DNA from: Dipylidium caninum
Taxonomy: Eukaryota > Platyhelminthes > Cestoda > Cyclophyllidea > Dipylidiidae
Length of the DNA stretch: 64,000 bases
Assembly (NCBI GenBank): GCA_017562135.1
Contig: QEYB01000654.1
Span: forward strand, 310,001 to 374,000
Reading direction: 5' to 3'
Positions 1-64,000 of the stretch are shown here, piece after piece. Every line of letters begins with the position of its first letter. Position 1 is the stretch's first letter. The notes beneath the pieces are model-generated. The model worked only from the letters and a program-made list of their open reading frames with translations, searched no databases and had not been told where the DNA came from. The translations under genes and the position numbers were made by a program.

Positions 1-728
1 GCGCCTTCCATCCACCGTCCAGTAGTCGGTAAATCGGCGTGAGTGAAGCCTGTCGGTCATCTTCGGCGTAGAGCTGGGCGAAGGGGAAGGAGGCGGCCTC
101 CAGCCTTCGCCACCACGAGAGGCCGTGGAAAGAATATTCCACCTTTCATTTCGATATCTCAGTCGGGGGAGATGTGTGGGACGGAGGCGGGGAGGGGAGG
201 GGAGGGGAGGGGAGGGGCATTTTGAGCGTGGAAAGTTGAAATTCGTTCCGAGGAAGCGCTCTCGGGAGGGGTGCTTTTCGTCCATCCACGCAGTGAATGT
301 CCTGGCGAGGTATTTGGCCCACCATAAGGCGGAAGACGCATGCGACCGCGGCGGGCTGCCTCATGGACACCCGCCTGATTGGATTCTGGAGAGTCCGGAG
401 GGTCTCACAGGGCTGAGACATGAAGAAAACCTTGAAGGACCAGTGGAGGCCAGTCGCGAGGGTTGATGGAGTCAACACTGCGCGCGCGAACTAGACAAAA
501 CGGGGACGTGGGAGGCGTCGCCTGAACGTGTCTGCTTAGGACAGACGAAGAGGGTGCGTTTGACGCCTGGACGCGGTGGAGCGTAGTTGTTGGATGCGTT
601 AACACGCGCCGTCCACCCGCGACACACGGACACGAGGCTCCCGCCTCCGCCTCCGCCCGCAAGTGCATCTGTCTTTGTGGTCGTGACGACGGAGTTGGGC
701 CAGTGATGCTCTTCCTCCTCCCGCCAGG
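1..728. other. Upstream region of the glycosidase gene, no gene seen
   Basis: GC-rich stretch with short open frames on both strands that show no family resemblance and no convincing splice structure. It holds a short G4A tandem repeat near 188-216. It presumably contains the promoter and 5' UTR of the glycosidase gene that starts at 729, but no TATA box or initiator stands out. Confidence 0.4.
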
Positions 729-3016
729 ATGCCGCACGGAGGTGGTCCGCTTCTGCTGCCGCTGAAATCGACGTGGACGATGCTGGCGGCGGCGGTGGTG
801 TTGGTCATGCTGCCGCAGCACGCGTGGAGGGGACTGGTTGGCGGCCTGGACAACGGCTTGGCGCTGACTCCACCCATGGGCTGGTTGACGTGGCAGCGAT
901 TCAGGTGTCAGACTGACTGCGTCGCCTATCCAAACGACTGCATTAGCGAGGCGTTGGTGGCGCGACAGGCGCGGATGCTGGTGAGTGAGGGCTGGTTGGC
1001 CAGCGGCTACGAGTACATCATCGTCGACGACTGCTGGTCGGCGAAGGAGCGCGACCCCACCACGAAGCGCCTGCAACCGGACGCCCAGCGCTTTCCTCAC
1101 GTGAGTCCTCCCGTCTGCCCCACGTCCTCTCCTCCCGTCGCCGCCCCTCGCATCTCAGCCCATCCTCTCCTCTTTTCGCCTCTCTCACGCCTTGTCGTTT
1201 CCACCTGTCCTTCCGTTCGTCTGTTAAGTCACCGCCACCTCCACGACGAGCGAGGCTCGTCATAAGCGTCGCCTCACCGGACGTCCTCGTTGACGGCTGG
1301 TTTTTGGCGGGCGGAGAGCGTCGGGCGAAGGTCATTTGTGACCGTAGCGAGCGAAACTGACACGTAGTTTGTCACTTTCCACCGTCCATCTCCCCTTTTC
1401 CTCCCCTCCTGCCACCACAGGGCATGAAGTGGCTGGCGGACTCGGTGCACTCATTGGGTCTCAAGTTTGGCATTTACCTCGACTTCGGGACGAAAACGTG
1501 TGCCGGTTTCCCCGGCAGTTTGGACTACCTTCAAGTGGACGCAGCCACACTGGCCGATTGGGGCGTCGACTACATCAAAATGGACGGCTGCAACAGCGAT
1601 TTACGTGTACGCTTTCCCCTCCTCATTGCAACATGCCTCATGCTAGCCAGACCTTCGTGGCGTAATTTCTCTCTCTCTCTTTCTCTCTCTCTCCTCCTCG
1701 ACCCTTTGGTAAACGAGGCAGATTCAACCGGAGGGCTTTGCAATGTTCGCTGACCACCTGAACGCCACCAAACGCCCAATTGTCTTCTCCTGCGGCTATC
1801 CAGCCTATCAACCCTGGACAGGCGGTGGGAAATTAAATTGGACTCAACTGGCGGGGAATTGTAACCTCTGGCGGATGTTTGGGGATGTTCAAGTGAATGT
1901 CACTTTGCCTCGCTTTCCACTATCTCATGCCTCTAGTCCACGAATTTAATGTAATAGCTGAATACTTCTTTTGTCCCTTTTTTGTTGTTGTTGTAGGATT
2001 CGTGGGCATCTGTGCTGTCGATAATGCGTAATTATGAGACTCACAAGACGACGCTGATTCCGGTGGCGGGTCCGGGTCATTGGAATGACCTTGACATGCT
2101 ACTTGGTGGCAATTTTGGCCTCTCACTTGACGAGACTCGCGTCCAAATGGGCATGTGGGCGATGCACGCTGCGCCTCTCATCCTCTCCACAGACTTGGCC
2201 TGCGTCACTCCCGAAATTAAGGCGGTGAGGCCGCGGTTTTCCCCGCCCCTTCGCCCCTTTCAGCCTCACGCGATGACCTTGTGAATTGGAGGGAGGAGGA
2301 CGTGGCACCGCTGGTCCCCTCGTAGCCTTCTCTACAGTAGCCTAGCATGTAAACACTTACACACACACGCACACACACACACACACAAGATTTGATTCCG
2401 TTTACTCTGCAGAGGTCGTTTTAACCTCTGCCAAAAACTCAAGGCTACATCCAGTGAGGTATTTCGTTACTTCTTGCGTCACTTAAGCGCGCATCGTGAA
2501 GCCAACCCCACCCAATTTTCACGTAGTGAGTGAGGCCTTTTTGTGTCTGCCACGAGTCACACTTCACTCACCTTGCAGATACTCCAAGCGCCCCTGGTTA
2601 TTAGGGTGAACCAGGATAAACTGGGCAAACCGGCGGACCTCGTCGGCCCCATCCGTGAAATTAAGGTGAGATTGTCGACTGTCTGTCCACCAGTCACGTA
2701 GTCCGTCGATAATAACGCTGTGTGTGCTCGTTCTCCTCCTCCGCCTCCTCTCCAGGTGTGGAGACGCCAGGTGTCGGACTTCAATGGAGGCTGGGCGTTG
2801 GCATTCCTCAATTTGAATGACGGAGCCGGTTTCCCCACGGCTTTCGTCGTCAGTCTGGCGGAATTGGACATACCAGGGAGCAGACAACGCGGTGGCACCT
2901 TCGACTTGATCGACGCCTTCACTGGGGAGGCCTTCGGCACTGTCAACTCGACCGAGCCCCTCGAGGTCCGCATTAACCCCAGCGGTATTGTCATGCTCAT
3001 TGTCCAGCCCCGCTGA
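729..3016 (+). CDS. NAGA: Alpha-N-acetylgalactosaminidase / alpha-galactosidase (GH27), lysosomal
   Basis: Six phase-0 exons: 729-1100, 1421-1606, 1722-1892, 1997-2224, 2579-2665, 2756-3016, giving about 434 residues, normal for GH27. The enzyme removes terminal alpha-linked GalNAc or galactose from glycoconjugates in the lysosome. The N-terminus has a hydrophobic signal-like segment ([11 protein letters not shown]); a second in-frame ATG at 780 would give a tighter signal peptide. The family start [14 protein letters not shown] is present, the nucleophile is Asp in YIKMDGC, and the acid/base Asp is in VQ-DSW across the exon 3/4 junction. The C-terminal beta domain ends INPSGIVML, as in the family. 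At the specificity loop the sequence SCGYPAY has small residues (Gly, Ala) where NAGA has Ser and Ala and GLA has Glu and Leu, which favours GalNAc. That preference is inference; membership of GH27 is clear. Confidence 0.93.
1668..1697. repeat. (CT)n microsatellite in intron
   Basis: Pure CT run that doubles as the pyrimidine tract ahead of the third exon of the glycosidase gene. Confidence 0.8.
2360..2387. repeat. (CA)n microsatellite in intron
   Basis: Nearly perfect CA dinucleotide run inside the fourth intron of the glycosidase gene. Confidence 0.85.
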
Positions 3017-3438
3017 TCCTCTCGAGCCCCGGTAACTCGTCACTTTTCACCCACTTCCCCTCTGCCCATAATAAGTTGAATCGCCTGCTTCTCCGTCTTT
3101 TGCTTACAATGGAAAAGAAGAAGCCCAGGAGTTTACCTTTAACGCTTCCAGCCCGTCCATCATGAAGAAGTCCTCTCTGCTGACTTCAAGACCGGTCGGG
3201 AAGGTGGAGAACACGATTGCCTCACTGATGCCATGTACACTGGGGCGCGAGAGGGTGTGAAATGCCAGAATAGAGTGGTGTCAAGCCTGCGAGGCTGGAG
3301 GAGCGACGAGGAGAGACGTGTCAGTGAAGTGAGTGGAAGGGAAGAGCGCCTCAGTTGTCCTTTTTGCTGTTCTCGCCTTCTGACACCGAGCGATCACGAG
3401 GCGATCGCGGCCGTGCAGTCCTTAGGCGGATATTCTGC

Positions 3439-3444
3439 AATAAA
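3439..3444 (+). terminator. AATAAA polyadenylation signal
   Basis: First AATAAA on the plus strand after the glycosidase stop codon, about 420 bases downst of it; it predicts a 3' UTR of roughly 440 bases. Confidence 0.55.
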
Positions 3445-3459
3445 ATGTTAAAGTGATCT

Positions 3460-5077
3460 AAACATTGCGTAAAAAAAGTGGAGCACAGAGACAGCAAAAG
3501 GGTAAACAAAGCGAGCTGCCACGAGAATGATTATTTCAATGCTACGATGCGATCGGACATTCGTCAAATCTCCAACCCAGTGAAGAAGAGTAGCAAAAAC
3601 ACTGATGTTTAGTCGCTGAAATGATTTTAGATAAAACACACCGCGGACAAGTGGCATTTTTCAAACTTTAAAACTTAGGATAAAAAAAAGAAGAATTTCA
3701 TTTACCCCTTCCGGTCACTGGGATGCGTGACCCTTCACGTGATTGCACTTTTTGGCCGATGAACTTCCACTGTGCAGGTCGTAGACGCCTCGTTCTTCGT
3801 GTCGCGGGGTTCTCCCTTCGTGTGCCCTGTTCTCCGCTGTCTCTGTGCCCCCTCTGATCCACGTATTTTCCCCTTTATCACCTACGTTGTAATTTTAATC
3901 AAAACTCGGATTTACCTCCGTGAGCGTTCGGGTTAAACTAGGGGACTTTTTGCGTCCCCATGAAAGGCTGCGTAGTTGGGTTGTGGTCACCCGTCAAAAC
4001 CCTAGTTGTTTCGTGTTACCCTGGACAATCGGAACGAGAGAAACTACTCGCAACTAATTCCGAGCTTTAACTTTATTTCGTTGCGATTGTTACCTATTTG
4101 TCGCCTCTAATGGGCCACTTGTGTGTGGTGCACGCGGAGTGTGTTGTTGCCTATCAAAAGTTCACTCGAGAATGCCGTTTTTTGGCGCTTCATAGGCCAA
4201 GTCAAAGCGAAGATAATGGATCGCACCTGAAGATGGGAGGCCATACATACCATCGACATTGTGTACTTACTCCGCGAACTGTTCGAAGAAAACTTTCGTG
4301 CATCGAAAAATCACATACTAAAGAGTTGTATTTTGTACAACGCTTAGAGGAGTAACTGAGTCCATGGAAAAGGGAAGTAGAACTGATTTAATACAGTCAA
4401 GATAGGTCGAGACATTGGAGAACGCAGAAATTAAATGACGCGGCCAGACAACCCAAATTGCAAATAGGAAAGTGAGCAGAAATTTGTGATACAAACTTTG
4501 CGCGGCTTGAAGACTATTCGAACATTTTATGGTACTGGCAAGAAGCAATCGGTGCGATTTCCATGTGAACACCCTGTTTCAAGTATTCAATACTCCTCGA
4601 GAAATCGTAAAATGCATCGAAGTGTCAGGCGTCATTTACATAGTTCTTAAAAGTAGAACAATCCCCATACGGTGACGAGAAGGGTTACGGATGTTTATGC
4701 AAGTCAACAAATACCCCGCGCAATCGCTGTGCATGACCTTTAAAGATGACATTACAGTATCTTAGTGGAAGAACTCATCTCACCCCAACCTCCTTAGGAG
4801 TGAACACCCCGTCAATAAGTGTCCGAGATAAGACTAATGTTTCAAAAACACTGAAAGCAAGAATCTCCCGCCACATGGAAAGCATGGAACAGTAAGGTCA
4901 GAAGGGAGAAAATGCATCACCATTATTTAATTAATATCAATTAGAAACTATAGCGCCAATAAAAGTACATAAGCAAGAAGGCACACTATCCCTGGAGAGG
5001 AGAGACAAGAAATACTAAGAGTAGTTTAGAAGTTCATGCGTAAAAGAAGTGGTTGTGCGTGCCCAGATGGTCCTGAC
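3460..5077. other. Intergenic, nothing recognised
   Basis: AT-richer than the genes on either side. Only short unspliced open frames without family resemblance, no RNA gene and no clear repeat. Confidence 0.5.
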
Positions 5078-5479
5078 CTATTTCGAAGCTTCTTTCATGT
5101 AGGCAATGAGGTCGGCTCTGTCAGTTTGTTTCTTAAGGCCGGCAAAAACCATCTTGGTGCCAGGTATATACTTCTTCGGATTAGTTAGGTATTCATCAAG
5201 AGTTTCTTCACTCCAAATCACGTCTATAAGATTAAAAATTGAAAGAGCTTATACACAACTTCGAGAACAAGAGGTAAAGCGCGAAATAAAGTAGAAACAA
5301 ATGTACCTTTATTCTTATTTGCACTTGTGTAATCATAGCCAGAAACTTCCCCAGATTTGCGACCAAATAAACCATGAAGATTAGGGCCGGTTTTATTGGA
5401 ACCTCCCTTCTCAATGGTATGACATTGGGCACAACGTTGAATAAATAACTTTTTTCCCCCTCTCGATGTCAACCGACAT
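5078..5479 (-). CDS. CYCS: Cytochrome c (mitochondrial), apparent frame break near N-terminus
   Basis: Two exons on the minus strand: 5479-5307 and 5223-5078, joined in phase (83-base GT-AG intron). The soluble heme electron carrier moves electrons between complexes III and IV in the intermembrane space. The heme site RCAQCH, the loop [14 protein letters not shown], the segment [11 protein letters not shown] carrying the axial Met, and the C-terminal helix [12 protein letters not shown] are all intact. The start is odd. An ATG at 5479-5477 opens a typical leader ([10 protein letters not shown]), but this is one base out of register with the KKLFIQRC frame. The shift falls in a G5A6 run at 5450-5460, so one surplus base there explains it. 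An unseen upstream exon is the alternative. About 105 residues if corrected, the usual length. Confidence 0.9.
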
Positions 5480-6810
5480 AGAAATCACGCTAGAAAAAGT
5501 CCTAGAACTAACAGAAGAGCGCGCCTCAACAAGTCCAACAAAACAATGGTTTTTAATATTGCTTTTTACATAGTTAGCATTGGTTGTGCAATAATTGTTT
5601 AGCGCCGCGTATGCGCAGCGTTTTTTGATAAAACTTACAACAGTTCGAAGGTACTCTGTGATAACTTGGCCGAAAAAAAAGTTTACTAGTTGGCCTTGGG
5701 TATTAAATTAACAAAAGATTAGAATTTGTTCGACGATTGCGCTTTCAATGAAGAAGGGAAAGAATTTAGCTTTTGACTTCTTTGGGACGCTTAGTCAAAG
5801 CTTCAATTTTCATTACATTTCGTCATTTTAATCGGCTCCATATCTGGTCTTTCCTGATAACGCCTATTTTACTTCTTCATTCTCCATGCTCTCTATACCG
5901 AAAACCCGTAAAAATCGAGGTCATATATCCAATATTATCTTCCACATTCAGATTAACCTACTACTTAAACAACATTAATTTGAAACAAAATATTTCGAGC
6001 CATTTTAATGCTTCTGGGAAGATTTCGTTTGCTCGAAAACGTGTACTAAAAAACCTTTTTTACCTTCCATTTTTTATTATGCAACGAACCCTAATATGGT
6101 CTCTACTTGCGTCTTAAATCACACTGATTCATATTCAAATTAATTTGAACTCATCTTACGGAATAGTGTTAGGTGCTATGTAAACACTTTAAAGGCGGCG
6201 TCTACAAAGATAACGTGACTGATGTTAAAACCAAAACACGGGAAAGGATGGTTTTTTCATGGTCAGATATTTGTTATCATCGGATAGGTATTATACCAGA
6301 TATCAGGTTTCCATGGGATGGAGTATGGGCCCTTGCCGCTGTTCATATTATAAAAGGCCTCGACGATTGTCCTTGCTGTCTTTGTCGGATTCCTCGGCGT
6401 ATGTATTACGCGGATGTCTACATTCTCGAGGGAGACCGGACAATAACTCTTTGCCTATGGAAAAGGAGTACATCATACTTTATGCACTGCCGCGTGAAAC
6501 TTGATTTTGTGTGTCGAATATACACATGCCCTCTTAAATCACGCAAATTTTGGTTTGAAATAATATCAGACAATAAAAAATAGCCTCTGAGAGAAATTAA
6601 CACTCATGAATATTCACACTGTGGTGGTGCATGAACGGACAATGGCAACTGGCCCACTTTTTTGTTTCTCTCGAGCATTCCGGCATGATCCTCCTCGAGC
6701 CGCGATTACTCGCGCTGGTTTTAAACAAAGATCTCATAGTGACCAGTGAAGGAAAAACGCAATTTAGCTCAGTGCAATCGCATATTGAACTGCCCAAGTG
6801 GGATAATATT
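5480..6810. other. Intergenic, nothing recognised
   Basis: AT-rich. A 136-codon open frame on the plus strand at 6173-6583 has no family resemblance or splice context and was not called. A TATAAAAGGC-like word occurs near 6348 but no gene follows it. Confidence 0.4.
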
Positions 6811-7597
6811 TCATACTTTAGCATTAGCCAATTGGAGCAGCACAACAAAGGCAGCCAATTCGGCCGAGGCGCGCCATTCCTGCAGAACCGAGGGAGCAAC
6901 TACAACAATCGGAATCCGTCCCATCTTTACTGTGCGGCGAGCAACCGTTAACATTTCGGCGGACAGTTGACTTCCCACTCTGGCAATTAACACTATGGAG
7001 AGGAATAATCCGAATTAAATGCGGTCACATGGTTGCTTTTGATGTGGTGCGTGGGGGTGGAGTGTGTACCGTGGTGTTTGCGGTGTTTCTTCCAATTCCG
7101 ATAGGCCTCATCGAGGTCACTAAGAGCAAGTGGCCAGTTGGCTCCCGTTACCGGCTCCTCCTCGACCGCGTCAACCTCGAAGACGGCTAAAGTGGAAGAA
7201 TGGAGGTGACTATCTGCAGGAGTAAGTAATGAACACCTCACAATTACACAGTCTGCTTACTTGAGGGGATGTAGAAGGCGTCGCGGGCATGGGACCAAAG
7301 GCACTTCAGTACCGCTTCCTTCCGCAGACCTTGTGGTCCAACTATCACAATGCTACGCCGAATGTTGCAGCTTTGGGGACAAAATAGTCCAACTGTGGAA
7401 GTGCACTGGTTGATGGGAGGCAATAGGCCAAGCAGGTCTCTGGAATGCGTCTTGAGCTTCAGATTTGCCGAAACTCGTTCACTAGCCTGATGGAGATCGG
7501 TTGGATGGAGAGCGAGAGAGTCATGACACACCCTAAATATTTCCGCCAAAAAGTCGGCGTCCCATTGACACGCGCTGACACTTCGAATTCTTGTCAC
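6811..7597 (-). CDS. Unidentified protein, last three exons (5' end not found)
   Basis: Three minus-strand exons fit together in phase: about 7597-7261, 7213-7070 and roughly 7000-6811. The introns have canonical GT-AG ends, the first only 47 bases long, and the stop is TGA at 6813-6811. The first exon encodes SIVIVGPQGLRKEAVLKCLW, which resembles the beta-strand plus P-loop of an ATP or GTP-binding domain but with a degraded Walker A (no GKS/T). The last exon is rich in Val, Leu and Ala (GRIPIVVVAPSVLQ). I do not recognise the protein. Upstream exons must exist on the minus strand; a candidate is noted at 8806-8924. That it is a real gene rests on three open frames agreeing in phase across good splice sites. 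Confidence 0.45.
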
Positions 7598-8805
7598 GTT
7601 TACAGCCTTGAGGGAGGGAAAGTCGACTCGACAAGATGTGAACGACTATAAGAGAGAGACTCTACCCGCCGAAAACCCTCTAAAAGCGGTGATTAGTTCC
7701 CTCGTGGAAGATTTTTTTAATCAGCTCTTCGATTTACTCGGACTAGATGCTCTTACAAACACTTTTTTAAGAATTTCTTGCCGATGAAACAGAAAATTCA
7801 GGATTACAGTTATCAGGTTATTCTGCTACAATTGTTCACTCTTGTTAAAGTTCACGATAAACAATGCAAATGTTGCGGAGGATAATCTTAACAGGCTTAT
7901 AAGTACACAGTTCAAGCCAAGGGGAGGTTGTTTGCTGAGGATATGCATGAAATAAAGCGCCTTGAATTACCGCAGCTTCCCATTAAGGCTAAATGTCCAA
8001 TTACTAACCAGAAAGTGATTGACTTAAACAAAGGTAACAATTTTGTTATGTATCAAAGTTTATTTGATACGTAAGAAGTCTTTTTGAAGTGAGATAATAC
8101 CATGAGGATGAAAGCGGTGGAGTGTAGCTTTGAAATTATACTGAGCAAATGGATATTTCATGCTAATTCTGTGGAGTCCGTACTGCTATTATTGTCAGTG
8201 ATAAGGTAGCCGGAGGGGGACGCTATAAACATTTCATTTTATTACACATCTTCCCATGCGAGGAGGATTAGACCATATGGGACGTTTGGTTTATTCCCCA
8301 GACAGTTGGCAAAACAAAAGAGATAGCATGGCCCGGAGGTAGACAGCTGTAACATTCAGCCTGCGCCTCCCATTAGCCTCTACTGCTCTCTCCACCCATT
8401 CCCCAGGCCCTATTCTGGATCCTCTTCCGCGCTCTCGCCCTCCCTTATTTCTGTCTTTTCTCTCTTCCCGTCGCTTGCCTTCCCCGTCCATTCCCTCCGC
8501 AATCCTCCCTCTCTTCTATCATATTCTTTCCTCTTTTCCCCACCAGCGGCTACACCTTCTACTAACAGGCCCCGCCACCAGCTTCTCTTTCCTATTTTAT
8601 GTTCCGCCCACAATTATTCCCACTCGTCATGCATCGTAAAAGAGGAAACTGTGAGACAGTTGAGATTTTCCTACTGAATGGCTGTGCGTGGGGGTATCTC
8701 CGTCCCCTTTCCAAGGCTAATTTCGGCATAAAAATCCAAAGTCGTCCCCGCACCCACCTTTTTGTCTCCTCTGTTTTCAACTTTAAACTGAAAACTAAGA
8801 CTCAC

Positions 8806-8924
8806 AATAACGCCGCGAGTAGAGCTGGCGCCCTTGGGAATCCACAGGATATCGCCAAATGCGTAGGAGAGGAAGTTTGTGTCAGACACACGACAGTGAC
8901 CGGAATTGTTGGTCGATGTATTTG
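8806..8924 (-). other. Candidate coding exon, unknown protein
   Basis: Open stretch on the minus strand bounded by an AG and a strong GTGAGT donor at 8805-8800. It reads ...SDTNFLSYAFGDILWIP... up to the donor. It might belong to the unidentified gene at 6.8-7.6 kb or to another one; the phase link was not shown. Weak evidence. Confidence 0.2.
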
Positions 8925-9269
8925 CTCGTAAAAAACTCTAAAAGTTCAATGTATAGACGTGAATCACGAAGTCTCCCTAAAGCAAAATGTGTAAATCGCT
9001 CCTCCACTAAGTTTGACGTTTAATTCCAGGAGGAGGCCTACCTCATGAGGGAAAAGGAGGAGATAAGCGAGTTGTTTACGAATCTGATCCTCCATCTGCA
9101 ATGGAAAGTAGACACACTCATGTAGCAGCATTAGACGTCCTCCACTACTTTTACAGCAGTCAACAGACTCCCTCGCAGTCTCTTTTAGTGTTTCACGTCT
9201 GCCAAGGAGTCCACAACTGGCTCTAATGATCGGTCTGTCGCACCGGCTAACATAAATCAACCCATCGTT

Positions 9270-12200
9270 GCGGAGTCATTAGCCGCCTTCTCACCATGAC
9301 CCCGGGAGTGTTATGAGCTCGCCTAATTTACCGAGGATGTTCCACCCTGCACTCCATTAGCTCTGATTTGTCTTTACAAGTGGGATAATCCTCAATACCT
9401 TCCATTCCCTATAAGTTGACCATCGCCTCAATCCAGACAATCGCCTCACCACGTCGCCTAGGGAATTCACTCATGCTTTATTATCCACAGCATCTCCTCC
9501 AGTCTGCATTCGAATGTGTTTTCGTGTGTGTGCGTGTGTGGGCTAATAATATACCACATTGCATGCCAACATGACTTCGTCCGAGGTTTTTTGGGAGCAT
9601 GCAAGGACTGCGAGGCGATGCTTGTTCGGCGGTCTTATCTACGATCGCGTAAGGAGTGCCTGGAGAGAGCGGGAAATGAACATTTACAGGGTGACGGCTG
9701 AATGGAGTACGCTAAAATCAGCCCCGTAGTGATGTTCATCCCGGACCATTTAGCCATCTGAATGAATGAATGCACGGAAATCTCTACGATGACTCTGAAG
9801 CTTAGTTCAAAACAGTAAGGTTCCATGCCTAATATAAATAACTGCGGGATGACCACAAGCTCCGGAAGGATTTTATGAAGGCTTGTGAATTAACAGAAAC
9901 TTATGGTGCTACTCTCCTCCCACGCGAGTTCCCTTTTTATTCTTTAATAGTAAATAAATCAGTAGAATTAAAACGATAGCATGATGAGTTTGAGGGCTCC
10001 TATCTCTTTCTGCGCGTCCTGACGACGGCATAAAATTGGATAAAATCGTCTACGGCGCCCATTATTCACGGAGGGGAGAAACTACTGTCTGGAAAATAAG
10101 GGGGGAATTCTTGCAATTCTAGCAGCACATATCCCATATTAATGCTCGAGATTTCATGAAACTTACCCAACAGTCATAGCCGTGGTAACGATAGTTGTGC
10201 ATATTTAATCGAGTTAAGACCCGTCCCATCGGATATGCCACTTTTCACTGCCCGATTTAGAATGTCTAAGTTTTCTTCTGACAGCCATTTTCATTGGTAG
10301 ACGATGCTAAAATCCTATTGGTTAATTTTGCAGCGGTCTTTACGAAACCCAAAAATGTGTTTGGCTTTGCCAATGTCTGCATCTGTTCGGCAAAATCGGC
10401 CACTAATTCTCTTTTCCTGCTAGTAAATAAACGAAAGTGTTTGTTAGAGGATACTCTCGTGTCGAAATACAGGCACGCAGGTGATAAGGCCATCGGTGCA
10501 AAAACGCGCAACCCGAAATACTAGTCCACTTGCTCGGTGATTTCGCTCTAAGAAGCCGGGCAAGCCTTCGACCGGGATACCGTTAAATGTGGGAGGTGGA
10601 CCCAAAAAGCGGCTAACTTTTTGTTGGAACGAAATGAATGTGGCAACAGAGAGCAGCCAGTCTGATCAGCGGACTGGGAAGCGGCTTCCGTCAACCGTCA
10701 GACGAGTCGACTTCGGCCGTCCGGACGTCGCCAAAGGGTGAAGCGGCACTGCCCCAACAATCTATTTTAAGGCTGCCAAATTTACTCAACTCCGACGTCA
10801 TCATACAAGGCTGTGCTGCAATTAAGAGTTATTCTTCCCATGGACAAAGTGTACCTTCCACCCTCTCGGTTTAAAAATAGACCTGAGCGAATGCTCGCGG
10901 CTAAATAGAAGGCGAGTCAAATTTTCTGCATCGCCGTACATCCGTAGGAGGGGGAGGAGCCGAGTAGGAGGCGGAGTAGAGAGACAGCAAATTTACCGCT
11001 TATGAGATTCCTCTGTCCGTCCTTTCGACCAGAAATGCATGGCCACCGTGTCCAAATAAATGATGAGACGCTTAGAAGGCTTAAGCAACGCGTTTTTTGA
11101 GAATACCTCGGTCTCGTTAAGAGTGTAACCTCATGTCTGGTGTAGTTAAAACGTCTGAATGGAATTTTAACTTAGTCGAAAAGCTCTGGAGGAGGCATAA
11201 GCCCCCTTCCGAGCGCCACAGGAGGGCCATAGAGCCAGAAAAGAGCCAAAATGGTCGTCACAGAAGGCGGAAAGGCAGCCTGGGGAAAAGGCAAACAGCA
11301 CAAAGTAAGTACAAGTGTTTAAAACGACCATAAAATGACAAACAATCCGAGTGACTGCATGTGTAATATTTTACTGTTCAAACAAAAGACCTTTATCTGT
11401 TGCCGTTTCAGCTTTTTTTCTCACCTGAGGTAATAGCGCGTGATTTGAATACCTCACGCTTTTTATGGAAGCCTTTTAACTAAAGGAAAAAAATCACAAA
11501 AGGCGAAGAATGGGTTAGGATAAGCAAGGAATGAATAAGAGCGCACAAAAGCGAAATCGGTTTAGAAATTAAAAGCCTATTTGAATGTTGCACCTTTGTC
11601 CATCACAGATTTTAATTGCGCTCCTCCATGCATGAGGAAAATGTGCACTAAAAAGAGAGTACTTTAACCTGGGTGACAGAGCACTCAATGCGTTTTATTA
11701 TCTCCTGAAGAGTGGAATATGCACGAAAAAGGGAGCAAAGGTAATGGGAACGTCGAGGTGCCAACTGCGAGAACAAAGGACATTTGACTAAATTTTTATG
11801 AAGTGTATTTGCGATGTGTGGCTCCGCTTCTGCGCTCCCGTTTATTTTCTCGTGGAGTCAGTTACCTCATCGCTCAACGTGTTCCTGAGCCGCTTGAGCC
11901 CATCACGCCCAAATTTTTTCTTTGCATCCTCGACATTAGTGCATGGATAAGGCGAAAACTTAATGCTTTCATGGTTATCCACCTGTGAATGGAAGTGGTA
12001 AATTGACAAAATCTACTAGCGGGCTGATTGGGCGTAGAACAATTTAAACCGCCACAACTAAAAGTCCCGATTACTTATTTGGTATTGGTTGGTCACGCCA
12101 GTATACATTCCGATATTTATAAGTGTTAAATGTAACGAAATTTGCTGTTTAATTGTTTGGAATCCCTTACATGCTTCCACATTATATATCGTTTTGTAAA

Positions 12201-13222
12201 ATCTGTGGCTCTACGGTTTATGTTATTTTGCCGCAGGCTTCACTCTTTCTGTTATATGCACATGTTTTAGTGCCTGATCTTTGACTGCGTAGACATGAAT
12301 GACTTTTGTAATATATTAACTTATCTGCATAGGATCGGTTTGTTAGTTTATGAATAAACATTATAGTAGATAATTATTTTGCAATGTTTGTGTTAGATAA
12401 AATTGACAAAGCACACCTATAATGTCACAACACAGTGCACAATTTTACGACAAATATAAGATTATTTCGGCGAGCGAATTTTATCTCTTCCCCTTTCAGT
12501 TCAGTAAAAGTAGAAGCAGTGTCCCTGCCATCCTCAAACATTAGCAGTCCCTCTCACAATAAAGCATGCCGTTATTGCGCTCGAATGAGGCACATAATTT
12601 TTTTATTTTGAACGAAAAAAATTGGGGGAGGAAGAGCGGTTTCTAATTCTGCCATTTTGGCAACGGCGTGGGCTAAAACTCCGCCGACCCGTTTGCACAC
12701 ACGCCCAGGCGTCGATTATGCCGCGTACGCTTACTTACATAGCGGTGCCAAGTAGGCCAGAATCACCCCGCAAACTCGTGCATTTAATGCTATCCGTTAA
12801 CTGCTTCATAGATTTGCTTAATACTTTGGTGATACCACTTTCCATGCTTTTTATACTGCGGCTTGTTCTGAGTTTATCCTTAATGGCGTACCACTTTCTT
12901 TCTCCTAACGTCAATCTTAACACTCACTTTCTAATAATACTTTATCTTCGCATGCGTAAAGTAGAAAAACGAAACGATTAATCGGCGCTTAACCCCCTCC
13001 CCCTTGTGCAATTCCTCGTCTGTTCACTTACTCCGTCATTATCTTGAAAGATTAGTAAATTCAAATTGACTACCCACTAAAAAAGGTTGGGCAACAAATA
13101 TTTGTGCTTTTTAAATAAGGTCATTTTTATAGCATAGCCATAATCTCCCTCATGAAAGCACTATGAGCATTTGGGTGAATTATTAAGTTAAATTTTGAGA
13201 AAGTTCTTTCAAAATTAGTTGA
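9270..13222. other. Gene-poor AT-rich stretch
   Basis: Only short frames on either strand, none with family resemblance or matching splice sites. No RNA gene recognised. It may hold the promoter of the kinase gene that follows. Confidence 0.4.
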
Positions 13223-16200
13223 ATGATGTCCGGAAAGCACCGATACGACCACCGGCGTCAAAGTCGAGCAGTAGAAGTGCAATCGCCAATTGTAGTAGAC
13301 AGTGATGAGGATGATGGGTTACCGGTTCCGGTGTTGCGTAGCAAGATTGTGGTGCCCGCAAATTTCCGTCGAACTCCTTTATCCACAATGTCCCTGCTCC
13401 ACCTCCTGAATCCCTTCCAGTGGAATCACCGCCGTCAACGTCGACCAGATCCTCGCGCAACAGAGGAAATGCTTCGTGCACAACACCATCTAGCACTTTA
13501 CACTAGTATTTTCAGCAATTTTCTTCGCAACGGAAATGGTATCAACGAAACCACCCACCTTCATCAGCCTCAAAGCCCGTAAGTTGTTATCACAAATGCC
13601 ATTTTCTTTTGTTATCTTTTTTTGACATGCGTTGACATTTCATTAGAGTTTGTTCAACTCTTTTGATTTGAATTTACCTGATTCTCTATCGGACATATTT
13701 CCGATTTTTGTTTTTCATGTGCGAGCGTGTATGGCTTCAGTTTTCCCAGTTTTTGACGCATTATCCAGGAAGCATTGAAGTGGAATTCTTGACGAAATTT
13801 CCAAATAGCATGCACTACACAGTTTCAAGCGCAGTTTTTGTTATTTTATTTAAACAATTATTGCTTTAAACTCAGAAATTTGCTTTGATACATGCATGAT
13901 GAGAAATAAATCTTCTCTTCTCGTTCTTTGACTATTTTAACAATGCATCTTAAGCCTAGTTGTGTTTTGTGATTGGGTAAAGTGCACCGAGCACAAAGCT
14001 TCCTCAGTTGACTTAATTTTTCAAAAATTTCTTGACTTAAAGAGATGTCTCAAATTGAAAATCCCATTTTGGTGCACTAACATTTACTCCATCCAACGTA
14101 GCATTTTCGCACTTATTCTCTACGTTAATCTTTTTTTTTTGAGGCCCCTCAAGTGCAGAAGTTTCTTTTAATAACTTCTTATTAATTGTACACTTAACAA
14201 AACCCAAATTGTCGTGGTTCGCGCGAATCCACAGGTTGTTACGTATTGTTCCTTCCTAAGAAAAAAAGCATTTGTATTTTCATTCATGTTAGTAGTCCAC
14301 GCTCTTCTAATTCATGAATTCTCGCCATTTTTTCTCAGCTGGTTTCCATCTTTCAAATAAAATTGGTGGTTAATCACATTCTCCGCGTTTTCCTTTTAAA
14401 TCCTGATGATTACTTGTCCGCATGTTAAAAAGCCTACAGCGTTGCTGAAATATAGTCTATTTCATTTTCCTCCTTAAAATATGTTTGCTTTACCTTTGGA
14501 AAATGCGCCTCGCCTTCCGGACATCGGTATTTCCTTGGCCCAATTCCTCATTAAAGCAAGGCCCTTTTGTAAACGTCAATTGTGAATAAGCTCAGTCTCT
14601 CGGATTTCCTTTCTTTATCATCGCATAGTGCGACTCCTCTCCGACCTGCCTTCCCACTTTCGGTGCGGCGGAAATGTTGCGCCGCTGGCCACTTTAAAAG
14701 CCTTGTCATAATCGCCTCTGAATTTTATAAATACACTTTTGTCTCAAGACTTTCCTTGCTAAATGTTTTTTTTCGCCATCTCCATGTTTGCAAGTTCTGT
14801 CGATGGTAATTGTAGCAACTTTATGAGTGTGTGTACCCGAGTTCCATTCGTTTCTATTCTTCTTTTTTTCTCGCTACGGCGCGTCATGTTTTATTTTTTT
14901 TAAACATTTATTTTTAATAGTGCACATTTGCCACTTGTTTTGAGGGCTTTTGAGGTGGTGATAAGCTCACTTGATTGTTCTCATTTTTGCTTATTATAAA
15001 CAAAAAAGGTGATCACTGCTTTTGTCACTTGATCGTAAAACTCCTGAAAGAGAAATCGTCAGCCCAACAAATTAACCTTTTTAATCTTTTCACGCGGTGT
15101 TTTTTAAATGGGTTTTGTTAACTACCTGACGCTCTCAAACACGTGAGGAACTACGTTTGTTGCATTGCTTTACGTTCCATTGCGTACGTCGGCATGCTAT
15201 TGTGTGTCCACAAAAGCTTTTTTTCGCTCTCCGTGTGCGTTTCGTTGATTGATGGGACAGGGCTGTGGGTGGAGACGAGGGTTCCTAAGAAGCGGTCTCG
15301 TGTTTTTAGGTCTGTTATGAAACGCTCAGCCTCAATTTTCGCGGATCGTGCTCTAAAAGGCGAAAATGTCAGCTACAAACGTCCCCGAAGGTCATCACCC
15401 GATGGAGATCGACATTTTTCACGTGGCATTTGTTTTTATTTTAATGTAACCTACTTATTAGTTATGGGTAGCAACTTTATTTTGTTGTTTTGTTTGAAAT
15501 GTTAAGGCGAATCATCGTTGGAGGAGGGGGAGGCTGTCGACGACGAAAACGATGAGGAGGACGAAGAGGGGAGGAAGAAGAAGAAGAAGAAGAAGAGGAG
15601 GAAGAATACGATGCCACTAATCGACCCTCTGCACTCCTACCCCTACCAAGTCGGTACGGTGATTGACGAATTAGACTAACCATCCATCTTGTCTAATTTT
15701 AAAAATATTTTTTCAAATGCACCACCACCAATGCGAACACCTTTAGGGAGATTTATTGATCCACAAGTAGTGCACTTAAGAAATGAGAGGAACTCGAATT
15801 TGGGGACGAAATTAATCGCTCTTCTGGCCCCGAGGGTCAGCACCCTACACAGCCCAGTAAACAGTCGACTTGCACTTGAAACACCGTCACTTTCCCTACG
15901 GTTTTCTTCATATTCTCTCTTCACGTAGTCGCTTGTATGTTTCGCAAATACTATGTTGATGTTTTTAACGCGATATCCCCTCTGAAGTTTTAGATTGTAA
16001 AAGTCTGAGAATGGATTTTTGACCACTTTTTAGCGCAGATAACATTAAATCGTCCTAATATCGGTTTCCAGTTTGAAAGGTCAAAACTCCTTCTTCGTCA
16101 CTTGTCGAAGTAAATTGCTAACCTGTCGGCAGATTTAACTTTATAATGATTTTCAAAATGATTAGTTCCACAGTAATGAAATTCTACAGGCTGTGGAAAG

Positions 16201-18123
16201 TTAAAGGGACTTGCATCAACTGTTTTTTTTTCTCACTTGATTAATTGAACAAGAATCTTGGCATATCCCTCTTCAATGTCTAAAATAGGTTAATTAATAA
16301 ACGAGTTGTGTGCCGTTGTTTACGGTGGCACTTTAAGATTGGTTAAGGAAGCGACTTGTAGCACTTCCCACCCTTTACACCTTCAGAACGATGGTATCGC
16401 TTCCATTAGCGGGGCCGACAGGCTAATCCTCCGACAATTGCAGGACTATTTCAGCCGTGTTAGGCCACTTCCGCCCCGCTACTCCCCACCGCGTGGGCTA
16501 CAGCCGCCTTCCAGACGTCCTCCTCATCCTCCTCCGTCCTATCGACACTCCCGCAATCGCAGTCGCAGTCGCAGCAATAGGAGGAGGCTTGTCTCGAGAA
16601 AGTACGTCTCTCTCTTCTCTCTCTCTCTCTCTCTCCCTCTCTCCTTTCCACGTCGTTTATTCCACTCCGCAGGATGCCCGTCGGGCTGCTGTCGAGTGGA
16701 CAATCCCCTTTATTCACCTTTTTTGGCTTCATAGCCTTTTTTGCTGTTCTACTCTTTCCTCCCCTTTTTTTCCCAGTTTAAGAGCCAAAAGAAAAAAAAT
16801 TAGCTTCACCTGTTGATTTAAATTGCTGCGTAATGTTTGTTTATTCGTGTCACTTTTCCCCCACGTGTCTGGCGACTTGTCACTTTTGTGAGGTTTCTTC
16901 GTCTCTTGGCCGGAATTATTTCCCTCCTTTTCCACGTTACACCTTCTCCCAAGTCTTATTACACTCGAATATTATTATTATTAGCGGGCTTGGTCACATT
17001 TCTGCAATCTATTTCATGTGCATTAATGTTGACAATGAGATTGCCTAATATTTTTTTTTTTAATTACAAAACCAACTGCCTTGATAAAGGTCTGGGAAGT
17101 GCAGGAAGGAGTGATTTTCCTATGTTTAGCCGAGGTCTCATCCCTCGGTGGTCCGTTGGATGCCCTCGCGATTGCCACACTTTGAAGGCAGAATGGAGCA
17201 TACGTAAAAATTTCTGTTCCCTAGACGTATAAAAGTCCCCTTAATAATAACTTTTTTTTGAAAAAAAACTACCCCATCCTCGGTGGATGGAGGAGAGAGA
17301 GAGAGAGAGGAATTTTGTCCCAGGCAGGCGGCTTCCCACTCTCCAACAGCACTGCTTGATGAGCATTTTTACCATAATTATTCAAATTTTTTTTGGTCCA
17401 TTCTCTCCGCCTTTTTTTCTGTGTTTACGGGAGAGGAAGGTTTTTAGTTTAATAGGAAGATGTGGGCCGAAGTTGAGGCGGCTGCCAGTGCTCTCGTCAC
17501 CTGCCCCACGACGCGATGCAGTGGACTCTGACGGTCCTCCTGTCCTCCTCTCTTCTCCTCTCCTCTCCTCTCCTCTCCCCGTCTCCTCTCCTCTCCTCCC
17601 CCTCGGGGGTGCACCGGTGGAGATTTCCACGCTCTGGACGGTCCTCGCAGTCAACGCGTCCTCCACAGAACAAAGCGCTTTTTGACTCTCTGCCCTCACG
17701 AGTGCATCCAAACAAGTCGTCGGTTGACACCCGCTAGGACTTCCCTCCCCGCCTTTCGACAGTGGGTCTCTACGGAGCACTTTTCTTCCTACCACTTTAA
17801 TAAGGTTTTCTTAGTCTCCTTCCGATTGTTGCTTCCACTTTGGCGTCTGTCTCTTACGCGCGGGGAAAGAGTGTGTGTGTGTGTGTGTGTGTTTTTTTTT
17901 GCACTTTTTTTGTCCTTTTCGCTACTTGAAACTTCCTTCCCTTCGAGTCGTTGTCGTATGTAGACAATCCGTATTACTCTCGAAGTCCGGCTAGACTTAT
18001 TAGTTTTCCCTTTAATTCCTATTGCCTCGGATAGAGTATTCTTTCGAAATTTCCTCCTCGTCTACAATTAACATAAAAAGAAAACAAAAACTTGATGTTT
18101 CCCCCGCCACAATTGCTGTACTT

Positions 18124-18165
<42 letters not shown>

Positions 18166-21100
18166 AACCGAATTAATGTGCCATTTTCGTGATCGCCTAC
18201 TCGGGGGCGTCACTCTCTCCCCGCTCCACTCGGTGGGCCGATGACCATTTCCACTTTCCCCACCGTCCGCATTCGGTAGTTTCCTGTGGGATGACGCAGT
18301 TGACCTTCACACCGACCAATCAGCGCGCAGGTCTGCAGTTCACTTTTCCCATGTCCCCGCTCTCGGTGCCCATCACGTACACTCCAAGTAAATACATAAA
18401 TAACTAAATAAAAAATGATTTGTCATTAATATTCTCTTTTCTCCCTAAGAAGATATCATTAATGGTACACACTAAGTAGCATTCAGTAGTCGCTGAGGTG
18501 TGCTCCTTCAATCTTAAAACTTTGTGATTTGAAAAATACTTTTATTTGACTGACATTCATTCTGGCGGGGCGTTATGGAGAAGTGGCCCCTAGAAGGCCT
18601 TTCCACGTATTATAAAACCCCATTTACAGACGTCGGCGTAATGGTTCGTTTGTTATTAACGGATTCCTCTCCTTTCTCCCGTTGCCTCTTGACTTACCTC
18701 TTTCTTTCTTTTTTTTGTCGGCGCAACAGCAGACATTTGATGCTCTCCTACCATAGCAAATCTTGCAAAATTTAGACTCCACTCTTATGCACCTCTAAGG
18801 CGGAGGAAAGTGGGGCGAAAAGTACTTGTAGACGCCATGAAAAGTGGCATTTCGCATTGATTTTGTGTCACTGCCAGCGTACAGTTTTGCATGGGCAGAG
18901 CGGGTTCGTGTTTGGACGGCTGTTAGTCACTCTGGCCTGTTCGCCTGCCTGCCTGCCTACCCCGCCCGTCTGCCCGACCGCCTCTTAGATGGTCGCATCT
19001 TTCACTACCGCTTTATGCCTCCTTTTTTTCCCTTCGCCACATCTTTCACTTTCCTCATTTCTGCTTGTGATTAGGAGGGAAGGAAAAAAAGCATTGACAA
19101 CATGACTTGAGCATCGTGTGTTTAGAAGCTCTACAAATTGGCTGAAATTGCGATTGGAACGGCAGTTAATTGACTCCTTCTTGCCTGCTTTTGTGTCATT
19201 ATTTCATCCAACTGCAATTAACGCATGTAGGTTAAGGGTCAATTTGTAGAATTTAAGCCTTTGTTGAAGCAGTTATTCACGTAGTCAGCGTGTTTCGGAG
19301 GCATTCTGCTCCAAATTTCCAGGAAAATAGATGTGCACTTTCGTTAAAATATCACCACTTTTTCGTTCTAATACGCTTTTCACTCAGTAATAAGGCCAAA
19401 TTGAATGGGATTTGACAGCGTTTAGGCCGATAATACGACTTTTTCACCGCCGCACCGAGGTGCCTCACATCTGACGAGCTGTCTAACGTCTGTCCACATG
19501 ACCGCACTTCTCGTCTCCTCCTCCTCCTCCTCCTCCTCGCTCCTTTTCCCCATAGACGCCTAAAATGCCTCAAACCGCAAGCTGCCCCCAACACCCACCA
19601 AGTCGCCCACGGAATGACGTAACTCCCCTGTGCCACATACTCCAGTCGTCGGCATTGACCATTTGACATTTTCGCCGTGGTCTGCCGCCTCTTTTCCCTC
19701 ATCATCCCCTAAATCTGCGATGTGGACCTGCTGTTCTCTTCGGGGAGACCGACATCTTTCACGTTTTCTCTTATCTCGTTCTCGATGCTCTTTTCCCCAT
19801 AAATCCGCGGCTAGTCCCTTTAGCCTCACCTTCTTTTCCCTTATTGCCAAAGACCCAGATTATAAGTTTTGCTCTTCCCCCCCCCCTCCTCCCCTCTTCT
19901 CCCCTTAATGCTGGCCTCTGTGCACTTTTCGCCCCTCCGCTTCCCTTCCCCGTGTCGTAATGGCCTGGGGGCCTGTGGCTTTTCCACCTTCTCGCCAACT
20001 CACCAACAGTAAAATCCACTTCTCCTACTCACTGGAAGTATAAAAGGCGGAGACCTTCACTTCATTACTTATTACTCCTTAAACCCGATTGACATCATCA
20101 TCTGCTGGGTCGCATCTCCTCCCCACGTAATCCTTGTTTATTTTCACTTTTATTTCTTTTTGGATTCCATTTTTACAAGGCACTGTGGGGCACTCTAATT
20201 TTGTTGTCTCTTTGGTGTCTTTTGGGCTGCCTCACCCCGTCGACACAGTTGTGTGCGAAAAAACTTTGTGCCGTTTAATTAACAGGTGCTGCTGCTGGTG
20301 TGATGGTGCCGGTGCCGGTGCCGGTGTCGGTGGTCATTAAATTTCGGCGGATAGGGGAGTCGAAATCAACTTTTATGTGTCGGTAATTGCGTTATGCGAC
20401 ATTTATCATTGCAAGATTATTCCATTAAGTGAAATTTGATTTAGTGAGTGGTGACGCCCGATCTACTTATGCAGTAGCCTCCTCTAGTGGGCGGGGGGTG
20501 TGCGAGGGCAGAGAGAGAGAGAGAGAAGCCTGGACGAGTGGATTAGCTCGCCCGCCCCGCCGCCCCTCACTCCCCTCCCCTTGACTGGGATAGTCTTGTA
20601 ACCTAGGAAATCGGGCAGGACTTCTCCCTCCTCTCGCTTTTCCACACGCTACGAGGATATCAGTAGCCGGACCAGCGTCAGCGACCACGACGACGGTACA
20701 GCGAGAATCGAGGCGAGTCTTGCGGTTTACGCACGATCGCGTCACTGGGTACCGGCGTCAACATTTGGTCCGCCGTCGAACTTTTCGCCAGGCAGGAGAT
20801 TCGCCCAAAGTGAGGGACAGACGCTCGTCTTCCCCACCTGCCAAATCAAGCACACACCGTCGGGTGGGAAGTTGTCTTATCCTCTTCCTCCTCCTCCCTC
20901 CACCTCCTCCTCCTCCTCCTCTCCCGTCGTTAAGGCCGCCCTGCCCGACACAGTGAGTATTTCCATCTCTCGCCCCTTCAAATAGTAGCTTTGACATGCT
21001 TTTCCTTTAAGCAAAATTTCTCTCCTTTTCATTCTAACTTGGCTGTGCCAAACGTGGGCTTCACTCCGTGCGGCTTAGCCTCAGTCTTCCTAATCAGAGC

Positions 21101-24100
21101 ATCAAATTTTTTTTTTTTCCAAAGTGTCTTTAAATCTAATTCCCCACTGTGAGTTTACATTCTGTGTGTTGAAAATAGTCTCTTTCGTAGCAGACGTGAA
21201 ATCGCATATTTCTAAATGTTGTTCCCCATTTCCCTCTCCCCCGGTTCATCTACACACGTCCCCGCGTCCTCGCATTACCAACTTGTAAACAAATGGGGAA
21301 AACAATTTGTTCTCCGCCTTCCCCATCACTCCATTCTTATCCCCATGTCTTTTTCCTGCTCATTTGATTCTCCTTTAATAATTTTTACTCCCCAACCCAC
21401 TTGCCACTTGCCTTTTATGGGTGGTTTAATTTCGCCACGTCTAATCAGGAAGTGTGGCGGACGCCTTTTCTGTGTCTTTAACCGACGCCACAAACCGCCA
21501 GAACGTTTTTCAGTCTACTTTGCTGTTAAATGTCTTTCGAGTGGGCTTTCTTTCATAGAAGTTGTTTTTTTCCCCTTCTTCTTCTCTCCTTCTTCCTCTT
21601 CTTCTTTTGTTACTTCTAACCACAGAGACGTAGACTTCCTGCGGCCTACGCATCGACCAATCATCGACCGCGTAGACCTTTGTCCTCCTCAACTTCCTCC
21701 TCCTCCTCCTCCTCGTCATCATCATCAGCAACAGCAGCAACAACAGCGTCACCCTCGTCGGCATCGACATCCGCGGTGCCAACGTCTCCCTCCCCGCGGT
21801 CACGACAACGACGGTTGAATACCCACCGGAGGCCACAACACGAGTCTGTGAGGAGTTCTTTGTCCGCCACCTCGGCGTCTTCACACGCCTCGCCATCGCC
21901 TTCCTCCTCGGCGGCCTCCGAGATGTCTGCCGACACGTCCACAGTCCGTCGACGAGGCTCGCACAACACACGACGACGAAGGCAACAACGACAACGACCT
22001 CGACGACGGCTGGAACGAAGCCCGCGGTAACATTTGCAATTCCCACTTGAAATGCACCTCTGCCGAAAAGAAATTGACACTGATGGAAGCCTTCTGGAAG
22101 ACTTTAGTCGTTAGATGAGTGGATCTGTGCAAGTCTCCTTCAAAATACGTCCGAAGCGTCTTCATCCCACCCGAAGTTAGCAGCAGTGAGGGCGGATTTC
22201 CCACTAAATTGACAGCATGGGCTTAGAGTAAAGGATTTTTTTTCTCTTGTGAAACACCCTCCCCCGAACACACTCACAGAGTCAGTGTGGGAGTTTTTCA
22301 TCCGAGGCCCGAGAGCTGCGGTGCTGCCTTCATTGCAGCGGATTAGGTTAATTTGGAAGGGGAAATCGGTCAGGTAACCCTTAAAAGTCACAATTATGAC
22401 ATTCGTTTTTTATATTTTTGATCTTCCCCAGTTTTAAATGGGGGAACCTTCGGTGGGATCTCGAGAATCCTTCTCACCTCTTGTCCTATTTGATGAGATG
22501 CCTTTTAAGGCTACAAGTGCCCTCCTCTCACCTTTCATCTGCCTTTCAATGAGTCTGCTTTCTCCTCAAAAACATTCTTTTTTTTGTACTTGGAGGGGCG
22601 GTAGATTTGTCGGTCTCCAATTCCCCCAAAACAGACCAGTCGAGCATACGAAAGTGTTGACAAGGTGAAAAATGAATACCGAGTGTGAGTAGGGCATTTC
22701 AGGCTTGATGAAATGCCCCCACGCCCCCGTCCTCCTCCTCCTCCTCCTCTCTCCTCCTCCTCCTCCTCCTCTCCTCACCCCACGCCCCTCCCAGCCCCAT
22801 CCCCATCCCCGTCCCCGTCCCCCGTCTCGTCGTAGACCAAGCTGTCAGCACAGAGACGATCACAGGTCGTCTGCCCCCCTCCTTCCTTCCCCCCCCCCTC
22901 CCCCCGGCCGTCTGAGCACTTGATCAGGGCAGCTCAATGATGTCAAAATTTTTGGTAGATACACACACGAATCAACACAATTTTTGGCATTCCCTCATGC
23001 TCACCTCGTTCAATGCCCAATGTAGAGGGAGAGAAAAAAAAGGGAAAAAGAAAAGGTTGTTTCAAATCTCCGCTCCTCCCTCGAGGCAAACCCCCCCCCC
23101 TCGGACTCGACCTTCCATCGAGTCCGAATCGGCAGTGTGCATTTCACTGTCAAATCTTTCATAGGCAAAAAAAAAAACTTCAAATTGGCGCATCTTGCCA
23201 GCCCATCTCATGACGGCATCGTCGAGCGCAGCTTGCATGAGCCGAGGAAGAGTTGCGCGTGTGTGTGCCATTTCGCCTCGCAGGGCGCATTCTCCGGCTC
23301 ACGACCAATCACATTCCTCCTCCTCCCTCCTCTCCCTTCTCCCCCCTCACCCCGCTCCGCTGAAATACTGCGGCCGCGCGATTTACCCCCACCCCGTTTC
23401 CCCCCCCACCCAAACCTTTGTTTTCCCTCAACCCAACACGCGCTTTTTTGGCCAGTTTAGTAGAAGGGCCTGAGTGAACTCACCCCCGGGTGGGGGTGGA
23501 GTATCTCACCTCTTTTCTAATCATGGAAGGTCAGGAGCGATGGATGTGGCTGATATAGCACACACACACACACACAACACCGACGGACACGAACGACGTT
23601 TTGCTGTGTGTGTGTGATATTCGATCTTGGAGACGCAGAATGATTTCTCCTCATGTCTGCTGATTTGATGTCTCCCCTCGCCCGGCCCCAAAACCCCCCA
23701 AACACTTCCTTCCTTCGACTCCTTGAAGCGTCCACTCAAGCTCAATTGTGAGGTGATCTCGTGAAATTCCTTCCACTTTTCCTTACCCTCCATCCTTTTC
23801 TTAACTCAATTTCTACCGACAAACTTTCCGCCTCACTCGTCATATTTCTCCCATCTTTGATTTTATTTCCCCATAAAATAGCATTTCGTACGTGTGTGTG
23901 TGTGTGTATGTGCTTTGCAGCGGGCGTCTACGCAATGGGGACGCCTCCAGGTCGTGTCGACGCCGCGACTCCTCACGTGGCAAGGCGAATGGCGGTGGCG
24001 GTGGCGGCGGTGGTCGGCTTCGAAATAGGCCTCCGCGAGCCTCCTCGGCCTCCTCACCCTCGCCCAGCACCAGGCGACCGCGCAACCTCCACTCCTATTC

Positions 24101-24999
24101 CCTCAATCGTCAGCGCTCGCGTCGTCGTTATTCCACTCGACATGACCATGTAATGACAAGCTACTTTGGGGGCACCGCCCTCCACCCCCCCCTCTCTTCC
24201 CAGTCCCACCCACTTACTTACCCTTCTCTTGCTTTGTTTTTCATCAAATAACCTTGTCGTTGGACTTTTTGAAGGCTTTTTTATCCCTCAGGCTGCAAGA
24301 ATGTCTTCTTCCACGTGTACACTGTTTTTTTTTCAAAACTTATTTTTATCCTTTTCAATTCAAAAAGCGCTCATCACCCACGGAGGCGGAGCGTCACATC
24401 GCCTCGACCCTGAAGAACCGACGCAAGGCCTCACCACGTCGTCGTCGTCGTGTGGAGTCTCGCGGTCACGGTAACCGAGCGTCCGTGTCTCCCGCTCCGC
24501 GTCGTTTTCACCGTCGTGGGACTCCTTCCTCGCCTTCGGCGTCCCTAACCTCGTCTCACTCCTACTCCTCTCGCCACAACCCGCGTTATCGTCGTCACCG
24601 TCGGTTAGTGGTTTCACAAGCAACGCCTCACTTCCCCCCCCGCCCCCCCCCCCTCCCAACTACCAGGTGTCCTCTGACCCTTTTAAGGAAGCCCCGAGGC
24701 GATTCGACCTCACCTGTGGCCGTGCGTGCCTCGGTGGCCTCGTCAGGCTCGCATGCCCACCAGTCTTCGTCCAACCCTCTCTCCTCTCCTCCCAGGCGGC
24801 GCCACCGGACTCCGCAGCCGACAACGGTTCGTCTTTCCCCCATTTCCCCCCCCCCCCAGCTCCCCGAGGGTGTTGGCGACTGTCTCGAGCACTCTTGTCA
24901 ACGGCCCACGACTGGTGTTACGGCCTCGGGTGGTGGAATTCACCGAGGCACGATGGTATCCCCGCGTCTAAGCGGAGGTGCCTTCCTCTCGACGGGTCT
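13223..24999 (+). CDS. CLK: LAMMER/CLK kinase gene, N-terminal RS-rich exons (proposed)
   Basis: Candidate exons: 13223-13578 (starts ATG, MMSGKHRYDHRR), 15310-15422, 15507-15649 (acidic then Lys run), 16444-16601 (SRNRSRSRSNRRR), 20702-20863, 21626-22026 (Ser run then Arg-rich), 23921-24149, 24368-24603, 24667-24826 and 24860-24999. Phases agree from 13223 to 16601, and again from 20702 onward into the kinase part; one small exon starting with a single base is still missing between 16601 and 20702. Arg-Ser-rich N-termini are standard in CLK kinases, where they target the protein to nuclear speckles and bind SR splicing factors. Here this part is several times longer than in human CLKs, as in long isoforms of fly Doa. 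Individual boundaries are less certain than those of the kinase domain. Confidence 0.5.
17871..17892. repeat. (GT)n microsatellite
   Basis: Perfect GT run followed by a T tract, inside a long intron of the kinase gene. Confidence 0.85.
18126..18163. repeat. (CT)n microsatellite
   Basis: Perfect CT run of 38 bases inside a long intron of the kinase gene. Confidence 0.9.
20039..20047 (+). promoter_or_regulatory. TATA-box-like element, possible internal promoter
   Basis: The word TATAAAAGG lies on the plus strand about 650 bases ahead of the RS exon at 20702, inside a long intron of the kinase gene. Fly Doa uses alternative internal promoters, so a shorter isoform starting here is conceivable. 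Sequence resemblance only. Confidence 0.25.
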
Positions 25000-25015
25000 G
25001 TGTGTGTCCGTGTCC

Positions 25016-25050
25016 GTGTGTGTGTGTGTGTGTGTGTGTGTTTGTGTGTG
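25016..25050. repeat. (GT)n microsatellite
   Basis: GT run directly after the proposed donor at 25000. The next 370 bases on the plus strand are CA-rich, so long open frames run through here that are not coding. Confidence 0.85.
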
Positions 25051-25079
25051 GGTTTGCCCCTGCTGGTGCATAGACACAC

Positions 25080-25425
25080 ACGCACATACACTTGGGAAGG
25101 CGCACACTTGCCTGCCTGCCCGCCGATCTGCAATTCTCTCTGTCCATGCGTGTACCTGTCGATCGATAGGGCGCGCAGGCTATCGATTGGTGGAGGATGC
25201 GTGGCAGTGGCAGCGTTTGTCCGCTCCACGTGCGCACGGGCACGCACGCACGCACGCACACAACCGTCGCACGGTGCACTATGTGGAAGTGGCTGGAGAC
25301 GCGCACGCACACACGCACGCACAGAGATACGTACATACACATATGCATACACTCATAGACACACACACACACACACACGGGTCTGTGCTGCACACATACG
25401 CATACATACACACACATACATAGAA
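25080..25425. repeat. Imperfect CA-rich low-complexity tract
   Basis: Interspersed CACA, CGCACG and ATACA words within an intron of the kinase gene, facing the GT run just upstream; transcribed RNA could fold back on it. Confidence 0.6.
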
Positions 25426-25492
25426 CAAAACGGCATCTCTTCTGCTGCCACTGCTGCTGCCTGGTATCCACACAACTGGGTCAAAAAACCAG

Positions 25493-28400
25493 TTCCCCTA
25501 GCCCAAACGGGCTCCGGTCTCGGGCGTCCGCTTCAGCTCTCAACACTGCTAATCATCATCACCAACATAACAACTCCCTCAGCACCTCGTGGTCATCCGC
25601 CACCGCTGCCACCGTTGTCCCGGCGTATCGATCTATTCCGACACCGCGGCGGGCCTTCACCACCGGCACTGCCAAGCGTCAGTCCTCCGGCAATTGGGAG
25701 TCCGCCTCCTCCTCGTCGCCCCCGGCCCCGCCACCGCTTCAAACTCCTCGTGTTTCGCCACCGCGGCGCTCGGCGGTGGTTGCTCTCTGTGTGGAAGCAC
25801 CGCTTTCACGTCTAGCATTTACCGCCTGGTCCTCCTATCAGCAGCCGCACTTTTGTCTTCGCTCCTGTGTCCCGCCCCTTTTTACTGCTTCCACTCTCGC
25901 ACACTCCACCCTCGCGCATTCCGTGGAAGCCTTTTCTGCTCCCCCTGGAAGAGGAGATCTCTACTTGCTCCGAGACTTCCTCTTCGGATAGCAGTTCGCC
26001 CGTCTCGGAAATCGACGTTGCTGACTTCGAGGCAGACGAGCCGGGAGCAGAACTACTTTCAACAGCAGAACTTAACGAGGAACAAAAGCAGGAGGAGCCT
26101 TCATTTGTTCTGCCTTTTCCACCCCCCTCGAGATTCGAATGTCTAGAGATGAGTGCTTCTAGACCACCACCCAGACCCCAACCGAGTCTTGTCGGACCGC
26201 GTAGAGGCTCGGTGGCCTCGCGCGAATCCTCTTATTCACCTCCCGCGGATAGAAATGGTGCTCGTGCGCCTCAGCATGCTCAAAACAACGGGACATCAAT
26301 CGCCGACATGGAGAATTCGGTGCTCTTTCGAAAGCTCGAGGCTGCCGTCGCTAAGGTGGCCGCGGAGCAGCACGATCACGAGCGCAGCCTCCTCCTCCTG
26401 GCCGCCGGCAATCCCCACCGCCTCCTCCTCCCCCAACGCCTCCTCGGCATCGCTTAGCAACCTCCTTAATATGCTGGCTAATGTGGGCTCAGACTACCAA
26501 CTGCTGCGACTGCAGTTGGTCGGCGAGAAGGAGAAGCGAGCGCTGGTTGAGGCCGCCCGAAAACGCATCGCCACCTGCGAGGCGGCCAGTCAGACGGATG
26601 TGCCACAACTGAGTCCCGACGAGACCTGTCCCGTGTGCCACCGAACCGCCCTCGTTGTTAAGAGGGGCGGTGGTGTCAAACGAATAGCTCTTCAACACTT
26701 CCTCCCCACCATGGTGCCGCTCTCGCGCGGTGTCCCCCTGCGTCGTATGCGCTCAGGTCCAATTCTGCAACAGCAGCACTCGTCCACCGGCGGTGGCAGT
26801 CCACAACAGCGATTTTTGTGGCCGGCCAATGGCGAGATTGTGGATGTAGTGGAGACCCTGGCAGAACCGCCCTATCCAGTCTATACACCCTTGTTGGTGC
26901 AAACCACGCCGGTGGAGGTCACCTCGGAGCAGTACTGCGAACGAGCTTGCATCTCCCGTGTGTGCATCCACGGGCCACTGCCTTCTGACGCGAAGCCCCT
27001 CCTGCCCAAAGCGGCACCGAGAGGAGTGGTGGCACCATCGAAAGTGCCCGTCAACAAACCAGCCGAGACGTCAGCTAGGAAGGTTGACTACCTGAAGCCG
27101 CCATCGTCGAAACAGGCGCAAGATCGTGTCAGTGAGGGGAAAGAGGAGGGCAACGAGATCGGCGACGATGACGATGAGGAGGAGGAGGAGGATGACGACG
27201 ACGACGACGACGACGACGAGTCTGTCGAGTCAGACGTGGAGATATCGCGGAAATTGCGACGTCAATTGAGACGTACACAGAAGACGCAGGAGATTAACGC
27301 GGCCATAGTGCAGATGGCTTTGAATCAGCAGAAGAAGGAGGAGGCGGCGGCGGCGGCGGCAGCAGCAGCAGCAGTGGAGACGCAGCCTCAAGCGGGTGGT
27401 GCGATTGATTCGACGACGGCTGAAGGCTCCTCCCGTGTGGCCGAGGCACGTCAACGAGCTAAAATGTTCATTGAACAGCGTAAGCTCCACACACAGCAGC
27501 CTCAGCAGCAGGAGGTGGAAAGTTATGATGGATCGAGCCAGGTGAGGCGGCCTGGGGGCGCCGGGGGGGGAGCACCCTCGGGGGTTGTAGGCACGACTCT
27601 TCCTTGAATAGAAACGTCATCGCCGAGCAGTGCTGACAATGAATCGCGATTTTTCTTTTTTTTCCCCCCCATAACAGCCTCCAGAAGAGGACATCTCATC
27701 GAGAATTCATCCCTTGGACGATGTAGACGGTCACCTCATCTACAGTCCTCGTGAATTCATCCTCGACCGATGTGAGTCCTTCCCCCCCCCCCCCCAAATT
27801 CCCCCTTAATTCTCTCCACCTTCAGAGCATCTACCACCCTCAACCCACTTTCCTCCCTTCCTTCCTTTTAAATTGCTTCCCGCGCTCCTCTCACCCTTTT
27901 ATGCGCCCGAGAGCGGAGCACCGGCCCGACTTTCCTACCGAATATGCTGCTAAAAATGCTTTATTTTCCCTAATCGAGATTCCTTAACACCCCCAGGCAA
28001 CGCCCAACTGTCTACTGCTTAAGTTAACGGATGCGCTGTCGTTTTCGGCCTCATGGAAGGCTACTCTTCCGCGTCTCCTGTCACTTGATCATTGGTTCTT
28101 CTCTCCTCCTCCCTCCTCGTCATGGTGCCATTTTTGCGCCTTTGCGCTTCTTTATTCGAGATTTTTTTCCCCGCATGGATGTGGATGAGGCTGATTTTTG
28201 AAGGGTCTGATGAAAATTGGCATCTGTCTTCTTCCCCTCGCTCTCCCCTCCCCCCTCCCCCTTTCCACTGTCTAACTTGACTGTGTTCCCTGAGCGCTGG
28301 AGGCCATTTCCCCGTCCTCCCCCGTAATTTAAACCTCTTCTTGTCCACCTCTCGGGGCGGAGGATGTGCTCACCCACCCGGACAATTGACCCCCTGATTA

Positions 28401-31400
28401 CTTCCACCATTTGTCCCTTTTCGGCTACTTTAATTTATGTCAAGTGGGGGGGGGGGGCAGAGAAGAGCATTTAAAAGTCATTTTCCACTTGATATTACAC
28501 TTCACCTCTTTCTCTCTCTTTTTTTTCCTCCCTTTTTTCCCATTAGACGAGATTGTCAAGACGCTGGGCGAGGGCACCTTCGGGAAGGTCGTCGAATGCA
28601 TCGACCACCACACGTAAGTGCGTTCGGGTCATGCACACACACACACACAGAAGCACACAGAGGCAGGCACACACACGTGTGTACAGCCCGTGTCCCGTCC
28701 AATCACAGTCGGACGTTGACATGCCCAACTGTCGTCGTCCAAGGTGGGAAAAAAAAGATTAATTCACTGCGATGACGGCGGCGATGGGGAGTGTTCTCCA
28801 TCTGCCTCCTCCCCCTTGGGGACGCCTTCGCCAGCGCCGGGGCTACTCCCGTCGCCCGGTAGTTGTCTGCATGCTCCGTGTGTGGTGGACACGAGGTGGG
28901 CGAGGTGAAGCCCCCATCGGGTCACTTGCACCATCTCTGCTTTCCCCGCTGCCCCAATTACACTTGGATGTAACTACACACTTGTGGGGAAAAGGGCTTT
29001 TTCCCCGCCTCATTTTGGTTGTTTTTTAAGCCCCCGGAGACAGTCTGGCGGTGGTTGACCGCTCGCAGTGGCGTTAGAGGGGGGGGGGGGGACGACGTCT
29101 GAGCTGTCCGTGTGTCGAGGCGACACTCGAGTGACGGGCTGCCGAGCTCTTCTCGGTCGCCTTCTTGGAGCATCCGAGAGGCGAAGTTACCGTGGCGCCT
29201 TGGAACCTCTGAAACGAGCGCTTTTTCGTCCAGTCTCTCTATTCAACTGCAACCGAACGAGATGCACTGCTACCTGTGTTTATAAGATCGAAGGGCACTC
29301 TTCTGGCTCACCTTTTTTTTTAACGAAAATCTTCGTGTTTACAGCCTACTTTTTTTATTTTATTCCCTTGTTTTTGCGAGTTCAAATTGTCTTGTGACGC
29401 AGCAGAACAGGCCTCGAGAAGTGCTTGGCGAGGCATTCGACGCTGGATCTACCAGCAGAAAGAATGCCTCCCCACGACTTCCCTCCGACAAGTTGAATAT
29501 CGTCAAGGCGCCTCGTCGCGAGGGAGGAGTTGAGGACGACGACTGTGGAATAATCTGATCCACACACACACACACACACACCGAGAAATAATTGTGAATT
29601 TGCCTGTAAAGTGGGAATTCACCACGCGAGGCCACGACTGTGTTGTCACCCTCGACATGTGCTACAATGAGTGCTAAGGTGGAAGAAGGAAAAAAAGAAA
29701 GTCGCGTTGGCCTCGTATTATGCCCCGAGCGAAGGAACAACTGACGCAGTGACAGACGACCGAGCGACGACCGCATGGCGGCTCGACGAATTAACTAATC
29801 TTTTCTGCAGGAGGACATTTCACCTCCACTGCCTCCTCCTCCTCCTCCTCCTCCTCGTCTCCTCCTTCTGCTTCTGCTCCTTCTCCTTCTCGTCTTCTCT
29901 TCCTTCTTCCGCTCCTTCCCTTCCTTCTCCTTCTCTTCCTTCTCCTCCTCCTCCTTCCTCCTTCTCTTCCTTCTTCTTCTACGCGTCCACTTGATGTATT
30001 CCATCGGCAGAGCGATTTATTTTGCGAATTATTTTTTCTTAGAGAACAGAAAAAAGCGATGGTTACCAAAATGATGTTATGAAAGGCGTTGAATCGTTTA
30101 CTTACTCTGAGTGGAGATTTTTTCCCCTTTAAGGAGGCTTATACCACTCGCTCAGCCCGTTGGCAGAAGGTCGCAGAGATGAAATTTTACCAAACCTGAA
30201 TTTTGTCTCCTTTTTTTTTCAATAAAATGTTTAAAAATTGGAGGGATACGAGAGCCTGTGTAATTTATTTTTATCTTTGTACTTTTCCAACCACGTGATT
30301 GGTCGGCCCCTTTTGTCTGTCCGTCCGTCCGCCGGTCGGTTGGGTCGAGTGTCCCCGCGTGAGCCCAAAAAAGGCAAAAAGGGGCAAGACGCTGTGGACG
30401 GACGGAAGAGACGCCTCCTCCCGCCCTCAGCCTCGGGTCGGGGGGGGGCGGGGGGGGAGAAGGGGAGGGGAGCGGAGAGGGCAACACAAGTCGTCAATCC
30501 GCTTTATCATCGCCTTTTTTTTCCCTTTTTTCATTCTCTTACCAGGGACACACGAATCGCCCTGAAGATTATAAAAAATGTGGACAAGTACAGGGAGGCG
30601 GCAATGTTGGAGATCAACGTCCTCAACTTCCTGCGTGATCGCGATCCCAACGATGAGTAGTGAGTCCTCCTCCGCCCCCACCGCCCCACTTGACCTCGTA
30701 CTCACGCTGAAATGCCGCTTTTGTTTTCTCGCCCCTCCCCCCTTCTCCCTCCCTCCAGCCTCTGTGTCAGACTGCTCGACTGGTTCGACTACTTCGGGCA
30801 CATCTGTCTCGCTTTCGACATCCTCGGTCTTTCAGTGTTCGACTTTCTGGTTAGTCGGCCGCTTCTCTCCCCCCTCCCTCATAATTAAACAGTAATGCTG
30901 GCGTCTCCTTTTTCTCTCCCCTTTTTTATTTGTTTATTTATTTATTTTTTGACCATAACTTTTATAATTAACTTGGAGACGCGAGTCGCGTCATCCACAC
31001 GCCGCCTTCCGCTCTCTCATGTGGTCTGTGACACTGTCGAGAAGACGGGTGGAGGGCGGACCTCCCCCCCCCCTCCTCCCTTCCCCTCCCCTTTTGATAT
31101 CATCTGCGGCAGCGACCCGCGTCGTCCTCCCAGGCCGGTGGGATGATGGCCGTCTTCCTTCGTGCCGCCCAGACGTTGGAATAACAGGCCAAACAGTAAA
31201 AAAAAGCGCTCCATGACACATTGACAGACCAGACGCATTTGTAGGTCTCGGGTAAGCTTTGGCCAAATTTTCGGTTGGTTGCGTCGAGATCCGCCTCCTT
31301 CTCGCTTTTCCCCGCTGCCGGGTGACTGATGTGCCCGCGCTCTCCCAGTAGACGCCAAATTTATCAGCCTTTTTTGTCTCCTTCTCCTGGGCAGAAGGAG

Positions 31401-33145
31401 AACAACTACGTGGGCTACCCGATAGAGCACGTGCGCCACATCAGCTACCAACTCTGCCACGCGGTCCGTTTCATGCACGACAATCAGTTGACACACACTG
31501 ACCTCAAACCGGAGAACATCCTCTTCAATCGCTCCGACTACATCTCCGTGCACAATCGGAAGAAACGACGCTACGATCGCATTGTCAAGTGCTCCGATGT
31601 GCGTCTCATCGACTTCGGCTCGGCCACCTTCGACTACGACCACCACTCACCATCGTCTCCACCCGCCACTACCGCGCGCCTGAGGTCATCCTGGGTCGGT
31701 TGTTCCCCCTTTCATCTCCCTCTGTCTCTCCTCCCGCCCCCCTTGCGCCTCTTCCCTCCCTGCCCCGCCCCTCCCCCCGCCCGTATAACCTGTGATGGCG
31801 TCCCGTTTAGAGCTCGGCTGGTCCCAACCCTGCGACGTATGGTCCATCGGATGTATCATCTTCGAGCTCTACACCGGCTACACCCTCTTTCAGGCGAGTT
31901 CCTGCGCTTTTATCTTTCTTTTTCTTCTTGTTTTTTTTTTTCTTTTAAATACGGACAGTTGGAAGGACGGAGGTTGGGCTTTGCCACTGCTTGAATAACA
32001 ATTTTTTTTGAGTTGAGTGACAATTCGTGTCGCATTTGTAGACTCACGACAACCGGGAGCACTTGGCGATGATGGAGCGAACCCTCGGCCACATTCCCTA
32101 CCGAATGACTCGTAAATCACGGTAGGTGTCCTCCTCCCCCCGCCCCCCCACCCCACGCCCCCGCCTTTTGTCCCCACCCCACCGGGCTTCGAGGCGTGGA
32201 GCGAACGAGTTCCCCTCTGCCCCGTTTGGTGGGCAAATCACGAGTTGATCCACTTCATGCGACGCCTGACACATCCGAGGGGGCGGACGCCCGGGCGGGG
32301 GCGGAGGGGGGGGGAGTGGGGCGCGCCGGCAGTCGGAACGAGTTTTGTCCGTGTCAACACGGGCCCACAACGCGGACAGCGCCGCCGCCGCCGCCTCCCC
32401 TGCGAGGCTTGCTTGGCGCTTCGGGGGTTTATTTAACCGCAATCTATTTAATCATAAGAGAAGAAAAAAAAAAGAATTATTGTCCTTGAATCTCTCTTTC
32501 TCTCTGGCTCGCCTGATGAAATAGGCGTATTTACTGTCGCATGGGGAGTTTATTTTTGTCAATCTTGCGGTGGAATACTACTGAACAAGTAGTAAGTAGG
32601 TCCTACTTTTAATCACGGGCATACCCACTGTGGTTCTTTTCATCTCCGCACTTATTACAACACAAGATACACGCCCCGTGAGAAGGCTTTTCCCCTCCTC
32701 CCCTTTCCAGCCCCCAAATCAACAGCCGTCGCCCCCCCTTCCCCTCCTTCCTGCCCCCACGTTGCAGTCGAGGCTTCATTAGAGTTTTCGACGAAATTGG
32801 ACTGTTTTGAAAATCTTGACATTATAACTGCAACCAAACCACCGAGTCGCCCACATGTTGTGCGTGGGATTCGCCAAATTAGTAGTATCGCGAGAGGAGC
32901 ACTATTGTGAGGGGGGGGGGCGGGGGGGCTCATTTGCACGGGGGAGGGTGTCGGTAGACGTGTGATGTCCCCTCCTGGCTCACGCCTTCTCTCTCCCCTA
33001 CCGCCCCCTCAGCACGGGCTTCTTCTACCACGGCCGGTTGGATTGGGATTTCTACAGCCCCGAGGGGCGTTACGTCCGCGAGAACTGCCGACCCCTCCTC
33101 GTGAGTGCCTCGCACGCACTCCTCTGTCGCCCCCGCCTTGCCTCC

Positions 33146-33183
<38 letters not shown>

Positions 33184-33885
33184 GCTACACCATCCTATTT
33201 CAATGCATTGTGTATGTATGTACGTGTGTGTGTGTTTGTTTGCTTGTTTTGCATGCCAGGCGCTCCAACTACTTTTGTCCCCGCACCGGCCTTGTGCAAC
33301 AACTCTCTGCACCCTCCCAGAAGCGCCTTCTCGTCTGCAGACCCCTCCTGGTACGTGCACACCTACTCTTTTTACCAAGTAACCTTAGCATCTACGGCCT
33401 CTGGCTCTCTGCATGTGTCTCTCCTCCTCCTGTTTAATGACTAAAAGGAGGTAACGGAGGCCACAGACACCAAATGCCAACCATGTTTTATAACTTTGAC
33501 GCATGGCAGTGTCGCATCGCTTAGTGTGTGCTCTCCGTCGTGAGTTTGCAGGGCAAAATAACATATTTCATCTGCCCTTCTTAAGCGGTATTGCAAAGAA
33601 GAGAGTCAGGATACCCTGGATATGTTTGATCTCATCTCGAAAATGTTGGAATACGACCCGGCAGATCGGATTTGCTTAGCGGCAGCGATGTCACACCCCT
33701 TTTTCTTGCGCATCCCCTCGAATCAGCGCCTTAACTACCGTTATCACCCGCCCCACCTGCCACCGCCGCCACCACCATCGAGTCAGCAACAGCAACAGTC
33801 AGCGGAGGGTGGTGGTGAGACAAACGGCAACGCAGAGGGCGCACGCCGAAAGGTCTCAGCCTCCGCAAGTGGCGCCGTGCGATGA
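25493..33885 (+). CDS. CLK: LAMMER/CLK dual-specificity protein kinase: acidic linker and kinase domain
   Basis: Exons: 25493-25775, about 25957-27541, 27678-27771, 28547-28613, 30546-30659, 30759-30849, 31395-31694, 31811-31893, 32042-32121, 33013-33100 and 33586-33885 (stop TGA). The enzyme phosphorylates SR splicing factors in the nucleus. Visible kinase features: DGHLIY entry, glycine loop [11 protein letters not shown], lysine in [11 protein letters not shown], catalytic [20 protein letters not shown], activation segment [29 protein letters not shown] and the signature EHLAMMER. The long exon before it has a coiled stretch, a CPVC motif, a run of about twenty Asp/Glu and poly-Ala/Gln. 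Two frame breaks: one surplus base in a C run near 26413-26434, and one missing base at 31647-31649 between HHS and TIVSTRHY. The intron after 31893 uses a GC donor. The C-terminal tail has poly-Pro and Gln runs. Confidence 0.93.
33150..33179. repeat. (CT)n microsatellite
   Basis: Perfect CT run in the last intron of the kinase gene. Confidence 0.85.
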
Positions 33886-34371
33886 ACAATCCGACTTTCC
33901 TCCCTCCGCCTTCTCCTCCTTTTGTAATGCTCACTACCGCCCCCCACGCCCGTCCTTTGCCCCCTCCCCCTCGTCCCCTCTCCCCTACCTCCTCTCAGCC
34001 ACCGCGACCATGATTACGACCACCACTGTAATTGTGATGTCATTGATTGATTGAAGACACGCTTATATCCTTGTGCTACTACTTTCTGTCTCCTCGCCGT
34101 CCTCCTCCCCTGCGCCTTTCGTGCCCTCAGGCTCATTTGGACGGACTGGTATATTTGTTAGAAAAGAATTATGGTAGAAGTTAAGTGGTTTTCTGTCTAC
34201 TTGGCTCGCCTCAAATGGCGTATCGACGAATTGCCGCGAGGAGGGAGCAGCTGTGGTGCTCTGGCCCCCGTCGAGGTGATTATTCATCGCGTGGATGGTA
34301 CCGATTGACGTGGTTGGCGGAAGATAATCTCATAAAAAGTCTATGATGCAGTTGACACTTCACCAGTTGAT

Positions 34372-34912
34372 TTATTTGTACACAAAATGCATGAAAAATA
34401 GACAAAGGAGGATGCAGCGCCACGGCAAAAGTCGCATTGATGGATTCTAGTTGGGGTAGAAAAGACAATAAAGTCTCAAGGTGTATCGCAGAAACTCACC
34501 TCGACAAGGTAGTTGCAATTATCACTATGGCAACAGGATGCACAAGTCCAATCCCGTAAACCGTTAACAAAGCAGCGGTTGCGAAAGAACTCTTTTTGAT
34601 TCTCACAATCCATTTTCGTTGTACAGCCCTTTGACACGAAAGGTCGCCTTTCAGACAGGACAGTCCAAAATGGTGGTGCTGTATCCTCTTTAGATAATGT
34701 GTTAAAAATTACTAGTATATTGGACGAAGGAAATGCACGCATCTTGGGAGACATGACAAGTGCGCCTGACATTAATGCATGCGTCGGTGTTGCTTTCAAC
34801 ATTGCTGCACTCATAACAGTCAAGCGCTTTTAAGTAAGTTCATTAATCTCAGGTTACCCATACTTGCTTCGTGTAAAGTTTGGAGAAGTACTAACAGCAG
34901 AGGAAACCGCAT
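34372..34912 (-). CDS. Ly6/uPAR (CD59-like) GPI-anchored three-finger protein
   Basis: Four small minus-strand exons: 34912-34864, 34826-34713 (or 34722), 34687 (or 34685)-34500 and 34446-34372, about 135-141 residues. Exon 1 is a signal peptide (MRFPLLLVLLQTLHEA). Exon 2 opens with LDCYECSN, the canonical start of a Ly6 domain, with further Cys in the usual order. Exon 3 gives SKGCTTKMDC and ends CASCCHSDNCN, the diagnostic CC-x(3)-NCN end. Exon 4 is a hydrophobic tail (WRCILLCLFFMHFVYK), as expected for a GPI signal. The product should be a surface protein. The introns are 37, 25 or 40, and 53 bases. For the second, the GTAATT donor gives 25 bases, while a GTCCAA donor gives 40 bases and a more typical Cys spacing. 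AATAAA overlaps the TAA stop. Confidence 0.85.
34467..34472 (+). terminator. AATAAA, candidate polyadenylation signal of the kinase gene
   Basis: Plus-strand AATAAA about 580 bases after the kinase stop codon. It lies inside the last intron of the antisense Ly6 gene, so the two transcripts would overlap tail to tail. Confidence 0.4.
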
Positions 34913-36228
34913 TGTCACATTCAAATTTCATTTATTTATTATATATGGTTTTGTGACAAATTCAAAGTAGACAAGGTCAGATTCAGCTATCAATATTTTT
35001 TGCTTATAGCCGCATATATGTAAATATTTAGGCAGGGATGATGATGTTTTAAATTGATATTCGCAACGGTTTTCACTTTTTGGGTCGATGTATCTGCGAA
35101 GAGTTATTTGTCTCACATGGCCTACAAGAATTTATCGTTACATTCAAGTTCAGAAACCTCATTCATTCGCTTAAGCAATTAGAAACTAAGAAGTCATTCT
35201 ATCTATTATTATTTCCTCAATAAGTTGCTACTATTTTTGCGCTCCAGAAATTTTGTCGTGTCACCCCGCAGTATGTGAAAAAGAGGGTAAACTTCTTGTT
35301 TCTTACACAGCTAGTTCAAAAAAAATGCTTTACCACTCGACCTTTTTTGTTCGGGCCGCTGGAATTATCGTCGTGATATATACGAACTGGTAAATGCAAT
35401 CGTCGCATACTTGCGACTGCAAGTTCAGAGAGGCATATACATTTTGATTCATCCGCAAGTGCCAATGACTACCGCATGCAGTTTACAATATACTAAATCC
35501 TTCCTTTTATTTTGAGTGCACTAAGGTGCAATGCGGTGATGTCCGTGTTTCTACTTTCTCCAGAAATACCAGTGTTCCATTCAGCCTGTTCTGGACTTTC
35601 ACTCATTTCCAAACAGGCAGCATTTCGAGATAACTGTGTAGTTTGATATACCACTGATATTCCTGGTGTAATGAGGCGGAGAGCCGGGTAGACATTCTCT
35701 CAATCCACATGAACACTTGGGACGTTTCGACAGATGTAAATTCCCTTAATCAAATTAACACCTTCTTCCGATTGGCTAAAACTGCTCTTCCCTCTTAAGT
35801 GAGGCTCACAAGAGTACATCGGTTTGCCAGTCGCAATATTCCTTCTTCTCATCCACAATTTCCCGAAACAATTCTCTCACAGTTCCCCACATGCACAGGA
35901 AGCCACTCCCAAATGAGGCTTTTAATGCAACTCACACAAGGGCTATCGTAAATGCAGCGTGTTCTCGTGTACTGACAAACACACGCACACACACACACAG
36001 GAGACGCACATCAGGATAGATGGAGAAGTGTTTGGGCAGATATGCTTGCAGATCTGCCTCTTCGTCTCGCATGGTACAAAAGGAAAATCAAAAGGCATCA
36101 TTCATGTCCTCACTGCAGAGGAGGCGAAGGGATGCAACACATGGCACGGCAGGGCAGAGCAGGGCAGTGGAGGGCAGGACAGGTCGGAGTGGGGGGAAGA
36201 AGTCACGAGAACGTAGGGTGCAGAGGCC
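34913..36228. other. Intergenic, mostly empty
   Basis: A minus-strand open stretch at 34928-35116 following an AG has a faint CUB-like look (a Cys, then ICGYKQKILIAESDLVYFEF), but it ends in a stop 16 bases before the Ly6 start and is not called. A short CA run sits near 35979-35998. The 3' UTR of the minus-strand tubulin should lie at the high-coordinate end. Confidence 0.4.
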
Positions 36229-38346
36229 CTAGCATTCGCAGTCATCATCGTCGTTGTCCTCCTGGACGCATCCACCGTGTTTACCGAAGATGTCGTCGAG
36301 ACCACAAGTGAACATGTCCTGGGCGCCGCAAATATCTTCCTCCTCCTCTTCCTCCTCTTGGCGACACGGGTTGTTGAAGCGTTTGTCAACTATCGGAGGC
36401 TCCGCGCATTCCGCGCCCGTCTTGAAACAGTCTGTAGGCGAGCAGAGGAGGCGATGCTTAGATCCGGTCGCGCATGCCCTGACGCCAGTGTCTACACAAC
36501 CCCCTTTTAGGCATTTTCCCGACCTGCGGAGGCGAATGTCGGCCTAATCTCTCGCCCCCAGGCGGCTAACGATCGGGAACCTGCTCTTGTTGAGGCGTCC
36601 GGACAAAAGCCAATTGGTCGGTGAAACAAAATTTACCAAGTCACCGACCTACCAGCCTAATCACTACGAGCCGACTCGAGTGAAGACGGCGGGGCGACCT
36701 ACTTTCAATGAAGATGTAGTCGTTCATGATGGCCTGCACGTCTTCGGCGCACTCGCAGAACTCAGCTTCCTCCATACCCTCCTGGAGGAACCAGTGGACG
36801 AAGGCCTTCTTGGCGAGGAGGGTGTTGAAGCGGTGGAGGATGCACTTGAGCGGCTCCACCACCAGAGTGGAATTGTAGATGGCGGTCAACTGGCGACAGG
36901 TTCTGCCCATGCCGCTTTGTTTCACAACCGCGGGTGGTCGCTCCACCACGCCCACCTTGAAGCCGGTGGGACACCAGTCGACCAGCCCCACAATGGAGCG
37001 TTTCTTGAAGATTTCAATGCTGTCCGTAATCTCTTTCACCGGCACGTCGCCGCGATAGAGCAGGGCGCACGCCATCATCACGGAATTCCGCGGATCGCAC
37101 ATATTCATCTGATTCTCCTTCTCGAAGCACTTCAACGTCAACTCGGGCACGGTGAATGCTGCAACGGCGAAAAATGTCACATCCGAGGGGGATTTGCCCC
37201 TCCCTCCTCGGCGGGGGGATGGGCGGGCGGGAAATCCGCCCGACTGGGGTGGGGTTTACCTTCGTGCGACATCACATCGGCGGTGCAGAGCGGCGCGATG
37301 CCCAGTTGGAGGTAGCGGAGACGCGGGAAGGGCACCAGGTTGGTCTGCAACTGCAGCAGCGTGGCGGTCACCGGCCCCTCGTGGCGCAGGGTGGCGGTGA
37401 AGCCGCTGGTGGCCTGTGCAATGACCCGGTTGAGGTGGGAAAACGCGGGCCGCTCGATGCCCAACTTCTTGGTGCAGATGCCCGTGAGGGCCTCGTTCTC
37501 GCAGAGCACCGAGAAGGTGCTAATCTCGTCCAGGGTGCTGCAACACAGGATGGCATTGTAGGGCTCCACCACACAACAGGACTTCTGGTGGTCGGGGAAG
37601 ACGGCGATCTCGATTTTGGGCACCTTCAAGAACTCCGTGTCGAGTAGTTCGCCAATACCTGCAACGCGAGGAGGAAGACAAGCCGAGAAGCATGCGGGCC
37701 GAGCGCCCCGCCCCGCCCCGCCCCGCGGGGCGGCGACGCCTCACTGCACTTACGACAGGCGGTGCCGCCGCCGGTCCCGCCACCGTAGGAGTGGTGGAAG
37801 AGAATGGCCTGCAGGAAGTCGGTGTGCTCCACCTCCTTGCGGATGGAGTTGATGGACGCGTCGACCAGCACCTGGGGCACCCCGTAGTAGCCACGGCCAA
37901 AGTTGTTCGCCATGTCCTCCAACCCGCTGATCAGACCGCGCGGATTAAACATGGTCCGGTAGAGGCCGCAGCGAATTTCGTCTAGACGGAGGAAATGCGA
38001 CCAGCGTCTCGGTCATGCGAAAAGGGAGGTAGCGGGGGGAGGGGGTGGTGTGCGCCACTCGGAGGCGGAGAAACCTCGAGGGTGGCTGGAAGTCGGGGGG
38101 CGGGACAAAAGACGCACCAACCACGGTGGGTTCCGTGTCAATGATGGCAGTACGCGGCACGTAGCGATCCTTGTTGTCGACCATGAAGAAGACATTGCCC
38201 GACTGCTTGTCGTAGTCGGTCTCCGCCGACGGGTCAATCAGCATTCCGTCGGGACCGACGCCGTGTTCCACAGCCATCAACTCCCACACGGCCTGGGAGA
38301 CCTGGGTCCCGCACTGGCCCACGAACACGCTTATCACCTCGCCGAG
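36229..38346 (-). CDS. Divergent alpha-tubulin-like protein with Cys-rich acidic tail
   Basis: Five exons: 38346-38118, 37981-37754, 37658-37260, 37158-36703 and 36431-36229, about 504 residues against roughly 450 for alpha-tubulins. Alpha-type landmarks: VFVGQCGTQV, GGGTGGG (canonical GGGTGSG), VEPYNAIL, QTNLVPFPR, MCDPR, ALLYRGDV, VDWCPTGFKVG, FVHWFLQEGMEEAEF. It would pair with beta-tubulin and bind GTP. Departures: no Lys at the K40 position, Glu254 replaced by Gln (codon 37353-37351), Asp251 replaced by Thr, and no EEY end. The last exon encodes a tail of about 67 residues with nine Cys, a Glu run and the end DDDDCEC. The first exon found starts in phase 0 with LGEVIS and no ATG, so the start codon is in an unseen upstream exon (many vertebrate alpha-tubulin genes have an intron just after the ATG) or comes from a spliced leader. 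It lies head to head with the related gene at 41.6 kb. Confidence 0.88.
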
Positions 38347-41300
38347 CTAAGGGGAGAGCAAACAACGTCAACGCCGCCGGGACCCGAGGGACCGCCGGGG
38401 CGGGGGGCTGATAAAAGCTAATCTCCGCGAGGCGCATCGCAGACTGTGGGGTGGAGAACGGGGGGGGGAAGTGGTCGAGGGGGAGAAGGAAGGAAGGGGG
38501 TGGGGGGAGACGCACCGGCATTGTCAGGCCCCGATGAATGCACGCACGCGGTGGGAGGAGAACTCGCCTATTGATTTGTCGCCCTTCAAACGCAACGCTG
38601 TCACGTGGACGGCGGTCAGCGGTCGGGCTGCGGTGCACGTGGACTCCCGTCCACGCCGCGGAGGCCACGGGAATTCGCCCCAGAGGCGGTCAGGCGGGGC
38701 GGGGCGGATGGGCGGAGGCTGAAACGCCCCGAGGAATAGAAGGCCTCGCCGGAAGGGCCAACGCTGGTCGTCTGACGTGGCGACGGCGCCGGGGCGAGGG
38801 CGGAGATGACAGCTGTGGACCGGCGGCGCTCAGAGGGCCACTTCCGGCTCAGCCGCCTCGGATTTAGGGGAGGCGCCGCCGGGAGTGCGGAGTGAGGACT
38901 GCAGGTGTTCTCCAAAGGGCATTTTTTGGCGTGAGATTCGTCAGCAGGGCGATTTGTGGCGTCAGTGAGTGCCCTGCAGTCCCTTTTTGTTACTCCGGCT
39001 CACCACGGGTCGGTGCGGTTACCCGCCGTCGCCTTTCGCCGCCGAGACCTACGAGCCGAGGCCGCCGCCCGACCTCCTCACAACGGAAGACTTGAGTCTC
39101 GACCCGTAGAAGCTGAGCGGCCTCCTTTCCTCCACTCAAACGGGGAGTCGGTCGTTGAAATGGCGGAGAGGAAGGTCGTCCGCCGTCCTCACTCATCCCG
39201 CCTCAGGCGAGGCGGTGGAGAACGAGGTGAGACGGCGGTCCCGTCGAAGGTGACCGCTGAGCGGAATGGAGGGCGACAGGGCGACGTGACGAGAGCCCAC
39301 CGAACGGTGGGGATGAACTCGCTGTACCTGGCGGGAGGACGTCCCGAGGGGGAGGGTCGCCTTATCTCCCAACTGCGGTCAGCCGCACCACCACCACCGC
39401 TGCCGCCAGCATCGCTTCCATGCTGTGGCGCGCGAGCTTCTGGGCGGCAACCCTCGTGTTGTGCGCGGAGGCTCGGGACATCGTCTGTCGCAACGCGAGC
39501 CGCGGGTGCGATTGACGAACGCTCGAGTCGACGCAACGCTGCCACCATGGCAACCCTACCACGGAACGGATTTGAGCGTCCCACCAAAACCACCACATCG
39601 TTTTGGGGCCAATTACCTCGTCTGCGTGTGTGTGTTGATGGCGACTCGTATTCCACGTAGACACGTCCCCCTGCCACGGGGGCGGAGGGGGCGGAAGGGG
39701 AGGGCTCGGGGGGCGAATTCTCGAAGCGGCATTGAATGAGACGCTCTACATCCAGCAACCTACTGACGGAAAGCCGGCCTAGCGGCCACTAAAACGACTC
39801 CCATTCCAGGGTGACACACGAAGTGGACGACGAAGTCCCCTCCGACGTCCGCGACGGTCCCAGTCCGTGCACAGAAGCGCAAACCGCCGAGGCGGCGCCG
39901 CCCGCTGAATCGCCAGTCGAGCGACGCACGAGTCACCCCCCTGGCGACGCCCGGAGGCTATTCTGGGGGCCACGCACGCGACTGGTGGAGGTCTTCGCAC
40001 CGATGGAATGCGCGCCGCGACGCTTTATCGATTTTTCCCACTCGACCAATGGGAGGAGGGCAGGGCGAAACGTGTCTTCGCTAGACTTTCCGACCGCCTC
40101 CAGGCATGCATGTGAGTGATGACATTCTCTCACCTCCGCCCCCGACACCCGTCCAAATGCTCCTTTATTTTTCACACAATGCTTAAATTCTCAAGGTAAA
40201 AGTATTTTCTCCGAGCGGCTGCAATAACCTCGAAGGGAACTTGAATATCTACTCCTTTCCCGATTTTAATACTGAGATTATTGTGGTTAGGCAGTTAACT
40301 TTGTCCATTTACTTGACAGTCTAATAGGGTTTTTTTAATCAGTCGTTTCTGTCGTCTGTATTTTTCTGCTACCCAGCCCGCTTGCCTGCCATCGCCCTAA
40401 CTTCATCGTTCCTTTATTTCGCTTTATTTGGTTCACTTTCCCCGTCCCCGCCAATCTGATCCCGCTCCCTATTTCAAATAACGCTTACACTTTCATGGAA
40501 TGAGTAAGTTCTCTGTGCGGCCGTAATGACCTTGAAGGAAATTTGAGCGCTCATTCTTTGATCGATTTTAACGTTAAAATTTTTAATTGATAATTTAATT
40601 CTGTTAAGTAAACGACTGTTAAATGTGGCCGTGTATTCAGTTGAATAAGTATTTTGAGGATTTCTTGAGGTCTACCGCGCTCACCCCCGTGAGTTTGTAT
40701 TGCGTTTCAACTTTTTCCTGTATTTCGCTTTACCGGGATTCACTTGTTGCCCATGTTGACGTTTTCTATGCGATATTTCGTCATCTCAACTACGATGGCG
40801 GTTTTCACCGCTCCCAGGCACAATTCTGTGGCTTTCCGCGGCGGCAGAGAGAAGTCCCCTCGTCGTCCGACGCTTTCCCATTAGCGGCCCTCCTTGGTCG
40901 CCAGTTTTAACGCCGCCTGCCCGTCCTCTGCCGCAGCCGAGTCCTCCAGCATTCCTTATTCAGAAAAAAACAGAAATTTATAGTAGACTGCCCACGCACC
41001 AGTGTATGTTGTCCAGCGTAATCTTCTGGCACTGCAAATGATCTCGCCCTCGTTCGGTTAGCCAGCGTTTCCACATCTTGTCGCTCTACCTCAGGTTCGC
41101 GGCTGTCGCTGTGAACACCTCCACCAGGCGAGGGAGCGCACACTGTTAAGCGCCGAGTCTGCGCATTGCCCGTTCGACGACCATTTCTTTTGGAAAGGAA
41201 TCGTTTTCTGGGATAATTTGACACTTCGAGCGCCCAATGCGGTTAGTCGTCTAGGTTAAGTGAGTGTGGGAGATTCGTTCCTGGTTAGTGCGCTGAAAGT

Positions 41301-41648
41301 CCGCCAGACTTCCCCCTCTGCGGATGAAGCGCCGTCCCCGGCTCCTTGGCTGCCCTCCGCTGAGTGGGTGCCCCTCCTGTTGAAGCATTAAAAACCGGAC
41401 CAACATCGGAAAGGTGTTTCCTTCACAATCCCTTTCTCCAGCAAAGGTGACTCAAGGCGTAGAGACACCGAGGTTGCTCCCATCAGACTGTCACGTCTGA
41501 CATTCTCCGGCGAAATTGTGGCCGCCTGACAGTGGGGTGATGGCTCGGTTGGGGTAGCGGGGCCGGACGGGTGGGCGGGCTTGCGACGCGGCGCGGTGAA
41601 GGAGGCGGCTCAGGCTTCACGGAGAGTGAACCGCCTTGTCCCCTGCAG
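38347..41648. other. Shared upstream region between two divergent tubulin-like genes
   Basis: 3.3 kb between the first recognised exons of the two head-to-head genes. The first half is GC-rich with many CpG; the second half is AT-richer and holds a diverged tandem duplication. Both missing start exons and any shared promoter should lie here. Several short open frames occur but none resembles a family. Confidence 0.5.
40140..40810. repeat. Diverged tandem duplication, about 305-base period
   Basis: Two neighbouring units align by eye: TCTCCGAGCGGCTGCAATAA near 40208 with TCTCTGTGCGGCCGTAATGA near 40510, then CGATTTTAA in both, and later TATTTCGCTTTA in both (near 40413 and 40723). Spacing is constant at roughly 305 bases. 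Extent is approximate. Confidence 0.5.
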
Positions 41649-44600
41649 GGTGAATTGGTGCAGATCTTCGTCGGCCAAGGCGGCGTTCAAATCGCGGACG
41701 CGTGTTGGGAGCTCTTCACCCAGGAGCACTTTATCACCCCGAGCGGGGAGTGCAACGCATGCATGTGCGGCCAGGAGCAGGGCGACTGCGACTGCTCCGC
41801 CTTCTTCAGCCTCACCCAACGCGGCTTCTACGTGCCCCGCACCCTCATCGTCGACACGGAGCCCTCCGTCCTCGGTGCGTCCTCCCCCCTTCGCCACCTC
41901 GCTCCAACCTTTCTCCCCCCCCCCTCCCTCCCCCTCCGAAACGACCCTCTTCTCAAGGACAACATTTTGGCCAATCTGAGGCTCCCACGCCACCTCCATC
42001 CACGAATGCTGCCTCCTTATTGCACCGACATCTGCTGCGAAGGCGGTCCGCAATAAAATTGTACTATAGAAATGGCATATCCCAGCGGGTTTATATGCCC
42101 CCCCCCGCCTCCCCCCTGTGGGGGGTGAAGTTATTAGGCTGGAAATTATAAAACGGGCGAGGAAAATAAGATGAGAGAAAGCAAAATGGGCCATCGGTGA
42201 CACTTGTGACCCCATCCATCGCCTGCGGTTGCGCGACCTCGTATGACCACCGCATTCGCGTCCATTTTAACACAACCGAACCCGCTTGGGAGGCGGATTT
42301 CTTGTTTGGACCGGCATTCACGAATACTTGGGGCTGCAGCTCGAATTCCGCACTCGCCGCTCTTGCATTCCACCGCGTCATCGAAGGCGACCGGCGGCCT
42401 TCCACGAGACGCCTTGGCGATGCACAACATCGAGCCTTCTGTTTTTTCACCAGCGGATCCATTTCCAGAAGCCTCAGCAGTGTTTCTCGAGGCTTTTTCA
42501 GCTTCGCCGTGAAACAATTTGAACTGTCTGATCTCGCGGAAAAATAGAACAAAAAGGGGGCTCGAATGACGGAAAACACTCCCGGGAGATGAGTAAGAAG
42601 AAGAAGAAGAAGAAGATTTTCAACATTTACAAATTAGAAAACCGGACGCAAGTCGCAATTTGTCGCGCTCGGTTGCATCTGAACCCACACCAAAGATGCC
42701 AGTTTCATAGTTTACAACGTAAAATGAAAAAAAAGAACAGAAATGTAGACTGTTTACTGAGAGAACGCATTTGCCTTTCAGATGAAATCCGCGTGGGTGT
42801 TTATAGGAACCTCTTCCAGCCCAACAGTCTCCTCAGTGGCAGTGAGGACTCGGCGTCGAATTTCGCCCGCGGTTTCTACGGCACGCCATGCTCCCTGGTC
42901 GAGGCCTCCTACAACTCAATTCGCCACTTGGCCGAGGCCTGTGACCTGCTGCACGGCATCATGTTCTACCGCGCCTACGGCGGAGGCACCGGCAGCGGGC
43001 TGGGATGCAGTGAGTTGGGATATCGGCCTTTCCAACCACGCCGAGAGTAGACGAAGCTCCTCTCGACGGGGTGGGGGGATTTTGGCCTCTCGTCGTGGCT
43101 CTGTTGTCCGGAAGGTACCTCTGGACATACGCTATTTTCTCGTCAAAACATCGTCCACCAACAGTGATGGTGAAGCTCCTCGTAAAATTCGACTCAAGCA
43201 GCTTGGCGGAAACACTTCTGCGTTTCAGTCCATATTTTCAACCCTGTGCTTAAATTGATAGACACTCCTAATGTACTATGGAATGCGTCAAAACTCTAAA
43301 TCGCCCCTGCAGAAGCGTCAGCAGTCGGGAGATAGAAATACGCATGAAAGGCGCCTGCCTCAGATGGACCGCAGACTGATGAGTTCCATCGAATGGGAGC
43401 AAAGAGACATTTGAGGGGGAACCGTTGGGCCTTTTCAGTTGTCAGTTAGTATTCACAGTAAGGTGGACACGGAGGAGGACGGGTACCTTACAATTTAGTG
43501 GATTTGGAAGCAACTTATGGTGTTGTCTTCGGAGAAAACACAAGACACGGGAATAATTTTTGATTGGTCAAAATACCTTAAGAGCGCACCAATGAAATGT
43601 GACCATCGGGTTGATTTATTTTATTGACTCCGAATGAAGTTCTCGTCTTCTTTACGCCATAAACGACGCTCAGGACTGCTTCAACACACCGCGGATGAGT
43701 TCTGCAAGACCTCGCGCATTGATTTTGGCGTGATTCCCGGGGTGACGCTGTCCTCGGGGCCCGTGGAGCCGTACAACGCGGTGCTGGCATTGCAAGTGCC
43801 GGTGGAGCAGGTCAACCTTGTCAGCCTGGTGGACAATATGGCGTTGCAGCGCATCTGTTCGTGCCTCCTAAAAATTCACAAGCCCAGCTTCACCTCCCTC
43901 AACCGCATCCTCGCTCAGGTGAGCCTGCACACCCGTCGTTGTGCTGTGCATTGCAGCAGTGAGGCGACTACGGGCTGTCAAACTCTCCTTCTCCCTTGCC
44001 ATGCCAGTGCGTAAGTGGCCTGACGTCGACATTTCGATTTCCGGGACCGACGACCATCACAATGATGGATCTGTACACTAATCTTGTGCCCTACCCTGAC
44101 GCCCACTTCGCCATGATCGGATTCGCGCCTCTCTTCGACCTCGAGACGGCATGCAAAGGTCGTAAGTACGCCACCCCGACGCATTCCACTCTGTGGTCAT
44201 TCACTCGCCCCTTTCCTCGCTCATCAGCTCGCGCGTTCATTGTCTTTGCAATGAACTGAGCATCGCCGTCCAGACGGCCATTTACTTCTCGCCCTGTCAA
44301 CTTTGACGCGGTGGGAGACTCCAGGGGGGGGGAACCTGGTGGGGGCGAAGGGGAAGGATGAAGGAGAGAGAAACTGTTGGTGATAGCCAACTGAATCGGC
44401 AGTCGGAAAGCCACATCGAAGAAGAATTTCAAGCGGAGCTTCCTCCCTCCACTCTCATTCCTTGACACCTTCTCTCTATCTTATTTCTCTACGTCCCGTC
44501 ATGGTAATCACGCGACAAAAGCCGGTTTGAATTAGCGTGGAGGCTACGAAACAACCGTTGAATTTTAGTGGGCAACAAAAAGCGCAATTCTAATTTTTTT

Positions 44601-47600
44601 ATGATATTCATCAGAAACATCTTCCATTGGCATTTACAGCTTTCTGCCAACGACTTGCTTAGTCATATGGGCCTAAAAAATCTTCCCTTCTAATGTTATT
44701 ATAGGATTCAAAGATTATCATAACATCATTTTAGTTGCAATTATAATTTCTTTTGAAAGTACTTTGCGATTACGATATAGGTGATAATAAAGGCCGAGAA
44801 ATTTCGGCTTATATCGGAATAGATCTTGGTAAAATTATATATTGTGGAGAATTTATTTAAATTGTCGAAAGTGATGGAAGCTTTCCGAGGCGATCCCATA
44901 CGCGTCCATTTGTTTTACTCCATCTTTTGTCGTACGCGAGCATTTAAACACTGCTGCAACAATTTTCGTTGGCATCTCTGACTCTCTGCCAACGAGCCAA
45001 GATTCCACATATGCCGTTTAAAAAACTTTGTTTTGAGTTGGCAAATTACTCGAAGTCCGTCATTACACTGATTTGGTGGTACTAATTTCTCTTATAAATA
45101 CTTCGTAACTACGGGAAAGGTGATAATTCGTCGGAATATTAAATGAATACGGAGTTTAATGTGGTAACAGGCCGTATAGTGCGGAATTTATTTACCTTAT
45201 CAACAGTAATCGGAGCATTACGTGGCCGCCGATTGTTTTTCCTAATCATTTACTGTGGTAATTGTTTTTGCGCAGCGGTGGCCTTAGGAATAATTTTTAG
45301 TTTAGATTCAAGTTCACGAATAGTTCTGGGCGTGGGGATCTGAGTCGACAGCCGATTTCCTCATGTTTTTCTCATCATTATAAAATGCAGCCGCGATCTT
45401 CCACTAGGTACCTTGGCAATACGTTGTATTAATCTTCAAAAAAAATTTTGGAAACAACATTAAGTATTTATTTTTAGCAGTTGGTCCACGTCCGAATGTC
45501 TCATTTATATTCCCCGAGGCATGTTTAGCTGCGCTAATATGCAGTTTGACCTTGTACAAGACAAGCTGATGAAATCTCTTTTGATTTCCGATTAGTTTCG
45601 GTGAAGACAAAGTAAGTAAATAAAAATGGCGTATGAGCACAAAAAAATTGTGAAATGCATAATAATAATACCGCTAAGATTTATAAGTCAATATATGGGG
45701 CGCATGTTGCAATGCGTCCCCTTCAGTCGCAGTCGAACGCAGACTAAACACAAACGCCCGTTCCATAGTTTACCGAGCAATGAGGGCAACGTTGGGGCGT
45801 CCTGCGCCGCCACTACTACCCCTGCTAGGCACCGTTTGCCTGCAAAGCGAGTGCTGAGCATTTCTCAGTAGCGAGGAAGGTGCTTAGGTGACGGCGAGAT
45901 TCTACGCGATGTGGTGACTTTACCCTCACATGTCTGCATCCTCTCCCACCAGAGCTGGACACAACGCAACTGACCGAGTCAGTCTTCTCCCCCGAACAAT
46001 CAACTGGTGCACCAGCGCGAGGAGGAGGTGAACATGTTCCTCACCTGCTGCCTCTTCTACCGCGGCAACACTAGTGTCCGCGACGTCAACACGTGCATCG
46101 ACGAGATGCGCTCCTCCAACCGCCTCCCCTTCGTCGACTGGTGTCCCACAGGCTTCAAGGTCATTACTACTGAGCCCTCTTCCTTCTCTCCTACTCACTC
46201 AGGTTTTCCTCTTTTGTATTCTTGGCTCGCTGTTGATCTGTTTAGCGTAAGCTTGAATTAGACGAGACAAGAGACCCCAACGACACGGTACCACATTTTC
46301 ATATGGTATGTGAAAGCCTCGCGAGGTAATTTGTTTTGCCTGGACCTTCGGGGGGAGGTTTGTTTGTCGCCTGACACGGCAGCTCTTCACACTCGAGCGC
46401 ACTTCTGCCTCAAGGTGGGCATATCCTACCAGCCAATGACAACCATCGAGGCGAGTCGCATCGGTCCTTCGGACACCTCGGTGATCGCCCTCCACAATTC
46501 TACAATCTTCAAGACCCCTCTGCAGGAGATCACCCAGGCGGTGGAGAAATTGTTGATACGCAACGCCTTCCTCCACTGGTACAGGGGAGAGGGCCTCGAA
46601 AGCGACGAGATTGCCAACGCTCTAGAGGGCTTGAAGAAACTTCAGGCCGACTACGACTCTGTAAATCGACTCAGGGTGAAGATCGCCGTCCACCTTAGCC
46701 TTCAACAATCTGAAAATCGCGTCTGTCTGTGGCTTTGTAGTTTATAAACACAACGATGGAGCGAAAGTTCTTGAAGGGCACCTCGTCGACTCAGTCGAGG
46801 GAGAGCGAAGAGACGAATGCCCCGCCGGCCAGACTGGAGGACAAGGTGACTTTGTCGTTGGTCCCCTCTCTTCCCCGCACCCCGCGTGCCCACTCTCACC
46901 TCACGGCGACTTGACGTTGTAGGCGCCGTACCGTGAAAACTGCGAGTCTCCAATATCAACAACTCGGCGAAGGGTGAACGTACGTTCTTGAGGCAGCTCG
47001 GGCTGTTGCCTGTTCCGTGCAGTCCCCTAATTTGCTTCCGGTCCATCCTTACTTCCTTCATCCCCCTCTTCCTCCTCCTTCTACCCATCCTCTTCGTCCC
47101 CTGCTCCTCCTCCTTCCACTCTTCCTCGTCCCCCCTTCATAAATATCTTCTTTCTCCCCATCCAAGCCGTTCTGCCGGAGGGAGTATGACAAGAATTACA
47201 AGGATTCGCGGGAGGTGTCACAATCATCTGTGAGTTGTCACATTAGCCAGTCCGCACACACACACACACACACACACACACGCCTTTATTACCGTCCCGA
47301 CTGGCCACTCGCGACGAGCGGAGGCGGCAGTCAGGACCTGACACTGAGTCGGGAGGACGAGGAGGCGCGTCTTCGCCCCAAAATGGCGCAGGATGTGTGG
47401 CGTCGCGCTCCCCTCGACCCTCCCGCTGCGCACTGCCGCCCCGACCGGTCCCACTGCTCTCACTGCCTCCTCCCCCAAACGCATTTAGCTCTGCTCCGAG
47501 AAGGGCTCGCCACCTCGCTGTCGCAGGGAGTGCCGACTGCAGGATTACAGTTCCCGGAGGCCACCGGTGAGTCCGCGTTTCCCCGCCGTCGCCTCCCCGT

Positions 47601-50600
47601 CGTCAATTAAACCATAGAGAGAAAATATATATATATATATGTATAAATTGCACACTGTAGGTCATAATACCTACCTTGAGGGAGTTTTTCATGTGTGCCG
47701 CATGGAGGCCTCAAGAGTTGTGTGACGACTTTTGACGAGGCGCTCGTACGCTTGTTTACCTCCTAGTCATTGCTGAATAGCGCTGCGCGAAGCGGGCCAG
47801 TGAAGAACAGAACGCAGAACTGCTGCGCCTGTGAATCGGGAAATGCGACTAATCAGGAGGCCTTCCCCTCGGTAATGCCCCAATTGCATTGAGCGTCCCC
47901 GCATACTACTTAAATGCCTTAACAAGTAGGTAGGTTTGACCATGTGGTTTCTCTCTCTACTTGAAGTTTGATTTTGAAGGAGGAGGAGGAATAGGTGGAA
48001 GGGCTTGTTAACGAACAGCAACTCGCATGGTGATTTTCTTTTCCTTCTTGGCAGACGAGCAGTTTGAAAAGATCCTCGACAAAATGTGAATGTTTCCCCG
48101 ATGGCTCCGACACCACTCCTGTGAGTTGTCTCCCCTCAGGTCCGAGAGCTTTGTTACCCCGTACTCGACTGGCTGCCTAGCTGTTTCACTTGCAAGGCGG
48201 CCCACCGCCACTTCGTCGCAGGTGTAGCCTCAGTTTTAGCACCTTTGAAAGGCGACTAATGCGAAGTGAACCCACTTTTAAGCGCTGAGTCGTGTCATAC
48301 AAGCGGAAGCCAGTCATTTCAGACCCTCATGAGGTTAAGTTGTCATCAAAAGTTTACTCCGAAGGAGGTGATTGATAAACCCTGTCGGTTAATTTGTCTC
48401 CTTTGCCGGAGCTTTCACACCGACCACAGCGACAAAATCCAGCGTTCACGACGACTGGACTGTGCAGATCTTCTGCGCGTCTCCTTTTGTTTGGTGGCGG
48501 TAACACCGCCTTGAGGTGCTCCCCTAACCTGTCAACGCCAGTTGAGGTTGAGTCTGTGATGCTTTGTGGTGTGAGGAAAGCGGTGTAAATGAAGACGATG
48601 ATCTGCTTGTAGATGTTCCTCGATGATGCCAATGACGGGTGCCGATGCACGACTTCTGTATGTCCTTTCAATAGTGGACAAAATGCCCTGGTCCGTGCCC
48701 TCACAAGCTTTCTCTCGGTTTCAGAAGCACGAAGAAACGGAGAAGAAATTGGAGGATGACGAAGAAGCCGACATGGACTCGCTCTGTTCCGACTCGGACT
48801 ACCACCAAGTAGGCATGGCTTTTTGATTTCAGATTAAACCGGCGGACACGTAGAATCCTTTTATTCCCTCTTTGCTCTCTTCGCCGCCGGGGTGGTGGTT
48901 GCGACTCAGATGCCCAGACGCGATCCACTTCTCCGCCTTTTTACACGGCATAACGTTGATGAGCCGAGGGAGCCCCACTCCGATGTTTGTGTGGCATTTA
49001 GGGCTCACTAGGATTTTTGATTAATCCAAGCCAAGGCTTCCATAAACCTTGTAGGACGTCCCTAATCCCCAACAGCGCGAAACAGATACTTGGGAATCGT
49101 TGCAAGAGCACGAGATGACGGAACAGCCAATCAATGAGCCCCTTAAAAAGGTACCTCTTTTCACTCTATTTACGCAGCTAACACACTTTTGTATTTCAAA
49201 ATTGCGGCTCAAAGCTGTTTATCTTACTACATGCCTCTAAAATAACACAGGTGGGAGCTCAATTAATCATATCTTCGAAGTAACTTTTGTCTGCGTTTAA
49301 ACTGACCGCCCTGTTAGTGAACCAATCAACTGCAGAGTTTAGTTTGCGCTCTCATTTGATTGGTTTTCTTTACTCCCAATGAGACTTTTGATTGACAGGC
49401 GCGTGACTTCTTCTTCAGCCCACGACTTGAGTTTAGCGAGCGCCAAGCACATTTGACGAATGATGGGGAGAAAACCACAAACAGTGGTTAGAACAAATAG
49501 TAGTTTTCAGTCGGGATTAACGTAAAACGCAATCTTGGAGAGGCTAATTGTTAGCCAAACCTACTCCATAGCGGGAAATCAGGAAGAAGACAGTCAAGCA
49601 ACGGAGTCACTTAATAGAAGGATGGCGTTTATTCCCACTAACTGTTCTTGATATACTTCAGAATATCGCTTATGGAGGTAGCGCTTTGTCCTCGACGGAA
49701 ACCGGAGCCAGTTGCGTAAGTCCCCAGAGCGATGCTTCTCCGTGAACCTCTTCCAGATATCCCATTATTTATGCATCCAGTACTTTAACATTCATCCCAC
49801 TCCCAAAGAAGCCCTTCTTACCTTACAGGTCTGCTATCACGGTGAGCACGGCCGCTGTGACGTCTCGTTGCGGAGGGCATTTGTGAGTTGAGCACTTGTA
49901 TTAGTCAAATTTGCCACTTCCACTCCGAAGTGGCCATTAGTTGTGCCTAGTGAGGAGCTTTTCATAATTAGCCGTCGGGTTGAGGGGAGAGACGAAGTCA
50001 TCTCCCTCGAATGGGGCATTTTTTGTCCAAATTTCTGCCAAAAATTCAACAAACTGTCCCCTGGGCTTGGGGACATAAATTGAGGCGTGAGGAGCCTCGT
50101 GTTGCTTTAAATGACAAGGGTTTGGCACTCAGGTAATGGTACCATCACAGCAGGTTTTGTTCTCCCTTCCTAGACAATTATCGACAAGGCTTACGAGGCC
50201 TGCCGACGGAGACCCTGTCCCGCTTCGGTATGGAAAAATTTGTCATGATGGTAGTTTCAAAATGTGCTTAATTTTTCTAATCTTTTCTTTGTGTCTGTGT
50301 ATGTGTGTACATAGCAAGGCAAACAGAATGAGGAGGAGCCGGAGGTCACCATAAAGGCCGACTTAGATTCGTACCCAACAGTTTCGTTGAGTCAAAAGGT
50401 ATGTTACAAGTCCGCTCTAGTGCCAATTTGTCATAAAGCATTCGATGTGTGGCATTCTGAGTTGTCACCTGCTCCCGTTTCCCTCATACGCCCCATTCAA
50501 ACTGAGGTTGTGACAACTTTGACGTGTCAGACCGTCCTTGATTCCCTGCTGCCTCTCAGTAGGGGGTTTTAGATTTGACGCAGGGCATTGGTTGCGTTCC

Positions 50601-51761
50601 ACTCCCTTTGCCCGACATCACTGACCTTTTGTCTCATCCTGCCTTAGAACTTCAAGGCTACTTTATCTTTTGTCCGGTCTGAGGCCTGGGTTGAGGCGAC
50701 CGAAGTCCTTTTGAACGTGGAGCTGACGTAAACTACTAATTTTTTGTTTTTTGGTGCGTGCAGGAGGCTCATTGCAGCGGATTCAAGGAGGAGGCGACTT
50801 CACAGGTAATGTGGAAAAGGAAACTTCACCTTCCTTCGCACATATTTTCCTTTGCCATTGCATCGGATCGAGAGTATTTGTTCTTACCCACAGCGAACAC
50901 ACGGGAAACGGAGCACAGGTTACGGGTGTCGCAATTACGAGGAGAGGCACAACATCGAGGTGGACATGGACGGGGCGAAACACCGTAGACGTCAGCGTCG
51001 ATTCACGCCCACACCGCTGCCCGAGGACACCTCGTCGACTTCCATGAACTTTTCGGCTCCCACCTCGTCGTCCGCGTCTCTGTCGAAGGTGCCCCGCTTC
51101 CTCACTGTACGCTCGCCCAAGTGTGCTTGCAAGGCGAAGACTTCCCACTCCAACTCCATGTCCACCACGGCCAATTTGGCCACGTCTGCGCTGTGAGTGC
51201 CTCAGCGTCTGCCTCCGTCCGCCAATCACTTAATTTTAGCTAATGAGGCTCCATGGGATCGGGGACTCCACTCAAGTTACTTGAGTCCTGGCCAAGTAAT
51301 TTGGCCGCGCGATGCTCGCTTAACGTCGAGGCAAGCGCCTCGATGACAGCATTCCGACGAGTTGTTCAGCCACAATGCTTAAGAAGCCGCCCAGATCGTC
51401 CATTCTGCCTTGGGTTAAAAGTTTAGTTCTCTCACTCGCAATGTACTTTCTTTGTAGACTAAATGAGGAGGAGATTATGCGGGAGTTGGAGATAAGTGTG
51501 AAGAGCGAGTTGTCTAACGTGCTGGACGCCCTCGGCCACGTGGTGCTACCACCACCACCAGGCACGCCAATCTACGAAACGAATCAGCACCATCAACACG
51601 ATCGTCATCGTCACCAACACGACCGTCATCATCGTCACCACCACCACCGGCATCATCACCACCACCACCATCATCACTGCCACCGACATAACCGCTGCGA
51701 TCGCAGCCGAAGTCAGAACAGGACGAGGAAGCACCAGTCACAGCTCACCCCAACACCCTGA
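41649..51761 (+). CDS. Divergent alpha-tubulin-like protein with about 443-residue C-terminal extension
   Basis: Core exons: 41649-41874, 42782-43009, 43674-43918, 44008-44161, 45953-46159 and 46415-46660 (about 435 residues). Landmarks: IFVGQGGVQIADACWELF, GGGTGSG, VEPYNAVL, TNLVPYP, VDWCPTGFKVGI. The K40 loop is replaced by a Cys cluster, Glu254 is Asp (44068-44070) and Asp251 is Thr. One surplus C at 45989-45993 breaks the frame between FSP and NNQLV. Tail exons: 46741-46845, 46923-46979, 47167-47229, 47489-47566, 48055-48120, 48725-48808, 49055-49150, 50174-50227, 50315-50398, 50764-50805, 50894-51192 and 51458-51761. The first ten are all multiples of three in phase 0. The tail is rich in Cys, Arg, Ser and acidic residues and ends in a His-rich segment. 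No ATG in the first exon (GELVQIFVGQ). The tail could instead be a separate gene starting at ATG 46756; continuous phase and the 65-80 base gap favour one protein. Confidence 0.82.
44610..45225. repeat. Diverged tandem duplication in tubulin intron, about 345-base period
   Basis: Unit one (from about 44615) and unit two (from about 44965) share ordered words: TTGGCAT then CTGCCAACGA, TAATTTCT, AGGTGATAAT, and GGAATTTATTTA versus AGAATTTATTTA near the end. It lies in the intron between the exons ending at 44161 and starting at 45953. Confidence 0.5.
47255..47281. repeat. (CA)n microsatellite
   Basis: Perfect CA run just after the exon ending at 47229 of the plus-strand tubulin-like gene. Confidence 0.85.
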
Positions 51762-51949
51762 CCGCGCCACTTTGGTTACGTTCAGTTTGTACCCATAGCT
51801 TCTTTTGATTTGCCCCAAGGTTATGTGTTTTTCGATAACATGTATTCATTTACTTAGTTGCTTTTTGAAATACAGTGAGTCTGTTTTCCTCTCGACCCAA
51901 ACCTTTGCTCTCTTCCTCGCCTATTTGGATCGAAAACAAAAAATCATTC

Positions 51950-51967
51950 AATAAACTATTATTTATT
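51950..51967. terminator. Back-to-back polyadenylation signals of two converging genes
   Basis: Plus-strand AATAAA at 51950-51955, 189 bases after the tubulin-tail stop, and minus-strand AATAAA at 51967-51962, which overlaps the TAA stop of the OVCA2-type gene. Only six bases separate the two signals. Confidence 0.6.
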
Positions 51968-53033
51968 CGGTACTGGATGCGAATTGACTAATGAAATTAC
52001 GGAAAACTTCTTTGGCAGAAGCATTTGTAGGGATCAAGTGACCGCCGGGATGAACAAAAGTGGTTTGCGGAGAGGCGTAAACCGGCAACAGGTCTTCTGT
52101 CATTTCTGCATCGAAGGTAGAGATGAACAGTTTGGGATCGGTTCAACTTATCATGAGAGGGAATAAATAGAACAAACCGGCAGGGATGACTTTGTCTTCT
52201 TTGCCGTAGACAAGAAGTGTGGGCATTTCGATGGGCACCTTGTAGAGCGAGGAGTGCAGACTGGAGCGACTCCTGAAAGTAGCGACTAAGATGGCGAACT
52301 TCACAGTAGGTGCATTCCAATCTAAAAATGGAGAGAGATCAGTTGAAAAGTAGAAGCGGGGGAGCAAACCTTCTGGGTGTTGTTCCATGAGGAGCTGGAG
52401 CAGAGTGGCGAAAGCGGCACCCTGACTGAAAGCAAATATGCCATCGAAGGGACCCTGGGTTTTGAGTGCGTTCTTGACCACTTCAACGGACTCCTCAAAA
52501 CCCCGCAGAAAATCTGTGTATTCGTTTGCACTGAAAGAGTCATCAGGTCTTGAGAACCACCAGCCGCGGCCTTGGTCGGTGGTTCCATCGGGACAAGGAA
52601 TTTTCAGTGGAGAATCGATGAAGACTATTTAAAATAAGATGAATACAATAATAAAACTAGTCGTAAACCTACCAAAATCGCAACTATCTTTTAGAATTTT
52701 TCGAAAGGCACCGGATTTCTCACGGAACCCATTTCCTGTTTGTCTTAAAAAATAATTTTCTTTTAAAATAACACTTCCAATGAAAAAAGTCTTAAAAGCT
52801 AGATGAGTTTCAAAGCGCCATCACCGAGTTGTACATCATACTAATTAGAACAAATTATTTTTGATACCGCATTAATACGGTAAGGCTGTTTCTAGAAAGC
52901 CCCGTTTTTAAATACGTGAGCAGAACGCACTGGTAGCGGTACAAAAAATAACTGACGACTACCGGTATCCGTGTAGGCAAAGAATCTATAAAGGGTTAAT
53001 GAGATAGAATAAATGTCCAACCCTCAACGTCAT
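51963..53033 (-). CDS. OVCA2: OVCA2/FSH1-family serine hydrolase
   Basis: Six exons: 53033-53022, 52985-52963, 52743-52673, 52624-52370, 52321-52178 and 52105-51963, 215 residues (human OVCA2 is about 227). It is an alpha/beta-hydrolase esterase. The oxyanion region reads ILCLHGYRQTGNGFREKSGA, followed by GRGWWFS as in the family. The nucleophile Ser is in AFSQGAA, the acid Asp in GKEDKVIP and the His in HPGGHLIP. The first exon holds only four codons (M-T-L-R) and the second is 23 bases; both are needed to rebuild MTLRILCLHGYRQ. Introns are 36, 219, 48, 48 and 72 bases. The stop codon overlaps its own AATAAA and the gene converges with the tubulin-like gene. Confidence 0.92.
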
Positions 53034-54290
53034 TATCCCCTCACGGCCAAATGTGAATGTGGGTCAGAATAGGCTAACACGATTCGAAGTTTGTAACCTT
53101 TAATAGTCGTTTAAACATATTATTATTAAATGGAAAACTTTGAAGGAAATGCATTTTATAACCAAGTATTATTTACTGAAGTTTTACAAGCTGGTTAATA
53201 GTAGAAGGAACCTATTTTCCCGCGTGTAATTAAAGCAAGGTGGAGCCACATATATTGACTTAAATTCCGCCTGCCAGATTGCGACTACGACCCAGGCCGC
53301 GAGGTGACAAAGTCCCAATTTCCCAACAATACTTTGTAGCCTCGTTCAGTGCGCCTTAGCGACAGCCATACTCTCGGAAAACAGCAAATTCGCCACGGCC
53401 CGCGGCGAAATGCATTCTATATCCCACGCAACTCCAAAAACCACGGTCGGCCTGAGAAAAAATTGAGTGTGGAAGAAACCGTCACCAAACACAACAAACC
53501 CCAAAGCCTACTTCGTGACGCTACGCCACCCTGACAACTCTGGAAACACATGAAGTTCATAACGGTCTAGACAGAACCCCGCCGACTACAGCTAAGTGTG
53601 AGTGAAGCAATTCCACGGTGAGGATAGGAATGCCGAGCTCCGGCTCTACTTCAGCGTGGAAACATCGACTGGAATTCGCGAGACGTCAGATCAAAAGTAC
53701 GCCGTGAATACCCACCCACGGGAAATGTTATGACTCTAAGACTTAACAGTAACCCACTTAGTCGATCGACCTTCGAAGATGGCGGAAGAGAAATCTATTT
53801 GTAGTCCTGTCGGCTGCTTATTTAAATCAGCTAATGATCGCCTAATTATGGTGCCAAAAATGGGTAGATTGGGAGAGCACCATCAGAATGAAGAAATAAA
53901 GCTTCCTCGTTTTGAGCAGAGCAGTTAGCACCCTCTGCTGTAGAATCCGGAAAGGAAAGCCAACTGTTCCAGGGCCACGCCACCAAAAGTGAGTAAACAA
54001 AGCACATAATAAAGCATCACAATCGATGGATGGAATTAGATTGCCAGTTTACACCCGAGTACGTCTTTGTATAAAAAGCTCTGTTTTCTCTTTTCCTTCT
54101 CTTTCAAAAAAAGAGAAACAAACAAATCAGGACCAAATTATTTGATTATTCGTACAAATTTAGCATATAGGGATAAACAGACAACTCAAAACTACATCAA
54201 AGTTAGCCGGAAGATAACGCACATTTTGCATGGTTGGTACAACATCACGAATCACAATTTGTGACTTAAAACGACCCACTAATTGATTGT
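53034..54290. other. Intergenic, nothing recognised
   Basis: Short open frames only. It should include the promoter of the OVCA2-type gene and the 3' UTR of the V-ATPase gene. Confidence 0.4.
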
Positions 54291-57200
54291 CTACTTCACT
54301 TTCCCTGCCGCAGTCGATGGCGCCGTCGCCTTCTGGTTTTCTAACTGTTTCCCCAGGTATTCCCTGCAAAGCGTTGAAAAGAAAGTGCGTCCAGTATGTG
54401 TACAAAGGGCCGCGGGGTAGGTTAGAGGCCGAGGTGGCCGGCCGACTCACCAATTGTGCACCATGATCTTCTGCAGCGCCAGCAGCGCGTTGTAGCGCAC
54501 ACTGGGGTCCCCGTGCTGCAGCAGCGACATCACCACTTGCTTCCCGCCGAGCTGGTCGATAATTCTAGGGGTGGGGAGGGGGCGGGGTGAGGTGAGGGTG
54601 AGGGGAGGGAATGGGATGACTCACTGTTTGCCTCGCGGGTAGTGACGCACAAACTCGCCCACGTCGTGGGTGGCCACGGAGAGAATGACCGGCTCGGTTG
54701 AGTTCTCCATCAGGTACACGAGCATCCTACAAAGGCGCAAGTAGCAGTCGGTGCTCCGCATCGACGAGCGAAAAAGGCCCTTGGTCGAGCGACTTAGCCC
54801 GACGGTCTCCTCTATAGGCTTAGGAAGGGTTTGGAGATCCTGAATATTATTTTCTCGAACGCCAATTGGTCTACTTTTGTTGGCAAAATGGACGACAGAA
54901 TCTAACTGGTCGCCGAGACCACCCATTGGCCAACCTAAGCGGTTTCGGCCTGCTTGCACTGAGTACGAGTGACGTCGAACAACAAGTTATTCGTTAATAA
55001 CAGCCCTCATATTCCACTTCAACTCTATTTCCAAACAACGACAGTCCATTGAGGCGAATTTGTGGCACATCGTCCCAAAAAGGAGGACTTTCGCACTATC
55101 GCACTAACCAGTTGCTTTAGGCGCAGTTAAGGCTACCCTGACGGCTACTAATAACTATAATTTGCCCAAAATTGTCAAATAACAACGATTGTACCGTCCT
55201 ATCAGTAATCCAGTGGCGTTTGAAACTAACCTCTCCGTGGTACATGCGGCATCGACTTACTTACTTTAGCAACTCATAGTTTTTTTCGGTAAATTTGACT
55301 GCGTTTTCACGCCAAAACTTCTCCGACTTGTGCACCGGCGACCATTCGAGGCGGCCGGAGGTCAACTCCGTGGTGTACTCCTCCAGACTACTCACGTCCT
55401 GAACACTCGCTCTCAGTGTCTCCTAGAAAAGGCATCAGGGTCCGAGGGAAAAGAACTAACTCCAACCGCGCACAGGCGGGCTTTTTTTGTTGTTGTATGG
55501 CGAAAGCTTCATGTTCTATGTGGAAACATTTACACATTAGACTTAATAAACAGAGTAAGGTTAATGATCAGGTCCTTAGTCGACATCATGGGTTCAGCGT
55601 ATAACTAAGTAATTGAAATTCCTAGTTTCTCAAAATAGATACGGCCAAGCACCCAGGTAAACGCATATAAATCGCGTCCCAAGGAAAAGAACATGACCGC
55701 ACAGAGGGGAAGAGCCAGGGATACACAAATGCTTTAGTCTTGAAGGGTGCTTCAGTAAAATACTCAACGAGGTATCTTGCCTCGAAGTTCGGGCAGGCAC
55801 TATTAACAATTTCATGCTGCTTTACGTTTACTAGTAGTAGAAAAGAGAATAAAATTCAGTTCCGGTGAAGGGTTATTTGGTAAATGGATATAAAAAGATA
55901 CTTTTACCAGATGTTCCATTTGGAGCGGAAAGCGCAACGCAAAAGTGCGTAAAAACAGGCGTAAAAAAATAATGATCTGATTAATATCAACAGGAAAAGA
56001 AAGAGACCACGAAAAAAGAGATGAAAAAAATAGTAGGACACAAAGGGAATCATTTTAAACAGATACTGCTTGGACAGCGCTAGAATATACCTTTCAAAAA
56101 CAAGGTTACAAGGAGAATCTATTTAATTAGTGTTATTTTCCATCGTAATAATAGCGTTTAGAGATGAGGCGCGCGGTTTTGAAATAGAAAAAAAACATAG
56201 ATAGATTTACAGAAGAGGAATATGAAAGTAGGTTAAACAAGATACAGGTACGAACCTGCAAAAACTTGAGATCATCAGTCATCTCAGGATCATGGCTCAA
56301 ATCCTTCTGCGCGAGTAGTTCCAAGCGCTTCAGCACCTTACTCTGCACCATTCTTAGTGAGCATTCTCGAATCACCACCGGATCGTCGAGCTTCTCCAGT
56401 AAAGACTGAAATGCATATTCAAATTATGTGACATGGACACGTTATCCTTCCACGATAACCTAAATACTTACTCGCAGGAAGCCCATACAAATACGCAGAA
56501 CCTTTTCCCTTTCAGCGTCACAAAAGACGTCAGAGATAACACGCAGGAGGGTGGGATCCCTTGCAGGAGAGAAATAAGGATTACTTCAGTATACGACTTA
56601 CTTCACCATGTTTTGCACCAAATCGGCATTAAAACTCAGACACCAAAGACAGAAAATAAGCTGGTAATGAAGCTCACAATTGGTTTGCTTGTTTGATAAC
56701 ACCTGGATAAGACTAAAATATGAACATTTTCGGAAAACGGGAGGAAGGAACATACACATCCACACCTTGTTTGGCTACAAAAGCACTGCGATAGTTGCGA
56801 ACACGAAGAAGCATTTGTAAGTCACGAGCTACTGTCTGCAGGTACTCGTTATTCTGAATGAATGTTAACAAAAATATGTACAGACTAACGGGAATTTGAA
56901 GGTGTTCAAGAAGCCAATCATAAAAGAAGTTTAACGATTTTTCTTCCATTTGTTCGGTAGACCAACAAGCAAGCTTAGTGATTATTTTGGAGATCTTAAG
57001 GACCTGAGGATTTTAAAATGATCCAAACCTGGTACACGCAAATAAGGTCTGTCCGTTGGAGGAAATTGAAAAAATGATTCCACGAATATTCAATTCTTTC
57101 GAGTCAAAATAGTTTCGAAACAATATAACACGTGATTTCTCTTCCTATTATAAAAGATGATGTGAATGAACCTGTACTTTGAGGGTGTCGTCTAACATAG

Positions 57201-57577
57201 AAAGTAGATACTGTAAAGTCTGCTCCTTAGATATGCGATTTAAAATAGTGGTAAATAGTTGTGCAACTTCGCCTTTGAATTCTTCTATTACACGGGCTCT
57301 TGATTCTGGGGTAGTGGCATTATCAAGATGCGATATGAAGTCAAACTGTCTCTGATTAATTATTTGTCCCCTGGAAGTAATACATGTAAGGTGAATTTAC
57401 TGAAGATAAGATTGCCAGTAATTCGTGCAAGGCGGATTTCAGCAACCTTCGCCTCCAAATTTGTCATTCCCATACGGTCATGAAGAACTAAGTGAATGAA
57501 GAATTACAACTAGCAGAATTACCCCCATATTCGAGGTCTTGGATAGTGGAATTCACAAAGCTGCTTGTCTGGGCCAT
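54291..57577 (-). CDS. ATP6V1H: V-type proton ATPase subunit H
   Basis: Thirteen exons: 57577-57523, 57487-57401, 57370-57178, 57144-57038, 57003-56890, 56853-56756, 56712-56602, 56559-56472, 56405-56256, 55422-55265, 54726-54625, 54564-54451 and 54363-54291. Corrected for two missing bases they give 483 residues, the length of the human protein. Subunit H couples and regulates the V1 and V0 sectors of the proton pump. Conserved segments: [110 protein letters not shown]. Frame breaks by one missing base lie near 57421-57432 and 57070-57105. The first seven introns are 30-43 bases, later ones up to 833. Confidence 0.93.
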
Positions 57578-58734
57578 AACGCGAAAGGCGTAGACGCCGG
57601 ACACACAGGAGATGATGTGCATGGTACAAAATCCTATTTCCGTTTTTTTACAAATCGTTGTAACTAAGAGTTTCGTATTAATACAATATATTTGATACAT
57701 GTTTGCTTAATTTTTTAACGCTAAATTTAAAATTCAAAGACTTTTTTGACAATTGATATATGTGTTACTTGATGGTGTTTTGGTTAATTACCTAATGCAT
57801 TCCTCCGTTGATAAATTTTCTCAGAATTGTTCCTGTAGTTATTGATGTTAAAAGTGTGTAAAAGTTCCATCTCAACTCTCCTCGGCGGGCTTAATGTCGT
57901 ACGTCGCCAATGAAGCTTGGTATAATGCGAGACAAAGCGAATATCAGAATAAATGGTACACTCTTATTGACTTAAAAATTCTGGCGACTATTTTTACTTA
58001 TATTACTCACCACCTGTGGAAGGTGGGACGGTTTTAAGGACTTCAAACGCGCTTATCATAAGTAGTAAAAATAGACGGTACACTTTTCTGCGGCAGCTCC
58101 ATCCTCTCTACTTTCTTATCAGGGAGTGACTTTTGTTGTGTTCGCGATGGGTTGTTCGAAATGAGGAAGGCAAAATGATGAGATTTCTATGCACGATCTT
58201 GTAAGTATTTTTTATCTGGCCAGACCTCCATTTTTGGCTCCTGGTGCGTTTGAACTTCTCGGCAAATTCGACCAGTCTTGCACGATCTGTCCGCCAAATC
58301 CCCACAATGAAACGCGAGTTGCCCATGTGCTTCCCGTATAGCTACAAGCGACCACTTTTTGACCTCCTTTTCGACCTCTACCACAAACCCTCACATTTAA
58401 GGCTATTTGCTAATAGTTCCAAATCGTTTGCTCTCCTATCTTTCGCTTTGGTCCATGATCGGACGTTCTATGAGATTGTTGGAAGGAGGAAGATTAACGA
58501 AGTTGGACTGAATCACTTGCAATTCTTGTGATTAACTAAAGGCAGGCCAGTGTCCACCACTGTGTAGCAATCAGTCATTTGCTGAAACGTAAAGACAGTA
58601 GAGCCATCGCATTATCGGTCTTCCACAAAGGTAAAAAGCAGTCGTAAAAAGGAAACCACTAAAGTCGTGAGGTGTTTGTGTGTGTGTGTGTGTTTGTGTG
58701 TGTGAAGGAGTTTGGTTTTAGCCAAAACTCATGT
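57578..58734. other. Intergenic, nothing recognised
   Basis: AT-rich, short open frames only. Contains a GT run at about 58676-58703. Confidence 0.4.
58676..58703. repeat. (GT)n microsatellite
   Basis: GT run with two single-base interruptions, just downstream of the minus-strand coiled-coil gene. Confidence 0.8.
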
Positions 58735-61700
58735 TTACATCTTGGAACACTTGAATTTTCGCCCATTTATATTAATAATCATGGGCTGACCGAGGTCCAG
58801 GGCTTGCGGTTGATTGCCCACGAAACTCAGGGTAAAAGTGGAGGGCAGTTGATTTGATGAAGTGACGGGTATGTTCAAACTCGTTCCCCGGCAATTGGAA
58901 CTAACGCGTTCACTGCGACACGAGACGACCGGGGTGGAGGACAGAGGCTTCCCCACACTGGCGCGGTCATTTGTCAGCACCTCCGGTGCAGACGAGGCGA
59001 TTCTGACGCATCGTAGCACCTCCCTCTCCATCGCCTCCTCGGTCTTCATCTCCTCCAGCATCTCCATCACCTTCCTGCACATGGGTGAAGGCATTTCCGC
59101 GTCATTGTCGCAGCCACTCTCGGCCGAGTCCTCATGCGGCGACGGGAGAGGGCAGAGTGAGCCTCTCCCGTTCACCTGTGACGACGTTTTCTCCGATCGT
59201 GCCACCTCCACAATGGAGGGGATGGTGTCAATCAAACTCCTCATGCCCGAACGAATGTCCGCCAACTCGGAGGCGAGTTCCTGCAGTTGTGTGGCACTCG
59301 ACTCACGCGACAGTCGTCCCACCACCTCCTTCTGCTTCTCCACCAGCGAGTGCATCTCCTGTCGAAGCTCCTGAATGCTCTGTCTCACCTCCTTGTACTT
59401 GGTGTCGTCTCCACTCAATGAGGCGGGCGGTCCGTTTGTCGCAATTTGGTTTATGCTCTCTCTAATTTCATTCAGAGCCTCTCTCACATAGGGATCTGCC
59501 GTCGAGGTCGGCGGCGGTTCTGCCGGCATTTTCGGCGCCGATACCGGCGATTCCACCGCCTCCTGACTCATCTGACTCCGACATTTACGAAGTGAACTTC
59601 TTGAACTGCCCCTGGGAGACGTGGATATCTCGATATTCCGTTTACTGCTGGACTTGCTACTGCGGATATCGTCGTTGACGGACTTCTTGGACCCTTTCAG
59701 GACAAACATGTTGACATTGGGTCGCCTGAGCTCGGATTTTCGTCCCTCAATTGAGATTAGACTCTCCTTAATGTCCTTCAAGATCTCCATCATACGTGAT
59801 TCGGCGGCATTTTTCTGACTCGTCCGACTCGTCTCCATACACCGAATGCTGGCGCGGATGTCGCCGAGGAGGGAGGCCACCTTCGGGTTCAACATGCTCC
59901 CCGTCATTGTGGATTTCACCTCCAGACGACTGACCGAGAGGCGCATTTCGTTGAGTTTCTCAAACAATTGTTGATTTTTCAGCGCCGATCTCTCATTGCT
60001 GGTCACTTCAATCGAGTGGATGCTCTGTTTGACAGCGGTGAGCAACTGCATCACCTCCTGCCTCGCCTTCTCCTGGGCGACCTGGTTTCTCTCCTCCGCC
60101 CGTTCAATGGTCGCGCGGATCTCCTCCAATGCCTTCAACACCTCCGGCTGCGGTGGCATCGCCACCTGCTCTTGGTGGACGGTGCTGAGCTTCCGGATGC
60201 TGTCGCGCACCTCCGTCAACATGCACAGCACCTCCGGACTCGGACTGCTCACATCCCTCCTCTCCATCGCCTGTATACTCTGCTGCAGTTCACTCAGCGT
60301 CTTCCGCAATTCCGCACTGTCCACATTCTCCTGCGAGGGGCCTCGACTCTCGCCGACTCTCGACTTGGGTAGCGAGTGAACACCGCAGGAGGAGACCTCC
60401 TCGGCGGCTTTACTCTCTCCCCGCTGTCCACGAGTTTGTTTCGCGTCGGCGGGTTGCAGGTCCGCGCGAAGGAGTTTTTCGTCCTTGGAGCTGGCCGTCC
60501 TCGCCAGCGACAATTGCCTCGACGCCGCCTCGCTCGCAGAACGCACTGGTGCCTCGGATTCCCGAGATTTGGCGTCATGGTGACATGCTGAAGCGTGGAA
60601 ACTGTCAGTCGCCTCGTGGAGCAAACTCTTCAGGTCGGAATCCACCTTGCGTTGGATGTTCTCCTGCTTCGATTCAATGCTACGCATACTTTGGCGCACC
60701 TCTTTCAACACCTCCAAAATCTCCGCGTCCGTGGATCTGCCCGACGGTCTGTCACGGTCCGGCGCCTGCGCGGTGGACGCGCAACTCGGCGCTGGGGTTG
60801 AGGCCTCCCTGATCCCCGCCTCGAGTCTCTCCTCCCGCCAGGAGGGCTGAGGGGAAACGGGTCGTCCTGACGGTCTGTCAAACTCCCACGTCCTGAGGCA
60901 GGCGGCGCAACTCGGTGGTGGACTCGGGGCGCTGTTGAACTCCACTTCACACCTTGCCAGCCTCGAAGAGGGCGCTGGCGAATTCCGACTCGGTACTCGG
61001 CAAAATGAGGGCTCTTGGAAGGTGCTTCCCGACCTCCTCAGGACAATTTCCGTGCCTTGCGGCAATTCCACGGCCTCAGGACGCGTGTAGACAATCTCTC
61101 GACTGTAGGTGTCGTGGGAGTGGCGCTCGCCGGGTCGCGAGGCTGCCTGCATCTCCGCACAAAACGACATGAGCCGCGAGCACAACTCGACGGGATCCAC
61201 GGGACGAGACTCGCACTTGGGTCGGAGGAAACTCGGCGAGAAGGAGCGCAGAGAACGAAAGATCCTCGACAGCCTCGATGACCTTCGCCCGCCACTCTCC
61301 GCGTACGGTGGAATGCAGCGATCTCTCGCGAGTCCTGCCGCGCGCTCCTCGGTCAGCGAATATTGCGACCTTTTCGACAGTCTGTCGTCCACGCAGCCGA
61401 TGTAATCACAAAGGCCGCTCGAGCAGTCGGAGTAACGCGGATCGGCGAGCACTTTGGTGGAGGGGAAGAACTCCGAGGCGGTGGAGGCAATCGCACGCGG
61501 CCTCGGGCAACTTGCCTCACCCGAGAAAGACCGCCTCAGTTCACTGTTGGAATCCCTTAAAAGGCCTGAGTTTGTTCCTGGCGGGTGGATTTTGAAGCTA
61601 CTTTCCGCCGATCTCTCCACGAAGCGCGACTCCACGGCAGAAGAAGGCGGACCGCCCGACTGGCCCCGGAGAAAGGGTTGAGGGCTCCGCGCAGCTTCGC

Positions 61701-62508
61701 CGCACGACGACGACGACGACTGCGGCCGCGTGGACGCCGGTCGGCTGAGTCCGCTCACCTCACCGTCAGACAAGTGCGTCCGCTCCACCTCCACCTCTGC
61801 CCTCCCCGCTCCGCACACCACGGAGTCGTCCTTTATGGAAGACTTCAAAACCTCCGAACCGGCTGGCGAGGTGCGGAAGGTGGCGAGAGGCTCCTTGGAC
61901 GCGGAGGGTCGTGTTGCGAGACACTGAGTGTACGAAGCCCCATTGGAACGGGCTTCTCGTGGGGTCACAGCCGATCGCGCCGGTGTGCTCATCTGCTCCG
62001 CCTCCGAGGGGGGCAACTCGAGGGAGTTCAACTTCAAGGCTGGCGCACGCACCCCCGAGGTGGCAGTTTGAACAGCCTCGCAGCCCGACGCCGTCTTCAG
62101 CGATCGAATGCTCCTCTCCACCTCCTGCAGAACACTCGAGATGTCCGAACACCGCGGTGACCGACCGGTCGACGTCGCGTGCTTCTGCTGCCTCTGACCG
62201 GGCGGCGCCTCGCCCAGTCGAGTGCGGATCTGTTGCAGCACCGCCTCAATCGAGGCCACGGTGCTCTCCCGCAGCCTCGCATTCCGCGTCCTTGCGGCCT
62301 CCTCGAGGGTGTCTTTCAGGTCCTGCAGAAGCCGCATCAGACCGGCCGAGGCCTCGCCTCGTGACGTCTTCGCCTCGACGGACGCCTTCGTGGACTCCGC
62401 CTCGCCGACGGGGCAGCTCAACCGCCCCTCCGCCTCTCCACCCTCGGCCGCGTTGCCCCGCGAACTGGGATTCTGACTGCCACTTCGACTGCTACTGCCA
62501 CTCACCAT
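58735..62508 (-). CDS. Unknown single-exon protein with repeated 16-residue helical module
   Basis: Uninterrupted frame of about 1257 residues from the first ATG (62508-62506) to TGA; the frame stays open 11 codons upstream to an AG at 62542-62543. I do not recognise it. The N-terminal two thirds are rich in Ser, Arg and Glu with low-complexity spacers. Roughly a dozen copies of a helical module recur, for example VLKEVRQSMRSIE, VLCMLTEVRDSIRKLS, VASLLGDIRASIRCME, MMEILKDIKESLISIE and VREALNEIRESINQIA. The pattern is hydrophobic-x-x-Leu-x-Glu/Asp-Ile-Arg/Lys-x-Ser-Ile-x-x-Ile-Glu, which suggests coiled coils. The C-terminus is distinct: TFTLSFVGNQ...PMIININGRKFKC. A cytoskeletal or scaffold role would be a guess. 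The lack of introns over 3.8 kb is unlike its neighbours. Confidence 0.75.
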   Translation of the reverse strand: MVSGSSSRSGSQNPSSRGNAAEGGEAEGRLSCPVGEAESTKASVEAKTSRGEASAGLMRLLQDLKDTLEEAARTRNARLRESTVASIEAVLQQIRTRLGEAPPGQRQQKHATSTGRSPRCSDISSVLQEVERSIRSLKTASGCEAVQTATSGVRAPALKLNSLELPPSEAEQMSTPARSAVTPREARSNGASYTQCLATRPSASKEPLATFRTSPAGSEVLKSSIKDDSVVCGAGRAEVEVERTHLSDGEVSGLSRPASTRPQSSSSSCGEAARSPQPFLRGQSGGPPSSAVESRFVERSAESSFKIHPPGTNSGLLRDSNSELRRSFSGEASCPRPRAIASTASEFFPSTKVLADPRYSDCSSGLCDYIGCVDDRLSKRSQYSLTEERAAGLARDRCIPPYAESGGRRSSRLSRIFRSLRSFSPSFLRPKCESRPVDPVELCSRLMSFCAEMQAASRPGERHSHDTYSREIVYTRPEAVELPQGTEIVLRRSGSTFQEPSFCRVPSRNSPAPSSRLARCEVEFNSAPSPPPSCAACLRTWEFDRPSGRPVSPQPSWREERLEAGIREASTPAPSCASTAQAPDRDRPSGRSTDAEILEVLKEVRQSMRSIESKQENIQRKVDSDLKSLLHEATDSFHASACHHDAKSRESEAPVRSASEAASRQLSLARTASSKDEKLLRADLQPADAKQTRGQRGESKAAEEVSSCGVHSLPKSRVGESRGPSQENVDSAELRKTLSELQQSIQAMERRDVSSPSPEVLCMLTEVRDSIRKLSTVHQEQVAMPPQPEVLKALEEIRATIERAEERNQVAQEKARQEVMQLLTAVKQSIHSIEVTSNERSALKNQQLFEKLNEMRLSVSRLEVKSTMTGSMLNPKVASLLGDIRASIRCMETSRTSQKNAAESRMMEILKDIKESLISIEGRKSELRRPNVNMFVLKGSKKSVNDDIRSSKSSSKRNIEISTSPRGSSRSSLRKCRSQMSQEAVESPVSAPKMPAEPPPTSTADPYVREALNEIRESINQIATNGPPASLSGDDTKYKEVRQSIQELRQEMHSLVEKQKEVVGRLSRESSATQLQELASELADIRSGMRSLIDTIPSIVEVARSEKTSSQVNGRGSLCPLPSPHEDSAESGCDNDAEMPSPMCRKVMEMLEEMKTEEAMEREVLRCVRIASSAPEVLTNDRASVGKPLSSTPVVSCRSERVSSNCRGTSLNIPVTSSNQLPSTFTLSFVGNQPQALDLGQPMIININGRKFKCSKM

Positions 62509-62704
62509 GTCGCCGCGCCTTCTCCCACGCGGGCTGCCCACCTAATCCCAACCGAAATCGATTGACCCCGCCTCCCCCGCCCCCCCGGCCCTGTCACGTG
62601 TCAAACCGCACGACGTGGGCCGCCCCGACGACGCGCCTCGGCTGTCGGAGCGCGGTTGAGGCGCCAGGCGAGACAAAACCACACCTCGAATAAAACAATC
62701 GTCC

Positions 62705-62710
62705 TTTATT
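62705..62710 (-). terminator. AATAAA polyadenylation signal
   Basis: Minus-strand AATAAA about 150 bases after the stop of the upstream partial gene and about 200 bases before the ATG of the next minus-strand gene. Confidence 0.5.
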
Positions 62711-62715
62711 TATCT

Positions 62716-62751
62716 ATTTGTTTGCTTGCTTGTTTGTTTGTTTGTTTGTTT
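62716..62751. repeat. (TTTG)n tetranucleotide repeat
   Basis: TTTG/TTGC tandem run in the short gap between the two minus-strand genes. Confidence 0.8.
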
Positions 62752-62858
62752 ATACTTTTTCGACATGTCCAAAGCATTGGTGTGGCCCCAACACCGCGAT
62801 GTTTGGTGATGTCGTCGGGCGTGGGGGTGGGGGGGGGGCAGTCGGCGCGAAGTGGCAC

Positions 62859-64000
62859 TCACTCCGTGGACGGTGGGGAGCGCGTCGGCGGTGTTTTGCA
62901 CTCGGAGGCGTTGGAGGCCTCGCCTCCATCGCAGTTGGGATTGGCGTCGTGGATTTTACTCGTCTCATTGTCAATTTCATGGCTGGGGCTGTTCAGTCCC
63001 CGCTCGATAAAACAATTGGGCAGACTGTTGGAGCGTTCGCCCGCGAAGATGGTGCCAATCGCCTCGGCGATCTGCCATTCGTCGTGGGTGAAGGGGAAGG
63101 CGTTGACGGCGGTCCCGGTGTACTCGACCGAGCGTTTGCTGGGCGCCTCCAGGGACATCGGCAACGACTCCACCACTGGAGCCGTGTCGGTGGTCAAAGC
63201 GACGCCTTTTCTGTCCGTAGTCACGTCAGCAGGCGGTTGGGCGAAGGTCTCGGACGGTTCGTTGGGCTCGAAGAGTCGCGTAACTTGGACGGTTCCGCTG
63301 TCCTCCGCAGGCGGTGACGCGACCGCCCGAGGGCAGACGGGGCTGCTGCCACCGACCTCCGCCCCGGCGGACGCGGGCACCCGCTGACGGAGAATGTTCT
63401 CCAGTTGCTTGATGCACTTGTTGGCGGCGATGAGACTGTTCAGCGCCCACTTGACGGACTCCACCGACGGCGTCTGTTGGGCGGGACAGGTGACGCGGTT
63501 GCTCGGCGCCAGACTGCGGTGAATCTCCCTCACCGCGGCGACAATTTTCGACTCGCCGCCGCTGAGAGAGAGCAGCTCGCACTCGAGTTGGACGAGGAGT
63601 TGGCGCAGCCTCTCCACATCTGCGGGCTGCGGACACGTCGAGGTGACCGCCTGCCGCAGGGCGAACAGGAGGCCCAAAACCGTCGCCTCCAGGTCACAGT
63701 TGGGCAAATAAATGTCCGGTTGTATGTGATGAAGGTGTGTCCGCAGTTTACCCATCACATCGGTGAGTTGGGGCGTCTCTCGCATGCGTCCGACGGGCTG
63801 GCCACACTTGGCGCCGCTGTCGTCCCGGTGCGTCTGCAGGTAGAGCGCAACCCGATGGATTTCGCCCGTGGTCACCGTGATGGCCGACTGGCGCAGACCC
63901 TGTCGCGACACCTCGCAGTCGAGGCAGCGCATCACCTTCACCACCTTCTTCAACAATCCCGCCTCCGGCCGTCGGGCGTAGAGTCCCTGCTTCACGACTT
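62859..64000 (-). CDS. Unknown protein, C-terminal part, cut by window edge
   Basis: Open frame of at least 378 codons entering from beyond base 64000 and ending at TGA 62861-62859. I do not recognise it. It is mostly helical with leucine-rich stretches (LRQLLVQLECELLSLS, VAAVREIHRSL, NSLIAANKCIKQLENIL) that resemble in style the modules of the next gene downstream, followed by a low-complexity C-terminus. The stop codon overlaps a strong GTGAGT donor at 62862-62857, so the frame could instead splice on into the gene at 58.7-62.5 kb. The AATAAA at 62705 argues for a separate gene. Confidence 0.6.
   Translation of the reverse strand, partial: VVKQGLYARRPEAGLLKKVVKVMRCLDCEVSRQGLRQSAITVTTGEIHRVALYLQTHRDDSGAKCGQPVGRMRETPQLTDVMGKLRTHLHHIQPDIYLPNCDLEATVLGLLFALRQAVTSTCPQPADVERLRQLLVQLECELLSLSGGESKIVAAVREIHRSLAPSNRVTCPAQQTPSVESVKWALNSLIAANKCIKQLENILRQRVPASAGAEVGGSSPVCPRAVASPPAEDSGTVQVTRLFEPNEPSETFAQPPADVTTDRKGVALTTDTAPVVESLPMSLEAPSKRSVEYTGTAVNAFPFTHDEWQIAEAIGTIFAGERSNSLPNCFIERGLNSPSHEIDNETSKIHDANPNCDGGEASNASECKTPPTRSPPSTE

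What the first reader, a model, noticed from the sequence alone, without database searches (positions are those of the whole stretch)
36229..51761. Head-to-head pair of highly divergent alpha-tubulin-like genes
Two alpha-type tubulins lie back to back, both far from the near-invariant alpha-tubulin sequence, both without K40 and without a terminal Tyr, and both with long Cys-rich C-termini. Tubulins rarely diverge this much unless they serve a special structure. Flatworm sperm have an unusual 9+1 axoneme, so a sperm or cilium role is a testable guess.
Basis: partly seen in the sequence, partly recalled or inferred. Interest (0 to 1): 0.9.

Follow-up and report, generated by a model that had tools for sequence, protein, structure and literature searches.

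The report
Tapeworm alpha-tubulins lacking catalytic glutamate
Two back-to-back tapeworm genes encode very odd alpha-tubulins; one belongs to an old tapeworm-and-fluke family in which the amino acid that normally makes microtubules use up their GTP and fall apart is replaced in every member found, so these worms may build naturally permanent microtubules.

Summary
Gene A (minus, 36229-38521, 506 aa) and gene B (plus, 41649-51761) are head-to-head, spliced alpha-tubulins, 45% and 39% identical to ordinary alpha, without an aligned K40 or terminal Tyr. A's tail is Cys-rich; B's is long, hardly Cys-rich. B has a one-base frame break in this assembly.

E254, the alpha residue that triggers hydrolysis of the neighbouring beta's GTP, is Gln in A and Asp in B. 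All 12 clade-A proteins found (ten named tapeworms and flukes, one unnamed contig) have Gln, both B relatives Asp; the other 277 readable alpha domains have Glu. A, B and a third gene form one clade with two private introns. A's catalytic loop is rewritten yet conserved, and its own GTP pocket is kept.

In human tubulin E254Q blocks hydrolysis and gives stable microtubules; E254D slows it. I infer natural alpha-tubulins for intrinsically stable microtubules. A sperm role is untested, with mixed evidence; no expression or biochemistry was available.

The parts
38516..38521 (-). Gene A exon 1, coding part (ATG and one codon; M-P)
   Evidence: Donor GT follows; the E. granulosus, Hydatigera and Hymenolepis orthologues have MPLGEVIS at this place
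38118..38346 (-). Gene A exon 2
   Evidence: AG acceptor and GT donor, open frame
37754..37981 (-). Gene A exon 3
   Evidence: AG acceptor and GT donor, open frame
37260..37658 (-). Gene A exon 4, holds the T7-H8 loop with Gln in place of E254
36703..37158 (-). Gene A exon 5
   Evidence: AG acceptor and GT donor, open frame
36229..36431 (-). Gene A exon 6, acidic Cys-rich tail, stop at 36229
   Evidence: the first part of the tail is conserved in E. granulosus P0001
38522..41648 (.). Interval of about 3.1 kb between the two divergent genes; B's start exon must lie here or be missing
   Evidence: No confident start exon found for B
41649..41874 (+). Gene B exon
   Evidence: 90% identity to E. 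granulosus P0121
42782..43009 (+). Gene B exon
   Evidence: 82%
43674..43918 (+). Gene B exon
   Evidence: 83%
44008..44161 (+). Gene B exon, holds the T7-H8 loop with Asp in place of E254
   Evidence: 83%
45953..46159 (+). Gene B exon with a one-base frame break at about 45990-46000
   Evidence: the E. granulosus protein runs through the same place
46415..46660 (+). Gene B exon, end of the tubulin body
   Evidence: 82%
46661..50874 (+). Gene B, unresolved stretch holding further exons of the extension (candidates only)
   Evidence: Weak, patchy alignment to P0121
50875..51192 (+). Gene B extension exon
   Evidence: 63% identity to P0121 597-698, E 4.8e-30, over 50891-51196; the TGA that the tool counts falls at the splice donor
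51458..51761 (+). Gene B last exon, His-rich end and stop
   Evidence: 66% identity to P0121 697-752 over 51459-51629, E 1.7e-12

Best explanation
A and B belong to an old alpha-tubulin subfamily of tapeworms and flukes whose T7-H8 loop, the part of alpha that reaches the GTP of the next beta-tubulin and triggers its hydrolysis, has been rewritten: Gln (A) or Asp (B) in place of E254, with D251 changed in nearly all members. They keep the fold and the pocket for alpha's own structural GTP, so they should still pair with beta and polymerise (inferred). Microtubules built from, or doped with, A would keep GTP in the lattice and not undergo catastrophe; B would hydrolyse more slowly. They would be stable from birth, without K40 acetylation or detyrosination. 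I place them in a long-lived microtubule structure, most likely the sperm, with tegument or sensory structures as alternatives. Shown: sequence, conservation, clade, shared introns, predicted fold. Inferred: loss of hydrolysis, stability, location.
For: 12 of 12 clade-A proteins found have Gln and 2 of 2 B relatives Asp, against Glu in 277 of 295 domains read; the remaining 4 are joins of chimeric models. The loop is conserved within A (85% v 71% overall) but only 47% like ordinary alpha; 4 of the 8 columns fixed in A and fixed otherwise in 115 ordinary alphas lie in its 16 positions, p 1e-4, or p 0.0013 without column 254. Alpha's own pocket is largely kept. A+B+L034 are one clade, 100/99 with three long branches and the beta rows left out, 94/93 with all, and alone of 18 alpha genes share introns at 152 and 285. 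A clade-A model is a full alpha-tubulin. Engineered human E254Q, E254N and E254D microtubules are stable (PMC11893814, PMC8764682, PMC7018511; passages).
Against: No biochemistry or expression. Other loop changes might restore hydrolysis. Hymenolepis A keeps D251. The effects are borrowed from human tubulin, which is only about 44% alike. M-loop, H10 and the S9-S10 loop are also strongly diverged, so normal lattice contacts are not assured. B has a frame break here. Schistosome sperm microtubules are acetylated (PMC3050934), which does not fit a general sperm role for a K40-less alpha.
Confidence: 0.5

Rival explanations
1. One reading: sperm or 9+1 axoneme alpha-tubulins whose divergence serves structure or binding partners; Gln at 254 with its neighbours still allows enough hydrolysis, or hydrolysis does not matter in such a polymer.
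For: Flatworm-restricted among the listed rows; diverged surface regions (H1-S2 loop, M-loop, H10); testis-expressed tubulins in a planarian (PMC6467871); tapeworm sperm have a 9+1 axoneme and cortical microtubules (PMC6733933).
Against: The diagnostic changes gather in the catalytic loop rather than on the surface. Schistosome sperm microtubules are acetylated. No expression data.
Confidence: 0.2
2. Relaxed constraint: a little-used duplicate family that drifts, the lost E254 being one loss among many.
For: Overall identity to ordinary alpha is only 38-45%; the genome holds nine strongly divergent alpha genes, two more of which lost E254 on their own (L024 Val, L031 Asn); B has a frame break.
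Against: Gln is invariant in 12 of 12 proteins while residue 253 next to it varies; the loop is more conserved than the rest of the protein; intact A orthologues occur in tapeworms and flukes.
Confidence: 0.15
3. A and B do not build lattices: they act as chain-ending or capping tubulins, or regulate ordinary tubulin in small amounts.
For: Strongly diverged lateral-contact regions (M-loop 27% and 22%, S9-S10 loop 33% and 25% identity) and large tails.
Against: Complete tubulin fold and largely kept GTP pocket.
Confidence: 0.1
4. For B only: it is a pseudogene in this species.
For: One-base frame break in exon 5; no other B-like copy found in the 106 Mb assembly; no start exon found.
Against: The other tubulin-body exons and the two mapped extension exons are open with usable splice sites, and the tubulin body (82-90%) is better kept than the extension (63-66%) against E. 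granulosus. Relatives are annotated without a break. Draft assemblies make such errors.
Confidence: 0.3

Closest known systems
Engineered human alpha-tubulin E254Q, E254N, E254A and E254D (PMC11893814, PMC8764682, PMC7018511; passages read)
   Same: The same residue replaced, by Gln (as in A) or Asp (as in B)
   Different: Laboratory mutants of an otherwise ordinary alpha; here natural, old, and with a wholly rewritten loop, lost K40 and long tails
Fasciola hepatica alpha-tubulins 4 and 5 (PMC3820024; parts 1 and 2 of 4 read)
   Same: Divergent flatworm alphas without K40; alpha 4 and 5 were not found in schistosomes
   Different: At least 72% identical to the other fluke alphas, so not clade A, which is 42-46% identical to ordinary alpha; the paper does not discuss E254 in the parts read
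Divergent mosquito alpha-tubulins (P0127 Anopheles, P0138 Culex)
   Same: Divergent animal alphas (57% and 60% identity), without an aligned K40
   Different: Both keep D251 and E254 and lie outside the A+B+L034 clade

Membership tests
Alpha-tubulin family (by homology) | Tubulin GTPase and C-terminal domains | tested here: met
   PF00091 and PF03953 above cut-off in the A orthologue P0002 and the B orthologue P0121; PF00091 exons of the window
Alpha-tubulin family (by homology) | Closer to alpha than to beta | tested here: met
   Spliced-alignment scores 942 v 645.5 (A) and 763 v 528.5 (B)
Alpha-tubulin family (by homology) | Alpha-tubulin fold | tested here: met
Alpha-tubulin family (by homology) | Residues of the non-exchangeable GTP pocket | tested here: met
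   Q11, D69, E71, D98, G143-G146, E183, N206, N228 kept in A and B; a few conservative changes such as Y224F and, in B, A99S and N101S. The list of pocket residues is recalled
Hydrolysis-triggering alpha-tubulin (functional class) | Catalytic E254 | tested here: not met
   Gln in A, Asp in B
Hydrolysis-triggering alpha-tubulin (functional class) | D251 of the T7 loop | tested here: not met
   Thr in A and B; Hymenolepis A keeps Asp. Its catalytic role is recalled
Ordinary modifiable alpha-tubulin | K40 and terminal Tyr | tested here: not met
   E and A at position 40; ends CEC and TPTP
Flatworm sperm 9+1 axoneme component | Expressed in testis and located in sperm | not testable with these tools
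   No expression or localisation data on hand

The most novel reading that the evidence does not exclude
Tapeworms and flukes have evolved, and kept since before their split, natural alpha-tubulins that cannot switch on GTP hydrolysis, and use them to build GTP-locked microtubules without dynamic instability. Evolution would have fixed the very substitution (E254Q) that biochemists made as a GTP-cap mimic, at a residue whose change to Ala is lethal in budding yeast.
Probability: 0.35. Interest if true: 0.88.

Novelty: new variant of a known kind. Interest (0 to 1): 0.72.

Why it matters
Outside clades A and B, E254 was present in every readable alpha-tubulin domain retrieved here (277, from animals, plants, fungi and protists), and the paper searches found its loss only in engineered tubulin (open-access library only). 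A natural, conserved replacement would show that dynamic instability can be dispensed with in a dedicated set of microtubules. It would give a way to study GTP lattices in a living animal, and it points to tubulins of medically and veterinarily important worms that were not seen in other animals here.

Tried and rejected
Considered and rejected: (1) That A and B are chance or misread frames: rejected by orthologues and splicing. (2) That they are beta- or other tubulins: rejected by scores. (3) That a lost E254 is usual in divergent alphas: in the sample it is not; the two mosquito alphas keep it, and so do four other strongly divergent genes of this genome (L026, L028, L029, L032). But two more (L024, L031) lost it. 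(4) That clade A is the described Fasciola alpha 4/5: rejected on identity. (5) That B ends near 48.8 kb: my first model; the E. granulosus orthologue shows that it runs to about 51.76 kb.

Led nowhere: the first structure job (A2, Hymenolepis A) gave pLDDT 55.1 and was not used. The alignment for B (A3) was not accepted, and the second and last job went to P0076, so B was not folded. NCBIfam, a prokaryote-minded library, gave nothing for three proteins. Paper searches on sperm, testis and tubulin labelling gave no direct evidence on where these tubulins act. No dN/dS could be computed because no orthologous DNA was found in what I could reach. The exons of B between 46661 and 50874 are not settled. 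The spliced aligner also put a frame break into a spurious upstream extension of A, copied from the N-terminus annotated for E. granulosus P0001; the hand model starts at MP.

Limits: the 256 proteins are what three searches listed (at most 120 rows each, of 2992, 1924 and 5310 matches), so they lean towards relatives of A and B. The tree of 46 rows (18 genome genes, 25 of the 256 proteins, 3 beta rows) was picked by hand; L026, L031, L032 and the beta rows were left out of the second tree (40 rows). L034's place beside A is weak (85/42 and 86/40). No Schistosoma, planarian, Macrostomum or monogenean name appears in the listed rows, but that does not show absence. The 18 gene models come from my own simple aligner, some with frame breaks that may be its errors.

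Full report
WHAT IS THERE. The window lies in contig C56 of an unnamed 106 Mb genome, by its closest proteins that of a taeniid-like tapeworm (gene A is 93% identical to E. granulosus P0001 and to a Hydatigera fragment). Gene A runs on the minus strand from an ATG at 38521-38516 to a stop at 36229: six coding exons, GT/AG introns, 506 residues, open throughout. Gene B runs on the plus strand. Six tubulin-body exons lie between 41649 and 46660, and the E. granulosus orthologue P0121 (757 aa) shows a C-terminal extension whose last two exons map to 50891-51196 (63% identity, E 4.8e-30) and 51459-51629 (66%, E 1.7e-12), ending at about 51761. The start exon of B and the exons between 46661 and 50874 are not settled. 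B has a one-base frame break in exon 5 near 45990-46000; the E. granulosus protein runs through that place. Among the matches scored for P0121 in the own genome, 82-90% identity occurs only at this locus, so no second copy was found.

HOW DIVERGENT. Identity to an ordinary flatworm alpha is 45.0% for A and 38.7% for B, over 429 positions each. The K40 position holds E in A and A in B; neither protein ends in Tyr. A's tail (69 residues) has 8 Cys and 22 Asp/Glu. The B tail in E. granulosus has 9 Cys in 287 residues, so 'Cys-rich' fits A but hardly B.

In a microtubule, alpha-tubulin E254 sits against the GTP of the neighbouring beta and triggers its hydrolysis (PMC8764682, passages). In A it is Gln and in B Asp; D251 is Thr in both. 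I read this residue in the 256 proteins listed by three database searches. A motif read-out found 295 domains: 277 Glu, 12 Gln, 2 Asp and 4 others (2 Trp, 1 Tyr, 1 Ser), all four at joins of chimeric gene models; 3 proteins gave no motif. An alignment read-out gave 236 Glu, 12 Gln, 2 Asp, 4 gaps, and one Lys and one Leu from misalignment. All 12 Gln are clade A: E. granulosus, Hydatigera, Hymenolepis, Mesocestoides, Schistocephalus, Sparganum, Dibothriocephalus, Fasciolopsis, Opisthorchis (two isoforms), Calicophoron and one unnamed contig. The two Asp are the B relatives of E. granulosus and Schistocephalus.

FAMILY HISTORY. The genome holds 18 alpha-type genes by my spliced alignments of 28 fetched stretches plus the window (a gene seen in two stretches counted once): nine ordinary to moderately divergent (66-97% identity) and nine strongly divergent (38-53%). 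Two of the latter, L028 and L029, are near-copies and may be one locus. E254 is kept in 13 of 18 and replaced in five: A (Q), B (D), L034 on C515 (D), L024 on C422 (V), L031 on C117 (N). In the tree of 46 rows clade A has support 100/95 and A+B+L034 94/93; with L026, L031, L032 and the beta rows left out (40 rows), 99/95 and 100/99. L034's exact place beside A is weak (85/42 and 86/40). The order inside A follows the worms' groups, flukes apart from tapeworms, which suggests an origin before that split. Independent of the sequence tree, introns at alpha positions 152 and 285 (phase 1) occur in A, B and L034 only, 3 of 18. The simplest reading is that E254 was lost once at the base of this group, and separately in L024 and L031.

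MECHANISM. Human tubulin with alpha-E254Q forms microtubules that keep GTP throughout, are stable and grow without catastrophes (PMC11893814, passages). E254D hydrolyses about four times more slowly and hardly ever shows catastrophes (PMC7018511, passages); E254N is inactive too (PMC8764682). In budding yeast E254A is lethal because microtubules lose their dynamics (PMC7018511 citing Anders and Botstein). If the flatworm proteins behave alike, they cannot be general tubulins; they would be kept for structures that need not fall apart, while the ordinary E254 genes serve mitosis. This chain is inferred from residue identity. The strongly diverged M-loop, H10 and S9-S10 loop leave open whether their lattice contacts are ordinary.

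WHERE. Against it: schistosome sperm cortical microtubules and flagella are acetylated (PMC3050934, passages), which A and B cannot be at K40; but no Schistosoma clade-A protein was listed. The tegument, with its microtubules (PMC12162102, passages), remains possible. The 1612-base contig that codes for all of P0076 without introns is probably a transcript, the only hint of expression (inference).

KNOWN OR NEW. Alpha-tubulin membership by homology is met; membership in the hydrolysis-triggering class fails on its key residue. The Fasciola paper of 2008 (parts 1 and 2 of 4 read) describes five alphas, all at least 72% alike, so not this clade. The searches listed no paper on a natural alpha-tubulin without E254; subscription literature was not searched. 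I call it a new variant of a known kind.

Noticed in passing
L031 (G000:C117:397500-407000) and L024 (G000:C422:47000-55500): Two further divergent alpha-tubulin genes outside the A/B/L034 clade have also lost E254 (Asn and Val). Asn is another substitution known to block hydrolysis in engineered tubulin.
   Followed up: partly
L034 (G000:C515:102500-111500): A third member of the A/B clade with Asp at 254; only about 350 residues could be modelled, the end is missing from the model.
   Followed up: partly
L028 (C523) and L029 (C832): Two near-identical divergent alpha-tubulin genes on separate contigs; may be one locus assembled twice.
   Followed up: no
L023 (C300) and L035 (C828): Two divergent beta-tubulins (70.9% and 62.8% identity to ordinary beta), possible partners of the odd alphas.
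   Followed up: no
G000:C41:102500-172000: Cluster of five ordinary-type alpha-tubulin genes and one beta gene.
   Followed up: no
window 36000-40000: GC-rich stretch (0.60 and 0.66 in 2 kb windows); gene A has 82% GC at third codon positions.
   Followed up: no
window 687-1262 (+), 31326-31991 (+), 52146-52628 (-): Neighbouring exons match alpha-galactosidase, protein kinase and FSH1 serine hydrolase families.
   Followed up: no
window 58738-62541 (-): A 1268-codon open frame without any Pfam match.
   Followed up: no
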